Below are positions 1 to 64,000 of a DNA stretch of 64,000 bases, piece by piece. Source of the DNA: an uncultured Paracoccaceae bacterium (GTDB lineage: Bacteria > Pseudomonadota > Alphaproteobacteria > Rhodobacterales > Rhodobacteraceae). Numbering within the stretch: the first letter of the stretch is position 1; each line of letters starts with the position of its first letter. The stretch spans positions 1-64,000 of the forward strand of contig CANLQO010000004.1 of NCBI GenBank assembly GCA_947493335.1. The letters run 5' to 3'. A program made the translations under genes and the position numbers. The notes under the pieces are model-generated. The model saw only the letters and a list, made by a program, of their open reading frames with translations, did not search any database and had not been told where the DNA came from.

Positions 1-77
1 GTCTTGCCGTGGTCAACGTGACCAATGGTCCCGATGTTCACGTGCGGTTTATTCCGTTCAAACTTTGCCTTTGCCAT
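1..77 (-). CDS. tuf: Translation elongation factor EF-Tu, N-terminal fragment
   Basis: Only the first 25 codons lie in the window; the gene runs off the left edge. The reverse strand from the ATG at 77 reads MAKAKFERNKPHVNIGTIG, then HVDHGK, which is the start of EF-Tu including its P-loop. EF-Tu delivers aminoacyl-tRNA to the ribosome as a GTP complex. It is the last gene of the leftward str operon (rpsL, rpsG, fusA, tuf), 89 bases after the fusA stop. Identity is secure despite the short stretch. Confidence 0.95.
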   Translation of the reverse strand, partial: MAKAKFERNKPHVNIGTIGHVDHGK

Positions 78-107
78 GGTGTGGCTCCTTTAGGTTGTCT
101 TGTGTGC

Positions 108-161
108 GGTGCGTGGGGCCACGCACCCTACGGGGTGGTAGGGTGGGCAAATCTGCCCACC
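108..161. repeat. Palindromic intergenic repeat, fusA-tuf gap
   Basis: Three overlapping inverted repeats fill this gap. GGTGCGTGG (108-116) pairs with CCACGCACC (119-127). CACCCTAC (124-131) pairs with GTAGGGTG (138-145). GGTGGGCA (142-149) pairs with TGCCCACC (154-161) around a 4-base loop. The same core, CACCCTAC...GTAGGGTG followed by a second hairpin, recurs at 2795-2848 in the rpsG-rpsL gap. This looks like a dispersed REP-type element; an effect on transcript stability between fusA and tuf is inference. Confidence 0.7.
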
Positions 162-166
162 GCTGG

Positions 167-2284
167 TTATGCGTATTTCTTCTGGATCTCGTCAGAGATG
201 TTCTGCGGCACCGGTTCGTAGTGGTCGAACTGCATGGTAAAGTTCGCACGACCCGAAGACATCGAACGCAAGGTGTTGATGTAGCCGAACATGTTCGCCA
301 GCGGCACCATTGCGTCAATCGCGATGGCGTTGCCACGGGTGTCCTGACCCTGCACCTGACCCCGACGCGAGGTCAGGTCACCGATGATGCCACCGGTGTA
401 TTCTTCAGGTGTGATCACCTCGACCTTCATGATCGGTTCGAGCAGTTTCGCACCGGCCAGACGCATGCCTTCACGCATACACATCCGCGCTGCGATTTCG
501 AACGCAAGGATCGACGAGTCAACATCGTGGAATTTACCGTCAAGCAGTTCCACCTTGAAGTCGATCACGGGGAAGCCAGCCAGCGGGCCGCTGTCCATGA
601 CGGACTTGATGCCTTTTTCAACACCGGGGATGTATTCCTTGGGAACAGCACCACCGACGATCTTGGACTCGAACGAGTAGCCTTCACCCGGCTCTGTCGG
701 CAGGATGTTCAGCTTGACCTCACCGAACTGACCAGACCCACCAGACTGTTTCTTGTGGGTGTAGGTGTGTTCGACCGCGTGACCGATGGTCTCACGATAG
801 GCCACCTGTGGTGCACCGATGTTGGCTTCGACCTTGAATTCGCGCTTCATGCGGTCGACGAGGATGTCGAGGTGCAATTCGCCCATGCCCTTCATGATCG
901 TCTGACCACTTTCGAGATCAGTCTCAACCCGGAACGAGGGGTCTTCTGCTGACAGACGCTGCAGCGCGATACCCATCTTTTCCTGGTCGCCCTTGGTCTT
1001 GGGCTCAACAGCGATCTCGATCACGGGATCGGGGAAGGTCATCGTTTCCAGCACAACAGGGTCGTTCTGGGCGCAAAGCGTGTCACCGGTTGTGGTGTTC
1101 TTCAGACCACCCAGCGCGATGATGTCGCCGGCAAATGCCTCGTCGATCTCTTCACGGTTGTTGGAGTGCATCATCATCATGCGGCCCACACGCTCTTTGT
1201 TCCCCTTGGTGGAGTTGAGCATGGTGTCACCCTTGTTGAGCGTGCCCGAATAGATCCGGGTGAACGTCAGGGAGCCCACGAACGGGTCGTTCATGATTTT
1301 GAACGCCAGACCAGAGAAGGCCATGTGATCATCGGCGCGGCGCGCGATGTTACGGACTTCGTCCTCATCGCCGGGCTTAAAGCCCATGTAGTCCACCACG
1401 TCGAGTGGGCTTGGCAGATAGTCGACAACCGCGTTCAGCAGCGGCTGCACGCCTTTGTTCTTGAAGGCAGAGCCACCAAGCACAGGCACGAACGACAGCG
1501 ACAAGCAGGCCTTGCGGATCAGCTTGCGCAATGTGGGGACGTCGGGCTCGTTGCCTTCGAGGTATTCCATCATCACGTCATCGTCCTGCTCGACCGCAGC
1601 TTCGACGAGCTTGTTGCGCCACTCATCAGCTTGCGCCTTGAGGTCGTCACGGATCGGGGCTTTGACCCAGGACGCGCCGAGGTCTTCACCCTGCCACAGC
1701 CATTCTTCCATGGTCACAAGGTCGACAAGGCCTTCCAGCTCTGTCTCTGCGCCGATGGGGAACGCGACGGGGATGGCGCGGGCGCCGGTCCGGTCTTCGA
1801 TCATCCGCACGCACTTGAAGAAGTCGGCGCCAATCTTGTCCATTTTGTTGACGAACACCATGCGCGGCACCTTGTAGCGGTCAGCCTGACGCCACACGGT
1901 TTCGGTCTGGGGCTCAACACCGGCGTTGCCGTCAAGCACGCAGACCGCGCCGTCAAGCACAGCAAGCGAGCGTTCGACTTCAATGGTGAAGTCAACGTGA
2001 CCGGGGGTGTCGATGATGTTCATCCGGTGCTTGGGGCTGTCGGCTTCTTTGCCGTTCTCAGTCCGTTCCCAGAACGTGGTGGTCGCAGCAGAGGTGATCG
2101 TGATGCCACGCTCCTGCTCTTGCTCCATCCAGTCCATGGTGGCCGCACCATCGTGCACTTCGCCGATGTTGTGGGATTTGCCTGTGTAATACAGGATCCG
2201 TTCGGAACAGGTGGTCTTACCGGCGTCGATGTGCGCGATAATGCCAAAGTTGCGATACAGTTCGAGGGGATAGTCGCGTGCCAT
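167..2284 (-). CDS. fusA: Translation elongation factor G
   Basis: 705 residues, the usual EF-G length. EF-G is the cytosolic GTPase that drives tRNA-mRNA translocation and, with RRF, ribosome recycling. The G1 motif AHIDAGKT is at residues 17-24, followed by DTPGHVD and NKMD. The long C-terminal part carries the domain III-V pattern, with [17 protein letters not shown]-type sequence. The start [12 protein letters not shown] matches alphaproteobacterial EF-G. It is the third gene of the str operon, 15 bases after rpsG. Nothing looks broken or unusual. Confidence 0.98.
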
Positions 2285-2299
2285 ATCAGGTGCTTCCTC

Positions 2300-2770
2300 T
2301 TACCAGCGGTAGTGGCTGAATGCTTTGTTCGCATCGGCCATCTTGTGGGTGTCTTCGCGTTTCTTGACGGCTGTGCCGCGGCCGTTGACCGCATCCAGCA
2401 GCTCGCCTGCAAGGCGCTCTTCCATGGTGTTTTCGTTGCGCGACTTGGCGGCTTTGATCAGCCAGCGGATCGCCAAGGCTTCACGACGCTCTGGGCGCAC
2501 ATCAACAGGCACCTGATAGGTGGCACCACCGACGCGGCGCGAGCGCACTTCGACGGAGGGTTTGATGTTGTCCAGCGCTTCGTGGAAAACTTCCACGGGG
2601 GCTTTCTTGAGCTTGTCTTCAACGCGGTCGAAGGCGTTGTAGACGATGCGTTCGGCGACGGCTTTCTTGCCGTCGATCATCAGGTTGTTCATGAACTTTG
2701 TCAGAACGATATCGCCAAACTTTGCGTCTGGCAGAACTTCGCGTTTTTCAGCGGCGTGACGACGTGACAT
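2300..2770 (-). CDS. rpsG: 30S ribosomal protein S7
   Basis: 156 residues, standard for S7. The protein nucleates assembly of the 3' major domain of 16S rRNA and contacts the exit-site tRNA. It begins [20 protein letters not shown], followed by the S7 pattern around [13 protein letters not shown] and [16 protein letters not shown]. In the str operon it lies between rpsL (87-base gap that holds a palindromic repeat) and fusA (15-base gap). In E. coli S7 is the feedback regulator of this operon; whether that holds here is not visible. Confidence 0.98.
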
Positions 2771-2794
2771 GTGTCAAACTCTCTTGTTTCGGAT

Positions 2795-2848
2795 GGTGGG
2801 TTGAAAACCCACCCTACGGTTGGTGGTAGGGTGGGGTTTTGCCCCACC
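2795..2848. repeat. Palindromic intergenic repeat, rpsL-rpsG gap
   Basis: GGTGGGTT (2795-2802) pairs with AACCCACC (2806-2813). CCCACCCTAC (2808-2817) pairs perfectly with GTAGGGTGGG (2826-2835). GGTGGGG (2830-2836) pairs with CCCCACC (2842-2848). The architecture and core match the element at 108-161. Because the arms overlap, alternative mutually exclusive hairpins can form in the transcript. Confidence 0.75.
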
Positions 2849-2857
2849 ATGCGATCA

Positions 2858-3229
2858 TTACTTCGGACGCTTGGCGCCGTACTTGGAGCGGCGCTGCTTA
2901 CGGTCTTTGACGCCTTGGGTATCCAGAACACCACGCAGGATGTGGTAGCGGACACCGGGAAGGTCTTTCACACGGCCGCCACGGATCAGAACAACAGAGT
3001 GTTCCTGCAGGTTGTGGCTTTCACCGGGGATGTAGGAAATGACTTCGTAACCGTTGGTCAGGCGCACCTTGGCAACCTTACGCATGGCCGAGTTCGGCTT
3101 TTTCGGTGTGGTGGTGTAAACACGTGTGCAGACGCCGCGCTTCTGCGGGCAGCCTTCCATGTGCTGTGACTTGGAGCGTGTTACTTTTGGCTGGCGCGGT
3201 TTGCGGATCAGCTGCTGAATCGTTGGCAT
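2858..3229 (-). CDS. rpsL: 30S ribosomal protein S12
   Basis: 123 residues from the ATG at 3229 ([12 protein letters not shown]); an open frame extends 8 codons upstream, but the internal start matches the family. S12 sits at the decoding centre of the small subunit. The PKKPNSA loop at residues 42-48 keeps both lysines, so the position where streptomycin-resistance substitutions usually occur is wild type. It is the first gene of the str operon, behind a promoter at 3452-3480 and a leader of about 215 bases. Confidence 0.98.
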
Positions 3230-3451
3230 CGTTTGATGTTCCCATCTCTTCACATGATGCGCCCCAATGGGACGCGGGGTTTCAAAAATGCCCTACGAGA
3301 CCCGCAAAGCACAAAAATTCCGCAGTCGAACCCTTACCGGAGGTTCGGTGCGGTTGGGTATCCAGAGGAACAAACCAGCATTAGGTCGGTTCTTGGCCAC
3401 TACAACTCTGATTTCGGACGTCAGAACAGGGTCTGAGGCCCGGATGGGCGG

Positions 3452-3480
3452 CGTATAGGCGGAGTCGACAAAGCTGTCAA
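3452..3480 (-). promoter_or_regulatory. Promoter of the str operon
   Basis: On the minus strand TTGACA (3475-3480) and TATACG (3452-3457) are separated by exactly 17 bases. This is a near-consensus vegetative promoter facing rpsL. Transcription would start near 3445 and give a leader of roughly 215 bases. The CTATACG box is shared with the candidate rplJ promoter at 28402-28430. Confidence 0.8.
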
Positions 3481-3495
3481 CAGCCCTGCCCGGAC

Positions 3496-4395
3496 CTAAC
3501 GCAACCGTCCCATCGCGCGCCCACTTCTGCGGTTGAGCCGCGCCTCTCGGTAGAGGGTGAAAAGCCCGGTCGCCACGACGATGACGGCACCCAGTAGCGT
3601 TACTGCATCCGGGAAATCGCCAAAAACCAAAAAGCCAAGGACCAGCGCCACGATCAGGCTGGTATAGCGAAACGGCGCGATAAAGCTGATTTCGCCCACG
3701 CGCATGCATTGCACCGAAAACACGTAGCCGCCCACAAGGCAGATCATCGCACCGCCCAAAAGGCCCAAGGCCCGGCCCGTCAGCGGGGCCCAGTCGACAA
3801 AGGCGGAACCGAGACCGGAAAAGAGCGTGACACCGACCCCTGCCAAAAGTGCCACCATGACCGAAGGTACATCTGCCGAAAGACGCCGCGCGGCGAGGTC
3901 CCGAACGGTGACAAAGGCCACAGCCCCCAGCGCATAGACCGAGGCGATGGTGAACCCCTCTGCCCCGGGCTGGATAATCAAGAGCACCCCCGCAAAGCCC
4001 ACAAGGATCGCAAGCATCCGTCGCCAGCCGATCGCCTCGCGAAAGATGACGGCCCCTGCCAGCGTCACGGTCAAAGGCAACGCCTGCAAAATGGCCGACA
4101 AGTTCGCCAGCGGCATGGTCCGCAGCGCGAAAAGAAAGAACACCGTGCTGACAAGCTCTGACAGGCTGCGCAGCACGATCAGCCCCCAATCCTTGCGCGG
4201 AAAATCAAAGCGCAGCTGGCCCAGAAAGCGGCAGAGAACGATCAGACAGAGCGTGATGCCTATGCCGCGCAGAAATGTCGCCTGAAACACGGGCATGTCC
4301 GCCAGCAGCGCCTTCATGAAGACGTCGTTGACCACAAAGGCGGTCATGGATGCGGCCATCAGCGCCGCGCCGCGCATGTTGTCGGAAAGTGCCAT
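3496..4395 (-). CDS. EamA-family (DMT superfamily) transporter
   Basis: 299 residues, almost entirely hydrophobic, with about ten predicted membrane helices arranged as two EamA repeats (roughly residues 8-140 and 150-285). This is the standard size of 10-TMS drug/metabolite exporters of the inner membrane. The substrate cannot be read from the sequence; relatives export metabolites or amino acids. The start is MALSDNMRGAALMAAS. It lies 44 bases downstream of the desaturase gene on the same strand and could be co-transcribed with it. Confidence 0.88.
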   Translation of the reverse strand: MALSDNMRGAALMAASMTAFVVNDVFMKALLADMPVFQATFLRGIGITLCLIVLCRFLGQLRFDFPRKDWGLIVLRSLSELVSTVFFLFALRTMPLANLSAILQALPLTVTLAGAVIFREAIGWRRMLAILVGFAGVLLIIQPGAEGFTIASVYALGAVAFVTVRDLAARRLSADVPSVMVALLAGVGVTLFSGLGSAFVDWAPLTGRALGLLGGAMICLVGGYVFSVQCMRVGEISFIAPFRYTSLIVALVLGFLVFGDFPDAVTLLGAVIVVATGLFTLYREARLNRRSGRAMGRLR

Positions 4396-4439
4396 GTCAG
4401 CCGCGTATCAGGATGCCCTGCCCTGCGCCAGTGGCCGGA

Positions 4440-5426
4440 TCACTCTGCCGGGTGCATGACCTTGTCGTCCGAGATATCGCCAAAGCGCACCATGCGGCCC
4501 TGATCCTCGTCCCAAAGCTTCCACTGAATGCACTTTAATGCCTCCCACGCGCCCAGCCGGGTCGGTGATATATAGGGCGACAACGCGACATGGCAGGCCT
4601 TGAGCCGATAGGCGGGCACCATGGGGTTGAGGTGGTGGATATCGTGGTAGGCGAAGTTAAAGGTCATGAAGTCAAAGAGTGCGCCCAGATCAAGCACAGA
4701 CGCGCCTTTCAGGCACCCCTCTTCAAAGTCGTAATCAGGGGCCGAGGACCAATAGGTCTCTTCATGGTTATGACCGACGTAAACCATAAACACGCCGAGA
4801 CAGGCGGTGATCACGGCTGCGATCAGGAAGAACTTGAACGCGACCCAACCGCTGATCAGATAGACGCTGGACCACAGCACCGCCATCAGCAGGTTCTGTA
4901 CTGCGACATCCAGCAGCCCGGTTTTCATGGCGTTCTTGGGAAAGCGGTAGCGGATAAAGATGATAAACAGCGGCCCAATCACAAAGATGACCGGGGCCGA
5001 GCGGTAGATGCGATAATAAAGACGGCCCCAGAACCCGGCCTCTTTATATTGCCGCACGGTCCAGGTGAGCACCTCATGCGCCTCCATCCGGTCGAGGTTG
5101 CCGATGTGGGCGTGATGCTGGTTATGATTGTAGCGCATCGCGTGGAAGGCATTGTTGGTGAATGCCCCAAGCAATATCCCACTGACGCGGTTCACAGCGC
5201 GTGAGGTGAAATAGCTGTTGTGGCCGTTGTCATGCTGAATCCCAAAGAGCCGGATCGAGGCGCCGGTGAACATCAGAACCGCGACAGCCATGACCGGCAG
5301 ATTGCCGTAAAACGCCGTGCCAAGGGTGATGGACGCAAGATAAAGCGCAAGGGATATCAGGAGGTGAAAGGTACCGACAACATTGTCGGGCGACGCATAG
5401 ACTTGCGTCATCTTACGGATACGCAT
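4440..5426 (-). CDS. Membrane fatty acid desaturase family protein
   Basis: 328 residues from the ATG at 5426, preceded by GGGGA at good spacing; an in-frame TTG at 5462 is less likely. Three histidine boxes of the di-iron membrane desaturase family are visible: HDNGH at 65-69, HNQHH at 101-105 and HDIHH at 261-265. A further histidine pair lies in GHNHEE at about 219-223. Four or more hydrophobic helices separate them. The family introduces double bonds or hydroxyls into acyl chains or related lipids; the substrate is unknown. It is divergent from the AraC-type regulator, which may control it. Confidence 0.85.
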   Translation of the reverse strand: MRIRKMTQVYASPDNVVGTFHLLISLALYLASITLGTAFYGNLPVMAVAVLMFTGASIRLFGIQHDNGHNSYFTSRAVNRVSGILLGAFTNNAFHAMRYNHNQHHAHIGNLDRMEAHEVLTWTVRQYKEAGFWGRLYYRIYRSAPVIFVIGPLFIIFIRYRFPKNAMKTGLLDVAVQNLLMAVLWSSVYLISGWVAFKFFLIAAVITACLGVFMVYVGHNHEETYWSSAPDYDFEEGCLKGASVLDLGALFDFMTFNFAYHDIHHLNPMVPAYRLKACHVALSPYISPTRLGAWEALKCIQWKLWDEDQGRMVRFGDISDDKVMHPAE

Positions 5427-5598
5427 TGCTTCCCCATCAGCAAAAATGTGCAATGTCACCAATACAATGCGACATCGACGGTCACGCTAGGGCAAAGAGG
5501 CAATTCAATCAAGCATGGGGCAAAAACCGCAATCCTGATCAAGCATGGCCGTGGCCAAGATGCCAGAACAGTGTTGTGAACCCAAACAGGAGCCGGTC

Positions 5599-6420
5599 GT
5601 GAACCTTGCGGACAAGATCAGATGGCAGATCGACATGCGCCTGCACGAGCCGATCACGGTTGCGGAGTTGGCGCAGCTTTGCGGGGTCAGTCCGTTTCAC
5701 CTTTCCCGTGTGTTTCGGGACGGAACAGGCCTGTCGCCGATGGCCTATCTTCGGGCGCGGCGGTTATCCTGGGCGGCCAAAGCCCTGGCCACTGGCGACG
5801 CGGACATTTTGTGCATCGCTCTGGATGCGCAATACGCGTCTCATGAAGCGTTCACACGGGCCTTTGCGGCCTACTTTGGGGTTCTGCCCAGCCGGATCAG
5901 GCAAACGCGGGACCTGAGCAAATTGACACTCATGGAGCATCTGACAATGGATAAATCAATGATCGTGCCCGTCGCACCGCACCGGATGGAAACCAAGGCG
6001 GACTTCAGACTTGTCGGGATGGGGGTGGATTGCACCTTTGACGACATCTCGGGGATCACACCGCTGTGGCAAGCCTTCAACCCCCGCGCGGGCGAGATCG
6101 AAGGCGCGGATCACACCTGCGGCTATGGCGTTTGCTGTGATGCAGACGCGCAGGGCAACTTTCGCTACATCGCCGGTGTCGAGGCCAGTGGCGAAGCGCC
6201 CGCTGGCATGGAAACGCGGACGATCCCGGCAGGCGATTACGCGGTCTTCACACACGAGGGCCACATCACCGACTTTCCAAAGACGGTGTATACGATCTGG
6301 AACAAATCCCTGCCCGATGCCGGGCTGAACGCCCGGGACGTCCCGAACTTTGAGCGCTACGACCGTCGCTTCAATCCCGAGACGGGACACGGTTTGGTCG
6401 AGGTCTGGATCCCGGTTTGA
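5599..6420 (+). CDS. AraC-family regulator with GyrI-like effector domain
   Basis: 273 residues from a GTG at 5599 with AGGAG six bases upstream; in-frame ATGs at 5545 and 5560 give longer forms with a poorer ribosome site. The N-terminal ~100 residues are the two helix-turn-helix AraC DNA-binding domain (AELAQLCGVSPFHLSRVFRD, then ASHEAFTRAFAAYFG). The C-terminal ~150 residues (from about MIVPVAPHRMETK) resemble the GyrI-like/AraC effector-binding fold that binds small ligands. The order, DNA-binding domain first, matches Rob/SoxS-like regulators with a C-terminal GyrI domain. Target and ligand unknown; the divergent desaturase gene is the nearest candidate target. Confidence 0.87.
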   Translation: MNLADKIRWQIDMRLHEPITVAELAQLCGVSPFHLSRVFRDGTGLSPMAYLRARRLSWAAKALATGDADILCIALDAQYASHEAFTRAFAAYFGVLPSRIRQTRDLSKLTLMEHLTMDKSMIVPVAPHRMETKADFRLVGMGVDCTFDDISGITPLWQAFNPRAGEIEGADHTCGYGVCCDADAQGNFRYIAGVEASGEAPAGMETRTIPAGDYAVFTHEGHITDFPKTVYTIWNKSLPDAGLNARDVPNFERYDRRFNPETGHGLVEVWIPV

Positions 6421-6428
6421 AAGCAAAA

Positions 6429-6454
6429 GGGGCGGTCCCGGTAAGGACCGCCCC
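6429..6454. terminator. Intrinsic terminator between convergent genes
   Basis: GGGGCGGTCC (6429-6438) pairs perfectly with GGACCGCCCC (6445-6454) around a 6-base loop. It lies between the end of the AraC-type gene and the end of the TRAP permease gene. The flanking T- or A-tracts are short (AAAA at 6425-6428 serves the minus strand), so it probably works best for the TRAP operon. Confidence 0.7.
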
Positions 6455-6481
6455 CCTGTCACCGGGCCATTGATCAAACGA

Positions 6482-8836
6482 TCAGTTGATCAGGTTCGGC
6501 ACAATCGTCACCACCCATGGGAAGAACGCCAGCAGTGCCAGACCAACCACCTGAATGCCAATGAATGGCATCACGCCGCGATAGATCTGACCTGTCGTGA
6601 TCTCTTTCGGGGCCACACCGCGCAGGTAGAACAGGGCAAAACCAAAGGGCGGTGTCAGGAACGAGGTTTGCAGGTTCACGGCGATCATGATCGTCACCCA
6701 CTTGGGGTCAAAGGTGCCGCCGTAGATGACCGGCCCGACAATCGGGATCACGATGTAGATGATCTCTAGAAAGTCGAGCACGAAGCCCAGAACAAAGAGC
6801 ACCAGCATCACGATCAGGAAGACCGTCCATTCATTGCTGAAGGATTTCAGGAACTCCTGAATATAGTGCTCTCCTCCAAAAGAGATCAGCACAAGGTTCA
6901 AAAGCTGTGACCCGATCAGGATGGTAAAGACCATCGAGGTCACCTTGGCCGTTTCGCGGACCACCGGCGACAGGACCCCACCCTTCATCAGGACCCAGCA
7001 GGACCACATCAGCCCGAACATCGCAAAGAGGAAGCACCCAAATGCGACCGCATAGGCGACGTAGTTTTCGAACAAAACAACCTCTTGCCCCAGCCGCATG
7101 TCGAAGTTCACGCCGATCAGCAGCATCACCACAATTGCCCCGGCAGTCAGCAGGACCATTCGGCCAGAACGGCCCTCATCCTGCAGCTTGCGATAGGCGG
7201 CGAGCATGATGGCCCCACCAGCACCCAATGCCGCAGCAGGGGTCGGGTTGGTGATCCCGCCAAGGATCGAGCCCAGCACAGCCACGATCAGCACCAGCGG
7301 CGGGAAGACGACGCGCAGAATGTCATTGCTGAATGCCAAACCGGCCGCATAGCGCAGCCCGTAGAATGCGATGATCAACGGGATCGCGATGATCAGCACC
7401 GTCGCCCCCGGCGAGGTGAGCGGCCCGATCAGCAGCAAATCCGCCAGAAGCATCAGCAGAATGCCCGCCGTCCCGACGATCAGCGGCCGGGTGTCAGCGG
7501 ACGGCGCGACGCCACGCGCAATCACAAGCACCAGACCCATCAACAGCGCCAGAACGGTCAGGCCAGTGCCCAGCGACGGGGCCTCTGCCACGCGTTCCAG
7601 CACAAGCGCTTCACGCTCTTCGGGGGACAGTTCGCGGGCCTGTTCGACGCCGCCCGCGGCGTCAATCGCCGCCTGTTCGGCAAGTGCGGCATCCCATGCT
7701 TCTTGGCCGTGCAGTTCCAGCATGGACGCGGCACAGGCCTCTGGCACATTGGTCCGCAGACTTGCCGTCTGACCCGCATCGGTGAAGCTGTCGACGATGA
7801 CGGACTGGCTGCCCATCACACCAACCTGCCCCGCGCCGATCACAAGCACGATCAGTGCGACAGGAACACCAAGGAACCATGTCAGTGCTTCGTTGCGGGT
7901 GATAATCTCACCGTTGCCCGCACCCTCCATCTGCACAGGCGGGGCCTTTTTGGGGTTCACCAGCGCAAAGCCAAAGGCATAAAGCGCGTAAAGCAAGGCC
8001 AGCATGATACCCGGCAGCAAGGCCGCCTGGAAAAGCGTTCCGACCGACACGACGGCAGGTTCACCAAGGAATGTCAGCGCATCGGAACAGCCTGCGTCGC
8101 GGGCGCGTTCTTCTTGTGCGGCGGAATAAAGGTCACCCGCCAAGGTGCCCAGCAGCACGATCACGATGGATGGCGGGATGATCTGGCCCAGCGTGCCAGA
8201 GGCCGCGATGACACCGGTCGAAAGCTCTGGCGAATAGCCGTTCTTGAGCATGGTCGGCAGGGCCAGCAGGCCCATGGTCACAACCGTCGCACCGACAATC
8301 CCGGTCGAGGCTGCAAGGAATGCACCCACGATCACAATCGACACCGCCAGACCACCGGGGAGCGGGCCAAAAACCCGTGCCATGGTTGTCAGCAGTTCGT
8401 CAGCGATGCGGCTGCGTTCCAGCACGATCCCCATCATGACGAACATCAGCACCGCAAGCAGCGTTTCGATCGACTGGCCTGCCAGCACACGTTCGTTCAT
8501 CCGGTTGACGACAAAGGACACGTTCCGGTCCAGTGCCAATTCCCAGCCACCGGGGAACAAGGGCTCTGCGATGCGCGGTAATTCAGGGTTACTGAACACC
8601 GATATACTGTCTGGCCTTATGCCAGCGTCGGTCAGGGCCCTGAACTCTGCGCTCGCCTTGTCGACGGCCATGTGGATCAACAAGCCGCCCCCGTCGAGCA
8701 GCGCGATGATGATGAATGAGATTACAGCCGCGCCAGAGATCGCAAAAGCGACCGGAAAGCCCGACAGGATTGCCCCGAACAGGGTCAGGAACACGATGAT
8801 CAGGCCGATTTCGACTCCATCTAATCCGAAAAGCAT
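6482..8836 (-). CDS. TRAP transporter large membrane subunit (DctM family), extended
   Basis: 784 residues; ordinary DctM permeases have about 430. The N-terminal ~300 residues and C-terminal ~250 residues carry the DctM pattern (MFVMMGIVLERSRIADELL, AASTGIVGATVVTMG, SGTLGQIIPPSIV, NLQTSFLTPPFGFALFYLRG). The middle (about 300-560) holds a hydrophilic acidic stretch of roughly 90 residues (about 340-430) between additional membrane helices. The subunit is the sodium-coupled transport channel of a TRAP importer. It is the last gene of a leftward set of three, 12 bases after the small subunit. The set resembles TakPQM 2-oxo-acid transporters, but the substrate is inference. Confidence 0.9.
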   Translation of the reverse strand: MLFGLDGVEIGLIIVFLTLFGAILSGFPVAFAISGAAVISFIIIALLDGGGLLIHMAVDKASAEFRALTDAGIRPDSISVFSNPELPRIAEPLFPGGWELALDRNVSFVVNRMNERVLAGQSIETLLAVLMFVMMGIVLERSRIADELLTTMARVFGPLPGGLAVSIVIVGAFLAASTGIVGATVVTMGLLALPTMLKNGYSPELSTGVIAASGTLGQIIPPSIVIVLLGTLAGDLYSAAQEERARDAGCSDALTFLGEPAVVSVGTLFQAALLPGIMLALLYALYAFGFALVNPKKAPPVQMEGAGNGEIITRNEALTWFLGVPVALIVLVIGAGQVGVMGSQSVIVDSFTDAGQTASLRTNVPEACAASMLELHGQEAWDAALAEQAAIDAAGGVEQARELSPEEREALVLERVAEAPSLGTGLTVLALLMGLVLVIARGVAPSADTRPLIVGTAGILLMLLADLLLIGPLTSPGATVLIIAIPLIIAFYGLRYAAGLAFSNDILRVVFPPLVLIVAVLGSILGGITNPTPAAALGAGGAIMLAAYRKLQDEGRSGRMVLLTAGAIVVMLLIGVNFDMRLGQEVVLFENYVAYAVAFGCFLFAMFGLMWSCWVLMKGGVLSPVVRETAKVTSMVFTILIGSQLLNLVLISFGGEHYIQEFLKSFSNEWTVFLIVMLVLFVLGFVLDFLEIIYIVIPIVGPVIYGGTFDPKWVTIMIAVNLQTSFLTPPFGFALFYLRGVAPKEITTGQIYRGVMPFIGIQVVGLALLAFFPWVVTIVPNLIN

Positions 8837-8848
8837 AATTCTGGCCCC

Positions 8849-9811
8849 TTAGTGAATTTCTGCGACGGTTTCGGCGACGGGATCGCCCAAAACATCTTTG
8901 TCGAGGTGCTTGCCCACGCTGTCTTCGCCCTCTTTCCACTCAAGGTATGAGCGATAGAAAAAGGCGACGGCCTGCAACACCACCAACAGGGTGAAGAACA
9001 CCAGCAGGATCTTGAACAGGAAGTAGCCATTAAAGCCGTTGGGCGAGAAGCCGATGGTTTCGACATTGAACTTGAGCGCCCGCGCCTTGGGCAGAAGCTT
9101 GTCGATGTCCTTGGCTGCGTCAGAGGCTGACAGCTTTGGCGTCACCAGATGGCGCCACAGGAAGAACCATCCGTAGAAATAGGTCAGCACGGCCGCGGGC
9201 ACCATGAAGACCAGAGACCCGATCATGTCGATCATCCGCTTGGCCCGGTGGCTGATCGCGGAATAGACCAGATCGACACGCACATGTCCGCCCTGCACAA
9301 ACGTGTAGCTGACACACATGCAGACGATGATCGCGTTGTAGAACTTCAGCTCTTCCGACCACCAACTGACGTCCTTGGTGAATGCCACGCCAAGCCCGAG
9401 CGAGATTTCAGAGACCGCAAAGACCCGCTGCATGAAGATGATGATGATTTGTTGCAGCACCATCAACAGGCCTGCAAAGGCCGCAGTGCGGCCGACGACA
9501 TTGGCAAAGCCTTCCAGGCCGCGCACGCAGGACCACATGAACGCATTGCGCACCAGGCCCACGATCGTGACGACCAGAAAGATGAACAGGAATACGAAGA
9601 ACAGCTCCCAGCTGGCGCCGTAGTAGATGAATCGAAGCAGCGATTCCGCCGCCTCAAGGTCCTGAATTTTTCCGTTGAGCGACATATGCGGCAACCACGC
9701 CAGCCAAAGCTGCGGGTTAAAGATTGCGTAGATCAGGTTGTACGGTGCTTCGATCAGATGTGCGATAAACCATCCGAAGGCGTTGCCGCCCCAGCTTTCG
9801 ACCAATCCCAT
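8849..9811 (-). CDS. TRAP transporter small membrane subunit (DctQ family)
   Basis: 320 residues from the ATG at 9811, preceded by GAGGGGG; a GTG at 9817 is the alternative. DctQ subunits are usually 160-230 residues, so this one is long. It carries an N-terminal hydrophobic extension and hydrophilic inserts between helices (about residues 220-265). The VQGGHVRVDLVYSAISHRAKR stretch is the typical DctQ signature. The protein pairs with the large permease in the inner membrane. It lies 133 bases after the binding-protein gene, a gap that contains a strong hairpin. Confidence 0.88.
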   Translation of the reverse strand: MGLVESWGGNAFGWFIAHLIEAPYNLIYAIFNPQLWLAWLPHMSLNGKIQDLEAAESLLRFIYYGASWELFFVFLFIFLVVTIVGLVRNAFMWSCVRGLEGFANVVGRTAAFAGLLMVLQQIIIIFMQRVFAVSEISLGLGVAFTKDVSWWSEELKFYNAIIVCMCVSYTFVQGGHVRVDLVYSAISHRAKRMIDMIGSLVFMVPAAVLTYFYGWFFLWRHLVTPKLSASDAAKDIDKLLPKARALKFNVETIGFSPNGFNGYFLFKILLVFFTLLVVLQAVAFFYRSYLEWKEGEDSVGKHLDKDVLGDPVAETVAEIH

Positions 9812-9902
9812 GGTCACCCCCTCTTATGTCGTCTGTTTGCCGCATCCTGCGGCGGATGTCCGGGCCGTTATGCATAGCATCAACGCCCCGGACCTTGATT
9901 CA

Positions 9903-9935
9903 GATCAACGCGAAATTCCCATTAACGCGTTGATC
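9903..9935 (-). promoter_or_regulatory. Stem-loop just after the TRAP binding-protein gene
   Basis: GATCAACGCG (9903-9912) and CGCGTTGATC (9926-9935) form a perfect 10-base-pair stem with a 13-base loop, starting 9 bases after the binding-protein stop codon. There is no T-tract, so it is probably not a full terminator. By analogy with other transport operons it may protect the binding-protein mRNA and so raise its level over the two membrane subunits. Confidence 0.6.
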
Positions 9936-9944
9936 TTAAATCAT

Positions 9945-11027
9945 TTAGCCCATCACGCGGTCACGCTGGGCACGGTAAGCGCCTTCGGACTGCGAGATCC
10001 AGCTGGACGATGCGGCCATGGAAGCGTTGTAGGACGCGCGGATGCGGTCATAAAGGTCATCGCCGTTGTACTGGTCCATCGTCTCGGACGCAGCCACACC
10101 CATCGCATCCCAGACGGGATCAGGGAATTCCAGCACCTTCACACCACCGGCTTGCAGACGCTGCAGCGCGTCACCGTTGGAGTTCATGAACTGGGCAAGG
10201 TTCCACTGGTGGGATTCACCGGCTGCCATTTCGATGATCTTCTGGTGTGCGGGCGACAGGCTCTCGAACACATCAAGGTTGGTCGCAAGCGACAGGCCTG
10301 CGCCCGGCTCGTGCATACCAGCGGTGTAGTAGAACTTGGTGATTTCCTGGAAACCAGCCTTTTCGTCCGCCCACGGGCCAATCCACTCGGTCCCGTCAAT
10401 CGCGCCAGAGGCCAGCGCCTGATACACTTCTGCACCCGGCAGGTTCTGCACTGATGCGCCCATGCGGCCCAGCGCCTGACCACCAAGACCCGGCATGCGG
10501 AACTTGAGGCCCTGGAAGTCTTCGGGACCAGCGATTTCCTTGGCGAACCAGCCACCAGCCTGTGGGCCGGTGTTACCTGCCAGGAACGACTTCAGACCGA
10601 AGATCGAGCCCAGTTCGGTGTGCAGATCATGACCACCGCCATGGTAGTACCAGTTCATCAGTTCCTGCGGCGACATGCCGAATGGGACGGATGTGAAGAA
10701 GGCGTAACCGGGGTGCTGGTTGATGAAGTAGTAGTCCGCACCGTGGTACATATCAGCCTGACCAGAGGTCACAGCGTCAAACACCTCGAACGCGCCAACC
10801 AGTTCGCCGGCGGCCTTGAGGTCAATCGTCAGGCTGCCGTCAGACATGGCTGTGATGGAGTCAGCCGCGCGCTGTGCCGCGTCATGCACACCCGCAAGGC
10901 CACGGCCCCAGGTTGTGACCAGCGTCAGCGTCCGGTTGCCCTGTGCATATGCCGGGGCTGCCAGCGTCGTGGCCGCTGCTGCGGTCCCGCCAAGTGCTGT
11001 ATTTTTCAGAAATGAACGACGATCCAT
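9945..11027 (-). CDS. TRAP transporter substrate-binding protein, TakP-like, Tat-exported
   Basis: 360 residues from the ATG at 11027 behind GGGAGG; an open frame continues 50 codons upstream without support. The N-terminus MDRRSFLKNTALGG is a twin-arginine signal ending near APAYAQ. The mature part is a DctP-fold periplasmic binding protein with NTGPQAGGWFAKEI, MPGLGGQALGRMG and GAIDGTEWIGPWADEK, which closely resemble the 2-oxo-acid binding protein TakP of Rhodobacter sphaeroides as I remember it. It captures an organic acid and delivers it to the two membrane subunits downstream. A cache-domain sensor kinase is divergent from it. Confidence 0.92.
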   Translation of the reverse strand: MDRRSFLKNTALGGTAAAATTLAAPAYAQGNRTLTLVTTWGRGLAGVHDAAQRAADSITAMSDGSLTIDLKAAGELVGAFEVFDAVTSGQADMYHGADYYFINQHPGYAFFTSVPFGMSPQELMNWYYHGGGHDLHTELGSIFGLKSFLAGNTGPQAGGWFAKEIAGPEDFQGLKFRMPGLGGQALGRMGASVQNLPGAEVYQALASGAIDGTEWIGPWADEKAGFQEITKFYYTAGMHEPGAGLSLATNLDVFESLSPAHQKIIEMAAGESHQWNLAQFMNSNGDALQRLQAGGVKVLEFPDPVWDAMGVAASETMDQYNGDDLYDRIRASYNASMAASSSWISQSEGAYRAQRDRVMG

Positions 11028-11260
11028 TGTATTCCTCCCATAGGTTTCGTCAGCCAGGCCCGGTTTCCGGGCTGGTATCTCGTGCGCAGAGCCTAGCGAC
11101 GCCACGTCACAACTTGAATACGCAGTACTGCGTAGAAACCCACGAATTGGTGCGATTTTAGAACCAATCAAGGGCAAATCTGGCCGATCCGAATGCCGTT
11201 AGCGCTCACGTTTTCACCAAGCCCCTTTGATTCTGCCGCGATTCGCAGCACACAGATGAT

Positions 11261-12682
11261 ATGCGCCAGACCCTCAACCGCCTGCGCGATGCGCTTGATT
11301 TGTCTTATGGCCAAAAGGTGTTTCTTTTGGCGACGGTGCCGCTCATTCTGGCGGTGTCGCTTATTGCTGTTGTAGTGACAGCGCAGTCGCGGCAGTTGGC
11401 CGAGCGCGAAATTGCCGCGCTTGAGGCCCAGTTGATCGAGGCCAAACGCGACGAGCTCAAAAACTACCTGTCGATTGCGCGCACGGCGGTGGTCAACACA
11501 TATGGTCGCGCTGCTCCGGATGATGACGACGCCAAACTGGCCGTCAGCCGCGAACTGGCCGCCATGCTTTATGGTCAGGACGGATATTTTTTCGTCTTTG
11601 ACTATGACGGGACCAACCTTGTCGCGCCGCGTCAGACGGAATTGATCGGCCGGAACTGGGCGGGGCTATCGGACCGCAACGGCGTGGCCATTACCGATCG
11701 GCTGATCGAGATTGCCCGTACAGGTGGCGGATATCACAGTTTTGACTGGCCCAAACCCTCGACCGGAGAAATCGGCCGCATGGTGGTTTACGTCAACGGG
11801 TTGCAGGATTGGCGGTGGGCCGTGGGTACCGGCATTTTCATTGATGATGTGTTGGAAACCGTTGCCGCAGCGCGGGCCGATGTGCAGGACCGGATTGAGC
11901 GGACATCGCTTTACATTGTAGCGATTGCCGTCGCTGCGGTGCTGGGCGTGTTCCTGTCTGGTCTGGTGCTTAACATCCGTGAGCGGCGTCTGGCGGACGT
12001 TAAGCTCAAGGACCTGACGCAGCGGATCATTGACACACAGGAAGAAGAGCGCAGCCGCGTGGCGCGCGAATTGCACGACGGGATCAGCCAGATGCTGGTT
12101 GGGGTCCGCTATGCGCTGGAACTGACCCGCCGCAAATTGAGCCTTGCGCAGGCCCCGGCGAGCGAAAGCCTGCAAAAGGGGATCGACGGGCTGGGCGGGG
12201 CCATTCAGGAGGTCCGCCGCATTAGCCGCGATCTGCGCCCCGGGGTGCTGGATGACCTTGGTCTTGGTCCTGCTTTGCAGGCGTTGACGGATGATTTTTC
12301 CAGCCGCACCGGTATCGTCTGCACCTTTGAAACCGTGGTTTTCCGCAATCGCCTGGATCAAGAGGCACGGATCGCGCTTTACCGCATCGCGCAAGAGGCG
12401 CTGACCAATATCGAACGCCATGCCGATGCCACATCGGTCTTTGTATCGCTCAAGGGCAACCGAAAGGGCGGGCTTTTGGTGGTGCGCGACAATGGTGCGG
12501 GCATGCAATGGCCGCCGCCCAAGGGCGCACGCGGCCTTGGCCTGCGCAACATGGCCGAGCGGATTGAACAGCTTGGTGGCACGCTCAAAGTCACCTCTGG
12601 CAGCGACGGCACAACGATTGCGGCCCAAGTGCCGCTGACCCATATGCTCACCCCGACCGAGACCAAGAAAGAAGCCGCATGA
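11261..12682 (+). CDS. Cache-domain sensor histidine kinase, NarL/DegS type
   Basis: 473 residues. A membrane helix at about 20-41 and a second at about 216-237 flank a periplasmic single-cache domain (GYFFVFDYDGTNLVAP, then WRWAVGTGIFIDDV). The cytosolic part has the HisKA_3 box with ELHDGISQML, phosphoacceptor His272, and a HATPase_c domain (RIAQEALTNIERHA, GLGLRNMAERI). Such kinases sense small organic ligands outside the cytoplasm. The gene overlaps the response regulator by 4 bases (ATGA). It is divergent from the TRAP operon, which suggests that the pair controls uptake of the TRAP substrate. Confidence 0.93.
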   Translation: MRQTLNRLRDALDLSYGQKVFLLATVPLILAVSLIAVVVTAQSRQLAEREIAALEAQLIEAKRDELKNYLSIARTAVVNTYGRAAPDDDDAKLAVSRELAAMLYGQDGYFFVFDYDGTNLVAPRQTELIGRNWAGLSDRNGVAITDRLIEIARTGGGYHSFDWPKPSTGEIGRMVVYVNGLQDWRWAVGTGIFIDDVLETVAAARADVQDRIERTSLYIVAIAVAAVLGVFLSGLVLNIRERRLADVKLKDLTQRIIDTQEEERSRVARELHDGISQMLVGVRYALELTRRKLSLAQAPASESLQKGIDGLGGAIQEVRRISRDLRPGVLDDLGLGPALQALTDDFSSRTGIVCTFETVVFRNRLDQEARIALYRIAQEALTNIERHADATSVFVSLKGNRKGGLLVVRDNGAGMQWPPPKGARGLGLRNMAERIEQLGGTLKVTSGSDGTTIAAQVPLTHMLTPTETKKEAA

Positions 12683-13320
12683 CGACGCCCATTCGTATTG
12701 TGATTGTTGATGACCACCCGATGGTGGCAGAGGGCATCCAGTCCATCCTTGAAAGCTATGATGACATCGAAGTCGTCGGCGTGCTGACCAATGGCACAGA
12801 CGCCGTGGCCCAGGTCGAGACGCTGGCCCCGGATGTCATGCTGCTGGACCTCAACATGCCGGGCGTTTCGGGGCTGAACGCGACCGAGATGATCCTGGAG
12901 AAGCTGCCAAAGACGCGCATCCTGATCCTTTCGATGCATGACAGCCCAGAATACATCTCAACCGCGTTGCGCCATGGCGCATCGGGCTACGTTCTGAAAG
13001 ATGTGCCGACCGAAGAAATCCATACGGCGATCACAACCGTCATGGCGGGCGAGCAATACCTTTGCACCGGCGCGCGCGGATCGCTTTCGCCCAACACCGC
13101 CGACGGGCGCGAACCACTAACCGGGCGCGAACAGACGATCCTGCTGGAACTGGCACAGGGCAAGTCGAACAAAGAAGTGGCCGGGGTGCTGGACATCTCT
13201 GTGCGCACGGTCGAGACCCACCGCCAGAACATCAAGCGCAAGCTTGGCATTTCATCGACCGCCGGTTTGACCCGCTATGCGATGGAACATGGCGTTTTGC
13301 AGGGCACGGGGCGGATCTGA
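12679..13320 (+). CDS. NarL/FixJ-family response regulator
   Basis: 213 residues: receiver domain at about 1-120 with the acidic pair DD at 11-12, phosphoacceptor Asp57 in MLLDLNMPG, and the conserved Lys in GYVLKDV. The LuxR-type helix-turn-helix lies at about 145-205 (LTGREQTILLELAQGKSNKE, VRTVETHRQNIKRKL). It is translationally coupled to the kinase gene just upstream. The likely target is the divergent TRAP operon; this is inference from position. It ends 3 bases from the convergent gene at 13324 with no terminator between them. Confidence 0.93.
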   Translation: MTTPIRIVIVDDHPMVAEGIQSILESYDDIEVVGVLTNGTDAVAQVETLAPDVMLLDLNMPGVSGLNATEMILEKLPKTRILILSMHDSPEYISTALRHGASGYVLKDVPTEEIHTAITTVMAGEQYLCTGARGSLSPNTADGREPLTGREQTILLELAQGKSNKEVAGVLDISVRTVETHRQNIKRKLGISSTAGLTRYAMEHGVLQGTGRI

Positions 13321-13323
13321 CGC

Positions 13324-14295
13324 TCAAACCTCCGTGTAGTTGAGATACAACTCTTTCGGTTTCCAGTTTTCGTCCTTTTTCCGCACGCGCAGCACCGGCG
13401 CGACCCCCCCCTCCACTCGTTTGGCCGAAGACGACGCCTTGCCTGTCGTCCCGAATACCTTGGCCGTATCCAGCCCCAGAACGCCCAATTCCGCCTTGAC
13501 GGATTTGGCAAGGCTATCAACGCCACCTTTGTCCTTGGCACTGAAACAGGCCCAAAGCACCACTTGGGTGGTTTTGCCCGCGGTCAGGCCGAAACGGTCA
13601 CGCAGATAGAACGCCAGCTTTTTCGCAGCGGTTTTGAATTTCGACCCGTCCAATTGAACCCCTGTTACCGGGTTGGTGTGCTGACCGATCACTGGTTGGC
13701 GCGCGGCATTGCCCAGTCGTACCGTGCCATTGTTGATGATTGTGGCGACCCGTTCGATCTTTTTGGGGGCATAGACGCGCAGGATGTCTTGCCCCTCTAT
13801 CGTGCGGGAATAGAGCACCTGATAGACAAAGTCGTGCTTGACGCCTGCGTCATCGGTCATGTGGGGCTTGGCAAAATCCCGGACCAGCGCAATGAAGTTC
13901 GTCAGGCTGATCCGGCTCGACGGTGGCAGGTCAAAATCGGTGTAATAATTGCCCCCGCCCACTCCGCTGGGTTCGTGATGGATCGGCTGTGGCACCTTGG
14001 CATATTCGCCAACAAGGCTTGTCACGCCAGCCGAACAATGGCCGACGATGTAAACGTCATCATTGTTCCCAAGATTGATCTGTGCCGCAGACCCAAGCCA
14101 TGTCGCATCCGCGTCCGGTGCCACCCCGCCAACCGGGGGACCCGGCGGGTCGATTTTAAGAATGATGCCATGCTTGGGGTCCGGCGTTTCTGTGTCGTAG
14201 TTAATGGTTTGCTTGCGCTCGAACGCCGGCGACATCGCCGACAGAATTTCGTAACCGAGCGGAGTTGGAAATGGCCACCAGAGATATGTCGACAT
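13324..14295 (-). CDS. Protein of unknown function with possible caspase-like His/Cys pair
   Basis: 323 residues from the ATG at 14295, preceded by GGGGGAAG; the frame stays open 20 codons further up. I do not recognise the family. Two motifs stand out: VYIVGHCSAG (His86) and VVLWACFSA (Cys250). Each is a hydrophobic strand ending in the candidate catalytic residue, the pattern of clan CD cysteine peptidases (caspase, gingipain, C80 and CHAT types). No signal peptide or membrane helix is seen; the N-terminus is aromatic and proline-rich. It stands alone between the response regulator and the phosphatase gene. The peptidase idea is a motif-level guess. Confidence 0.6.
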   Translation of the reverse strand: MSTYLWWPFPTPLGYEILSAMSPAFERKQTINYDTETPDPKHGIILKIDPPGPPVGGVAPDADATWLGSAAQINLGNNDDVYIVGHCSAGVTSLVGEYAKVPQPIHHEPSGVGGGNYYTDFDLPPSSRISLTNFIALVRDFAKPHMTDDAGVKHDFVYQVLYSRTIEGQDILRVYAPKKIERVATIINNGTVRLGNAARQPVIGQHTNPVTGVQLDGSKFKTAAKKLAFYLRDRFGLTAGKTTQVVLWACFSAKDKGGVDSLAKSVKAELGVLGLDTAKVFGTTGKASSSAKRVEGGVAPVLRVRKKDENWKPKELYLNYTEV

Positions 14296-14401
14296 GATAG
14301 GCTTCCCCCAAAAAGCTGCTTTCGATAAATGTGACCCGGCAGAGGTCGCTTTCAACCTAAGCGTGAAGGGTGGCGCTGGTCCACTGCTTTGACAAAATTG
14401 A

Positions 14402-14423
14402 CCCCCCGGTTTTCACCGAGGGG
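14402..14423 (-). terminator. Probable terminator of the PhoX-type gene
   Basis: On the minus strand CCCCTCGGT and ACCGGGGGG form a 9-base-pair stem (one T-G wobble) capped by a GAAA tetraloop, followed by TCAATTTTG. It begins about 28 bases after the phosphatase stop codon at 14452. Confidence 0.6.
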
Positions 14424-14451
14424 CCAGCGCGTTTGAAAAAGGGATTGGGTT

Positions 14452-16338
14452 TTACCCGATCATTTCACCATCATCACGTGTCACCGCGATGACAGAGGAG
14501 CGTGGCAATCCAGACCCGTCGGGCCACATGCCGCCGGGGTGCTGGATGCCGACAAAGGCGGTCTTGCGGTCGCTGGACCACGTCAGCCCTGTCACCTCTG
14601 ATCCCTTGGGACCGGTCATGAAGCGTTGGATTTCGCCTGAGACCGGGTCACCCACCAGCATCTGGTTGTTGCCCATGCCTTCAAAGCCGTCTTCGTTGCT
14701 GTCATTGCCGTCGGTCTGGATCCAGACGAGGCCGTTCTGGTCGATCTGCATCCCATCTGGGCTGTTGAACATATTGCCAGCGGTGATGTTGTCCGATCCG
14801 CCATAGGCGTCGTCATGCAGCAGCGGGTTGCCCGCCATGACATACAAATCCCATGTGAACTTTTCTGCCCCATGATCGCCACCAGCCGGATACCAACGCA
14901 CGATCTGACCATAGCGGTTTTCTGCGCGCGGGTTGGGCGAACCCTCGACCGGCACGACAGGATCGCCACCCTTGTTGGTGAAGTCCGCCGCACGGCGCGA
15001 GTTGTTTGTCAGGCAGCAATACGCCTCTGCCCGGACCGGGCTGACGGCCACCCATTCAGGGCGGTCCATGGTCGTGCCCCCGGCGGCAGAGGCGGCCATA
15101 CGGGTGTGGATCGCGACCATCGCAGGGTCCATGCCGGTCGTTGCCTCATCAAGTGGCAACCATGCACCGGTGCCGTCCGTTTCGAATTTGGCGACGTAAA
15201 GCTGACCGTCATCCAGCAAACCTTCGGTGTCGCCACCCTCGACATAGACGCCGCTGGAGACGAATTTATACATGAATTCGCCACGCTCATCATCGCCCAT
15301 GTAGATGACAGGGTTGCCCGCCGCGGTCAGGGCAAAGGCCGCATTCTCGTGTTTGATCCGGCCCAGCGCTGTGCGTTTGACGGGGGTCGAGGAGGCGTCC
15401 GACGGGTCAATCTCAACCACATAGCCCGCGCGGTGCGGTTCATTGGGGTTTTTGGAGATATCGAAGCGCGGATCGAACTTTTCATAGGCATAGCGCCCTT
15501 CCAATCCGATGCCATAGCGGCTGAACCCATCGGGCAGTTCCAGCGCGGCATCGGTCGAGCCAAAGTAGCCGTTGAAGTTTTCTTCGCAGGTCAGATAGGT
15601 GCCCCAGGGTGTGCGCCCTGCCCCGCAGTTGTTGAATGTGCCCAGCGCCAGGACGCCGTCAGGATCAGCTTCGGTCTTGAGCATGTCATGCCCGGCAGCG
15701 GGCCCTGCGATCCGCATTTCGGTATTGTGCGTAATCCGGCGGTTATAGGGGCTGTCCTTGACCACAGCCCAGCCATCCGCGCCCTGCGCCACTTCCATCA
15801 CCGTGACACCCTGCAAACCTTGCAGCTTGATGACATCATCAGCACTCAGCACCGCACCATCAGCATTCTGTGGCAGGTTCTCGTCGGTGTTCACGTATTC
15901 ATGGTTGACCGCAATGACCTGCGCACCATTCACATCAAACAATTCCATCCCGTCAGTGTTTTCACCAAAAACGCGGGTGGCATGTTCGGGGGCACCACCG
16001 GTGGCCGGATCAAACTCCGGCGCATCAGAGAACAGCGGGTCCCCCCAGCGCGCAACGATCTGCCAGCTGTAGCCGTCCGGGACGTGGATGTCATAGTCGG
16101 TCTGGATCGGGATCGGCGTGAAGGGAAAGCGGCTGACTGCCTGTGCCTGCGCCGATGTCGAACCCATCAGGTTGAAGACGGCCGCCCCCGAGCCAAGCGC
16201 AAACATCCCGCTCAGAAAGCCGCGGCGGGACAGGGCGGTATCCACAACCTTGTCAAAGTCCGTCGTCTCAGGTGCGGGACGCTGCAACTCGTCCCAGTCG
16301 TCCCAGCTTAAATGCCGTGTCTCATTAATATCTTTCAT
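14452..16338 (-). CDS. phoX: PhoX-family (DUF839) alkaline phosphatase, Tat-exported
   Basis: 628 residues from the ATG at 16338, with GGAG six bases upstream; the ATG at 16344 and a longer frame from 16374 are less likely. After about 38 polar residues comes a twin-arginine signal (SRRGFLSGM, then an alanine-rich stretch to about AQAQA). The mature part carries the DUF839 pattern: TRVFGENTDGMELF, NNCGAGRTPWGTYLTCEENFNG in part, GRIKHENA, YMGDDERGEFMYKFVS. PhoX enzymes are Ca/Fe-dependent periplasmic phosphomonoesterases that release phosphate from organic esters. This one has the long N-terminal lead seen in the roseobacter family; activity on phosphate esters is inferred. Confidence 0.85.
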   Translation of the reverse strand: MKDINETRHLSWDDWDELQRPAPETTDFDKVVDTALSRRGFLSGMFALGSGAAVFNLMGSTSAQAQAVSRFPFTPIPIQTDYDIHVPDGYSWQIVARWGDPLFSDAPEFDPATGGAPEHATRVFGENTDGMELFDVNGAQVIAVNHEYVNTDENLPQNADGAVLSADDVIKLQGLQGVTVMEVAQGADGWAVVKDSPYNRRITHNTEMRIAGPAAGHDMLKTEADPDGVLALGTFNNCGAGRTPWGTYLTCEENFNGYFGSTDAALELPDGFSRYGIGLEGRYAYEKFDPRFDISKNPNEPHRAGYVVEIDPSDASSTPVKRTALGRIKHENAAFALTAAGNPVIYMGDDERGEFMYKFVSSGVYVEGGDTEGLLDDGQLYVAKFETDGTGAWLPLDEATTGMDPAMVAIHTRMAASAAGGTTMDRPEWVAVSPVRAEAYCCLTNNSRRAADFTNKGGDPVVPVEGSPNPRAENRYGQIVRWYPAGGDHGAEKFTWDLYVMAGNPLLHDDAYGGSDNITAGNMFNSPDGMQIDQNGLVWIQTDGNDSNEDGFEGMGNNQMLVGDPVSGEIQRFMTGPKGSEVTGLTWSSDRKTAFVGIQHPGGMWPDGSGLPRSSVIAVTRDDGEMIG

Positions 16339-16448
16339 GTCCATCTCCGATATTGGCAGCGTTTGCGCCAGCACCGTTAGGACCTTCCCATGAAGTCAGT
16401 ATGACAGAGAAACGACAGTTGTGTAACAGCGCAGATCAGCGCGCCCCG

Positions 16449-17138
16449 TCAGCCGTTGTCGTCAGCGTCCGGCACGGTGGCGGCATCTGTTGCTGCGTCG
16501 TCAGGCGGTGCGACCGTTGCGGTGTCCAACACCAGCGGTTCGGGCGTCTGGCGCGGCTCATCCGCTTTGCCAAAGTAAAACCCCAGAATCGTGCCAAGGA
16601 TCGCGATCATCGCGGTCAGGATTTCCTTGGAGCGTTCGAACCGTTTGCCGTCTTCGTCAGCGCCGGTAACGTTGGCGGTCACGATAATCAGTGCCAGTGC
16701 GATCACGCCGATGGTGAAGACAAAGGTGATCAGCCCCCGTGCCGTGTTAAAATCCGCCAACTGGCCCAAAAGCGATGGCGTTCCAGCCGCATTGACCCCA
16801 AACCAGCCAAAGACCAATGGCTCAAACACCGCCGTTGCCAGAATGGCGATGATCGCGGCCATGAACATGAAAACCCCGATGCCAAAGGCATTGACCCCCA
16901 ACGACCGCGGCGCACCCGTCCTGCTGCCTTCGAATGCGACAAATGCATGGGCCAGACTTTTGCGCAGCCCTTGCCGGTGGGTCTGTGACAGGGTGGTGTC
17001 CGCGTCGAGCAGGTCCCACCCCTCTTGCATGTCAGTGACATAGTGCCAGTCATCTGCGTTCTTGTTGACATAGGTGCGCAGGTCGGTGAATTCGGCACGC
17101 CACTTTTCGTGCAGCCAGCGGTAAAAGGTCTGGTCCAT
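16449..17138 (-). CDS. Uncharacterised membrane protein, three predicted helices
   Basis: 229 residues from the ATG at 17138 behind GGGGA. A hydrophilic N-terminal ~80 residues rich in Trp and Asp precede hydrophobic helices at about 84-108, 135-155 and 173-190. The C-terminal ~40 residues are acidic, alanine- and proline-rich and probably disordered. No family is recognised. It is flanked by the PhoX-type gene (same strand, 110 bases downstream) and the divergent glutathione transferase gene. Confidence 0.7.
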   Translation of the reverse strand: MDQTFYRWLHEKWRAEFTDLRTYVNKNADDWHYVTDMQEGWDLLDADTTLSQTHRQGLRKSLAHAFVAFEGSRTGAPRSLGVNAFGIGVFMFMAAIIAILATAVFEPLVFGWFGVNAAGTPSLLGQLADFNTARGLITFVFTIGVIALALIIVTANVTGADEDGKRFERSKEILTAMIAILGTILGFYFGKADEPRQTPEPLVLDTATVAPPDDAATDAATVPDADDNG

Positions 17139-17280
17139 GAAATGTCCCCGGTCAAAATGTGTTCAATCAATTCGGACAATCTAACACATCATCGTCATCC
17201 GACAAAATTGCAGGGTCCCTGCGCCTTGTTGCTGGGGCAGCCTGTGTTACCTCTTGAGCAATCATCGACAGGAGACCGCA

Positions 17281-18135
17281 ATGACCACATACACGCCCCC
17301 GAAAGTCTGGACATGGGACGCCGAGAATGGCGGTGAATGGGCCAAGCTGAACCGGCCGATCGCCGGTGCCACCCATGATGCAGACCTTCCCGTCGGCGAT
17401 CATCCCTTGCAGCTATATTCGCTGGCCACACCCAATGGCGTGAAAGTCACGGTCATGCTGGAAGAGTTGCTGGCCGCCGGTCATGCTGCCGAATATGACG
17501 CATGGATCATCAAGATCACCGAGGGCGACCAGTTCGGATCGGGCTTTGTAGAGGTGAACCCCAACTCCAAGATCCCGGCGCTGCGGGATCACGCCAACGG
17601 GCAGCGCGTGTTCGAAAGTGGTGCGATCCTGATGTATCTGGCCGAAAAGTTCGGGGCCTTCCTGCCGTCGGACGGACCAGCCCGCACCGAGGCACTGAAC
17701 TGGCTGTTTTGGTTGCAGGGGTCGGCCCCTTATCTGGGCGGCGGCTTTGGCCATTTTTATGCTTATGCGCCCGAAAAGTTCGAATACCCGATCAATCGGT
17801 TTGCAATGGAAGCCAAGCGCCAGCTTGACGTGCTGGACCGTCATCTGGCCGACAACCGCTATCTGGCGGGCGAAGACTACACCATCGCCGATATGGCGAC
17901 CGCGCCGTGGTATGGCCGCACCGTGATGGGGGCCTCTTATGACGCTGGCGATTTCCTGTCGGTGCATGAATACACCCATGTGATCCGCTGGATGGATGAG
18001 ATTTACAACCGCCCGGCCTATCAGCGCGGCATGATCGTCAACCGTTCATGGGGAGAGGAATGGGAGCAATGCCCAGAGCGTCATTCAGCCGCTGATATTG
18101 ATGCGGTTCTGGCGAAAAAGCCCGCGTCGTCCTAA
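17281..18135 (+). CDS. yghU: YghU-type glutathione S-transferase / disulfide-bond oxidoreductase
   Basis: 284 residues from the ATG at 17281 (AGGAG upstream); the in-frame start at 17254 is rejected. The sequence matches E. coli YghU throughout: KVWTWDAENGGEWAKLNRPI, LYSLATPNGVKVTVMLEELL, FVEVNPNSKIPALRDH, ESGAILMYLAEKFG, then GGGFGHFYAYAPEKFEY. The thioredoxin-like GSH-binding domain is followed by the all-helical C-terminal domain. YghU/YfcG-type proteins have strong disulfide reductase activity with glutathione in the cytosol. It is monocistronic and ends at a strong terminator. Confidence 0.92.
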   Translation: MTTYTPPKVWTWDAENGGEWAKLNRPIAGATHDADLPVGDHPLQLYSLATPNGVKVTVMLEELLAAGHAAEYDAWIIKITEGDQFGSGFVEVNPNSKIPALRDHANGQRVFESGAILMYLAEKFGAFLPSDGPARTEALNWLFWLQGSAPYLGGGFGHFYAYAPEKFEYPINRFAMEAKRQLDVLDRHLADNRYLAGEDYTIADMATAPWYGRTVMGASYDAGDFLSVHEYTHVIRWMDEIYNRPAYQRGMIVNRSWGEEWEQCPERHSAADIDAVLAKKPASS

Positions 18136-18184
18136 CGGCTGCGCCACAGCGCGAAGTGGGACGAGCTTTGGCGTCGCCCAGCAA

Positions 18185-18216
18185 AAAAGCCCCCGACGTC
18201 ACCGTCGGGGGCTTTT
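18185..18216. terminator. Bidirectional terminator between yghU and rpoC
   Basis: AAAAGCCCCCGACG (18185-18198) pairs with CGTCGGGGGCTTTT (18203-18216) around a TCAC loop. The A-run on the left and T-run on the right allow termination in both directions, serving yghU (ends 18135) and rpoC (ends 18240). Confidence 0.9.
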
Positions 18217-18239
18217 GTTTTCATAGCAAGTTCAAAGAC

Positions 18240-21200
18240 CTATTCGTCGCGGCTTTCGGGGGTGTCGACGACCATCGTGTCGAATTCATCCCCGCCAACC
18301 ACATCGTTTGCCATCTCATCCGCCGAAGGTGCGGCAAGCGCTGCGGCCTGTTCGGCCTCTTCCCGGCGGGCTTCGATGACGACGTTGTCGCGGCTGGCCG
18401 CAATCTTGCGCACGTTGCTGGTCGCACCACCGGTCCCGGCGGGGATCAGACGGCCCACGATGACGTTCTCTTTCAGACCAACCAGCTTGTCCCGCTTGCC
18501 CTGCACCGAAGCCTCGGTCAGGACGCGCGTGGTTTCCTGGAACGACGCGGCAGAGATGAAGCTGCGGGTTTGCAGCGACGCTTTGGTGATACCCAACAGG
18601 ATTGGCTCACCCTGGGCCGGGCGATCACCGCGGGCCAGTGCCTTTTCGTTGGCTTCATCAAACTCGGCCTTATCGACGGTTTCGCCTTTCAGCAGAACCG
18701 TGTCACCGCTGTCCTGAATCTCCCACTTCTGGAGCATCTGGCGCACGATAACCTCGATGTGCTTGTCGTTGATCTTCACGCCCTGCAGACGATAGACGTC
18801 CTGCACTTCGTCGATCATGTAGTCCGCCAAGGCCTCGACCCCCATGACCGCAAGAATATCGTGCGGGGCTGGGTTGCCGTCCATGATGTAGTCACCCTTC
18901 TGGACAAAGTCGCCTTCGGCCACCGGGATGTGCTTGCCCTTGGGCACCATGTATTCGACCTTCACGTCGGAATCATCGGCGCTTTCAATCGCGATGCGGC
19001 GCTTGTTCTTGTAGTCCTTGCCAAAGCGCACGTAGCCATCAATCTCGGCGATGATTGCGTGATCCTTTGGACGGCGGGCTTCAAAAAGTTCGGCCACACG
19101 CGGCAGACCACCGGTGATGTCCTTGGTCTTGGCACCCTCGCGCGGAATACGTGCAACCACGTCACCGGCCTGGATGTCTTCACCGTCTTCGACCGACAGA
19201 ACAGCATCAACCGACATGGCATAGGACACGGGGTTGCCGTCGTCCTTCATCATCGGCTCACCATCGCTGCCCGCGATGATGATCTTGGGCGCCAGTTCGT
19301 TGCCCTTGGGTGCGGCACGCCAATCCGACACGATGCGCTGGGTCATGCCCGTTGCATCATCGGTGTCCTCACGCACGGCGATGCCGTTCACGAGGTCGAC
19401 GTATTTCACCTTACCGGCCTTTTCGGCGATGATCGGCAGCGTGAACGGATCCCATTCGAAAAGCTTGTCGCCACGGTGGATCTCTGCGCCTTCTTTCACG
19501 AAGACTTTGGAACCATAGCCCACCTTGTGGTTGGCACGCTCTTCACCGTTTTCGCCCACGATCGCGATGACCATGTTCCGGCCCATCACGACCTGCTCGC
19601 CAGCGGTGTTTTCCAGCAAGCTTGCGTTGCGGAATTCAACCTTACCGGGCTGGGATGCCTCAAGGAACGATTGCTGACCACCCTGGGCCACACCGCCGAT
19701 GTGGAATGTCCGCATCGTCAACTGTGTACCGGGTTCGCCGATGGATTGCGCCGCGATGATGCCGACAGCCTCGCCGATGTTCACACGGGTACCGCGGGCA
19801 AGGTCACGCCCGTAGCACATCGCACAAACGCCGTCTTCGGCCTCACAGGTCAGCGGGCTACGGATGCGCATCTTGGCGATGCCCGCCTGATCGATCAGAT
19901 CAGACTTGCGTTCGTCGATCAGCTCGCCCTGCTCTACCAGAACCTCATCCGTGCCGGGTTTCAGCACTTCTTCGGCGGCGACACGGCCCAGCACACGCTC
20001 GGCCAGTGAGGCGACAACCTCGCCGTCATTGACCGCAGCTTCTGCCGTGATGGCCATTTCGGTGCCGCAGTCCACTTCGCGCACGATGCAGTCCTGTGCC
20101 ACGTCGACCAGACGCCGTGTCAGATAGCCCGAGTTCGCGGTCTTCAACGCCGTGTCCGACAGGCCCTTGCGGGCACCGTGGGTGGAGTTGAAGTACTCAA
20201 GAACGGTCAGGCCTTCCTTAAAGTTCGAGATGATCGGCGTCTCGATGATCTCACCCGAAGGTTTCGCCATCAGGCCGCGCATCCCGCCCAGCTGCTTCAT
20301 CTGCGTGACAGAGCCACGCGCACCGGAGTGGGCCATCATGTAGACCGAGTTCGGTTCACCCTCTGCCCCGTCTTCCAACTTTGGCGTGGTCGAGATGGTG
20401 TTCATCATCGCGTCCGTCACCTTGTCGTTCGACTTTGACCAGGCATCGACAACTTTGTTGTACTTCTCGCCCTGTGTGATCAGGCCGTCCATGTACTGTT
20501 GTTCAAAGTCCTTCACCTGCTCGCGGGTCTCGTTGACAAGATCCCACTTGGTGTCAGGCACAACCATGTCGTCCTTGCCGAACGAAATGCCCGCCTTGAA
20601 CGCCTCGCGGAAGCCCATGGTCATGATCTGGTCACAGAAGATGACAGATTCTTTCTGACCGCAGTAGCGATAGACGGTGTCGATGACCTGCTGCACTTCT
20701 TTCTTGCGCAGCAGACGGTTCACAAGGCTGAACGGTGCCTTGGCATTCAGCGGCAGAAGCGCGCCCAGACGCAACCGGCCCGGCGTGGTTTCAAACCGAG
20801 TCATGACCTCATTGCCTTCTTCGTCGATCTGCACCATGCGCGCGGTGATCTTGGCGTGCAGATGCACCTCACCGGCGGTCAGGGCGTGCTCAACTTCTTC
20901 GATGTTGGCAAAGCTCATGCCTTCACCCTTCATGCCTTCGCGCATGATGGTGGTGTAGTAGAGGCCAAGGATCATATCCTGCGACGGCACGATGATCGGC
21001 GCGCCGTTGGCGGGCGACAGCACGTTGTTGGTCGACATCATCAGCACGCGGGCTTCAAGCTGTGCTTCCAGCGAGAGCGGGACGTGCACAGCCATCTGGT
21101 CACCGTCAAAGTCGGCGTTAAAGGCCGAACAGACCAGCGGGTGAAGCTGAATAGCCTTGCCTTCGATCAGCACCGGCTCAAACGCCTGAATGCCCAAACG

Positions 21201-22499
21201 GTGCAGCGTCGGCGCACGGTTCAGCATGACAGGGTGTTCGCGGATCACCTCATCAAGGATATCCCACACCTCGGGACGCTCTTTTTCGACCAGCTTTTTC
21301 GCTTGTTTGACGGTCGAGGACAGGCCCTTGGCTTCCAGACGCGAGTAGATGAACGGCTTGAACAGTTCGAGCGCCATCTTCTTGGGCAGACCACACTGGT
21401 GCAGTTTCAGTTCCGGACCGGTCACGATGACCGAACGGCCCGAGAAGTCGACCCGCTTACCCAAAAGGTTCTGACGGAAGCGACCCTGCTTGCCTTTCAG
21501 CATGTCGGAAAGCGATTTCAGCGGACGCTTGTTGGCACCCGTGATCACGCGGCCACGACGGCCGTTGTCGAATAGCGCATCGACGGATTCCTGCAGCATC
21601 CGCTTTTCGTTGCGGACGATGATGTCAGGCGCGCGCAGTTCAATTAGACGCTTCAGACGGTTGTTGCGGTTGATCACGCGGCGATAGAGATCGTTAAGGT
21701 CGGACGTCGCGAAACGGCCCCCATCCAGCGGCACCAGCGGGCGCAGTTCTGGCGGGATCACGGGCACGACGGTCATCACCATCCATTCCGGGCGGTTGCC
21801 GGATTCGATGAAATTCTCGACGATTTTCAAGCGCTTGATGATCTTCTTGGGCTTCAGCTCGCCAGTTGCCTCTTTCAGATCAGCACGCAGTTGCTCGGCC
21901 TCGGATTCAAGGTCGATCTGGCTCAGCATTTCGCGGATGGCTTCGGCGCCGATGTTGGCGGTGAAGGCGTCCATGCCATAGGTGTCCTGCGCGTCGAGGA
22001 ATTCCTCTTCGCTCATCAACTGGCCGTAGGTCAGGTCGGTCAGGCCCGGTTCGATCACCACGTAGTTTTCGAAATACAGGATCCGCTCCAGATCGCGCAG
22101 CGTCATGTCCAGCATCAGGCCGATGCGGGATGGCAGCGACTTGAGGAACCAGATGTGTGCAACAGGCGCGGCCAGTTCGATATGGCCCATCCGCTCGCGG
22201 CGGACCTTTTGCAGCGTGACTTCCACGCCGCATTTCTCGCAGACAACGCCGCGGTACTTCATGCGCTTATATTTGCCGCAGAGGCATTCGTAGTCCTTGA
22301 TCGGGCCAAAGATACGCGCGCAGAACAGACCGTCACGCTCGGGCTTGAACGTGCGGTAGTTGATGGTTTCGGGCTTCTTGATCTCACCAAAGGACCACGA
22401 GAGGATCCGTTCGGGAGAGGCCAGAGAGACCTTGATTTCGTCAAACGTTTTTGCCGGGGTGAGCGGGTTAAACGGGTTGTTTGTCAGTTCCTGGTTCAT
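18240..22499 (-). CDS. rpoC: DNA-directed RNA polymerase subunit beta'
   Basis: 1419 residues from the ATG at 22499 (AAGGA seven bases upstream); an in-frame TTG at 22505 is less likely. RpoC forms one jaw of RNA polymerase and holds the catalytic magnesium. The [12 protein letters not shown] motif with the three aspartates is intact, as are the N-terminal zinc-binding cysteines ([20 protein letters not shown]) and the second zinc site ([19 protein letters not shown]). It follows rpoB by 84 bases and ends at a bidirectional terminator. Confidence 0.98.
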
Positions 22500-22583
22500 C
22501 TTCAATTCCTTGAATTACGGTGCATCGGGTGGAGGTGCCGCAATCTTTGAAAGATTGCGGCCCGGAAACTTTGGAAGTTTCCG

Positions 22584-25500
22584 TTACTCGCCATCCTCCG
22601 CATCCAGGAGTTCCATGTTGAGGCCGAGGCCCCGGACTTCTTTCACAAGCACGTTGAACGATTCAGGCACACCGGCCTCGAAGTTGTCCTCGCCCTTGAC
22701 GATGCTTTCGTAAACCTTGGTCCGGCCTGCCACATCGTCCGACTTGACGGTGAGCATTTCCTGCAAGGTGTAAGCCGCGCCATAAGCTTCCAGTGCCCAG
22801 ACTTCCATTTCCCCGAAACGCTGGCCGCCGAACTGGGCTTTACCACCCAGAGGCTGTTGCGTGACAAGGCTGTAAGGCCCGGTGGAACGTGCGTGGATCT
22901 TGTCGTCGACCAGGTGGTGCAGTTTCAGCAGGTACTTCACACCCACCGTCACCGGACGGCTGAACTGTTCACCGGTCCGACCGTCGAACAGGATCGACTG
23001 ACCCGAGGTTGAGAACCCGGCACGCACCAGCGCGTCGTTCACGTCACCCTCTTTGGCACCGTCAAAGACCGGCGTCGCAATCGGCACGCCGCGTGTGACG
23101 TTGCCTGCGGCTTCGACCAGATGATCTTCGTCCATGCCTTCCAGACCTTCGGAATAGACATCGTCGCCATAGGCGATCTTCATCGCCTCGCGCACCGGTG
23201 TCAGATCGCCAGAGCGGCGGTATTCACCCAGCGCTTCGTCGATCTCCAGACCCAGACCGCGTGCGGCCCAGCCCATGTGGGTTTCCAAAATCTGGCCAAC
23301 GTTCATGCGTGACGGCACGCCCAGCGGGTTCAGACAGAAGTCAACCGGCGTACCATCGGCAAGGAACGGCATGTCTTCCATCGGCACAACCTTGGAAATG
23401 ACACCCTTGTTGCCGTGACGACCGGCCATCTTGTCGCCGGGCTGCAGCTTGCGCTTCACAGCCACGAAGACCTTGACCATCTTCATCACGCCCGGGGGCA
23501 GATCATCGCCGCGGCGGACCTTTTCGACCTTGTCCTCGAAACGGGCATCCAGCGTGCGCTTTTGCGCCTCGTACTGCTCGTTCAGGGCCTCAACGATTTG
23601 CGCGTCAGCCTCGTCCTTGAGCGCCAACTGCCACCACTGGCCCTTGGACAGTTCTTCCAGCACCTCTTCGGTGATGGTCGAATTGGCCTTGAAGCCTTTG
23701 GGGCCTTTCACAGCCGTTTTGCCAAGGATCATGCCCTTCAGACGGGCATAGATGTTCCGATCCAGGATCACCAACTCGTCGTCACGGTCACGGGCAAGGC
23801 GTTCGACCTCTTCCCGCTCGATCTGCAGCGCACGTTCGTCTTTTTCGACGCCGTGGCGGTTGAACACGCGCACCTCAACGATCGTGCCAAAGTCACCCGG
23901 CGGCAGGCGCAGGGATGTGTCACGCACGTCCGAGGCTTTTTCACCAAAGATGGCGCGCAGAAGCTTTTCTTCCGGCGTCATCGGGCTTTCGCCCTTGGGT
24001 GTGATCTTGCCGACAAGGATATCCGCTGGGCCAACTTCGGCACCGATGTAGACGATGCCAGCCTCGTCGAGGTTGCGCAGGGCTTCCTCGCCGACGTTGG
24101 GGATGTCGCGGGTGATTTCCTCTGGCCCCAGCTTGGTGTCGCGGGCGGCGACTTCAAACTCCTCGATATGGATCGAGGTAAAGACGTCGTCGCGCACGAT
24201 ACGCTCGGAGATCAGGATCGAGTCCTCGTAGTTGTAGCCGTTCCAAGGCATGAACGCGACGACCACGTTCTTGCCCAGCGCCAGTTCACCCATATCGGTG
24301 GATGGGCCATCGGCAATCACTTCGCCCTTCTGGACGGTGTCGCCCACCTTCACCAGCGGACGCTGGTTGATGCAGGTGTTCTGGTTGGAACGCTGGAACT
24401 TGCGCATGCGGTAAATGTCAACGCCGGGGTCGCCGACCTCAAGATCAGCCGTGGCGCGCACAACGATACGCGACGCATCGACCTGGTCGATGATACCGGC
24501 GCGTTTCGCCATGATCGCAGCACCTGAATCGCGGGCCACGACCTCTTCGATGCCTGTCCCAACCAGCGGCGCCTCTGCCTGCAGAAGCGGCACAGCCTGA
24601 CGCTGCATGTTGGACCCCATCAGCGCGCGGTTAGCGTCGTCGTTTTCCAGGAACGGAATGAGCGATGCAGCCACCGAGACAAGCTGTTTCGGCGAGACGT
24701 CGATCAGATCAACCGTATCGCGCGAGGCCAGCGTGTAGTCGCCGTTCATCCGGGTGGAGACCAGTTCGTTCTTGAACGATCCGTTTTCATCCAGGTTCGC
24801 GTTCGCCTGCGCCACGGTGTGACGCATTTCCTCGGTCGCGGACATATAGCTGACTTCGTCCGTCACAGTGCCGTTTTCGACCTTGCGATACGGCGTTTCG
24901 ATAAAGCCGTATTTGTTCACGCGGGCGAATGTCGCGAGGCTGTTGATCAGACCGATGTTCGGCCCTTCCGGCGTTTCAATCGGACACATCCGGCCATAGT
25001 GGGTCGGGTGAACGTCGCGCACCTCAAAGCCTGCGCGCTCGCGGGTCAGACCGCCCGGCCCAAGGGCCGACAGGCGACGCTTGTGCGTGACTTCCGACAG
25101 CGGGTTGGTCTGGTCCATGAACTGGCTGAGCTGCGAAGACCCAAAGAATTCACGCACGGCCGCCGCAGCAGGCTTGGCGTTGATCAGGTCCTGCGGCATC
25201 ACGGTGTCGATCTCGACCGAAGACATACGCTCTTTAATCGCGCGCTCCATGCGCAACAGACCAACGCGGTACTGGTTTTCCATCAGCTCGCCGACAGAAC
25301 GGACACGGCGGTTGCCGAGGTGGTCGATGTCATCCACATCGCCCTTGCCGTCACGCAGTTCCACCAGTGCCTTGATGCAGGCGACGATGTCTTCCTTGCG
25401 CAGGGTGCGCATGGTGTCCTCGGCATCCAAGTCAAGACGCATGTTCATTTTGACCCGGCCAACAGCCGACAGGTCATAACGCTCTGAATCGAAGAACAGC

Positions 25501-26723
25501 GTGTCAAAGAGCGCCGATGCTGCATCGACGGTGGGCGGCTCGCCCGGGCGCATGACGCGGTAAATATCCATGAGCGCGGTTTCGCGGTTCATGTTCTTGT
25601 CCGACGCCATCGTGTTGCGCATGTAGGCGCCGACATTGACGTTATCGATATCCAGCACGGGGATCGTCTTGATACCCGCGTCGACGAGTTCTTTCAGCGT
25701 ACCGCCGATGACTTCGCCGTCCTTGTCCATCTCCAGCGTCAGCTCATCACCGGCTTCGACGTAAATCGCACCGTTTTCTTCGTTGATGATGTCGCGGGCC
25801 GCGAACTTGCCGACGATGGCATTATAATCGACCAGCAGGTCGGTGACCTTGCCTTCGTCGATCAGCTTCTTGACCGAACGCGGCGTGACCTTTTCACCAG
25901 CTTTTGCAATCACTTCACCGGTCTTGGCATCCACAAGGTCCATCGCAGGACGTGTGCCGCGCACGCGCTCTGGGAAGAACTTGGTTGTCCAGGCCTTGCC
26001 CTTTTTGTCCAGCGTATAATCGACGGTGTCATAATAGGCATCCATGATGCCTTCCTGATCAAGGCCCAGCGCATAAAGCAGGGTCGTTACAGGCAGCTTG
26101 CGGCGGCGGTCGATCCGCGCAAACACAAGGTCTTTGGCGTCGAATTCAAAGTCGAGCCAGGAGCCGCGGTATGGAATGATCCGGCACGCAAACAAAAGCT
26201 TGCCCGAGGAATGGGTCTTGCCCTTGTCGTGGTCAAAGAACACGCCGGGCGAGCGGTGCATCTGAGACACGATCACACGCTCGGTGCCGTTCACAATAAA
26301 GGTGCCGTTTGGCGTCATCAGGGGCATGTCGCCCATGAATACGTCCTGTTCCTTGATGTCCTTCACCGACTTTGCACCTGTGTCTTCGTCCACATCAAAG
26401 ACGATCAGGCGCAGCGTGACCTTCAGCGGGGCGCTGTAAGTCATGTCGCGTTGCTGACATTCCTCAACATCATACTTCGGCTTTTCAAGTTCGTATTTCA
26501 CGAACTCCAGCACAGCGGTTTCGTTGAAGTCTTTGATCGGGAAAACCGACTGAAAGACGCCCTTGATCCCTTCGCCGTCAAGTGGCGTGTCGCTGTCGCC
26601 AGAGCGCAGGAACAGATCGTAGGAAGATTTTTGAACCTCAATTAGGTTCGGCATTTCAAGGACTTCGCGGATTTTGCCGTAGTACTTACGCAGGCGCTTC
26701 TGACCGAGGAACGATTGAGCCAA
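22584..26723 (-). CDS. rpoB: DNA-directed RNA polymerase subunit beta
   Basis: 1379 residues, normal for alphaproteobacteria. RpoB forms the other half of the active-site cleft. The rifampicin-binding cluster ([20 protein letters not shown], then [11 protein letters not shown]) has the sensitive-type residues. The C-terminal [20 protein letters not shown] block is intact. It lies 488 bases downstream of rplL, beyond a terminator, so it needs its own promoter or substantial read-through. Confidence 0.98.
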
Positions 26724-27155
26724 AGCTATGTCTCCATAATGTCAGAACGCGCCTTGGGCTGGGAACCAAAAGCGCGTCCGATTGCGGTAGCGTCGTTTCC
26801 ATTCCTGAGATGTGCCCAAACACCTCGCTCGAAACGACTAACTTACCTGTCAAAACGCGCGATTCGGCGCTTTGAAAGACAAGTTTTTAAGGGTTTTTCT
26901 GGTTTTTGCGATGCCACGCTTGCAAGACGAACCGCCCAATTAGTTCGGAATCGGTAAAAGTTCAAGGGCTCTGGGCGAAAACGTGGTGGAAAACTCAAGG
27001 GCGCAATTCGCCGGGCCCGCTGGCGCGACCCGCACCGGGTGCAAATCCGCCCCCACAATCCGTTTATATTTCATGACGCCAGAGTGCGATTTTGCTTTCA
27101 AACGAAGAATCCGTTCTTTTCGCGGGCGAAAATGGCCGGGCTTGCGCTTTCGCAC
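26724..27155 (-). other. Long rpoB leader region, no gene
   Basis: 432 bases between the rplJL terminator and the rpoB start. I see no convincing coding frame. A TTGACA is present on the minus strand near 26850 but lacks a good -10 box at the right distance, so no promoter is assigned. The region may hold the rpoBC promoter and an untranslated leader. Confidence 0.5.
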
Positions 27156-27187
27156 AAAAAAGCCGGGCTGCAATGCTGCAACCCGGC
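27156..27187 (-). terminator. Terminator after rplL
   Basis: On the minus strand an 11-base-pair stem (27177-27187 with 27162-27172, one G-U pair, 4-base loop) is followed by six Ts (27156-27161). It starts 25 bases after the rplL stop codon and separates rplJL from rpoBC. Confidence 0.85.
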
Positions 27188-27211
27188 CTCTTTTGATCAA
27201 TGCGATCTGGC

Positions 27212-27589
27212 TTAGGCCAGCTCGACCTCGGCGCCAGCTGCTTCCAGCTTGCCTTTGATGTCTTCGGCTTCTGCCTTGTCGACACCTTCTTTGATCTTGC
27301 CGCCAGCTTCGACGAGGTCTTTGGCTTCTTTCAGGCCAAGACCTGTGATGCCGCGGACTTCTTTGATGACGTTGATTTTCTGAGCGCCGGCGTTCTTCAG
27401 AACGACGTCGAATTCAGTTTTCTCAGCGGCAGCATCGCCACCAGCGTCGCCACCAGTGCTTGCCATCATGACAGCGCCGCCAGCTGCGGGCTCGATGCCA
27501 TACTCGTCCTTGAGGATGGTTTTCAGTTCTTGTGCTTCGAGAAGGGTCAGACCAACAATCTCTTCCGCCAGTTTTTTCAGATCAGCCAT
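27212..27589 (-). CDS. rplL: 50S ribosomal protein L7/L12
   Basis: 125 residues. L7/L12 forms the flexible ribosomal stalk that recruits translation GTPases. The N-terminal dimerisation domain ([20 protein letters not shown]) is followed by an alanine/glycine-rich hinge at about 35-55. The C-terminal domain reads [30 protein letters not shown]. It follows rplJ by 68 bases and ends at a strong terminator, so rplJL is a two-gene unit here. Confidence 0.98.
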
Positions 27590-27657
27590 TTGCTTTTTCC
27601 GTTTCTAAAAGGTGTGTTCTAACGTCAGGGCGGATGCCCCAAGGTGTGTCAGGTGCT

Positions 27658-28170
27658 TTATGCAGCTTTCTCTTCGATGGTCGAAAGAATGCTCGCGATG
27701 TTCGAGGCAGGCGCGCCAATGGCCCCGGCGATGTTGGAAGCAGGTGCACCGATGCAACCCACGATGGAGGCGATAAGCTCCTCGCGGCTTGGCATACCGG
27801 CAACCGATTTCACACCAGCAGGATCAAGTGCCGTATCACCCATTGCACCACCCAGAACGACGAGTTTTTCGTTGTCCTTGGCGTACTTATCCACGACCTT
27901 GGCAGCTGCCACGGGGTCTTCGGAATAGGCGAGTACGGTCATGCCGCCCAGGTACTCGGAAATGCTTTCGCAGGGTTTTCCGGCCAGGGCGATCTTGGCG
28001 AGCTTGTTCTTGGCAACGCGCACGGACCCGCCCGCTTCACGCATTTGCGCGCGCAGGTCCTGCATTTCAGCAACTGTCATGCCTTCGTAGTGGGCAACCA
28101 CTACGACGCCAGAGCTTTCAAAGATTTGGCCGAGTTCGTCGACCAGTTTCTCTTTCTGGGCTCTATCCAC
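27658..28170 (-). CDS. rplJ: 50S ribosomal protein L10
   Basis: 170 residues from a GTG at 28170 ([20 protein letters not shown]), a start typical for alphaproteobacterial L10. L10 anchors the L7/L12 stalk to 23S rRNA and, in complex with L12, represses its own translation. The leader upstream is long and structured, which fits that control. The gene order rplJ-rplL is normal, but rplK-rplA, usually adjacent, lie about 4 kb away beyond an inserted locus. Confidence 0.97.
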
Positions 28171-28330
28171 AGTTTCACTCCAATTCTGGAGGGTTTCCCC
28201 TCCGGCTCTACGTTTGCCGCACGGACGGATCCGCGCGACGGGATGTCCACTTATGAACGGGGTAGCGCCAGAGTGATCCCGCGGAGAACCGCCAGGTATC
28301 TGGTCTTTCCCGTCTCAGGCAGGATTTATG
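28171..28330 (-). promoter_or_regulatory. Probable L10 leader (autoregulatory mRNA leader)
   Basis: The leader just before rplJ contains a hairpin GGAGGG-GAAA-CCCTCC (28188-28203, GNRA loop) close to the start codon. Further upstream, around 28300-28325, the minus strand reads CCTGCCTGAGACGGGAAAG and ACCAG, a purine-rich bulge pattern like the L10-L12 binding site of other rplJ leaders. The assignment rests on position and these motifs, not on a covariance search. Confidence 0.55.
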
Positions 28331-28401
28331 AGCTATCGCTCACCCACCGTCTTGGACGAATACCGGCGCGTCACGAATCGCGGCGCGGTCGGTACCGGGG
28401 C

Positions 28402-28430
28402 GTATAGGACAGCATGCGCCCTTTGGGAAG
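28402..28430 (-). promoter_or_regulatory. Candidate rplJ promoter
   Basis: On the minus strand CTTCCC (28425-28430) and CTATAC (28402-28407) are 17 bases apart, close to the alphaproteobacterial form CTTGAC-N17-CTATAT. The CTATACG box equals that of the str promoter. The start would lie near 28395, giving a leader of about 225 bases before rplJ. Confidence 0.5.
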
Positions 28431-28482
28431 GGGGTTTGCCGGATGGCATCCGAAAGAGGATGGGGCAGCGACACCCGCGAAG

Positions 28483-28536
28483 TTTACAGATTTGTAAGCG
28501 GCACGTCAGGGCGGTGCCATGTCCGGTCTCTATCTG
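28483..28536 (+). promoter_or_regulatory. Operator/promoter module 1 of the OmpR-type regulator
   Basis: TTTACAGATTTGTAAG (28483-28498) contains the inverted repeat TTACA-N4-TGTAA. A -10-like TATCTG (28531-28536) begins exactly 33 bases after the operator ends. The start codon of the flavocytochrome gene is 68 bases after the operator. The same arrangement, including a shared CGTCAGG between the two elements, recurs at 31847-31900. Binding by the regulator encoded in the same operon is inference. Confidence 0.65.
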
Positions 28537-28565
28537 ATCCTTGATCCCAAAGGGGCGAAAAAGAG

Positions 28566-29900
28566 ATGACCCGGAAATCCACTTTGCTTGCAGCTGCATT
28601 TGTCCTTGCCCACATCGCATTTGTTGCAGCCTTTGTCCCCCTTGCCAGCGCGGCATCGGTCACACTTGGCTTATTGGCCATGACGTCCATGGCGTTGTGT
28701 CTTGTACTTGCCGCGCGGTGGCGCCTGGTCGATGTTCTTTTGGGCGGTCCGGACAAATCCTATCACCTGCACAAGTGGCTGGGCTTTTTTGCGCTTGCCG
28801 GCACTTTGGGCCATTGGGCCATCGCATCGGACCTTGGGGCCGGTGTCGTGCCAATGCTAACGGACAGTGCAGAGGAGGTCGGGACGTTGGCCGCCACGGG
28901 TCTGATCATCATGAGCGCCGCGGCCATGGTTCGTGCCATCCCATACCACCTGTGGAAGGTCAGCCACATGTTGATGGGACCGGTCTTTGCCATCGCGGCG
29001 TTTCATGCAGTTTTCGTCTCTGACCCCAATGCCATTGGGACCGCCCCTTGGACGTTTCTGGCAGGGGTGTCCGGGATCGGACTGGTTGCCTGGCTACGAA
29101 CCATAATGCGCTCTTTGGCGTCAGATCGACTGGTCAAGGTCAAAAGCGTGACACCGTTTGAAGGCGGCGTCGATGTGACGGTGCATTCGGATCAGGATCT
29201 GGACCCTTTCCGCCCCGGCCAGTTTGCCAACCTCGGGCTGGACGGTGACCGGTCCGAAGCGCATCCCTTCTCCATCGCTGGCGGCAGCGCGCGAGAGCGC
29301 CGGTTTATTATCAGTGCTGCCGGTGACTGGACACGGAATTTCGCAAAGTCCGTGCGCCCCGGCGACAGGCTCCGTCTGGGTCAGCCCGAAGGGCGTTTTC
29401 TGCCACAGGTCGGTCCACGCCGGACCGAACAGCTTTGGGTTGCTGGCGGCGTCGGTATCACGCCGTTTCTGGCAGCGTTGGAACGGATGGAACCGGACAC
29501 AGGTCCCACGGTCACGTTGATCTATTGCATCCGGTCAAAGCCATCCGCTGGCGCGCTTGACGATGTGCTGCACCACGCAAACCGTTTGCCGCAGGTCAGG
29601 TTGATCGTCGTGAACAGTCAATTGGGCGCGCGGCTGACCCAGCAACACCTTACCGCGGTCATGCGGGATATGGCTGCGGATGCCCAAGCCTATCTGTGCG
29701 GACCAGAAGGCTTGAAGAACCTTGTGACAAGCTGCTGGCGCAACGCGGGCATGCGCGGCCGCATTCACGGTGAACGCTTTGATTTTCGCGGTGCTTATTC
29801 ATTGACCGAACTGCTTTCGCTCGGCAAACCTGTTTCGAATATGACGCGCCGTCTGGCGGTCCGCGCGAAAGGAAGGGCCGATGCGGCTTCTGGTACTTGA
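28566..29900 (+). CDS. Ferric-reductase-like transmembrane flavocytochrome
   Basis: 444 residues. Six hydrophobic helices fill about residues 5-190. Histidines at 69, 83, 134 and 147 sit where haem ligands lie in ferric reductase/NOX-type domains. The C-terminal part is a ferredoxin-NADP reductase-like module: FAD site PFRPGQF and HPFSIAG, NAD(P) site GGVGITPFL and LCGPEGL. It would pass electrons from NAD(P)H through FAD and haem across the membrane. The acceptor is unknown (iron, copper or oxygen are possible). Its 3' end overlaps the response regulator gene by 20 bases. Confidence 0.85.
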   Translation: MTRKSTLLAAAFVLAHIAFVAAFVPLASAASVTLGLLAMTSMALCLVLAARWRLVDVLLGGPDKSYHLHKWLGFFALAGTLGHWAIASDLGAGVVPMLTDSAEEVGTLAATGLIIMSAAAMVRAIPYHLWKVSHMLMGPVFAIAAFHAVFVSDPNAIGTAPWTFLAGVSGIGLVAWLRTIMRSLASDRLVKVKSVTPFEGGVDVTVHSDQDLDPFRPGQFANLGLDGDRSEAHPFSIAGGSARERRFIISAAGDWTRNFAKSVRPGDRLRLGQPEGRFLPQVGPRRTEQLWVAGGVGITPFLAALERMEPDTGPTVTLIYCIRSKPSAGALDDVLHHANRLPQVRLIVVNSQLGARLTQQHLTAVMRDMAADAQAYLCGPEGLKNLVTSCWRNAGMRGRIHGERFDFRGAYSLTELLSLGKPVSNMTRRLAVRAKGRADAASGT

Positions 29901-30558
29901 AGATGACCCCACCCTTGGGCCCTGGATCGAACGTGGGCTGACCGAGGCGGGGCATGTGGTCGATCTGTTTGGCGACGGCAAGGACGCGCTGATCGCGGCA
30001 ATGGCACAGGACTACGACGTGCTTGTACTGGACCGGATGGTCCCCGGGTTGGATGGTCTGGCGGTGCTGAAATCCCTGCGTCAGGCCAAGATCACCGCCC
30101 CGGCCATCTTTCTGACCGCGTTGGACGAAGTCGAAGACCGGGTCGAAGGGTTGCGCGCCGGGGGCGACGACTACCTCGCCAAGCCCTTTGCCTTTTCGGA
30201 ACTGCTTGCCCGGATTGAGGTGCTGGTCCGCAGACAGGGCACGACTGAAGAGCAATCCTCAAAATTGAGCGCCGGAGACATTGTGATTGACCTGCACAAG
30301 CGTTCAGTCACCCGGCAGGGTCAGGCCATTGACCTCAACCCAAAAGAGTTCCTGTTGCTGGAAGTGTTTGTCCGTTCGAAGGGCCGCGTGCAGACCCGGA
30401 CGATGTTGCTGGAACGGGTGTGGGACATGCATTTTGACCCGACAACAAGTGTAGTTGAGACCCATATCAGCCGGTTGCGCGGGAAAATCGAAAAGCCCTT
30501 TGGTGATACGCTGATCCGTACAATCCGGGGTGCTGGTTATGTTTTTGAACCGGCTTAG
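29881..30558 (+). CDS. OmpR/PhoB-family response regulator
   Basis: 225 residues. The receiver domain has EDD at 7-9, phosphoacceptor Asp51 (DVLVLDRMVPG) and the Lys of YLAKPFAF. A winged-helix DNA-binding domain spans about 130-222 (LNPKEFLLLEVFVRSKGRV, VVETHISRLRGKIEKPF, IRTIRGAGYVFE). It resembles the QseB/PmrA/TctD group. It overlaps the gene before it by 20 bases and the kinase gene after it by about 20. It probably binds the two TTACA-N4-TGTAA operators in this locus. Confidence 0.93.
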   Translation: MRLLVLEDDPTLGPWIERGLTEAGHVVDLFGDGKDALIAAMAQDYDVLVLDRMVPGLDGLAVLKSLRQAKITAPAIFLTALDEVEDRVEGLRAGGDDYLAKPFAFSELLARIEVLVRRQGTTEEQSSKLSAGDIVIDLHKRSVTRQGQAIDLNPKEFLLLEVFVRSKGRVQTRTMLLERVWDMHFDPTTSVVETHISRLRGKIEKPFGDTLIRTIRGAGYVFEPA

Positions 30559-31861
30559 CGCATTCTTTCGCCTTTCTGCGGTCCGCCTGACAATCGGACT
30601 GCTTTTGGTCTTTGCCATTGTGACAACCGTCGCAGGTGTGGGGACGTATTGGCTGGTGCAACGGGAAATGCGCAGACTGGCCGAGGCAAGGCTGACCACT
30701 CAGGCCGAAGTGGTGATCGCAGCGATTGAGGCTGAAGAAGATATCCCACAGCCGGGTTTCGGCCAGGACATCCTTATCAAAGGTCTGGGCAGCACGACCG
30801 GGACATTTCCGATCGAGCCGCCGGACCGTCCGGACGGTATCTATTATTTTGATGGCCGCGGTCCGGAGTTTCGGTATCTGATCACTCGCCTGGCAAGCGG
30901 CGAGACGCTTTATATTTCCGAGAACGCCGCACGTCAGGATGAAATGCTGGACACGCTGCGCGGTGGCATGCAGGTGTCGCTGCTTGGGATGTTGATCGCA
31001 GGGATCGCAGCCGGATTGCTTTTTGGGACCCGTGGGCAAAGACGTCTGGATTTGATCAGCGCGGGTTTGGCAAAAGTCGCGCAAGGGCAGCTCGGGACCC
31101 GGATCGCATTGCCGGGTCGCGCCGATGATCTCAGCACGCTTGCAGATCGGATCAATGCCACCACAGCGCGGCTTGAACAGGCGATGGAACAGATGCGCGT
31201 TCAGTCTTCAAACATCGCTCATGATCTACGCACGCCGCTGGCAAGGCTTCGGGCGGGCATCGAAACCAGTCTGGTCGAATTGACCGAAAACAATCAGCCG
31301 GTTGATGCCGAGACGCTGGGCGGTGCGCTTGAACAGATTGATCATATTGTCGGGACCTTCAACGCTTTGCTGCGCCTTGCACGCATTGAAAGTGGTGCGG
31401 GACGGGATGCCTTTGTCAGAATTGAACTCGGCCCGTTGGCGGACAAGATTGCCGAAACCTTCGGGCCGGTGATTGAGGATGCCGGGCAGCGTTTGAATGT
31501 CGCGTTGAATGCGCCGGGCGAGATTTACGGCGACCCGGAATTGCTGCTCCAGATGATCGCAAACCTTCTTCAGAACGCAATCCGATATGGATCGCCGGGG
31601 CAAGAGATCGTGTTGTCGGTGGACGTGGCAACGGTGCGGATTACAGATCAGGGGCCGGGCATTCCAAAGGCAGAACGCGACAAGGTGCTGCAACCTCTCT
31701 ATCAACTGGAAAACACGCGTCAGGGCGAAGGGTTTGGCCTTGGGCTGTCCTTGGTCAAGGCGATCAGTGATTTGCATGACGCCGTATTGACGCTGGATGA
31801 GGGTTCCGACGGGCGAGGTTTGTCGGCCCAAGTTCGATTTCCGAAGTTTACAGAAATGTAA
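30539..31861 (+). CDS. Sensor histidine kinase paired with the OmpR-type regulator
   Basis: 440 residues from the ATG at 30539; a GTG at 30530 is an alternative. A first helix at about 15-38, a periplasmic region of about 100 residues and a second helix at about 145-165 are followed by HAMP, HisKA (NIAHDLRTPLARL, His228) and HATPase_c (NLLQNAIRYGS, DQGPGIP, GFGLGLSLVKA). The periplasmic part is short and has no recognised ligand domain; it contains acidic and proline-rich stretches. The last four codons and stop lie inside an operator for the next gene. Confidence 0.92.
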   Translation: MFLNRLSAFFRLSAVRLTIGLLLVFAIVTTVAGVGTYWLVQREMRRLAEARLTTQAEVVIAAIEAEEDIPQPGFGQDILIKGLGSTTGTFPIEPPDRPDGIYYFDGRGPEFRYLITRLASGETLYISENAARQDEMLDTLRGGMQVSLLGMLIAGIAAGLLFGTRGQRRLDLISAGLAKVAQGQLGTRIALPGRADDLSTLADRINATTARLEQAMEQMRVQSSNIAHDLRTPLARLRAGIETSLVELTENNQPVDAETLGGALEQIDHIVGTFNALLRLARIESGAGRDAFVRIELGPLADKIAETFGPVIEDAGQRLNVALNAPGEIYGDPELLLQMIANLLQNAIRYGSPGQEIVLSVDVATVRITDQGPGIPKAERDKVLQPLYQLENTRQGEGFGLGLSLVKAISDLHDAVLTLDEGSDGRGLSAQVRFPKFTEM

Positions 31862-31900
31862 GCCAGCCGTCAGGACAGGGTGAGGCACCGTCCATATTTG
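31847..31900 (+). promoter_or_regulatory. Operator/promoter module 2, embedded in the kinase stop
   Basis: TTTACAGAAATGTAAG (31847-31862) repeats the operator at 28483-28498 with only two changes in the spacer. The -10-like TATTTG (31895-31900) begins 33 bases after the operator, exactly as in module 1. The next start codon is 70 bases after the operator, against 68 in module 1. The kinase ends Phe-Thr-Glu-Met-stop within the operator itself. Confidence 0.68.
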
Positions 31901-31931
31901 TTCTTCATCACAACTGAATGAGGAAATTCAA

Positions 31932-32135
31932 ATGGACCGACTGAAATCTGTAAGCCTGACCGTGATTGGCTTTGTGATCGCAACCGCTGCCTTGGGGCTT
32001 TTCGCCTCGGTCGGGCTGGCTGTGCTGGGGGCGATGTTCACCTTCGGGGCCCTGGTGGCCACGGCCGCCGGGATCGCCGCCTTTTTGGCGCCGAAGCCTG
32101 CGGAGGGCAGTCAGCCTGCCGAGGCCGCAACCTAG
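31932..32135 (+). CDS. Small membrane protein of the two-component locus
   Basis: 67 residues with a good ribosome site (GAGGAAA). Two hydrophobic helices (about 8-28 and 32-53) are joined by a short glycine turn; the C-terminal tail is Pro/Glu/Ala-rich. No family is recognised. It has its own promoter carrying the same operator as the flavocytochrome gene, so it is probably co-induced by the adjacent two-component system. A role as a regulatory or envelope-stress microprotein is possible but not shown. Confidence 0.75.
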   Translation: MDRLKSVSLTVIGFVIATAALGLFASVGLAVLGAMFTFGALVATAAGIAAFLAPKPAEGSQPAEAAT

Positions 32136-32158
32136 GCAATCCTGGCCCCGAACGAAAA

Positions 32159-32184
32159 AGGCGGCTCCGCATCCGGAGCCGCCT
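32159..32184. terminator. Bidirectional terminator between the small protein gene and rplA
   Basis: AGGCGGCTCCG (32159-32169) pairs with CGGAGCCGCCT (32174-32184) around CATC. An A-run (32155-32159) gives a U-tract for leftward rplKA transcripts, which end at 32210. The rightward side has TTCCTGTTT. Confidence 0.88.
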
Positions 32185-32209
32185 TTCCTGTTTCCCGATA
32201 AGGGAAGAC

Positions 32210-32908
32210 TTAGTTGCCGGTGGCGTTGGCAATATCCAAAGACACGCCCGGACCCATGGTTGAGGTCAAAGCGATCTTTTTCATGTATGTGCCTTTGGCG
32301 CCCGAAGGTTTTGCCTTTTGCACAGCGTCCACGAAAGCCAGAACGTTCTGTTCGATCTGCTCGGCCGAGAATGACGCCTTGCCGATACCTGCGTGTACAA
32401 CACCGGCCTTTTCGGCCTTGAACTGGACCTGACCGCCCTTGGCGTCAGCCACGGCTTGCGCCACGTCCATGGTCACGGTGCCGACGCGCGGGTTTGGCAT
32501 CAGGTTGCGTGGGCCAAGAACTTTGCCCAGACGACCAACAACACCCATCATGTCGGGTGTGGCGATGCAGCGGTCAAAGTCGATGGTGCCGCCCTGGACG
32601 GTTTCCATCAGATCCTCGGCACCGACGATGTCAGCGCCTGCGGCTTTTGCTTCTTCGGCCTTGTCGCCTTTTGCAAAGACAGCCACGCGGACGGTTTTGC
32701 CTGTGCCGTTGGGCAGGCTGACAGTGCCACGGACCATCTGGTCGGCGTGACGGGGGTCAACACCCAGAACGAGACTGATTTCGATGGTCTCGTCGAACTT
32801 CGCTTTCGCGTTGTCTTTCACGAGGCTGACGGCCTCTGCGACGGTGACGTTTTCCTTGCCTGCGAAAGCTTCGCGGGCTGCGGTTGTGCGCTTACCAAGT
32901 TTTGCCAT
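32210..32908 (-). CDS. rplA: 50S ribosomal protein L1
   Basis: 232 residues, normal for L1. L1 forms the mobile stalk beside the exit site and releases deacylated tRNA; in many bacteria it also represses its own operon. Visible L1 features are [39 protein letters not shown] and [17 protein letters not shown]. One base separates it from rplK, so the two are co-translated. Confidence 0.98.
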
Positions 32909-32909
32909 C

Positions 32910-33335
32910 TTACTTTACCTCGATGCCCATGGAACGGGCAGAGCCCGCAATGATCAGCATTGCGCCGTCGATATCGTTGGCGTTGAGGTCTTTCATCTTG
33001 GCTTCGGCGATTTCACGCACCTGCTTGCCGGTGATGGACCCTGCCACGGATTTGCCCGGCTCTTTCGAACCCGACTTCAGCTTGGCGGCCTTTTTGATGT
33101 AGTAGGACGCAGGTGGCGTCTTGATTTCCATCGTGAAAGACTTGTCCTGATAGTAGGTGATCACGGTCGGGCAAGGTGCGCCCGGTTCCATGTCAGCCGA
33201 CTTGGCGTTGAACGCCTTGCAGAATTCCATGATGTTGATGCCGCGCTGACCCAGTGCAGGACCAACAGGCGGGCTTGGGTTTGCCTGACCGGCAGGCACC
33301 TGAAGTTTCAGGGTGCCCATAACTTTCTTGGCCAT
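32910..33335 (-). CDS. rplK: 50S ribosomal protein L11
   Basis: 141 residues from the ATG at 33335 ([20 protein letters not shown]); AAGGAG lies upstream. An open frame extends 49 codons further but is not supported. L11 with its rRNA site forms the GTPase-associated centre and is needed for RelA activation. The proline-rich [19 protein letters not shown] segment is intact. It is the first gene of the rplKA unit. Confidence 0.98.
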
Positions 33336-33459
33336 TGGCCATCTCCTTTTCCAACGCCCCTTGGTCGCGACCGCAGGGCTTTTCGTTGTGTGGTCCGGGT
33401 TGCCGCACGCGTGCGCCGCGCCTCCCACATGGTCGCCAGACTCAATTGGCGATGGCGGC

Positions 33460-33488
33460 GGATACAATGGCCTCGGAAACATTGCAAG
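33460..33488 (-). promoter_or_regulatory. Candidate rplKA promoter
   Basis: On the minus strand CTTGCA (33483-33488) and GTATCC (33460-33465) are 17 bases apart. The -35 is good by alphaproteobacterial standards and the -10 is weak. The start would be about 118 bases before rplK. Confidence 0.4.
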
Positions 33489-33541
33489 ACAAATGACCGC
33501 AAGCTTCGCTGCCCGCGCCGCGAGGTTTCAAGCGCAAAGCA

Positions 33542-33568
33542 AAAGGCGGCACCAGAGATGCCGCCTTT
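33542..33568 (-). terminator. Terminator after the acyl-CoA synthetase gene
   Basis: AAAGGCGGCA (33542-33551) and TGCCGCCTTT (33559-33568) form a perfect 10-base-pair stem with a 7-base loop. On the minus strand it is followed by TGCTTTG. It lies 36 bases after the stop codon at 33604. Confidence 0.8.
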
Positions 33569-33603
33569 GGTTCATGGCCGGGTTCACGTCAAGGCTGGCC
33601 GGA

Positions 33604-35502
33604 TCAGGCCGCCATGTCCCATGCGTTCGCAAAGTTGGACAGGACTTTCTTGACCGCGGCTTCATCCGCATCGCCCGCGATATGCGCCACAAGCCCACGT
33701 TTCTTGTCTTCACTCACGCTGTCCACATGGGCCGCGACCCCTGCCTTTTCGAGCGCCTCGTTAAAGACACGCGTGATTGCGGACTTTCGCAGGTCAGGCT
33801 TAAAGACCTTGCCCACGGCGGTTTTTGGCAATTCCGCCAGAATTTCGAGGTGTTTGGGGTGTGCGGCACGTTCGTGAATCTTGTCCTTGGCGTAGGTCAT
33901 CAATTCGTCGGTCGTGACGGTCGCGCCCTCAACCAGCTCAACAAAGGCGCATGGAATTTCGCCTGCGTGTGCATCTGGTTGGCCGATGGCACCAGCAAAC
34001 GCGACGGCCGGATGGCCTGCCAATGCCTCTTCGATTTCGGCGGGGTCAATGTTGTGACCGCCCCGGATAATCAGATCCTTTGCGCGCCCCGTGATCCAGA
34101 GATAGCCATCCGCGTCGATGCGCCCCAGATCGCCTGTGCGCAAGAACTGGTGTGGCGGGTGCAGCGGGCTGTCTTCGCCGGGGTAGAAGAGGTCCTTGTT
34201 CTTGGCGGCCTCGGTATAGGTCTTGCCGTCGTAGACACCCGGAGAACTGACGCAAATCTCGCCGATCTGATCGGTGCCGACATCGGTTTGGGTTGCAACA
34301 TCAACGATGCGGACCTGCGTGTAAGGGAAAGGAATGCCGATGGACCCAACCTTTTTCTCGCCATCAGGCGGGTTGATCGACACAAGGCAGGTCGCTTCGG
34401 TCAGGCCATAGCCTTCGCAGATGTTCACGCCTGCGGCCTCTTCAAACCGGCGGTAAAGTTCCAGCGGCAGAGGGGCCGAGCCACAGAACGCCAGTTTCAG
34501 CGAAGAGATATCGGCGTTCACCGGGCGCTGCATCAGCGCTGACATCGCCGTTGGCACGGTGATCATAAAGGTGACCTTGTGGCGTTCGATCAGCTTCCAG
34601 AAGTTATCGAACACACCATCGCCGCGGTAACCTTGCGGCGTTGGGAAAACGATTTGGGCGCCAGAGGCCAGGGATGCGCCCAGCGACACAATGGCGGCGA
34701 AGACGTGGAACATCGGCAGCGGACAAATCTGGACATCCTGTTCGGTGAACAAGAGCCGCGCACCCAGCCACGCGTTATAGACAATGCCGGAATAGCGGTG
34801 CTGCGCAACCTTTGGCATGCCGGTGGTGCCACCCGTGTGGAAATAGGCGGCAACCCGGTCTTCGGCGCTGTCGGCAAAGGCCAGCGTTTTGGGTTGCTTG
34901 TCCATCTCGGCGCGGAAGTTCAGCACCTTGGCCGCATGGCTGACAGGGTTCTTGGGACGGATCAGTGGCACGATCAGCTTTTTGACCCCGGTCAGATAGC
35001 GGTGCAGATCAACCTCGAGCACGGTTTCAACGTTGGGGGCCAATTTGACGGCTTCCGCTGCCTTTTGTGCGAGGTCGGTTTTCGGGAAAGCCCGCAAGGT
35101 CACCAGGACCTTGGCATTGGTTTCGCGCAGGATGGCGCCAATCTGCTCTGGTTCGAGCAGCGGGTTGATCGGGTTGACGATGCCGGCGATCTGTCCGCCC
35201 AGATAGGTCAGCACGGATTCATTCGCGTTAGGAAGCATGTAGGCCACAACGTCGTTTTCGCCCACGCCCAGATTGCGGAACATGTTGGCTGCTTGCGTGG
35301 CCTGATCCCGCAATTCGTTCCACGACAGGGTTTCACAAGGGTCGGTGGGGCCTGATTGCAACTGAAATGACAGCGCATTGCGCGGGCCATGCGCATCGGC
35401 GGTACGACTGAGGAGTTCAAATGTCGTGGTCGGCAGATCACGAGCCTCCCACGCGCTTTCGGCCTCGATTGCATTGCGGTCAGCCATATTGGCGTAGGAC
35501 AT
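33604..35502 (-). CDS. Acyl-CoA synthetase (AMP-forming)
   Basis: 632 residues from the ATG at 35502 (GGGGAGGA upstream). ANL-superfamily motifs are complete: HTGGTTGMPKVAQH (P-loop) at about 220, YGLTEATC at about 385, RTGDLGRIDADGYLWITGRA near 490, DLIIRGGHNIDPAEIE, and the C-terminal KTAVGKVFKPDL with the catalytic lysine. It activates a carboxylic acid as the AMP ester and transfers it to CoA. Length and the MADRNAIEAESAWEARD start fit roseobacter fatty-acyl-CoA synthases; chain length is not known. It is monocistronic with its own terminator. Confidence 0.93.
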   Translation of the reverse strand: MSYANMADRNAIEAESAWEARDLPTTTFELLSRTADAHGPRNALSFQLQSGPTDPCETLSWNELRDQATQAANMFRNLGVGENDVVAYMLPNANESVLTYLGGQIAGIVNPINPLLEPEQIGAILRETNAKVLVTLRAFPKTDLAQKAAEAVKLAPNVETVLEVDLHRYLTGVKKLIVPLIRPKNPVSHAAKVLNFRAEMDKQPKTLAFADSAEDRVAAYFHTGGTTGMPKVAQHRYSGIVYNAWLGARLLFTEQDVQICPLPMFHVFAAIVSLGASLASGAQIVFPTPQGYRGDGVFDNFWKLIERHKVTFMITVPTAMSALMQRPVNADISSLKLAFCGSAPLPLELYRRFEEAAGVNICEGYGLTEATCLVSINPPDGEKKVGSIGIPFPYTQVRIVDVATQTDVGTDQIGEICVSSPGVYDGKTYTEAAKNKDLFYPGEDSPLHPPHQFLRTGDLGRIDADGYLWITGRAKDLIIRGGHNIDPAEIEEALAGHPAVAFAGAIGQPDAHAGEIPCAFVELVEGATVTTDELMTYAKDKIHERAAHPKHLEILAELPKTAVGKVFKPDLRKSAITRVFNEALEKAGVAAHVDSVSEDKKRGLVAHIAGDADEAAVKKVLSNFANAWDMAA

Positions 35503-35629
35503 GCCTATTCCTCCCCTAATCTTCTGTTCTTGATTTTGCGCTGGCCGGGGCCGCGCATCTCTCCCTTGGCGTCACGATGCGAAAAAGGCGGGGTTTGCGC
35601 AAGTCTGATGGATGGTTTGCGACGACACG

Positions 35630-36346
35630 TCATTGTCCCCAATGGGCTTGTAACGTAGCGGAAAATGCCTGCGGCTCTTCATAAACCGCCCAATGCCCGC
35701 CGGGATTGACCCGCAGCGGCGCGCCGGTGGCCTTGCAAAGCGTTTCGCACACGCGTTGCGGCACAAAGGGATCGCTTTCGGCCGCAATGACCATGCCCCG
35801 TGCCGGAAGTCCCGACAGATCGGTGCCCCAGTCCGGCCCGATGTCGATGGCAGAGCGGTAAAGCCGCAGGATGCTGCGTTTCATATGCGTATTGATATGC
35901 GGCAGTTCGGTTTCAATCAGGGCAGATGGCATGCCCGCCCGCTGCAAGAGTTTGCGGGCCCGATCACCGCGCAACAGCATCATCGCCAATTCTCCTTTCC
36001 ACCGGCTCTGCCAGAGCCGCGCAAGCCGATGCCACTTGAGGTTGGGATAAAGTGATGCATTCAGCACGGCCCAGGACGAAATCAGATCTGGGCGCAGATG
36101 CGCGACCCGCAAGGTCAGCAGCCCGCCCCAATCATGGCCCACGATATCCACCGGCTGACCGATCGCCTCAATTTGCGCGATCACCCAATCGGCATATGCG
36201 TTCATATGGCCATCAAATCCGGCGGGTGGCATCGTGCCAAAGCCGGGCAAAGACAGGGCACGACAATCCCCCTGCCCCAGTGTTGCGATCAACGGGTCCC
36301 AAAGTCGGCGGGTGTCGGGCACGCCATGTACAAAAATCACGGTCAT
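35630..36346 (-). CDS. Alpha/beta hydrolase with Asp nucleophile
   Basis: 238 residues. The HGVPDTRRLW segment at 7-16 forms the oxyanion-hole loop. The nucleophile elbow GHDWGG puts an aspartate at 72 in place of the serine of esterases, as in epoxide hydrolases and haloalkane dehalogenases. A late histidine in GGHWAVYEEPQAF completes the likely triad. The acid residue is probably in AAESDPFVPQ. No signal peptide. It lies 20 bases upstream of nothing obvious and 20 bases after the ABC exporter gene on the same strand. The substrate is unknown. Confidence 0.85.
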   Translation of the reverse strand: MTVIFVHGVPDTRRLWDPLIATLGQGDCRALSLPGFGTMPPAGFDGHMNAYADWVIAQIEAIGQPVDIVGHDWGGLLTLRVAHLRPDLISSWAVLNASLYPNLKWHRLARLWQSRWKGELAMMLLRGDRARKLLQRAGMPSALIETELPHINTHMKRSILRLYRSAIDIGPDWGTDLSGLPARGMVIAAESDPFVPQRVCETLCKATGAPLRVNPGGHWAVYEEPQAFSATLQAHWGQ

Positions 36347-36366
36347 GCCCCACTATGGGACAAAGG

Positions 36367-38160
36367 TCACTCTGCCGCCAGACCGGCGGTGAATTGCAAC
36401 CGCGCAAGCCGCGCGTAAAGCCCGCCCTGGGCCACAAGTTCGTCATGGGTGCCAGTGGCAACGATCTGACCCGCTTCAAACACGATGATCCGATCAGCCT
36501 TTTTGACTGTCGCAAGGCGGTGGGCCACGATCAGCGTTGTGCGGTTTTCGGCCAAAGCCTCGACCGCTTTTTGCACCGCCGCCTCGGATTCCGCGTCAAG
36601 GGCTGACGTCGCCTCGTCCAGCAACAGCACAGGTGCGTCGCGTAGGATCGCGCGCGCAATCGCAATGCGCTGTTTCTGACCACCCGACAGCATAACGCCC
36701 CTTTCGCCGACATCACTGTCGTAGCTGTCCGGCAGCGCCATGAGGAAGTCATGGGCGGCAGCAGCCTTGGCTGCGGCTTCAACCTCTGCATCAGACGCAT
36801 CGGGGCGACCAAAGCGAATGTTTTCGCGTGCCGTGTCGGCAAAGATCACCGGGTCTTGCGGCACGAGGGCGACGTGTTTACGGAATGCGGCGCGGTCAAG
36901 CGTTTTGAGGTCATGCCCATCCAACCGGATCGATCCCGACTGTGGATCATAGAACCGCAGCAAGAGCTGGATGATCGTCGTCTTTCCCGCACCTGACGGG
37001 CCAACAAGGGCAACCGTTTCACCAGGCTTTACATCCAATGAAACGCCATCAAGTGCTGCAATTGAGGGGCGCGCGGGATATGAAAACTTGACGTTCTCAA
37101 AGGCAATTGCACCTTTGACCTTGGCAGGTAACGTGTCTGCCGTGGCAGGGTCCTGCACACTGTCTTTGGCACTCAAGAGTTCAACGAGCCGTTCAGTCGC
37201 ACCTGCGGCGCGCTGCAACTCTCCCCAAATCTCGGTCAATGCCGCGACAGCCCCGGCAACCATCACGGTATAGATCAGGAATTGCACCAGCTCGCCGACG
37301 GTAATGGCCCCATCGCGAACGTCATTCGCGCCCATCCAGAGAAAGCCGACAACGCCCGAAAAGGCAATGAAGATCACAATGGCGGTCAGCACGGCCCGCG
37401 TCGCGATACGGCGGCGTGCGGCCGAAAAAGACTTTTCCGTCACATCGGCAAACTTGCCCCGGCTCAGCGCCTCGTGAGTGAATGCCTGCACGGTTTGTGC
37501 CGACAAAAGCTGCTCTGATGCGTCGCCGGAAGAGGCCGCAATCCAGTCCTGATTTTCCTTTGAAAGCGCGCGAACGCGGCGGCCCAGAACGATGATTGGC
37601 AGCAGAATGACCGGGATCGGCCACAAGACAAGCAGCGACATCTTAACCGAAGTGAACAGCATCAGCCCAATGCCGCCGATCAGGATCAAGACATTGCGCA
37701 ACGCGACCGAAACGGACGATCCGATGACGGACAGGATCAGCGTCGTGTCGGTGGTGATCCGGCTCAGGACCTCACCGGTCATGATCTTTTCGTAAAACGC
37801 GGGGCTCATCCCGATCATGCGATCAAAGACGGCGACTCGGATATCAGCAACAACCCGCTCGCCCAGGCGGGTGACAAGGTAATAGCGCAGCGCCGTCCCT
37901 ACCGCGAGCAACGCGGCAATGCCGATGGCTGCCAGAAAGTAGCTTTGCAGCAAATCCAGCTGATCTGAATTGAAGTTGTCGACTACCCGGCGCACGGCAA
38001 GCGGCAAGATCAGGCTGATCATTGCGGTCAGAACCAGCGCAAACCCGGCCAGAAGCAGCATCGGCTTGTAAGGCGACATGAAGGGCCAAAGCGCCTGCAA
38101 AGCGCCAATGTCCTTGGATGCGGCGCGCTCGGCTTCCTGTACTTTGGGGGTCTCGGCCAT
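36367..38160 (-). CDS. ABC exporter, fused membrane and ATPase domains
   Basis: 597 residues. Six membrane helices in about residues 20-310 (ABC type 1 fold) are followed by an ATPase domain with Walker A GPSGAGKTT, Q-loop, signature LSGGQKQR, Walker B VLLLDEATSALD and the H-loop VAHRL. It works as a homo- or heterodimer in the inner membrane, like MsbA/LmrA-type lipid or drug exporters. Substrate unknown. It lies just downstream of tRNA-Gly on the same strand and 20 bases before the alpha/beta hydrolase gene. Confidence 0.93.
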   Translation of the reverse strand: MAETPKVQEAERAASKDIGALQALWPFMSPYKPMLLLAGFALVLTAMISLILPLAVRRVVDNFNSDQLDLLQSYFLAAIGIAALLAVGTALRYYLVTRLGERVVADIRVAVFDRMIGMSPAFYEKIMTGEVLSRITTDTTLILSVIGSSVSVALRNVLILIGGIGLMLFTSVKMSLLVLWPIPVILLPIIVLGRRVRALSKENQDWIAASSGDASEQLLSAQTVQAFTHEALSRGKFADVTEKSFSAARRRIATRAVLTAIVIFIAFSGVVGFLWMGANDVRDGAITVGELVQFLIYTVMVAGAVAALTEIWGELQRAAGATERLVELLSAKDSVQDPATADTLPAKVKGAIAFENVKFSYPARPSIAALDGVSLDVKPGETVALVGPSGAGKTTIIQLLLRFYDPQSGSIRLDGHDLKTLDRAAFRKHVALVPQDPVIFADTARENIRFGRPDASDAEVEAAAKAAAAHDFLMALPDSYDSDVGERGVMLSGGQKQRIAIARAILRDAPVLLLDEATSALDAESEAAVQKAVEALAENRTTLIVAHRLATVKKADRIIVFEAGQIVATGTHDELVAQGGLYARLARLQFTAGLAAE

Positions 38161-38229
38161 TTGACTTGTCCTTCACGCGTCGCTTGAGGTCACATAAAAC
38201 CGACGGTGGCCCTGAACAAGATGTGAGAT

Positions 38230-38303
38230 TGGAGCGGGCGACGGGAATCGAACCCGTATCATCAGCTTGGAAGGCTGAGGTCTTACCATTACACAACGCC
38301 CGC
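38230..38303 (-). tRNA. tRNA-Gly (anticodon TCC)
   Basis: 74 bases on the minus strand. The 7-base acceptor stem GCGGGCG/CGCCCGC is perfect, the D-arm follows, the anticodon arm TCAGC-CTTCCAA-GCTGA reads TCC, and the T-arm contains GGTTCGATTCC. The discriminator is T and CCA is encoded at 38230-38232. It reads GGA (and GGG by wobble) codons. Confidence 0.96.
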
Positions 38304-38614
38304 GCTTGATGAGGTGCTTATGCCAATGGATTTGGTTGGTCAAGAAGCGAGCGCCGCGGGTGAACCGCAGGCCGTCAATTCGATGGATTCCATATGGGGC
38401 ACTTGGTACAAAAGCCCGAATTTCAGCGGGAATGCGCGCTGTCAGCAGGCAGGCCGCAGCCCTGAACACCGCCAATCTGACGTGTCGTCTGTGACTAGCA
38501 TTTTTTGCCTGATGTGAAAAAAAGTTTCCTTAGAGTTGAGCGTAAAAATGTTTGGTGCTAGCGTCGGATTCGCAGGCCGTCTGGATGGCGGGGGGGTTTT
38601 CAGGGACATTTGAC
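38304..38614. other. Gene-free region before mgsA
   Basis: 311 bases between tRNA-Gly and the mgsA start. No supported gene. Positions 38498-38560 are unusually AT-rich (runs of T and A) and lie 55-115 bases before mgsA, so the mgsABC promoter is probably here; TTGAGC near 38536 is a possible -35, but no good -10 follows. Confidence 0.5.
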
Positions 38615-39544
38615 ATGTGTGGAATTGTTGGGCTTTTCCTTAAGGACAAATCGCTTGAGCCGCAGCTGGGCGAGATGTTGACGGCGATGCTGATCACGAT
38701 GACGGATCGGGGTCCGGACAGTGCGGGCATTGCGATTTACGGTGCGGAATCAAAAGGCAAGACCAAGTTGACGGTGCAGTCTGACGACCCGCAGGCAGCC
38801 TTTGCGGGTCTGGAGCAGGCGCTGGGTCAGGCGCTGGGGGTGCAGGTTGGCATGGAGGTGGTCAGCACCCATGCGGTGCTGACGCTGCCGGCCGGGATGA
38901 CCCAGGCGGCGCGGGCAGCGCTGGCGGAGATCAATGCCGGCATCCGGGTGATGAGCCGGGGTGACACGCTGGAAATCTACAAGGAGGTGGGATTGCCCAA
39001 GGATGTGGCCGAACGCTTTGCGATTGAGCAAATGTCGGGCAGCCACGGGATCGGGCACACCCGCATGGCCACCGAATCGGCGGTGACCACGATGGGGGCG
39101 CATCCGTTCAACACCGGCGACGATCAGTGCCTTGTGCACAACGGGTCGCTGTCCAATCACAACAGCCTGCGCCGCAAGCTGCGCCGCGAGGGCATTCATA
39201 TCGAGACCGAGAATGACACCGAGGTGGGTGCCGCCTATCTGACCTGGCGGATGCAGAACGGGGCCACGCTGGGCGAGGCGCTGCAGTCGAGCCTGGATGA
39301 TCTGGACGGGTTCTTTACCTTTGTGGTCGGCACCAAGGACGGCTTTGGCGTGGTGCGCGATCCGATCGCCTGCAAGCCTGCGGTGATGGCCGAGACCGAT
39401 CAATACGTGGCCTTTGGCAGCGAGTACCGCGCCCTGGTGGATCTGCCGGGCATCGAAAGCGCCCGGGTCTGGGAGCCTGAGCCTGCGACGGTTTACTTCT
39501 GGAGCCACAACGCCGCCCCGACCACCACTGAAAAGGCCGCCTGA
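38615..39544 (+). CDS. mgsA: N-methylglutamate synthase subunit A, glutamine amidotransferase domain
   Basis: 309 residues from the ATG at 38615, which places the catalytic cysteine at position 2 (MCGIVGLF) as required for a class II (Ntn) amidotransferase; the frame stays open 21 codons upstream. Further motifs are GIGHTRMATES and HNGSLSNHNSLR. GlxB/MgsA-type subunits act with two glutamate-synthase-like subunits to make N-methylglutamate from gamma-glutamylmethylamide or methylamine and glutamate. mgsB starts 1 base after its stop. The identification as mgs rather than glx rests on the adjacent gmaS and the amine genes. Confidence 0.85.
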   Translation: MCGIVGLFLKDKSLEPQLGEMLTAMLITMTDRGPDSAGIAIYGAESKGKTKLTVQSDDPQAAFAGLEQALGQALGVQVGMEVVSTHAVLTLPAGMTQAARAALAEINAGIRVMSRGDTLEIYKEVGLPKDVAERFAIEQMSGSHGIGHTRMATESAVTTMGAHPFNTGDDQCLVHNGSLSNHNSLRRKLRREGIHIETENDTEVGAAYLTWRMQNGATLGEALQSSLDDLDGFFTFVVGTKDGFGVVRDPIACKPAVMAETDQYVAFGSEYRALVDLPGIESARVWEPEPATVYFWSHNAAPTTTEKAA

Positions 39545-39545
39545 G

Positions 39546-40229
39546 ATGCAGACGATTGATTTGTCCGATGTGGGCCTGCGCGAGACCAACAAGACCTTGC
39601 ACGCGCAGTCCGCTGACACCAACCAGACCGCCTGGGAGATCATCAACCCGCGCGGCGCGCATGCGATTGCCTGCGGGCTGGACGCCCCGATCGAGGTCAC
39701 GGTGAAGGGGTCGACCGGGTATTATTGTGCCGGGATGAACCAGCAGGCGACGGTGAACATCCATGGCTCTGCCGGGCCGGGCACCGGTGAGAACATCATG
39801 TCGGGCAAGATCGTGATCGAAGGCGACGCGAGCCAGTATCTGGGGGCCACCGGCCATGGCGGGCTGATTGTGGTGAAGGGCAATGCCTCGTCCCGCTGCG
39901 GCATCTCGATGAAGGGTGTGAACATCGTGGTGCAGGGCAACATCGGGCATATGTCGGCCTTCATGGGGCAGTCGGGCAACCTTGTGGTTTGCGGTGACGC
40001 GGGCGATGCGCTGGGGGACAGCTGTTACGAGGCGCGGTTCTTTGTGCGCGGCGCGGTCAAGAGCCTTGGGGCGGATTGCGAGAAGAAGGAAATGCGCGAA
40101 GAGCATCTGACGCTGCTGCAGGGGCTGCTGGACGAGGCCGGGATCGACGCCGATCCGCGGGACTTTACCCGCTATGGCTCTGCCCGCAGGCTTTATAACT
40201 TCGACGTCGACAACGCCGGCGCTTACTAG
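39546..40229 (+). CDS. mgsB: N-methylglutamate synthase subunit B (GXGXG domain)
   Basis: 227 residues from the ATG at 39546; a longer frame inside mgsA is rejected. It corresponds to the C-terminal beta-helix (GXGXG) domain of glutamate synthase as a free-standing subunit. Repeated glycine-rich strands are visible (GSTGYYCAGMNQQATVNIHG, GATGHGGLIVVKGNASSRCG, GNIGHMSAFMGQSGNLVVCG). It has no catalytic residues of its own and forms the structural link between amidotransferase and FMN subunits. Confidence 0.87.
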   Translation: MQTIDLSDVGLRETNKTLHAQSADTNQTAWEIINPRGAHAIACGLDAPIEVTVKGSTGYYCAGMNQQATVNIHGSAGPGTGENIMSGKIVIEGDASQYLGATGHGGLIVVKGNASSRCGISMKGVNIVVQGNIGHMSAFMGQSGNLVVCGDAGDALGDSCYEARFFVRGAVKSLGADCEKKEMREEHLTLLQGLLDEAGIDADPRDFTRYGSARRLYNFDVDNAGAY

Positions 40230-40242
40230 GGACACCCATGAG

Positions 40243-41589
40243 ATGAACAAACACGACGCCAAGGGCATCCCCCATACCACGCCGCGCCAGTCGGCGACCT
40301 TTACGCAGGATATCAACAGCGACATCCGTCGCGCTGCGGCGACCGGCATCTATGACATCCGCGGCGGCGGCGCCAAGCGCAAGGTGCCATCCTTTGATGA
40401 CCTCTTGTTCATGGGCGCCTCGATCTCGCGCTATCCGCTCGAAGGCTACCGCGAGAAGTGCGAGACATCCGTAACCATCGGCGGGCTGCATGCGGAAAAC
40501 CCCATTGAGCTGGATATCCCGATCACCATTGCGGGCATGTCGTTCGGGGCGCTGTCTGGCCCGGCAAAAGAAGCGCTGGGGCGCGGTGCATCGGCGGCGG
40601 GCACCTCGACCACCACCGGCGACGGCGGCATGACACCCGAAGAACGCGGCCATTCCGACAAGCTGGTCTATCAGTACCTGCCCAGCCGCTACGGGATGAA
40701 CCCTGATGACCTGCGCCGGGCTGACGCGATCGAGATCGTCGTGGGTCAGGGCGCCAAACCCGGCGGCGGCGGCATGCTTCTGGGTCAGAAGATCAGCGAC
40801 CGCGTGGCCGAGATGCGCAACCTGCCCAAGGGGATCGACCAGCGCTCTGCCTGTCGGCATCCTGACTGGACCGGGCCCGATGATCTGGAGATCAAGATCC
40901 TGGAGCTGCGCGAGATCACCGGCTGGAAGGTCCCGATCTACGTCAAGGTCGCAGGCGCGCGGCCCTATTACGACACCACGCTGGCGATCAAGGCCGGCGC
41001 GGATGCGGTTGTGCTGGACGGGATGCAGGGCGGCACGGCGGCCACGCAGGACGTCTTTATCGAGCACGTAGGCCAGCCGACGCTGGCGATTGTGCGCCCC
41101 GCGGTGCAGGCGCTGCAGGATCTGGGCATGCACCGCAAGGTGCAGCTGATCCTGTCGGGCGGCATCCGGTCGGGCGCGGATGTGGCCAAGGCCATGGCGC
41201 TGGGGGCAGATGCGGTTGCCATTGGCACCGCCGCGCTGATCGCGCTTGGCGACAACGACCCCAAGTGGGAGGCCGAGTATAACGCGCTTGGCACCACCGC
41301 GGGCGCTTATGACGACTGGCACGAGGGCCGTGACCCTGCCGGCATCACCACGCAGGACCCTGAACTCATGGCGCGGTTTGACCCGGTCGAGGGCGGGCGG
41401 CGTCTGAAGAACTACCTCAAGGTGATGACGCTGGAGGCGCAGACGATTGCGCGGGCCTGCGGCAAGAACCACCTGCACAACCTTGAACCCGAAGACCTTG
41501 TGGCGCTGACGATGGAGGCCGCCGCGATGGCGCGCGTGCCTCTGGCGGGCACCGACTGGTATCCCGGCAAGCCCGGCACATCCTACTAA
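40243..41589 (+). CDS. mgsC: N-methylglutamate synthase subunit C (FMN/glutamate-synthase-like)
   Basis: 448 residues from the ATG at 40243, 13 bases after mgsB. This is the central plus FMN-binding barrel domain of glutamate synthase: MSFGALSGPAKEALGRGAS, TTTGDGGMTPEER, YVKVAGARPYYDTTLAIKAG, GMQGGTAATQD, and the FMN phosphate site SGGIRSGADVAKAMALGAD. It would carry the synthase reaction on the iminoglutarate side. Compared with a full GltB the amidotransferase and GXGXG parts are separate genes, as in other mgs/glx clusters. Confidence 0.88.
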   Translation: MNKHDAKGIPHTTPRQSATFTQDINSDIRRAAATGIYDIRGGGAKRKVPSFDDLLFMGASISRYPLEGYREKCETSVTIGGLHAENPIELDIPITIAGMSFGALSGPAKEALGRGASAAGTSTTTGDGGMTPEERGHSDKLVYQYLPSRYGMNPDDLRRADAIEIVVGQGAKPGGGGMLLGQKISDRVAEMRNLPKGIDQRSACRHPDWTGPDDLEIKILELREITGWKVPIYVKVAGARPYYDTTLAIKAGADAVVLDGMQGGTAATQDVFIEHVGQPTLAIVRPAVQALQDLGMHRKVQLILSGGIRSGADVAKAMALGADAVAIGTAALIALGDNDPKWEAEYNALGTTAGAYDDWHEGRDPAGITTQDPELMARFDPVEGGRRLKNYLKVMTLEAQTIARACGKNHLHNLEPEDLVALTMEAAAMARVPLAGTDWYPGKPGTSY

Positions 41590-41599
41590 CCCAAAACGA

Positions 41600-41626
41600 G
41601 GGCGCGGCTGGCAGCAGATCGCGCCC
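41600..41626 (+). terminator. Hairpin between mgsC and gmaS, possible attenuator
   Basis: GGGCGCG (41600-41606) pairs with CGCGCCC (41620-41626) around 13 bases, followed by CTTTCTTT. It lies 11 bases after the mgsC stop and 30 before gmaS. It could partly terminate mgsABC transcripts and let gmaS be expressed at a different level. Confidence 0.55.
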
Positions 41627-41655
41627 CTTTCTTTCCAACGACAGGGAAACACGCA

Positions 41656-42990
41656 ATGGCTACTGATCTCGCGAAATTTGCCAAGGACAATGGCGTCAAA
41701 TACTTCATGATCTCGTTCACCGACCTCTTTGGCGGTCAGCGCGCCAAGCTGGTGCCGGCGCGCGCCATTGCCGATATGCAGCAGGACGGTGCGGGCTTTG
41801 CAGGCTTTGCCACATGGCTTGACCTGACGCCTGCGCATCCCGACATGCTGGCCGTGCCCGACCCCGAGGCGGTGATCATCCTGCCGTGGAACAAGGAAAT
41901 CGCCTGGGTTCCCGCCGATTGCGTGATGGAAGACGAACCCGTCGAACAGGCCCCGCGCAACGTGCTGCGCCGCCTGATCGCCGAGGCCGCCGAAGAAGGC
42001 ATGCACGTCAAGACCGGCATCGAGGCGGAGTTCTTTTTGCTGACCCCCGAGGGTGACGCGATCAGCGACCCCTTCGATACCGCCGCCAAGCCCTGCTATG
42101 ACCAGCAGGCGTTCATGCGGCGTCTGGATGTGATCCGCGAGATCTCTGACCACATGCTGGAACTGGGCTGGAACCCCTACCAGAACGACCATGAGGACGC
42201 CAATGGCCAGTGGGAGATGAACTGGGACTTTGATGATGCGCTGGCGACCGCCGACAAGCATTCCTTCTTCAAGTTCATGGCCAAATGCGTCGCTGAAAAG
42301 CACGGGTTCCGCGCGACATTCATGCCCAAGCCCGTCGAAGGGCTGACCGGCAACGGCTGTCATGCGCATATCTCGGTCTGGGATGCGGCCGGGTCTGCGG
42401 CCAAGACCAATGTCTTTGCGATGGAGGCCAACGACAGCAGCCAGACCGCCGAACTGGGTCTTTCCGAAAAGGGCCGCCACTTCCTGGGCGGGATCATGAA
42501 GCACGCCAGCGCGCTGGCCGCGATCACCAATCCCACCGTCAACAGCTACAAGCGGATCAACGCGCCGCGCACCATGTCAGGGGCCACATGGGCACCCAAT
42601 ACCGTCACATGGACCGGCAACAACCGGACGCACATGGTGCGCGTCCCCGGCCCCGGCCGGTTCGAGCTGCGCCTGCCCGACGGGGCCGCAAACCCCTACC
42701 TCTTGCAGGCCGTGATCATCGCCGCGGGCCTCTCTGGCGTGCGCTCCAAGGCCGATCCGGGCAAACGCCATGACATCGACATGTACGCCGAAGGCCACAA
42801 GGTCCGCGGCGCGCCGAAACTGCCGCTCAACATGCTCGACGCCCTGCGCGAATACGACAAGGACAAGGGCCTCAAAGAGGCCATGGGCGACGCGTTCTCC
42901 AAGTCCTACGTCAAAATGAAAATGGAAGAGTGGAACGCCTACGTCAGCCACTTCAGCCAATGGGAAAAAGACAACACGCTGGATATCTGA
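41656..42990 (+). CDS. gmaS: Gamma-glutamylmethylamide synthetase (glutamine synthetase family)
   Basis: 444 residues, ribosome site AGGGAAA. It is a glutamine-synthetase homologue of the GlnT/GmaS type: DLFGGQRAKLVPARAI near the N-terminus, GIEAEFFLL (metal glutamates), NDHEDANGQWEMN, MPKPVEGLTGNGCHAHIS and NNRTHMVRVPGPGRFELRLPDG. GmaS ligates methylamine to glutamate with ATP, the first step of the N-methylglutamate pathway. It lacks the adenylylation-loop tyrosine context of GlnA. Neighbouring mgsABC and tmm support gmaS over a glutamine synthetase role. It ends at a terminator. Confidence 0.92.
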   Translation: MATDLAKFAKDNGVKYFMISFTDLFGGQRAKLVPARAIADMQQDGAGFAGFATWLDLTPAHPDMLAVPDPEAVIILPWNKEIAWVPADCVMEDEPVEQAPRNVLRRLIAEAAEEGMHVKTGIEAEFFLLTPEGDAISDPFDTAAKPCYDQQAFMRRLDVIREISDHMLELGWNPYQNDHEDANGQWEMNWDFDDALATADKHSFFKFMAKCVAEKHGFRATFMPKPVEGLTGNGCHAHISVWDAAGSAAKTNVFAMEANDSSQTAELGLSEKGRHFLGGIMKHASALAAITNPTVNSYKRINAPRTMSGATWAPNTVTWTGNNRTHMVRVPGPGRFELRLPDGAANPYLLQAVIIAAGLSGVRSKADPGKRHDIDMYAEGHKVRGAPKLPLNMLDALREYDKDKGLKEAMGDAFSKSYVKMKMEEWNAYVSHFSQWEKDNTLDI

Positions 42991-43010
42991 AAACAACGCA
43001 ACCCACCAAA

Positions 43011-43045
43011 ACGCCGCGTCCCGCACAGCAGGACGCGGTGTTTTT
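43011..43045 (+). terminator. Terminator after gmaS
   Basis: ACGCCGCGTCC (43011-43021) pairs with GGACGCGGTGT (43031-43041, one G-U) and is followed by five Ts (43041-43045). It starts 20 bases after the gmaS stop. Confidence 0.88.
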
Positions 43046-43046
43046 G

Positions 43047-43388
43047 TCAGTCGTAGGCGGCATCCACGATGAATTCGACCTTCAGAACGTCGCGGGCAAG
43101 CTTGGCTTCGCCGCAGGCTCGCGCCGGGGCATGGCCTTCGGGCACCCAGTCATTCCAGACCTCGTTCAGCCCGGCAAAGTCCGACATGTCAGCCAGCCAG
43201 ATGGTGACCCGCAGCATCTGTTCGCGCGATGATCCGGCCTGCACCAGAAGTGCGTCGATCTTGTCCAGACATCCGCGCACCTGATCCTGAATCGTCTCGC
43301 CTTCGCAGACCTGCCCGGTCAGATAGGCCACGCCGTTGTGCTTGACGATCTTCGACGACCGCACGCCGGTTTCAATTCGTTCAATCAT
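43047..43388 (-). CDS. RidA/YjgF-family protein
   Basis: 113 residues from the ATG at 43388 behind GGAG; the frame extends 26 codons upstream. The pattern VRSSKIVKHNGVAYLTGQV, EQMLRVTIWLADMSDFAGLN and GHAPARACGEAKLARDVLKVEF is that of the YjgF group. The conserved arginine that acts in imine deaminases is present in APARA. RidA proteins hydrolyse reactive enamine/imine intermediates. Beside an amine-oxidising pathway, a role in clearing imines is plausible, but the family is widespread. Confidence 0.88.
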   Translation of the reverse strand: MIERIETGVRSSKIVKHNGVAYLTGQVCEGETIQDQVRGCLDKIDALLVQAGSSREQMLRVTIWLADMSDFAGLNEVWNDWVPEGHAPARACGEAKLARDVLKVEFIVDAAYD

Positions 43389-43678
43389 GTTCACTCCGTC
43401 TGAGATTGGGACCATCAGGGCCGCTTTTGCCCCGTCAATTTGGGGTTGCGCGCCAGATTTGGGCAATATTGAATCTTCTTATCGGCACTCTTCCTAACAT
43501 CGGTCAATCGTCGAATCGACAGGGGACAGACCGAATGCGCCATCTTTCTTTGCAAGCTACGGGCTTGAATTTACATCAGAAAGCCGCCCCGCTGTGGCGT
43601 CATTTTGCAAAGCGCGCAGTCACTTACTGTGTAGGTCGTAAATCAACCATTCCCTTGGCCAAACCGATTGGTACTGCA

Positions 43679-44218
43679 ATGGGCCATAAGCTACGGTCAT
43701 TTGCGGCCATGGCGTGCCTGTCCTTGTTTGCCGCCACGCCCGGCTATGCTGTCCCGGTTGATTTCAACTTCACGCTGACCGATGGCACCAACACCATCAC
43801 CGGACTGATCGAAGGGCTCGACAGCGATGGCGCGAACCAGGCTGCCGATCGGGTCACCGTCTTTGGCCTGTTTGATACCTTTGTCTTTGACGCGACCGAT
43901 CTTGGGCTCAATTCCTTCACGGTGTCAGCAGGAGTGCTTGATACATCAAACATGTTTCTCGATGATGCGACCAACAACGGTATCGCGGGCGAAAACGACC
44001 CAAACTCGCGCGGGCGGCTTACATTATCTGCTATACCGCTGCTCGTCCCCAATTATGAATGGGTTGAAGTCCGTAACGGCAGCACTACAGACGTCCAAGC
44101 TCACAGTATCTCGGTCTCGCCGGTCGCGGCTGTTCCCTTGCCCGCGGGCGGTGTGCTGCTGGTCTGCGGGGTCATTGGGATTGCAGGTCTCAAGCGCCGG
44201 AAAAAGCCTGCAGGTTAG
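43679..44218 (+). CDS. VPLPA-CTERM sorting-domain exported protein
   Basis: 179 residues from the ATG at 43679, where a signal peptide follows (MGHKLRSFAAMACLSLFAAT, cleavage near GYA). An upstream in-frame ATG at 43535 has a better ribosome site (AGGGGA) but adds 48 residues before the signal. The C-terminus reads AAVPLPAGGVLLVCGVIGI followed by LKRRKK: the VPLPA motif, a membrane helix and a basic tail, the sorting signal processed by exosortase D-type systems of Rhodobacterales. The body is acidic, Thr/Asp-rich and of unknown function, probably surface or exopolysaccharide associated. No exosortase gene is in the window. Confidence 0.8.
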   Translation: MGHKLRSFAAMACLSLFAATPGYAVPVDFNFTLTDGTNTITGLIEGLDSDGANQAADRVTVFGLFDTFVFDATDLGLNSFTVSAGVLDTSNMFLDDATNNGIAGENDPNSRGRLTLSAIPLLVPNYEWVEVRNGSTTDVQAHSISVSPVAAVPLPAGGVLLVCGVIGIAGLKRRKKPAG

Positions 44219-44287
44219 GGCGATCTGCCATGATCTGTGTCGGTGGCGCATCACCGCTTTGAAAGGGCGCAGAACGGCCCCTGCCCT

Positions 44288-44701
44288 TTAGCGCAGCCAG
44301 CCCCGTCCCTTCGCCATCTGTGCGACCCACAAAAGGATTGCCGCCACCACCAGCGACATGCCCGTGCTGGTCAGGACCTGCGCGGACAAGCCCGCAGCGA
44401 GTATGGCGTGGATCAATGTCACCCCCACGCCAAAGAGCGACAGGATCAGCACCTGCACGGCGACCGCCCGCCGCAACAGCAACAGGATGCACCCCACAGC
44501 ACCGCCAAAGACGGCAATTGCAAAGGCCGCGGTGGCCCATGCGGGCCGGTCTGCAATGACCGCCTGGTAGGCCTCTGGCATGGCGGCCACGACGTCGGGG
44601 TCTGATTGCCCAATGAAGTTCAGACACCCCATCAGGTTCCAGACAAGTCCCAGGATCACGATCGGCCAGTAGTTCAGGCCCGGTTTGGAATGTTCGGTCA
44701 T
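44288..44701 (-). CDS. Uncharacterised four-helix membrane protein
   Basis: 137 residues with hydrophobic helices at about 12-30, 55-78, 80-102 and 107-127, and short polar ends. No family with known function is recognised. It is divergent from tmm, 146 bases away, and could share its control region. Because it sits in the amine cluster a link to trimethylamine use is possible, but nothing in the sequence shows it. Confidence 0.72.
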   Translation of the reverse strand: MTEHSKPGLNYWPIVILGLVWNLMGCLNFIGQSDPDVVAAMPEAYQAVIADRPAWATAAFAIAVFGGAVGCILLLLRRAVAVQVLILSLFGVGVTLIHAILAAGLSAQVLTSTGMSLVVAAILLWVAQMAKGRGWLR

Positions 44702-44847
44702 CTGTGCCTCCGCTTTTGGTGACTAAACCATGAGCAGTGGCCGCAAGAAAGGGCACTGACATGTTTCCTGTGAAGAAAGTTAGTTGACTTGTAGTATCAA
44801 TTATCGACCTAATCGGAAGAGCCAATTGAATGACAGGGGAATCGATT

Positions 44848-46182
44848 ATGACTAAGCGAATTGCAGTCTTGGGCGCAGGACCATCGGGTTTGGCGCAGTT
44901 GCGCGCGTTTCAGTCGGCGGCCGCCAAAGGCGAAGAGATCCCCGAGATCGTGTGCTTTGAAAAGCAGTCGGAATGGGGCGGGCTTTGGAACTACACCTGG
45001 CGCACCGGATTGGATGAATACGGCGAGCCGGTGCATGGCTCCATGTACCGTTATCTGTGGTCAAACGGCCCCAAGGAGGGCCTCGAATTCGCGGATTATT
45101 CGTTCGAGGAGCACTTTGGCAAACAGATCGCCAGCTACCCGCCCCGCGCCGTGCTGTTCGACTACATTCAGGGCCGTGTGAAGAAGGCCGGTGTGCGTGA
45201 CTGGATCAAGTTTGAAACCGCCGTGCGCTGGGTCGAAAAGGACGGCGACAAGTTCAACGTGACCGTCTGCCACCTGCCCGAAGACCGGACCTACACCGAA
45301 GAATTCGATCATGTGATCGTTTGCACCGGGCATTTCAGCACGCCCAACGTGCCGTTCTTTCCGGGCTTTGAAAGCTTCAAGGGCCGCGTGCTGCACGCCC
45401 ATGATTTCCGCGATGCGATGGAGTTCAAGGGCAAGGATATCCTGATCGTCGGCACCAGCTATTCGGCCGAGGATATCGGCAGCCAGTGCTGGAAATACGG
45501 TGCGAAGTCGATCACCGTCAGCCACCGCACCGCGGCCATGGGATACGACTGGCCCGACAACTGGCAAGAGGTGCCGTTGTTGCAAAAGGTCGACGGCAAT
45601 ACCGCGCATTTCAAGGACGGCACAACAAAGGATGTGGATGCGGTGATCCTGTGCACGGGCTACAAGCACCACTTCCCCTTCCTGCCCGACAGCCTGCGGC
45701 TGAAGACGGCGAACCGGCTCGCCACAGCGGACCTGTATAAAGGCGTCGCATACGTCCATGAACCCGATCTGTTCTATGTCGGGATGCAGGACCAGTGGTT
45801 CACCTTCAACATGTTTGACGCGCAAGCCTGGTGGGTGCGTGACGCGATCATGGGCAAGATTGCAATGCCTGACAAAGCGGCGATGGAGGCCGATATCGCC
45901 GACCGGGTCGCGCGCGAGGATGCGGGCGAGGATGACTATGACGCGATCTGGTATCAGGGCGATTACGTCAAAGAACTGATCGACGAGACCGACTATCCCA
46001 GCTTTGACGTTGAGGGGGCCTGTCAGGCGTTCAAGGAATGGAAGGGCCACAAGAAAAAGGGCATCATGACCTTCCGCGACAACGGCTATAAATCGGTGAT
46101 CACCGGCACAATGGCACCCAAGCACCACACCCCGTGGAAAGACGCGCTGGACGACAGCCTAGAGGTCTATTTGCAGAACTAG
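44848..46182 (+). CDS. tmm: Trimethylamine monooxygenase (flavin-containing)
   Basis: 444 residues from the ATG at 44848 (AGGGGA upstream). It oxidises trimethylamine to trimethylamine N-oxide with NADPH and O2 in the cytosol. The FAD site GAGPSGLAQ is at 8-16, the FMO identifying stretch [18 protein letters not shown] lies near the middle, and the NADPH site GTSYSAEDI follows. The sequence is collinear with, and very like, the roseobacter Tmm as I recall it ([40 protein letters not shown]). Its stop shares a CTAG with the convergent mttB-type gene. Confidence 0.95.
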
Positions 46183-47696
46183 TGCCAGGCTTCTGGCAGG
46201 GCGGCACGCCGCTCTGCCATGAAGTGGTGCAGGTCGCTTTCGACAGACGGATCAAGCGGCAGTGGCGCATGGCGTTCCAGCACCTGCGGCCAGAGGGTTG
46301 CCGCGCGTTCCTCGGCCGTTTGCGCGCCCATTTCCTCCCATGTTTCAAACGGCCCCGGCTCCGGCACGTCACCGGCGAAATTTGCGGTCGCGAAATGCGC
46401 GAGCGTATGGGCTGTGGACAGGAAATTCTGCCCCGGTCCGGCCTCTGAATAGGAGGCGCGCGAGAAGGCATCGGGCGAGGTATCAACCCCGCCTAACATC
46501 TTGAGGATCGCGCCACAGGCATCGAGATCGAGCATGAATTTCTCATACCCCATGGTCAGCCCACCTTCGAGCCAGCCCGCGGCATGCCAGACCTGATGGG
46601 TGCCGGACATCACCGTGGCCCACATCGCCGCCACGCTTTCGGCCATGGCCTGTGCATCGGCTGAATTGGCACCAGTGATCTGCCCGCCACCGGACCGGCA
46701 GGGCACGCCAAGGCGGCGGGCCAGTTGCGCGAGGATCAGAGTGACCTGATTGGCCTCTGGCGTGCCGAAGGTCAGCGCGCCGGATTTGAGGCTCATGGTG
46801 TTGTGAAAGCTGCCGTAAACCACCGGGCAGCCGGGGCGCACAAGCTGGGTCAGCGCGATACCGGCAAGGATTTCGGCGTGGGTCTGGGCGGCCATGGCGG
46901 CGGGGGTCAGCGGCCCCATGGCACCGCCAAAGATGGCAGGAGAGATGCAGACACATTGCCCCGCCTCGGCATAGAGCCGCAGGGCCGAGGACATCACACC
47001 GTCATAGGTCAGTGGAGAATTCACATTGATATTGGCCTGAATGACGGCCGCGTCATCCATCTGATTTCCAAAGACAATCCGCGCCAAGGCGAGGCTATCA
47101 GCGGCTCGGTCAGGAGCTGTCACCGCGCCCATGAAGGGTTTGGAGGACCAGCGCAGGTGGGCATAGACCATATCAAGATGACGGGTCGAGACGGGGATAT
47201 CAGTGGGTTCCACAACCGTCCCGCCAGAGTGATGCAGCCATGGGGAAGCATCGGACAGGCGCACGAAATTCTCAAAATCCCGCTGGGTCGCGTAACGTCG
47301 CCCGGCATGGATATCCGTCACAAAAGGCGAGCCATAGCCGGGCATCAGCACAAGGTGATCGCCGCCCAGCGTGACGGACTGCGCCGGGTTCCGGGCGTGC
47401 AGGGTAAAGGTTGCAGGGGCGGTGCGGCACAGGTCCTGCGCAAGCCCCGGCGGAAAGGTGACATGGCCGTCTGTGACCCGGGCCCCTGCCCCGTCAAGAA
47501 GTGCCAGCGCCTTTGGATCGTCGAGCAGATCAATCCCGATCTCGGACAGGATCCAATCCGCCTGCCTCTCAATCGCAGCCAGATCTTCATCAGGCAGGAT
47601 ATCATAGGCTGGAATGCGCCGCTGGAACGGCCCGCCGTTGACTACCTGCGCGCCCGCGCCGTCGTTCAATCTTGCCTGTCTGCCGCGTCGTGCCAT
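46179..47696 (-). CDS. MttB/MtgB-family corrinoid-type methyltransferase, no pyrrolysine
   Basis: 505 residues, uninterrupted by an in-frame TAG, so it belongs to the non-pyrrolysine branch of the trimethylamine methyltransferase family. Typical segments are [36 protein letters not shown] and [20 protein letters not shown]. Members of this branch demethylate glycine betaine, proline betaine or similar quaternary amines to a corrinoid protein. No corrinoid protein gene is in the window. It lies 54 bases downstream of the truncated haemoglobin gene and converges on tmm. Confidence 0.85.
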
Positions 47697-47750
47697 GGCC
47701 CGAGGCTGTGGCCTAAAACGACCGAGGTCGCGCTTGTTTGCGACAAAGGG

Positions 47751-48164
47751 TCAGGGCAGACGGGTGCCGGTGTCTTCCCAATCGGGGACGTCATTGACTA
47801 GGATCAGAGCCACCCGCCGCAGCACGGCGCGCAGCTTGTCGATATGCGGGCCAGCGTGGCCCTCCTCGGTCAAGGCGCGATCCATGCAGGTCAGCCAGTT
47901 TTCCGCATCTTCCAGACGGATCGGGACATGCGCGTGAATTTCTTTGACATCCATATGGCCGTGCCGTTCGCGGTAATGCTGTCGCCCACCCATGAAGCCC
48001 GACATAAAGTCCACCTGCTCGACACGGGCATGGGCGATGCCATGGCCACGGCCATGGAGGCGGCGCAGGTTTGCACCCTCTGGCAAAGTCTCTACCAGAT
48101 CATAAAAGGTGTTCACCAACGCGTGCAGCGCGTCGTCGCCTCCGATATCGTCAAGCATGGTCAT
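47751..48164 (-). CDS. Group II truncated haemoglobin
   Basis: 137 residues. The 2-on-2 globin pattern of group II is visible: FYDLVETLPEGANLRRLH, DFMSGFMGGRQHYRERHGH, then IHAHVPI with the probable proximal His77, and WLTCMDRAL with the G8 tryptophan at 90. These proteins bind O2 or NO and are linked to oxygen supply or detoxification. It lies just upstream of the mttB-type gene and just after the tdm unit, all on one strand. Supplying or scavenging oxygen for the monooxygenase pathway is only a guess. Confidence 0.85.
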   Translation of the reverse strand: MTMLDDIGGDDALHALVNTFYDLVETLPEGANLRRLHGRGHGIAHARVEQVDFMSGFMGGRQHYRERHGHMDVKEIHAHVPIRLEDAENWLTCMDRALTEEGHAGPHIDKLRAVLRRVALILVNDVPDWEDTGTRLP

Positions 48165-48208
48165 GGGGTGGGTCTAGGCGGCCAGATCGCCCGCGTCCTT
48201 GATCTAAG

Positions 48209-48631
48209 TCAATCCGGTGTTGGTGGAGAAAACCGCATAAAAACATAGGTTTGGTCTAATGCGCCCTTGTCTTTCAGCGAAATCGCGACCTCACCCAACG
48301 CATCCGAGAACTGGCGCAGATCGTAGAAATCCGGGTGATTGACGGCGAGGTCTTGCGGCTGCACTGCCCCGGCCCCAAGACAGCCCGTCGTCAACGCAAT
48401 CAGTGCATCAAACTGCGCCTGCGCTGTATCTGCACGGTAGGGATGAGGCCAGTTGCAGTGGAGTTGCGTTCCCGCATCCAGTGTCAAAATCGTGCGGCAA
48501 TCCGCGTCCGCAATGAAGGCAGGGGCATGTTCGTAATCGCCCCGCAGGCTGTCCAGCGCGGCGCAATCCTGCGCGAGAGCGGGCACGGGCAGCGCAGGCA
48601 GAAGCGCGCAAAGCACCCTGCCCCACCGCAT
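48209..48631 (-). CDS. Exported protein of unknown function, coupled to tdm unit
   Basis: 140 residues. A signal peptide (MRWGRVLCALLPALPVPALA) precedes a mature part with four cysteines (CAALDSL, DADCRTIL, LHCNWPHPY, TGCLGAG) that could form two disulfides in the periplasm. No family is recognised. The ATG follows the preceding stop codon directly, so it is translated as part of the tdm operon. Confidence 0.78.
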   Translation of the reverse strand: MRWGRVLCALLPALPVPALAQDCAALDSLRGDYEHAPAFIADADCRTILTLDAGTQLHCNWPHPYRADTAQAQFDALIALTTGCLGAGAVQPQDLAVNHPDFYDLRQFSDALGEVAISLKDKGALDQTYVFMRFSPPTPD

Positions 48632-48997
48632 CTATTCGGCCACCAGTTGCTGGCCTTCGATCACCGCAAAGACGGTCGGCGGGGTCGTTTTGCTGACCCA
48701 GAAGAAGTCGCCAGCATATTCCATCACGAACCAGCCTTCCCAGTCGGCATCATTGGGCCAGATGGATTGGTATTCGCCATCCTGCACCCGCCATTCGCCT
48801 AAGGTCGAACGCGCGCCTTCTTGCGCATAGATGGTGCTGCCGTCAGGGGCAAAATACTGCCGGTATTGCGCACCTTCCCAGACACCGACCGCCGTATTCC
48901 CGGATAAAAGTGCAGTAATTTCATACTCTTGCAGCTTGACCGACTGTGCGGCCACGGGCGTCGCGGTCAACAGAAGGGCAAGAGCAAACCGGATCAT
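48632..48997 (-). CDS. Exported protein of unknown function, overlaps tdm
   Basis: 121 residues. A signal peptide (MIRFALALLLTATPVAAQ) is followed by a small beta-rich mature protein with several Trp and Tyr residues (YRQYFAPDGSTIYAQEG, EYQSIWPNDADWEGWFV). No family is recognised. Its ATG overlaps the tdm stop (ATGA), a sign of translational coupling, which is odd because Tdm itself is cytosolic. Confidence 0.8.
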   Translation of the reverse strand: MIRFALALLLTATPVAAQSVKLQEYEITALLSGNTAVGVWEGAQYRQYFAPDGSTIYAQEGARSTLGEWRVQDGEYQSIWPNDADWEGWFVMEYAGDFFWVSKTTPPTVFAVIEGQQLVAE

Positions 48998-51363
48998 GAG
49001 CGGGGCTTTTCCTTGGTCGGATCATAGGCGGCGAGGGTGTCGCGGATGGTGGCGGGCAGGCGTTTTTGGTGGCCATCAAGTTTGCCGATTTCAAGCGCTG
49101 TGCCCGCATCAGCATGGGCCACATCGACACGCGCCATTGCGATGTTGCGGCCCAGCAGCGGCGAGCGCATCGACGAACAGACCTCGCCCACCTGCGCGCG
49201 GCCCACATGCACGCAATCACCATGGCCGACCTCGACCTGGCTGTCGATATCAAGGCCCACAAGCTTGCGCATCGGGTTCTCTTTCCGGCGGATCAGGGCG
49301 TCGCGTCCGATGAAGTCGTCGGGCTTGGATTTGAGCGGCACGGTAAAGCCGATGCCCGCTTCAAACGGGTCGGTTTGATCGCTGAAATCGTAGCCTGCAA
49401 AGATCAGACCCGCCTCAATCCGGACCATGTCGAGTGCCTCGAGGCCCATCGGCTTGAGGCCATGGGGTTCGCCCGCCTCCCAGATGGCGTCGAATACTTC
49501 TGTGCAATCCTTGGGGTGGCACATGACCTCATACCCCAGTTCACCGGTATAGCCGGTGCGGCTGATGACAAAGGGTGTGCCCGCCTCATTGCGCAGGCGG
49601 GCCGGTGTGAAGCGGAACCAGTTCAGCTGATCAAATTCGGGGTTGTGGGGGGCCGTCCAGACCAGATCGCGCAGGATGTCCCGGGACTTCGGCCCTTGGA
49701 CGGCGACGTTGTGCAGCTGGTCGGTAGAGGACCGGATCAGCACCTTGAGACCCAGCTTTTCGGCCTGTTCCCGCAGCCATTCGCCGCCGTAATCCGACCC
49801 ACCGATCCAGCGGAAATTGTCGCGCGCCAGCCGGAACACCGTGCCATCGTCAATCATGCCGCCGTGTTCGTAGCACATGGCGGTATAGACCACGCCGCCG
49901 ATGGGCAGGGTTTTCATGTTGCGGGTAAAGACGTACTGGCACAAAGCTTCGGCATCGGGACCGTTGATTTCGAACTTGCGCAGCGGTGAAAGGTCCATGA
50001 CCACCGCGTCCTGACGGCAGGCGTGGTATTCTGCGATCGGGCCTGCATCGGCCATGCAATTGGGCAGCCAATAGCCGTTGTATTCGACAAAGTTGCGCGT
50101 GTGCTTGGCAAAGCTTGCGTGGAAGCCGGTTTCTTTGGTCATCTTTGCCTCTGAATCTGGGGTCGCGCGGATGGCGATGGCCTTTTTGAAGGTGTTTTCG
50201 CCGCTATAGGTGCGGACGTGGATGTCGGTGGGGTTCCAGCCGTTGGCGGCGGTGGTGTCGTCGGGGCAGGCGCTGGAGACACAGACGATATCGGTGAGCG
50301 CGCGCAGCAACACATAGTCACCGGGGCGGGACCAGGGCTCGTCGGTGTACATGACGCCGTGGTCGTCGATGCCGGTGTTGAAGAAGAAGTTGATCGCCAT
50401 CCAGCCGGGACGCGGCGAGACGTTGAATTGCGCCAGTGCGGTGTTGAAATTGTCCGAGCAGTTGGGGTGCCCCGGATAGCCGATGTCGTCGTAGTATTTC
50501 GCTGCACAGGCCATCGCAAAGGCGTCGTGACGGCCGCAGGTATCCTGCACCACCTCAACCAGCGGCACGAGTTCCTGATCGTAGTACTTCGCATGCAGCC
50601 CCGGCATCGGGTAGGCATGGCCCATCAGGGTGCGGGTGGTGGTCACGTCGAGCGCATGTTCGATGCCTTTATCGAGCTTGCGCGCGCTGAAACATTCGAA
50701 ATCAGTGCACTGACGGCCATCCACGTCGATGATCTGGATGTAGTCACCAGCTTTGACGAAATAAGCCTCTGCCGTTTGGGTATGCACCCGAATGTCGGCC
50801 AGCGGATCGGCCAGGGGATCAGGCAGTTCAAACCGCACATGCGGCTTGAGCTTGCTGCGTTGGATCATCACGGTCAGGGGCGTTGCGGTATCCTGCGCCT
50901 CGAGGTCCATGATGCCACCGGGGGCGGCGATGATGACCACACCATCACGGGTGGCGCGAAAGCTTTCCTCTGTCTTGGCGGGGGTCGTCGCCTCAAAAAG
51001 GTGGATGGCATCGGGGGAGGCAAGATCGATGTTCCGGGCCTCTATCCCCATGCGCAGACCCTGCAATGCGCCGTCAGAGCCGCTCAGGAGCGCCTGTAGG
51101 CCCGTTGCGGGGCCCCGCCCTGCCCCACCCATCAAAGCGGCCTCTACGGCGCCCTGTGCGTCCGCTGCGATGATCTCGCACCGCTGACCACCTTCGGTAT
51201 TGATGACCGTCAGGCTGTCGCCCGTCGCCACTGGGATCAGAATGGCACCCGCGCCGGGCACCTCGTAGCGTTCGGTTCCGGGCGGCAAGGAGAAGACGGC
51301 GGGTTGAATGATCTTGCTGGGTTTCGGAGGCCCGGCGGGGACATTGGGATAGTGATCCAGCAT
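48994..51363 (-). CDS. tdm: Trimethylamine N-oxide demethylase
   Basis: 789 residues, AAGGAGG ribosome site. Tdm (aldolase) splits TMAO into dimethylamine and formaldehyde, the latter being trapped on tetrahydrofolate. The N-terminal ~400 residues are DUF1989 (metal site); the C-terminal ~370 are a GcvT/aminomethyltransferase fold (GYTGELGYEVMCHP, GLKPMGLEALDMVRIEAGL). Asp221, Cys286, Cys302 and Cys366 have exactly the spacing of the metal ligands reported for Methylocella silvestris Tdm (Asp198, Cys263, Cys279, Cys343, from memory). Two exported proteins are coupled downstream; folD lies upstream. Confidence 0.93.
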   Translation of the reverse strand: MLDHYPNVPAGPPKPSKIIQPAVFSLPPGTERYEVPGAGAILIPVATGDSLTVINTEGGQRCEIIAADAQGAVEAALMGGAGRGPATGLQALLSGSDGALQGLRMGIEARNIDLASPDAIHLFEATTPAKTEESFRATRDGVVIIAAPGGIMDLEAQDTATPLTVMIQRSKLKPHVRFELPDPLADPLADIRVHTQTAEAYFVKAGDYIQIIDVDGRQCTDFECFSARKLDKGIEHALDVTTTRTLMGHAYPMPGLHAKYYDQELVPLVEVVQDTCGRHDAFAMACAAKYYDDIGYPGHPNCSDNFNTALAQFNVSPRPGWMAINFFFNTGIDDHGVMYTDEPWSRPGDYVLLRALTDIVCVSSACPDDTTAANGWNPTDIHVRTYSGENTFKKAIAIRATPDSEAKMTKETGFHASFAKHTRNFVEYNGYWLPNCMADAGPIAEYHACRQDAVVMDLSPLRKFEINGPDAEALCQYVFTRNMKTLPIGGVVYTAMCYEHGGMIDDGTVFRLARDNFRWIGGSDYGGEWLREQAEKLGLKVLIRSSTDQLHNVAVQGPKSRDILRDLVWTAPHNPEFDQLNWFRFTPARLRNEAGTPFVISRTGYTGELGYEVMCHPKDCTEVFDAIWEAGEPHGLKPMGLEALDMVRIEAGLIFAGYDFSDQTDPFEAGIGFTVPLKSKPDDFIGRDALIRRKENPMRKLVGLDIDSQVEVGHGDCVHVGRAQVGEVCSSMRSPLLGRNIAMARVDVAHADAGTALEIGKLDGHQKRLPATIRDTLAAYDPTKEKPRS

Positions 51364-51423
51364 GGCGACCCTCCTTCAACGATGTTGCATCAGCGGAATA
51401 ATTATTGAATGGTAAGAATAAAT

Positions 51424-51453
51424 GCGCGGTCCGTCCACAAGAAAGAACCGCGC
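51424..51453 (-). terminator. Hairpin after folD, probable terminator
   Basis: GCGCGGT (51424-51430) pairs with ACCGCGC (51447-51453) around 16 bases; on the minus strand ATTTATTCTT follows. It separates folD (stop 51466) from tdm (start 51363). AT-rich sequence at 51396-51420 could hold the tdm promoter. Confidence 0.5.
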
Positions 51454-51465
51454 CTTTTCCGCAAG

Positions 51466-52332
51466 CTAAAGCCAGCCTGCCGCGATCTGCCGTTCATGTG
51501 CAACCTTGGCGTTGCGCATCAACATGGCAACGGTCACAGGACCGACACCGCCCGGGACCGGTGTGATCCAGCCCGCGAGTTCCTTCACCGCATCCGTGTC
51601 AACGTCGCCGACGATCTTGATGCCCTCTTCAGCCTCGATCTGGTTGATGCCGATGTCGATCACCGCAGCGCCGGGTTTGATCATATCCGGACCGATCAGA
51701 TGCGCCTTGCCAACGGCCACAACAACAACGTCGGCCCGGCGCGAATGCATCGCAACAGAACGGGTCATGTGATGGCAGACGGTGACGGTGCAGCCTTCGG
51801 CCATGAGCATCATTGCGGCGGGTTTGCCGACAATCTCTGAATGGCCGATCATCACCACTTCGAGCCCTTGCATCGGCAGGCCGGTTTCCCGGATCAATTC
51901 GACACTTGCAGCCGCCGTACAGGGGGCAAGGGCCACGTCGGAATAAACGATGTTGCCGATGGAGGCGGGGTTCATTCCCTCGACGTCCTTGAGTGGATGG
52001 ATGGCCGATTGCAATGACCGGACATTGATGTGATCCGGCACCGGGCGCTGTAGGATGATGCCAAGAATATCGGGCGCATCGTTCATCGCCAAAATGCGCG
52101 CCTTGCAGTCATCTTGCGTGATGTCAGCCGGCCAGACTTCTTGCGTGAAAGGCAACCCGGCTGCTTCGGCACCACGGGCCTGATTGCGGACGTAAACGGC
52201 GGCCGCTGGCGTGTCGCCGATCAGGATCGAGACAAGCCGCGGCATGTCGGGATGGCGGTCGGTATATTGCCGCACTTCTGCGATGATCCGGGTCTTGACC
52301 GCGACCCCGTTGAGCAACCGATTGTCCTGCAT
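51466..52332 (-). CDS. folD: Divergent FolD-type methylene-THF dehydrogenase
   Basis: 288 residues from the ATG at 52332 (AGGAGG upstream). The fold is FolD: N-terminal THF domain and Rossmann domain with VVMIGHSEIVGKPAAMML and VAVGKAHLIGPDMIKPGA, then ITPVPGGVGPVTVAMLM. FolD interconverts methylene-, methenyl- and formyl-THF. Here several active-site motifs differ: YVRNQ has Gln where the catalytic lysine (YxxxK) stands, LQRPVP replaces VQLPLP, KDVEG replaces KDVDG and PCTA replaces PCTP. Cyclohydrolase activity may be lost. Position next to tdm suggests oxidation of the C1 unit from TMAO. Confidence 0.88.
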   Translation of the reverse strand: MQDNRLLNGVAVKTRIIAEVRQYTDRHPDMPRLVSILIGDTPAAAVYVRNQARGAEAAGLPFTQEVWPADITQDDCKARILAMNDAPDILGIILQRPVPDHINVRSLQSAIHPLKDVEGMNPASIGNIVYSDVALAPCTAAASVELIRETGLPMQGLEVVMIGHSEIVGKPAAMMLMAEGCTVTVCHHMTRSVAMHSRRADVVVVAVGKAHLIGPDMIKPGAAVIDIGINQIEAEEGIKIVGDVDTDAVKELAGWITPVPGGVGPVTVAMLMRNAKVAHERQIAAGWL

Positions 52333-52453
52333 CTGACCCTCCTGCGATGAGGCTACAAGACGCCGAAACCCGAAGGTGACGCAACGGGTGAGCGCGACAG
52401 GACACGCGGCATTTGCGGCAAAGTTAACGGCCCCCGAACGGTGAAAAGCCGAA

Positions 52454-52486
52454 TGCACAACCAATACACAATCCGTACACAACCCA
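52454..52486. repeat. Three 11-base tandem repeats between folD and repC
   Basis: Reading the minus strand, TTGTGTA, TTGTGTA and TTGTGCA occur with an exact 11-base period (units at 52454-52464, 52465-52475 and 52476-52486). One-turn spacing puts all three on one face of the helix, as for a dimeric or oligomeric regulator. The array lies 122-154 bases before the folD start and 87 bases beyond the repC stop. Confidence 0.6.
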
Positions 52487-52572
52487 TGCGGATGAGATCC
52501 CTAATTTGCGTTAGGAAACGCAGCGGACGGTCAAAAAGGGCCGTTTCACCGCGTTTGTCGGGCAATTTCAGA

Positions 52573-53679
52573 TTAAGCATTTGTTTTGTAACGTATTTTT
52601 TGGTTGTCAGCTGACAAATCGCCCCATTCGCGGGTCTTTTGCAGCAGGGGACCCGGATCAAAGCCCCCTGCCCCGCAATTTCGCGCGAGGTGACGCAGGT
52701 ATCCGCCCGGATTGCTGTAGCGGTCCAGACTTTCAACGATGCATGCCACGCTGATTGCGGCGGCGACAGGCCCCATGCGCTGCGAGGCCTCTGCCCAGAC
52801 CGGAGGGTCAATGCCGATCATCTGGGACAAACGGCTGGCAACGCGGTGCAAGTCTGACCAGTTGCGCAGAGGTTGTGGGAAAAAGAGCGTCACTTCTTTG
52901 CAGGTATCCAGCACCTCTGCCAGCGTCACGGTCGGGTTTTCTTTTTTTTGAGATCCGGTTTCGCGAGCGGGCGCGGCATCAGAGTTATATTTAAGTTTTA
53001 CCTGTATGTGCCGCCCATTCTGGCTGTCACTGGCGCTCAGTTCCGGAGGAGATGGGGGCGTGATTTGGGCGCTGAGCGCGTCATGCATCGCGGTCAAAAG
53101 TGCTGCTATAGGCTTGCGGCGCAGCAGACGGCGGGCGTCTTCGGTCAGGGGTGTTGCGCCTGATTTGGCAAGCACGCGCTGGCGTAGTTCGGCCACCTCG
53201 GCCTGCAGTGCGCGCAAAGTGTCGGCCTCTGCCCTGGCATCGGCGGCGGCTGCGTTGATCTGTCCGGCCAGATGGGCCAGCGGTGAAAGGTCAAAGCCAA
53301 AGGCAACCTCTGCCCCCTGCCCCAGATTGCGGGCGTAGCGTTTGCCATTGGGGCTGTTGCGGCGGGCGATCAGTCCGAGCTGTGTCAGCCGTGCCAGATG
53401 GCGGCGCAATGTGCTTTCGGGCATGCCGTTCAGCCGATGCGACAGCGTGGCATTGGAGGGAAAAACCGTGTTGCCGCGCCGGTCGGTGCCGATCACGCGG
53501 CCCGGTAGAAAACTGACCAGTGATTTGAGCACGCCAAGGGTTGTGTGCGACACCTCAAACCGTTCAGCGGCGGTGGTCAGCTGGCCGACGATCTGCCATT
53601 TGTCGCAGAGGGTGTCATCGGGCGACGGCTGACAAGCGGATACCGGCCGCCCAAACGCTGTTTGGGACGTGTGTTTCAT
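52573..53679 (-). CDS. repC: Plasmid replication initiator RepC
   Basis: 368 residues. RepC is the initiator of alphaproteobacterial repABC replicons and carries the origin inside its own coding region. The N-terminal winged-helix part is clear (GVLKSLVSFLPGR, FPSNATLSHRLNGMPESTLR, LARLTQLGLIARRNSPNGKRY). The middle (about 140-260) is variable and the C-terminal part (DLHRVASRLSQMIGID, SNPGGYLRHLARN) is conserved. Length is near the family norm (about 370-440), and there is no frameshift. It is the last gene of repABC, separated from repB by 166 bases that hold a candidate counter-transcribed RNA. Confidence 0.95.
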   Translation of the reverse strand: MKHTSQTAFGRPVSACQPSPDDTLCDKWQIVGQLTTAAERFEVSHTTLGVLKSLVSFLPGRVIGTDRRGNTVFPSNATLSHRLNGMPESTLRRHLARLTQLGLIARRNSPNGKRYARNLGQGAEVAFGFDLSPLAHLAGQINAAAADARAEADTLRALQAEVAELRQRVLAKSGATPLTEDARRLLRRKPIAALLTAMHDALSAQITPPSPPELSASDSQNGRHIQVKLKYNSDAAPARETGSQKKENPTVTLAEVLDTCKEVTLFFPQPLRNWSDLHRVASRLSQMIGIDPPVWAEASQRMGPVAAAISVACIVESLDRYSNPGGYLRHLARNCGAGGFDPGPLLQKTREWGDLSADNQKIRYKTNA

Positions 53680-53765
53680 GTGATTTCACGACAGACAACA
53701 GATCCCCGGCCCTGCACCGCAATGCAGAGTTGACAGAGGAGTCACCGTGCGGGTATTTCTCGAGG

Positions 53766-53815
53766 TGCTAGAACGAGAATGGCCTTCGAGGGTAACGCCC
53801 TTGGGGGCTTTTCTT
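53766..53815 (+). ncRNA. Candidate counter-transcribed RNA (inc-alpha) of repABC
   Basis: In the repB-repC gap, opposite to the rep genes, TTGACA (53730-53735) and TATTTC (53754-53759) are 18 bases apart. Transcription would start near 53766. GCCC/GGGC (53797-53808) followed by TTTTCTTTTT (53809-53818) would end it, giving about 50 bases, the usual size of ctRNAs that repress RepC synthesis. A stem TTCTCG/CGAGAA (53757-53762 with 53774-53779) may form in the repBC mRNA. The ends are estimates. Confidence 0.55.
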
Positions 53816-53845
53816 TTTGGTGTTGTCCCTGCTCGCGTGCCTCCT

Positions 53846-54805
53846 TTAGTTGGTTTCGGGGTCTTCGGATCGCGTGGCCAGCCAGCGATCATGAAGCTCT
53901 TGCAAAGCGGTGTCGGCGTTCTGGGCCAGCCATTGGTCAAACCCGTCCGCGCTGCGCGCCTGAATGGTCAGGGTGACGCCCTTGGCGGTTTGGCGGATGT
54001 CGCCGATCACCTGACCGTCAGGGCGATGCAGGGGCATGGGCCGTGGTGTGGTGGCCTTGGGCGCGGCGCGGCTGGCGCGGGCGAACACAGCCTCGAACCG
54101 TTGGTCTGACGTCCCGGTGAGCGCCTCTGGCGTCTTGAGAAAGGCGTTGACCCGGCTGCGGGCGGCCTTGTCATCGAGCATCTTGGCCAGCGCCAGCCAG
54201 CGGTCACGGCCGATGCCGGGGGCGGCGCCGATCTGGCGCAGCATCGGCAGGGGAAAGGCCTGCCCCACTTTCAGCATCCGCGAGACCATGGGCTGGTCGA
54301 TGGAGAGGGCGGCGGCGATCGTGTCGCGGTCGTAGTCCGTCGCGGCAAGCTGGGCTGCAAAGGAGGCTTTTTCGATAAAGCTGAGGTCCTGGCGGGCGGT
54401 GTTTTCCTGACCCTGCGCCAACACCAGAGCGTGATCGTCGAGCTGGCGGATCATCGCCTTGACCGGCTGGCCAAGGTCACGCAGAGCGGCCAGACGGCGG
54501 CGACCATAGACGATTTCATAGCGACCGGGCTGTTCGGGGTGGGGCCGCAGCAGGACAGGGACCTGCTGGCCATAGGTCTTGAGGCTGTCGCGAAGCTGGG
54601 CAAGCGCGGCCTTGTCGTGGTCAAGACGGTCCTCGACCCCGGCATCGTCAATCAATGCGGCGTCGATGTCCTGCACCGCGCTTTCCTGAAGCTTGGACAG
54701 CGAGGATTGCAGCGCGCCGACGGCACCACGGGGGGCGGGTTTGTCAGCCGTCCGCGGGCGGCGGGTCTGCCCGATATCACCTGACAGGATGCCTTTGCGT
54801 GCCAT
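53846..54805 (-). CDS. repB: Plasmid partitioning protein RepB (ParB family)
   Basis: 319 residues from the ATG at 54805 (MARKGILSGDIG); the frame is open 15 codons upstream. RepB binds centromere-like parS sites and works with RepA. The ParB nuclease-like core (VPVLLRPHPEQPGRYEIVYG, RRRLAALRDLGQPVKA) and the helix-turn-helix (FAAQLAATDYDRDTIAAALS, then QPMVSRMLKVG) are intact. One base separates it from repA, so repAB are translationally coupled. Confidence 0.94.
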   Translation of the reverse strand: MARKGILSGDIGQTRRPRTADKPAPRGAVGALQSSLSKLQESAVQDIDAALIDDAGVEDRLDHDKAALAQLRDSLKTYGQQVPVLLRPHPEQPGRYEIVYGRRRLAALRDLGQPVKAMIRQLDDHALVLAQGQENTARQDLSFIEKASFAAQLAATDYDRDTIAAALSIDQPMVSRMLKVGQAFPLPMLRQIGAAPGIGRDRWLALAKMLDDKAARSRVNAFLKTPEALTGTSDQRFEAVFARASRAAPKATTPRPMPLHRPDGQVIGDIRQTAKGVTLTIQARSADGFDQWLAQNADTALQELHDRWLATRSEDPETN

Positions 54806-54806
54806 C

Positions 54807-55982
54807 TCAGCGCCCCCATGCCTGTTGGAGAAGGGTTTCGACCTCTTCATTCACCTGATTGAGCGAATCCATCGCGCGGTCATAGGTGGCGCGGTGGAAT
54901 TGGCCACGCTCGACCTCGTAAATGGTTTGCTGGGTCAGCCCAGCGTCGGAAATCGCGGTGGATTTCAGCATCGGGGCGACCATGACCTCATCCCCGAACA
55001 ATTGCCGCAGGAAGGCCACGACCTGCTGTTGCGGGCCGTCGTTGGGCTCATAGCGGTTGATGAGGAAGCGCAGGAAGTCGAATTCCATGTTTGCGCCTGC
55101 GTTAGATACGACATCGAGGAGATCGGCGCTCATTTGCAGGAACTGCGACATGGAGGCCACGTCGAGCATATTAGGCACGATGGTGATGAAGACACCGGTG
55201 GAAGCACAAAGCGCGGCCATGGTCAGATAGCCGAGCTGCGGGGGGCAATCGAAGATAATGACGTCGTAGTTGGCCTCTACCTCCTGCAGGGCGGCGGCCA
55301 TGCGGGCGTAAAAAGGCGGCTGAATGTTGCTGCGCAGGGCTTGAGGGGTTTCATGCTCGAATTCCTGCAGCAAGAGCCCGCCGGGGGCGAGGTCAATCCC
55401 GGTGAAAAAGGTCTTTTGCACGATGGCCGAGAAGGGCAGGGGGTCATCATAGCGGATAGCGTCGTAGATCGTGCCGCTTTCGATGAAATCAATCTCTGGC
55501 CGGTAGCCAAAGAGGGTAGTGAGCGAGGCCTGCGGGTCGATGTCGACGCAGAGCACGCGATATCCCTTGAGCGCCAGACGGTGGGCGGTGTGGACGGCCG
55601 AGGTTGTCTTGCCGGAGCCGCCCTTGAAGTTGAGGAACGACAGCACCTGCACCTTGTCGCCAGGCTTGCGCCCGCGCTGATAGGTGCCGGGCACCTTCGC
55701 GGATTCTTCGAGGACGCCGCGGATCGCCTGGATGTCATGGGCGGAATAGAGTCTGCGTCCCCCCGAAGTAGACTCTACATCGAGCACTTTGCCATCGAAG
55801 TGAAGTTTGCGCAGAAAGCTGGTCGAAATGCCCAGATGCTCGGCCGCTTCACTGGCAGAGAACAGGCGCAGTTCCTTTTGCGCATCAGGCGAGAACACCT
55901 TGTGCATGTGAGCATCAAGGGCTGCTGCGAGGTCTTCCGCATTCTCGCGAATGCGCGTATTGATGTTCAGAAGGGATGTCAT
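54807..55982 (-). CDS. repA: Plasmid partitioning ATPase RepA (ParA family)
   Basis: 391 residues, the usual RepA length. An N-terminal helix-turn-helix/MerR-like segment (ASEAAEHLGISTSFLRKLHF) lies at about 43-80. The ATPase has a deviant Walker A FKGGSGKTTS near 118, DIDPQASLT and the Walker B VIIFDCPP. RepA segregates plasmid copies and represses the repABC promoter. It is the first gene of the operon; the control region with direct repeats is upstream at 55983-56172. Confidence 0.95.
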   Translation of the reverse strand: MTSLLNINTRIRENAEDLAAALDAHMHKVFSPDAQKELRLFSASEAAEHLGISTSFLRKLHFDGKVLDVESTSGGRRLYSAHDIQAIRGVLEESAKVPGTYQRGRKPGDKVQVLSFLNFKGGSGKTTSAVHTAHRLALKGYRVLCVDIDPQASLTTLFGYRPEIDFIESGTIYDAIRYDDPLPFSAIVQKTFFTGIDLAPGGLLLQEFEHETPQALRSNIQPPFYARMAAALQEVEANYDVIIFDCPPQLGYLTMAALCASTGVFITIVPNMLDVASMSQFLQMSADLLDVVSNAGANMEFDFLRFLINRYEPNDGPQQQVVAFLRQLFGDEVMVAPMLKSTAISDAGLTQQTIYEVERGQFHRATYDRAMDSLNQVNEEVETLLQQAWGR

Positions 55983-56056
55983 CCCGGTCCTGTCCTGCTA
56001 CCGCTTTATAGTAACGCTTTATTCCGTCAGCGCCTTTGTTAGCGTTTCTAAGCGCT

Positions 56057-56081
56057 TGCAACCGATTCATGCAACCGATTC
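56057..56081. repeat. Twin 12-base direct repeats upstream of repA
   Basis: TGCAACCGATTC occurs at 56057-56068 and again at 56070-56081, a 13-base period. The copies lie 75-99 bases before the repA start. Closer in, CGCTTTAT is also repeated (about 56002-56024). They may be RepA/RepB binding sites or part of the partition centre; the canonical 16-base alphaproteobacterial parS was not recognised. Confidence 0.55.
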
Positions 56082-56172
56082 TTCCCGATCGCCACGCGCG
56101 GGCGGAATGCTTTGTTGAAAAAGTAAGGAATTGATGCTAAATGTAATGCGATTAGTCCAAAGGTACATCAAA

Positions 56173-56409
56173 ATGCAGGAATCCGCGATCACAGCAAAGG
56201 GTCAGACCACCTTGCCCAAGGCGGTGCGGGTGGCATTGGGCGTCGGGCCGGGGGATCGGGTGCGGTATCTGATCGGCGAAAACGGAGAAGTGCGAATCCT
56301 GCGGGCCCGGCCCGTGGCACGATTGGCGGGCCTGCTGAAAGAAGGCCGGGCGGTCGTGACGCTGGACGAGATGGACGCGGCAATCGGTGCAGGCGCGACT
56401 GAGGAATGA
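56173..56409 (+). CDS. vapB: AbrB/SpoVT-type antitoxin, VapB-like
   Basis: 78 residues from the ATG at 56173; an open frame extends 14 codons further up. The swapped-hairpin DNA-binding domain is clear: SAITAKGQTTLPKAVRVALG, then VGPGDRVRYLI. The C-terminal tail would wrap the toxin. It overlaps vapC by 4 bases (ATGA), the usual antitoxin-toxin coupling. The complex normally represses its own promoter. The pair is divergent from repA and probably stabilises the replicon. Confidence 0.87.
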   Translation: MQESAITAKGQTTLPKAVRVALGVGPGDRVRYLIGENGEVRILRARPVARLAGLLKEGRAVVTLDEMDAAIGAGATEE

Positions 56410-56801
56410 TCGCGCTTGATACCAATGTGGTGGTCCGGTTTCTGGTGCAGGATGACCCGGAGCAGGCACAGGCGGCCGCACAGCTTTTTGACAGCCTGAC
56501 CGAAGACAACCCCGCGCTGTTGGTGCGCGAGGTGGTGATGGAAACGGTTTGGGTGCTGGAGCGGGCCTATAAAGTGGACCGCGCAGGCATCGCCACGGCG
56601 CTGGATGGCCTGCTGGAAAGCCGCGAGATCGAGATGGAGGACGCCGAGATCATCGCGCAGGCCATAGAGCGTTATCGACGCGGCGGACCGGGGTTTGCCG
56701 ACCATCTGATTGCCTTGCAGGCAAAAGGGCAGGGGGCCAGCACGCTGGTCACCTTTGATGCGCGCGCGGCCAAACTGCCAGAGGCGACGCTGCTGGGTTA
56801 A
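56406..56801 (+). CDS. vapC: PIN-domain ribonuclease toxin, VapC-like
   Basis: 131 residues. The PIN-domain acidic residues are present: MIALDTNV (Asp5), VVMETVWVL (Glu), GFADHLIAL (Asp) and LVTFDARA (Asp). VapC toxins cleave tRNA or rRNA and are neutralised by the partner antitoxin. All catalytic positions are intact, so the toxin looks active. Its TAA stop overlaps the stop of the convergent gene at 56798 within TTAA. Confidence 0.87.
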   Translation: MIALDTNVVVRFLVQDDPEQAQAAAQLFDSLTEDNPALLVREVVMETVWVLERAYKVDRAGIATALDGLLESREIEMEDAEIIAQAIERYRRGGPGFADHLIALQAKGQGASTLVTFDARAAKLPEATLLG

Positions 56802-57361
56802 GCGACCGAACGGGCGGCGTTGACCAGCGCATGATGCAGCGATCCGGCAGAAGCGCGGGGGCCAAGGATGCGGATGTGATCATCGGCGGCGCGCCGGATC
56901 ACGAAACAGCCCAGCTGATGGATCATGGTGCGCTGCGCGTCACCCGCGACCATCCGCCGGATCGGCACGGCGCAAAGCAATTCGCACATATCGGGCATGG
57001 CGGCGCCGGTCACATCAAAAGCGACCCATGCGCCGGTTTGTTCGGTGACGGAAGCGGTATCGCCGAAGCGGGCCTTGAGCTGATCGGCAAGGTCCTCGTG
57101 CGTGTCGCCGGGTGCGCCGATCATCCATTGATCTGGCCCCATCCAGAATCCGGCCTCGGGGTCGTGCAACACGGCACGGCCGGGCAGGGGGGTTTCGCCC
57201 AGAAGGGCCTTGAGACCTTTGGCCACGGCCGCTTCTGACCCCAGACGCGCAGCGACGGAGGCGAGCGCCAGGCCGGGATGTTCTGCGATGGTCACGCTGC
57301 CGATGGTATCGACCTGCGGATCAGCGCCGCCAAGGGCGTGGGTGGGTAAAAGATCATGCAC
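56798..57361 (-). CDS. mgdD: Sarcosine oxidase/N-methylglutamate dehydrogenase gamma subunit
   Basis: 187 residues from a GTG at 57361 that overlaps the alpha-subunit stop by 8 bases; a longer frame inside the alpha gene is rejected. The protein resembles SoxG (GcvT-like small subunit): EAGFWMGPDQWMIGAPGDTH, TGAWVAFDVTGAAMPDMCEL, and QLGCFVIRRAADDHIRILG. It completes a four-gene leftward operon beta-delta-alpha-gamma. Whether the enzyme oxidises sarcosine (soxBDAG) or N-methylglutamate (mgdABCD) is judged from context; the second is favoured. Confidence 0.8.
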   Translation of the reverse strand: MHDLLPTHALGGADPQVDTIGSVTIAEHPGLALASVAARLGSEAAVAKGLKALLGETPLPGRAVLHDPEAGFWMGPDQWMIGAPGDTHEDLADQLKARFGDTASVTEQTGAWVAFDVTGAAMPDMCELLCAVPIRRMVAGDAQRTMIHQLGCFVIRRAADDHIRILGPRASAGSLHHALVNAARSVA

Positions 57362-60293
57362 GGAGGCGTTCCCCCTCTGGGTCAACAAAATGGGCGCTGA
57401 CGATTTCGACCTTGGTGGTGACACCCGTGAGCGGGCTGACGAGGCGCATCTGCTCGCCCACGCGGTCTGAGCCATTCTTGAGGAAACCAAGCGCTATGTG
57501 ACAGCCCAAGACGGGCGAATAACAAGCCGAGGTCGCATAGCCCTGATCGTGGGCGGCATCGACGGGGCCGTTGGCGTTCATCAGATGCGCGCCTGCTGGC
57601 ACCTTGTCGGCGGGGTTGACGGGCTTGATGCCCACCTGCCGCAGATCGCCATCGGCATTCAGGCCGGGGCGTTCCGACAGGGTGGAGCCGATGCTGTCCT
57701 TTTTCTTGGACACCATGCGTCCCATGCCGAGGTTTTGTGCGGTGGTGGTGCCATTGAGCTCGTTACCCGCAGCATGGCCCTTTTCGATGCGCATGACGCC
57801 GAGCGCCTCGGTGCCATAGGGGGTGATGTCGAACTCTTCCCCGGCCTGCATGATCCGGCGCATCAAAGCGTCGCCATAGGTCGTCGGCACGGCGATTTCG
57901 TAAGCCAGTTCACCCGAGAATGAGATGCGGAAGAGACGTGCGCGCAAGCCACCGCAGACGGTGATATTGGCGCAGGCCATGAAGGGGAACGCCTCGTTCG
58001 AGATGTCCTGATCGACGATTTTTTCCAGCACTTTCCGACTGTTAGGACCGGCGACGGCGTATTGGGCCCAAGCCTCTGTCGTGGAAATCAGCTGTACGTC
58101 CATGTCGGGGAAGAGGCACTGACGCACGAATTCCATGTGGCGATAGACGGGCAGGGCGTTGGCGGTGGTGGTGGTGACGACGAAATGATCCTCTGCCAGC
58201 CGGGCGGCGGTGCCGTCGTCCATGGCGATGCCGTCTTCGCGCAGCATCAACCCGTAGCGGGTCTTGCCCACGGCGAGTTTGGCAAAGCCGTTGCAGTAGA
58301 TCTTGTTGAGGAAATCGGCCGCATCCGCGCCTTGCACGTCAACCTTGCCGAGCGTGGTCACGTCACAGACGCCGACCGAGCCACGGGTGGCCAGAACCTC
58401 GCGATCGACGCTTTCGCGCCAGTGGGTTTCACCGGGGCGGGGGAACCATTGGGCGCGGAGCCAATTGCCGACCTCGACAAAGACGGCACCCTGTTCTTCG
58501 GCCCATGCATGGCTGGGGGTCAGGCGCTTGGGGTGGAAGTCTTGTCCGCGATGGCGGCCACCGAAGGCGCCGATGGCGACGGGCGTGTAGGGCGGGCGGA
58601 AGATGGTGGTGCCAACCTCTGGGATCGCTTTACCGGCGAGTTCGGCCATGATCGCAAGGCCGCCCATGTTGGAGGTCTTGCCCTGATCGGTGGCCATGCC
58701 AAGGGTGGTGTAGCGCTTGAGGTGTTCGACCGAGCGGAACCCTTCCTGATGGCTGAGTTTGACGTCCTTGACGGTCACGTCGTTCTGCTGATCGAGCCAG
58801 GCGCGAATGCAGCCTTCGACGTACCAGAAGGGGGTGACGTTGACGGGAGCATCTTCGGTGTCGGGCAGGGCGGGCAGGCGACCCTTGAGGCCAAGGGCGG
58901 CTTTTGCGGCCTGCGCGCCGCCGCGCAGGGCACCGGCGGTGGACATGTCGCCCGCCGCAGCCCCTGAAACGGTCATCCCGGCGGGAAGGTTTTCACCGGG
59001 GACAAAGGCGGCGAGCGCGTCGTTCCATGTGGGGCGTCCCCGCTGGTGGCAGGTGAGGTGCACGTTGGGATTCCAGCCGCCCGAAAGACCCAGCGCGCCG
59101 CATTCCAGCGTGCGGGTGGTGCCGTCGGCCATGCGCACCTCGGCAAAGGTCAGGCCAAGGCGACCCTTGGTGTCGATGACCTGCGCGCCGGGCAGCACCT
59201 CATAATCGGTATTGCGGGGGGCATCGGGGCGGGTATCGACCACGGCGCTGATCTTGAGGCCCTTGGCATGAAGATCAGCGGCGGTGCGGTGCCCGTCGTC
59301 GTTGTTGGTGAAGATCGCAACGCGGCGGTCGACGGCGACGCCAAAGCGGTTGGCGTAGGTGCGCAAGGCGCTGCCCAGCATCACACCGGGGCGGTCGTTG
59401 TTGTCAAACGCGATGGGGCGTTCGAGCGCGCCCGCGGCGAGTACCGTCTTTTGGGTGTAGATCCGCCAGAGGATCTGGCGCGGTTTGCCATCATCAGGGG
59501 TGTGCACGTGGTCGCTGACCCGTTCGACAGCACCATAGATGCCATGGTCAAAGGCCCCGATGACGGTGGTGCGCGGCATAAGGCGGACGTTGGGCAGGGT
59601 GGCCAGTTCAGCAACGGCAGCGGCGGCCCAATCGGCCCCGGTGTCGTCGCCAATGGTGAGCGTTTCGCTGTTGAGCCGTCCGCCCATGCGGAAATCTTCG
59701 TCGGCAAGGATCACATCGGCGCCGCTGCGCCCGGCGGTGAGCGCGGCCATGAGGCCAGCGGGCCCTGCGCCGATAATTAGGAGGTCACAGTGCAGGAACC
59801 CCTTGTCATAGACATCGGGGTCATCCTTGAGCGACAGCGAACCGAGGCCTGCGGCACGGCGGATGATCGGCTCGTACAGCTTTTCCCAAAGGGGCGCGGG
59901 CCACATGAAGGTTTTGTAGTAAAACCCGGCGGTCAGAAAGGTCGAAAGGCGGTCGTTGATTGCCAGTAGGTCGAATTTCAGTGAGCCCATGCGGTTCTGG
60001 CTATGGGCCAGCAGGCCATCGAAGAGTTCGGCGGTGGTGGCGCGGGTGTTGGGCTCTTTCCGGGCGCCGCCCCGCAGTTCAACGAGGGCGTTGGGTTCTT
60101 CTGACCCGGCGGTCAGGGGACCACGCGGGCGGTGGTATTTGAACGATCGGCCCATGAGGCGCACGCCATTGGCCAAAAGTGCCGAGGCCAGCGTGTCGCC
60201 GGGGTGGCCGGTGTAGGATTTGCCATCAAAGCTGAAACGCAGGGTCTTGGCGCGGTCGATCTGACCGCCTGCGATGCGGTTGTCTTTGGTCAT
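57354..60293 (-). CDS. mgdC: Sarcosine oxidase/N-methylglutamate dehydrogenase alpha subunit
   Basis: 979 residues. The N-terminal 2Fe-2S-like fold without cysteines (SFDGKSYTGHPGDTLASALL) leads into a dinucleotide site LLIIGAGPAGLMAALTAGRS near residue 175 and an NAD/FAD domain. From about residue 600 follows a GcvT-type THF-binding domain (GVCDVTTLGKVDVQGADAAD, SFSGELAYEIAVP, GTEALGVMRIEKGH). The THF domain captures the formaldehyde released by N-demethylation as methylene-THF. It overlaps the delta gene by 4 bases and the gamma gene by 8. Confidence 0.87.
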   Translation of the reverse strand: MTKDNRIAGGQIDRAKTLRFSFDGKSYTGHPGDTLASALLANGVRLMGRSFKYHRPRGPLTAGSEEPNALVELRGGARKEPNTRATTAELFDGLLAHSQNRMGSLKFDLLAINDRLSTFLTAGFYYKTFMWPAPLWEKLYEPIIRRAAGLGSLSLKDDPDVYDKGFLHCDLLIIGAGPAGLMAALTAGRSGADVILADEDFRMGGRLNSETLTIGDDTGADWAAAAVAELATLPNVRLMPRTTVIGAFDHGIYGAVERVSDHVHTPDDGKPRQILWRIYTQKTVLAAGALERPIAFDNNDRPGVMLGSALRTYANRFGVAVDRRVAIFTNNDDGHRTAADLHAKGLKISAVVDTRPDAPRNTDYEVLPGAQVIDTKGRLGLTFAEVRMADGTTRTLECGALGLSGGWNPNVHLTCHQRGRPTWNDALAAFVPGENLPAGMTVSGAAAGDMSTAGALRGGAQAAKAALGLKGRLPALPDTEDAPVNVTPFWYVEGCIRAWLDQQNDVTVKDVKLSHQEGFRSVEHLKRYTTLGMATDQGKTSNMGGLAIMAELAGKAIPEVGTTIFRPPYTPVAIGAFGGRHRGQDFHPKRLTPSHAWAEEQGAVFVEVGNWLRAQWFPRPGETHWRESVDREVLATRGSVGVCDVTTLGKVDVQGADAADFLNKIYCNGFAKLAVGKTRYGLMLREDGIAMDDGTAARLAEDHFVVTTTTANALPVYRHMEFVRQCLFPDMDVQLISTTEAWAQYAVAGPNSRKVLEKIVDQDISNEAFPFMACANITVCGGLRARLFRISFSGELAYEIAVPTTYGDALMRRIMQAGEEFDITPYGTEALGVMRIEKGHAAGNELNGTTTAQNLGMGRMVSKKKDSIGSTLSERPGLNADGDLRQVGIKPVNPADKVPAGAHLMNANGPVDAAHDQGYATSACYSPVLGCHIALGFLKNGSDRVGEQMRLVSPLTGVTTKVEIVSAHFVDPEGERLRA

Positions 60294-60577
60294 TTGCTGC
60301 GCCCCCGTGCGCGGGCCACATCGCGGGCGAGTTCGACGGATTTAATCTCGTGTGTGACGGTGTTGCGAGTTACGACCAGCCAAGAGCGGTCGCCTGCTTC
60401 GTGAAACCAAAGCTCGCGGTGCCAGCCAGCGGGGTTGTCACGCAGATAGCCGTATTCATAGAAATCCTGTGCGGCCGTTTCAGACTGCCAGTCGGGGCGG
60501 TCGATCAGGGCGGCGTCACCGAGATAGGTGAATTCGGCAGAATCGCGGGGTCCAAGGAGGGGGTGATTGATAATCAT
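60290..60577 (-). CDS. mgdB: Sarcosine oxidase/N-methylglutamate dehydrogenase delta subunit lacking Zn cysteines
   Basis: 95 residues. SoxD-type pattern: GPRDSAEFTYLGDA, YLRDNPAGWHRELWFHEAG, RNTVTHEIKSV. In sarcosine oxidase delta a CxxC near the N-terminus plus His and Cys bind zinc. Here the N-terminal position reads NHPLLGPRD and the later Cys position reads AGDRSW; the protein contains no cysteine at all. This suggests a zinc-free delta subunit and separates it from SoxD. It is 10 bases downstream of the beta gene. Confidence 0.83.
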   Translation of the reverse strand: MIINHPLLGPRDSAEFTYLGDAALIDRPDWQSETAAQDFYEYGYLRDNPAGWHRELWFHEAGDRSWLVVTRNTVTHEIKSVELARDVARARGRSK

Positions 60578-60587
60578 CGTGCGCGCC

Positions 60588-61838
60588 TCAATGCAGGTTG
60601 GGCTGATTGCCCATCCCTTTTTCGTCGATCATCAGGCCCTTCTGGAACCGGTCAAACCGGTAGGCCGTGGCCGTGGGGTGAGGGTTGCCGGTGGCCAGCA
60701 GGTGCGCATAGGCGAAGCCTGACGCGGGCGTGGCCTTGAAGCCGCCGTAGCACCAGCCACCGTTGAAATAGAGCCCGTCAATATGGGTCTGGTCGATGAT
60801 CGGCGAGCCGTCCATCGACATGTCCATGATGCCGCCCCACATCCGCAGAAGCCGCGCGCGTCCAAGCATGGGGAAAATCGCCATCGCGCCTTCGCAGACA
60901 TCTTCAACCACCGGCAGGTTGCCGCGTTGGGCGTAGGAGTTGTAGCCGTCGAGATCGCCACCAAAGACCAGCCCGCCCTTGTCGGACTGGCTGCAATAGA
61001 AGTGACCCGCGCCAAAGGTGATGACACCGGGCAGGACGGGTTTGAGCCCTTCGGACACGAAGGCCTGCAGTACGTGGCTTTCGATCGGCAGGCGCATCCC
61101 GGCCTTGGCCATCAGGCGGCCCGAGTTGCCTGCGACCGCACAGCCGACCTTGCCCGCACCGATGAACCCGCGCGAGGTCTCGACCCCGACGCAACGCCCG
61201 CCCTCCATGCGGAAGCCGGTGACCTCGCAGTTCTGGATAATATCGACGCCGCGGCTATCGGCACCACGCGCATAGCCCCAGGCGACCGCGTCGTGACGCA
61301 CCGTGCCGCCACGATGCTGCGCCAGACCGCCCTTGATCGGGAAGCGGGCGTCGTGAGTATTGAGGAACGGATAGCGCTTTTTGATCTCTTCGGTGGTGAG
61401 CATGTTGGCGTCAGCGCCATTGAGGATCATCGCGTTGCCGCGCCGGACAAAGGCGTCGCGTTGCGGGTCGGAATGAATGAGGTTGAGGATGCCACGCTGG
61501 CTAACCATGGCGTTGTAGTTAAAGTCCTGCTCTAACCCTTCCCACAGCTTGAGCGAGAATTCGTAGAAGGGTTCATTGCCATCAAGCAGATAGTTCGAGC
61601 GGATGATCGTGGTGTTGCGCCCGACGTTGCCGCCACCAATCCAGCCTTTTTCGATGACCGCGACTTTATGCTGCCCAAATTCCTTGGCGAGATAATATGC
61701 GGTCGCCAGCCCGTGCCCACCGCCGCCGATGATCACGATATCGTAATGCGACGCCGGGTCGGGATCACGCCATGCCGGTGTCCAACCCTTGTGGCCTGTC
61801 AAAGCCTCTTTGATGACGCGAAAGCCTGAATATCGCAT
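60588..61838 (-). CDS. mgdA: Sarcosine oxidase/N-methylglutamate dehydrogenase beta subunit
   Basis: 416 residues from the ATG at 61838 (AAGGGGA upstream); the frame is open 77 codons further up. This is the catalytic flavin subunit of the DAO family: YDIVIIGGGGHGLATAYYLA at about 32-51, GWIGGGNVGRNTTIIRSNYL, and RGGTVRHDAVAWGYARGAD near the covalent flavin site. It oxidises the N-methyl amine to an imine. Start sequence MRYSGFRVIKEALTGHKGW is typical of SoxB/MgdA. It heads the operon and is divergent from tmoX across a palindrome. Confidence 0.87.
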   Translation of the reverse strand: MRYSGFRVIKEALTGHKGWTPAWRDPDPASHYDIVIIGGGGHGLATAYYLAKEFGQHKVAVIEKGWIGGGNVGRNTTIIRSNYLLDGNEPFYEFSLKLWEGLEQDFNYNAMVSQRGILNLIHSDPQRDAFVRRGNAMILNGADANMLTTEEIKKRYPFLNTHDARFPIKGGLAQHRGGTVRHDAVAWGYARGADSRGVDIIQNCEVTGFRMEGGRCVGVETSRGFIGAGKVGCAVAGNSGRLMAKAGMRLPIESHVLQAFVSEGLKPVLPGVITFGAGHFYCSQSDKGGLVFGGDLDGYNSYAQRGNLPVVEDVCEGAMAIFPMLGRARLLRMWGGIMDMSMDGSPIIDQTHIDGLYFNGGWCYGGFKATPASGFAYAHLLATGNPHPTATAYRFDRFQKGLMIDEKGMGNQPNLH

Positions 61839-61974
61839 ACGATTCCCCTTTGCCCCACTCTGATAAGCTGGCGGTTCAAATGTCCTTGCGAAACCGGACA
61901 CGGAAGTCTGCGTTCGCGACATCGCACAAGATTTGAGCAAGGCGCTTTCGGTACTCACAAGAAAAAAACTTGAT

Positions 61975-61993
61975 TGGCAGGAAAATCCTGCCA
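61975..61993. promoter_or_regulatory. Palindromic operator candidate between mgd operon and tmoX
   Basis: TGGCAGGA (61975-61982), AAA, TCCTGCCA (61986-61993): a perfect 8-3-8 inverted repeat. It lies 137 bases before mgdA and 117 before tmoX in the 271-base divergent region. Its symmetry fits a dimeric regulator serving one or both directions. Confidence 0.6.
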
Positions 61994-62091
61994 CACTCAC
62001 ACTTGGTTTGAGGGGATAGGGACGTTGGCGCAGACCTGTGCACATCCATTCCCGGCAATGGCCAAACAAAGACCGAGGAATTTCGGCTTAA

Positions 62092-63048
<957 letters not shown>

Positions 63049-63073
63049 ACCACGCCACAAAGTTCTAAATTTG

Positions 63074-63098
63074 CCCCGTCCGGCCTTGTCGGGCGGGG
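63074..63098 (+). promoter_or_regulatory. Stem-loop between tmoX and its ATPase gene
   Basis: CCCCGTCCG (63074-63082) pairs with CGGGCGGGG (63090-63098, one G-U) around 7 bases. No T-tract follows directly. As after the TRAP binding-protein gene, it may stabilise the upstream message and keep binding protein in excess over ATPase and permease. Confidence 0.6.
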
Positions 63099-63122
63099 AC
63101 CTTTATCAATAGGCTTCTGTTT

Positions 63123-64000
63123 ATGACCTCTGACGCACCAGTCATCTCTTGCAAGAACGCGTGGAAAATTTTCGGGGCTGATCCCGAAGGATTCCTGAAG
63201 ACCATGCCGGAAGGCATGAGTTTCGAAGACATCCGGCAGGCGGGATATATCGCAGGCGTCAAGGATGTGAGCATGGACGTCCACAAGGGCGAGATGCTGG
63301 TGATCATGGGCCTGTCAGGATCCGGCAAGTCGACGCTGGTGCGCTGTTTCTCGCGTCTGCACGACATTACGGGTGGCGTGATCGAGGTCGACGGGCAGGA
63401 CATCATGAAGATGTCCGAGAATGAATTGATTGAAATGCGCCGGTCCAAGATGGGCATGGTGTTCCAGTCTTTTGGTCTGCTGCCCCACCGCACGGTGCTG
63501 GACAACGTGGCCTTTCCGCTGGAGATGCGGGGACAGGACAAACACACCCGCCGCGCCCGCGCGCTGGAAGTGGTGAAGCTGGTCGGGCTTGAGGGCCGGG
63601 AGGATTATTTCCCGCGTGAGCTGTCAGGCGGACAGCAGCAGCGGGTGGGCATTGCCCGGAGCCTTGCGATTGAGCCCGACATCTGGTTTCTGGATGAGCC
63701 GTTCAGCGCATTGGACCCGCTGATCCGCAAAGAGATGCAGGACGAGTTCCTGCGGTTGCAGCAGATGCTGAACAAGACGATTGTCTTTATTACGCATGAC
63801 TTTGACGAGGCGCTGCGACTGGCCGACCGCATCGCGATCATGAAGGACGGCGCAGTCGAGCAATGCGACACACCCGATCAGATCGTGCTCAACCCGGCCA
63901 CCGAATATGTCCGCAAGTTCACCGAAGATATCGACAAGTCACATGTCGTTCACGCCTCTGTCCTTGCACAGGCCGGGGCCACGGGTGAAGGCGACCCGGT
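63123..64000 (+). CDS. Quaternary amine/TMAO ABC transporter ATPase, partial
   Basis: At least 292 residues from the ATG at 63123; the gene runs off the right edge. ProV/OpuAA-type start (ISCKNAWKIFGADPEGFL), Walker A MGLSGSGKSTLV near 64, FGLLPHRTVLDNVAFPLEM, signature LSGGQQQRVGIARSL, Walker B IWFLDEPFSALDPL and H-loop FITHDFDEAL are all intact. It energises uptake by the TmoX system; the permease gene should lie beyond 64000. A C-terminal CBS region, common in this family, would also be outside the window. Confidence 0.92.
   Translation, partial: MTSDAPVISCKNAWKIFGADPEGFLKTMPEGMSFEDIRQAGYIAGVKDVSMDVHKGEMLVIMGLSGSGKSTLVRCFSRLHDITGGVIEVDGQDIMKMSENELIEMRRSKMGMVFQSFGLLPHRTVLDNVAFPLEMRGQDKHTRRARALEVVKLVGLEGREDYFPRELSGGQQQRVGIARSLAIEPDIWFLDEPFSALDPLIRKEMQDEFLRLQQMLNKTIVFITHDFDEALRLADRIAIMKDGAVEQCDTPDQIVLNPATEYVRKFTEDIDKSHVVHASVLAQAGATGEGDP

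Follow-up and report, generated by a model that had tools for sequence, protein, structure and literature searches.

Why does a complete repABC plasmid module stand on the same DNA as ribosomal protein and RNA polymerase genes? In the window, the 64,000-nucleotide stretch of DNA that we analysed and that opens the 222-kb contig C4, the rep genes lie about 26 kb from rpoB. The answer we favour, at a probability of roughly 0.8, is that they form the core of a 48,383-bp circular RepABC-8 methylated-amine plasmid, drawn in a single-crossover relation with the chromosome.

Open reading frames of the window, searched with Pfam and NCBIfam profiles, gave repC, repB and repA at full length and in operon order (Table 1); for repB, the longest reading frame would start at 54850. 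Beside repA, an antitoxin gene with a DNA-binding domain directly precedes and overlaps that of a PIN-domain toxin, a gene layout that fits a type II toxin-antitoxin pair (vapBC-like); an NCBIfam search of the PIN toxin gave no match. An earlier note on this DNA, made from the window alone, had called the module intact, with a vapBC pair next to repA, direct repeats upstream and ribosomal and polymerase genes on the same stretch, and these observations held up: all three rep proteins score above their NCBIfam cut-offs, the toxin-antitoxin pair occupies 56173-56801, and direct repeats upstream of repA are present but short (12 bp at 56057/56070; 11 bp, 91% alike, at 55999/56012).

Identity to three typed RepABC-8 replicons was 78-80% for RepA and 62-64% for RepB but just 46-47% for RepC; over the RepC pairs of the seven group members compared it ranged from 41 to 77%. 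The three replicons, pMeth_B221, pDSM14862_c and pDSM109990_b, have been typed as RepABC-8/RepC-8 (PMC3910543; PMC9025767). By RepA and RepB identity and by a shared palindrome the module groups with them, a placement made from identities rather than a tree and with the untyped module of contig C9 as the one full module compared from outside RepABC-8. Relatives of repC in GTDB contigs amounted to one locus, counted with G025 C18 as one.

The palindrome lies in the last codons of repC, and the identical 14-mer was found at the end of repC in 6/6 public plasmids compared. The 16 bases at 52603-52618 are one base off GTTNNNNGCNNNNAAC, the consensus given in PMC9040568; the 16-mers of the compared plasmids likewise keep the inner 14 bases, with one or both ends off that consensus. 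As matches with up to three mismatches arose in 15 of 100 shuffles of the window, and such a match alone is not rare, we count the palindrome as a putative parS for its place at the end of repC, as in all six plasmids, and not for match quality. The palindrome is absent from the earlier note. A literature search by its letters returned nothing relevant, and the group was assigned through the typed replicons instead. Between repB and repC, on the opposite strand, a candidate antisense ctRNA or terminator hairpin carries a T tail and has a predicted energy of -26.1 kcal/mol (z -4.9; 0/200 shuffles equally stable); the Rfam model ctRNA_p42d scored 19 bits there, against a gathering score of 50 (E 2.2).

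The contig itself is chromosomal, as judged from gene continuity and synteny. It carries fusA, rpoC, rpoB and rplA by NCBIfam, with rpsL, rpsG, rplK and tuf recognised by eye, and it starts in tuf next to fusA. Contig C6 starts tuf-rpsJ-rplC-rplD, and since this is the order of the congeners (fusA-tuf-rpsJ-rplC-rplD is unbroken in 3/5; in the remaining 2/5 the contig breaks inside tuf, with tuf-rpsJ-rplC-rplD kept), the start of C4 joins C6, and by elimination its end joins C2. Congener matches to the left of the rep genes run up to ~38350, just past a tRNA-Gly gene, and the stretches compared further right, at 92-104 and 204-219 kb, match congeners as well.

What the window could not reveal is a 4,509-bp exact direct repeat, R, at 38483-42991 and 86866-91374 of C4, whose right copy lies outside the 64 kb and was thus invisible to the earlier note. 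The copies are offset by 48,383 bp and bracket a unit of that length with repABC inside, as after single-crossover integration of a plasmid at a putative crossover site. In a self-comparison of C4, which is without Ns, R was the sole repeat at E 1e-10. Exact identity stops at the gmaS stop codon; 39/50 further alignment columns match, and then the alignment ends. On C4 the left copy has no amtB upstream and the right copy no tmm downstream; when the unit is closed at R, dmm-gcvT-amtB comes before mgsABC-gmaS and RidA-tmm-globin-tdm-folD after it.

The unit bears what looks like the complete gene set for using trimethylamine, TMAO, dimethylamine and methylamine (gene names follow PMC13390433), namely tmm, tdm, dmm, mgsABC-gmaS, mgd, folD, a transporter and amtB. 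Within this set, gmaS would encode gamma-glutamylmethylamide synthetase judging by its gene context, the soxB/D/A/G-like operon is read from its context as mgd (N-methylglutamate dehydrogenase), and the folD reading frame probably starts too early. The unit also holds the toxin-antitoxin pair, a VgrG/PAAR module and a DUF2169 gene.

Table 1. Features in and around the left copy of R and the rep genes (window coordinates).
Feature	Position	Strand	Basis
tRNA-Gly(TCC)	38230-38303	-	last feature of the congener-shared block left of the unit
Left copy of R (mgsA, mgsB, mgsC, gmaS)	38483-42991	+	exact repeat
gmaS, type III glutamate--ammonia ligase family	41656-42990	+	TIGR03105, 651 bits (cut-off 470)
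RidA-family protein	43047-43466	-	Pfam Ribonuc_L-PSP
tmm, trimethylamine monooxygenase	44830-46182	+	NF058570, 835 bits (cut-off 675)
MttB-like trimethylamine methyltransferase family protein	46179-47696	-	222 bits, below TIGR02369 cut-off of 525
Bacterial globin	47751-48164	-	profile match
tdm, TMAO demethylase	48994-51363	-	NF053776, 1196 bits (cut-off 1100)
folD, methylene-THF dehydrogenase/cyclohydrolase	51466-52482	-	both Pfam domains; displayed NCBIfam matches below cut-offs
repC, replication initiator, 368 aa	52573-53679	-	NCBIfam RepC equivalog, 253 bits (cut-off 150)
Putative partition-site (parS-like) palindrome TTGTCAGCTGACAA	52604-52617		last codons of repC
Candidate antisense ctRNA / terminator hairpin	53770-53822	+	between repB and repC, opposite strand
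repB, 319 aa from 54805	53846-54805	-	NCBIfam RepB equivalog, 319 bits (cut-off 201.5)
repA, 391 aa	54807-55982	-	NCBIfam RepA equivalog, 566 bits (cut-off 348)
AbrB/MazE/PrlF-like antitoxin	56173-56409	+	profile match; start read from sequence
PIN-domain toxin, VapC-like	56406-56801	+	Pfam domain
soxB/D/A/G-like operon	56798-62069	-	soxA, soxB above cut-off; soxD, soxG below
ABC transporter, start	62110-64000, on to C4 66136	+	read as TMAO type (tmoX/W/V), substrate inferred

Treated as a circle, the unit has its GC-skew minimum at 52801, inside repC and 325 bp from the middle of the gene, where the earlier note had suggested looking for a switch, and its maximum 52.6% of the circle away. An equal skew amplitude was reached in 0/5000 and 0/2000 block shuffles and in 0/165 overlapping chromosomal stretches, a test that was chosen post hoc and is confounded by gene strand. 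Control repABC replicons treated in the same way had their minimum 0.3-6.6% of the circle from repC in 5/5 cases; in one control plasmid the skew arc spanned just 30.9%.

Gene order in some relatives agrees with the closed unit. We scored order on the searched genes in the genomes of 12 relatives, hand-picked from a match list covering 248 genomes: amtB-mgsABC-gmaS-tmm was found in four (G216, G242, G219 and G269) and the full order was not seen in the other eight examined, while in 8/12 the searched gene following gmaS was tmm, globin or tdm. A chromosome lacking the unit (tRNA-Gly - R - parC) was not seen among the genomes examined, and among the matches listed for the 248 genomes gmaS and parC never shared one match outside the source genome. 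All five congeners lack an R match above 76 bp, and rearrangements have separated the flanks there, parC lying away from the left block (33.6-38.35 kb). PLSDB held no free-plasmid copy of the unit, its best DNA match covering 30% of 38100-63000 at 79%. A megablast of the same region against a phage collection gave no match, and a phage origin was set aside.

From what is known of the family, RepA and RepB would partition the plasmid through the palindrome in the last codons of repC, replication would start inside repC through RepC, and the antisense hairpin would damp RepC. Plasmid and chromosome would each own a copy of mgsABC-gmaS. One crossover within their 4.5 kb of identity would produce the C4 arrangement, left flank - R - plasmid - R - parC, and a second would free the circle. 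The chromosomal R, between tRNA-Gly and parC, would have had its own diverged 3' end, and we infer from this that it is an older copy, which gene conversion or recombination later brought into identity with that of the plasmid. That a complete, replication-competent RepABC-8 replicon resides in the chromosome, 26 kb from rpoBC, in at least part of the population, with the duplicated mgsABC-gmaS as a reversible switch and gene conversion keeping the copies identical, is a tentative extension that we regard as rather doubtful.

The earlier note had offered an integrated, intact plasmid as one of two explanations. This fits the sequence, and so does a free plasmid having an identical 4.5-kb operon in common with the chromosome, a state that the note had not considered. 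Reads across 50-58 kb, the check it proposed, would look alike in both states, because the folD-repC and vapC-mgd joins are internal to the unit. As to which state dominates, we lean slightly towards free or mixed.

We give about an even chance to the plasmid being free only, with C4 an assembly-graph loop written once through the shared R. Assemblers may walk such a loop once into a contig, and by this reasoning integrated and free plasmids would be alike in a short-read graph. The assembly is a draft of 19 contigs, with contig breaks inside tuf; at two places a pair of contigs converges on one sequence, the identical overlap being exactly 77 bases, and within contig C5 a 3,190-bp stretch stands twice in direct orientation, with 2 mismatches between the copies. 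The GC skew agrees with a circular unit, and joining its ends at R restores the gene order of 4/12 relatives.

Somewhat short of even we place stable integration in all cells, under which the chromosome would carry, 26 kb from rpoBC, a second RepABC origin and partition site, both intact. Although C4 is drawn gapless with the unit inside and 4.5-kb direct repeats around it, contigs break even inside tuf, a repeat shorter than R, so that the assembly probably did not span R, and nothing examined spans it. The resolved 3.2-kb repeat of C5 could mean, for its part, that the assembly had long-range data. Precedent exists in the chromosome of S. pontiacus CB2047, which contains a 280-kb plasmid (PMC13386836), and in fused A. 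tumefaciens chromosomes both origins stay active (PMC12153318).

It is improbable that repABC is decaying as a relic within a chromosomal island of long standing. At positions invariant in six other group members, the proteins here depart more often than the member left out in 7/7 sets for RepA (11-15 against 0-10) and RepC (9-16 against 1-15) and in 6/7 for RepB (6-9 against 0-7), but the counts of most other members are lowered by a closer relative among the sequences compared, and against S223, which has no closer RepC relative there, RepC departs at 16 positions of 103 compared with 15. The reading frames are full length and the palindrome and ctRNA hairpin are kept; RepC decay as a sign of long integration was dropped, the counts being slightly but not clearly raised.

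A misjoin within 50-58 kb, elsewhere than at R, is more improbable still: the draft has 19 contigs, folD adjoins repC in none of the relatives compared, and a join could produce the upward GC-skew step at ~52.5 kb, but C4 is without Ns or any repeat besides R at that threshold, GC is even there (0.59-0.64), and an origin in repC would account for the step. No more probable is the other explanation of the earlier note, essential genes on a repABC replicon, here a ~223-kb chromid closed through tuf: C4 runs into tuf at each end, which formally allows a C4-tuf-C4 circle, but the fusA-tuf-rpsJ-rplC-rplD order, unbroken in 3/5 congeners and compatible in 2/5, puts the start of C4 with C6, the stretches right of the unit match congeners, and the closed chromid was abandoned once the S10 genes were found at the start of C6, the essential genes falling to the chromosome and not to a plasmid-type replicon.

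A RepABC-8 plasmid in a single-crossover relation with the chromosome suggests that a catabolic operon common to both may serve as an entry and exit site for such plasmids in roseobacters, and that a short-read draft could place a free plasmid inside a chromosome when a long repeat is identical in both. Should integration be real, the family would have here a natural chromosome with two origins, beside the Sulfitobacter and Agrobacterium cases. Functionally, an apparently whole TMA-to-ammonium pathway would lie on one 48-kb RepABC-8 replicon.

The RepABC-8 plasmids of Leisingera methylohalidivorans (pMeth_B221), Sulfitobacter indolifex (pDSM14862_c) and S. dubius (pDSM109990_b) bear the same 14-nt palindrome, whereas the unit of this study appears on a contig of the chromosome. 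Closest of the plasmids compared is Sulfitobacter sp. S223 unnamed1 (NZ_CP083561.1, 122,748 bp; RepA 85%, RepB 73%), which shares the palindrome, a sox-like/mgd operon (76% at the DNA level) and a DUF2169 gene, but is 2.5 times larger and has a full T6SS locus; no entry in its gene table carries the name tmm, tdm, dmm or glnT, though an 88-aa reading frame beside mgd is a tmm-like fragment (67%). Plasmid clusters of Ponticoccus alexandrii (p-SCP4), Paracoccus and Falsirhodobacter match 16-30% of the query at 76-79% DNA identity, p-SCP4 having dmm-gcvT-amtB-mgsABC-gmaS and tdm-folD in common with the unit, with glyA after gmaS. A literature search on chromosomally integrated plasmids and short-read artefacts returned nothing relevant. 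Integration at a long repeat is already known from S. pontiacus CB2047, reported in 2026, where the plasmid lies between ~5.6-kb rrn repeats (PMC13386836). As described there, the two cases share a roseobacter plasmid drawn in a chromosome, long near-identical repeats and retained toxin-antitoxin genes; the CB2047 repeats are rrn operons, and its integration is proven by nanopore reads, whereas R is a catabolic operon and the arrangement around it comes from draft sequence.

We examined the repABC module of the window within its parent assembly, genome G000 (4,051,146 bp in 19 contigs), where the window and contig C4 (222,172 bp) are numbered identically. As the earlier note had described, repA, repB and repC are full length and in operon order; all three lie on the minus strand and score above their NCBIfam equivalog cut-offs. 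A PIN toxin and an AbrB/MazE/PrlF-like antitoxin upstream of repA correspond to the vapBC pair reported there, and NCBIfam models placed fusA, rpoC, rpoB and rplA on C4, bearing out the claim that ribosomal and polymerase genes share the contig. For the proposed ctRNA, the repB-repC gap holds, on the opposite strand, a T-tailed hairpin (z = -4.9) where repABC systems encode their antisense RNA, but the Rfam ctRNA_p42d match to these bases fell below threshold. The intact module is thus confirmed as observed.

An unexpected second own-genome match in a DNA search within the genus revealed a direct repeat, R, whose left (R1) and right (R2) copies bracket a 48,383-bp stretch of C4 carrying repABC, here called the unit. 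The copies, offset by 48,383 bp, comprise 4,509 identical bases in direct orientation and appear to encode the mgsA-mgsB-mgsC-gmaS operon for the N-methylglutamate pathway. The gmaS product exceeds the NCBIfam cut-off for type III glutamate--ammonia ligase; for mgsA-C, whose NCBIfam matches are weak or absent, the names come from context and from annotated homologues. No base is identical to the left of the copies; on the other side identity ends at the gmaS stop codon, 39 of the next 50 alignment columns match, and the alignment then stops. In our reading, each copy had a 3' end of its own, and the coding part of the two was made identical. As on C4, a single contig of G007, which belongs to a different genus of the family, carries mgsABC-gmaS twice (4,457 bp, one mismatch, direct orientation, ~80 kb apart, 85% identity over 133 columns after the repeat); one copy adjoins dmm and the other mgd.

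Coordinates of the features discussed
Feature	Contig	Positions
tuf at the contig ends	C4	1-77; 221708-222172
rplK, then acyl-CoA synthetase block	C4	33480-33610
Block left of R1	C4	33.6-38.35 kb
R1; R2	C4	38483-42991; 86866-91374
Palindrome TTGTCAGCTGACAA, last codons of repC	C4	52604-52617
Unit skew minimum; maximum	C4	52801; 78249
VgrG, DUF2169, PAAR-like stretch	C4	68290-78610
Stretches compared right of R2	C4	91.5-104 kb; 204-222 kb
Final 2 kb before tuf	C4	219.4-221.6 kb
repC of second repABC replicon	C9 (G000)	45605-46729
Direct repeat	C5 (G000)	31388-34577; 48565-51754
mgsABC-gmaS copies	C9 (G007)	116315-120771; 196022-200478

Between the copies, the unit carries RidA, tmm, an MttB-like gene, globin, tdm, folD, repCBA and the toxin-antitoxin pair; a sox-like operon and an ABC transporter, interpreted as mgd and tmoXWV respectively; genes for a 2OG oxygenase and a homocysteine methyltransferase, the VgrG/DUF2169/PAAR stretch and AraC and XRE-cupin regulators; and dmm genes (HODM-like, DmmA-like and a 198-aa ORF at the position of dmmA in the Ponticoccus alexandrii plasmid p-SCP4), a gene judged GcvT-like by eye, and amtB. 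Several proteins of the VgrG stretch have no Pfam match, and 1.5 kb of its VgrG DNA is 78% identical to part of the C9 plasmid of G000. The pathway of Ruegeria pomeroyi consists of tmm, tdm, dmm, gmaS-mgs and mgd, controlled by TmaR and TmoR (PMC13390433). On C4, R1 lies between tRNA-Gly and RidA-tmm, and R2 between dmm-gcvT-amtB and parC. We examined as much as 20 kb surrounding gmaS in 12 relatives with strong gmaS matches, picked among the matches listed. Considering searched genes only, four (G216, G242, G219 and G269) have the order amtB-mgsABC-gmaS-tmm, which is the order obtained when the unit is closed at R. The next searched gene after gmaS is tmm, globin or tdm in 8 of the 12; other genes follow in G152, G215 and G166, and the contig stops in G061. 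In p-SCP4, gmaS is followed by glyA. A circular unit is well supported, at a probability of roughly 0.8.

The earlier note had proposed looking for a GC-skew switch at repC, and mean-subtracted skew summed around the unit does reach its minimum inside repC, with the maximum 52.6% of the circle away. None of 5000 shuffles in 500-bp blocks reached this amplitude, in a test picked post hoc on data already seen and with skew partly due to gene strand. Five repABC replicons served as controls: C9, itself probably circular, and four circular plasmids from public records, of which two, from Sagittula, are related. Their skew minima were 0.3, 3.2, 3.3, 4.0 and 6.6% of the circle away from repC, and their arcs spanned 30.9 to 62.4%. 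The unit's amplitude was not reached by any of 165 overlapping stretches of unit length from C4 91.5-222 kb, although 44 of them had an arc between 47 and 53%. C9 (79,779 bp) is a second repABC replicon of G000, with the partition palindrome GTTGACAGCTGTCAAC, unlike that of the window; 70 bp common to its two ends make a closed 79.7-kb plasmid probable.

What stands out about the 14-nt palindrome of the window is its location; within the window alone a match of this grade is unremarkable, one with at most three mismatches being present in 15 of 100 shuffles. The identical 14-mer lies at the repC end in all six public plasmids compared, picked among 30 RepC matches listed of 2,254, and stands directly behind repC in a single MAG locus. 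Against the published repABC parS consensus GTTNNNNGCNNNNAAC (PMC9040568), the window 16-mer differs by one base and those of the six plasmids at one end or at both. RepABC-8 or RepC-8 typing has been published for three of these plasmids: pMeth_B221 (PMC3910543), and pDSM14862_c and pDSM109990_b (PMC9025767). The window shares 77-85% (RepA), 59-73% (RepB) and 43-47% (RepC) identity with the six plasmids and the MAG locus, seven members whose RepC proteins are pairwise 41-77% identical.

We also counted departures at positions invariant in six members, for the window and the left-out member, in seven sets. For RepC, the window has 9 to 16 departures among 89 to 103 positions, exceeding the left-out member in all seven (the Sulfitobacter sp. 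S223 plasmid, 15 of 103 vs 16; MAG, 9 of 97 vs 11; others, 1 to 6). The window's RepA likewise exceeds it in seven sets and RepB in six. Because close relatives within the set favour most members, we read this excess as no clear decay of the Rep proteins, although mild relaxation is possible.

C4 as drawn fits a plasmid integrated into the chromosome and a free one having R in common with it alike, as the two states look the same in an assembly graph. Contigs of G000 terminate within tuf, and at two sites contig pairs converge over exactly 77 identical bases (C4 start with C2 near its end; C8 start with C11 end), the kind of overlap that short-read de Bruijn assemblies leave; the data behind the assembly are thus unlikely to have spanned the 4.5-kb R. 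Elsewhere, contig ends with common sequence overlap by 67-169 bp, at 97.6-100% identity. Some assemblers write a repeat-sharing loop out a single time. A 3,190-bp direct repeat with both copies inside C5 (two mismatches, copies 17,177 bp apart), possibly a second such loop, fits this habit, but could equally mean some long-range data.

The other alternative of the earlier note, essential genes on a separate repABC replicon, is contradicted by continuity from C6 through tuf into C4. C6 starts with tuf-rpsJ-rplC-rplD, and fusA-tuf-rpsJ-rplC-rplD is unbroken in three of five congeners (G001-G003), so the C4 start joins C6 and its end, by elimination, C2. Contig breaks within tuf recur in G004 and G005, with tuf-rpsJ-rplC-rplD kept; the tuf 3' ends of C4 and C6 differ by ~5% over 284 bp. 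The block left of R1 is present in all five congeners, but away from rpoBC. Right of R2, the two stretches compared (91.5-104 and 204-222 kb) match congeners over most of their length: G001, G003 and G005 have both on a single contig and in the order seen here, G004 has them on separate contigs, and G002 has a different order. The final 2 kb before tuf match elsewhere. No empty site could be demonstrated in G001-G005, because the unit's flanks are not neighbours there. In G001 and G002, where this region is a single contig, rplK and parC are separated by tRNA-Trp and tuf. The acyl-CoA synthetase block that follows rplK in the window is located elsewhere in congeners, and the nusG/tRNA-Trp stretch, within ~6 kb after rplK in G001, matches contig C1 in G000.

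Sulfitobacter pontiacus CB2047 carries a 280-kb plasmid integrated between ~5.6-kb rrn copies, confirmed by nanopore reads (PMC13386836). Where A. tumefaciens chromosomes are fused, both origins are active, and parAB and repABC are essential (PMC12153318). Methylated-amine genes are already known on plasmids from annotated records. The unit therefore belongs to known kinds, and a catabolic operon serving as the shared repeat seems to be its unusual point.
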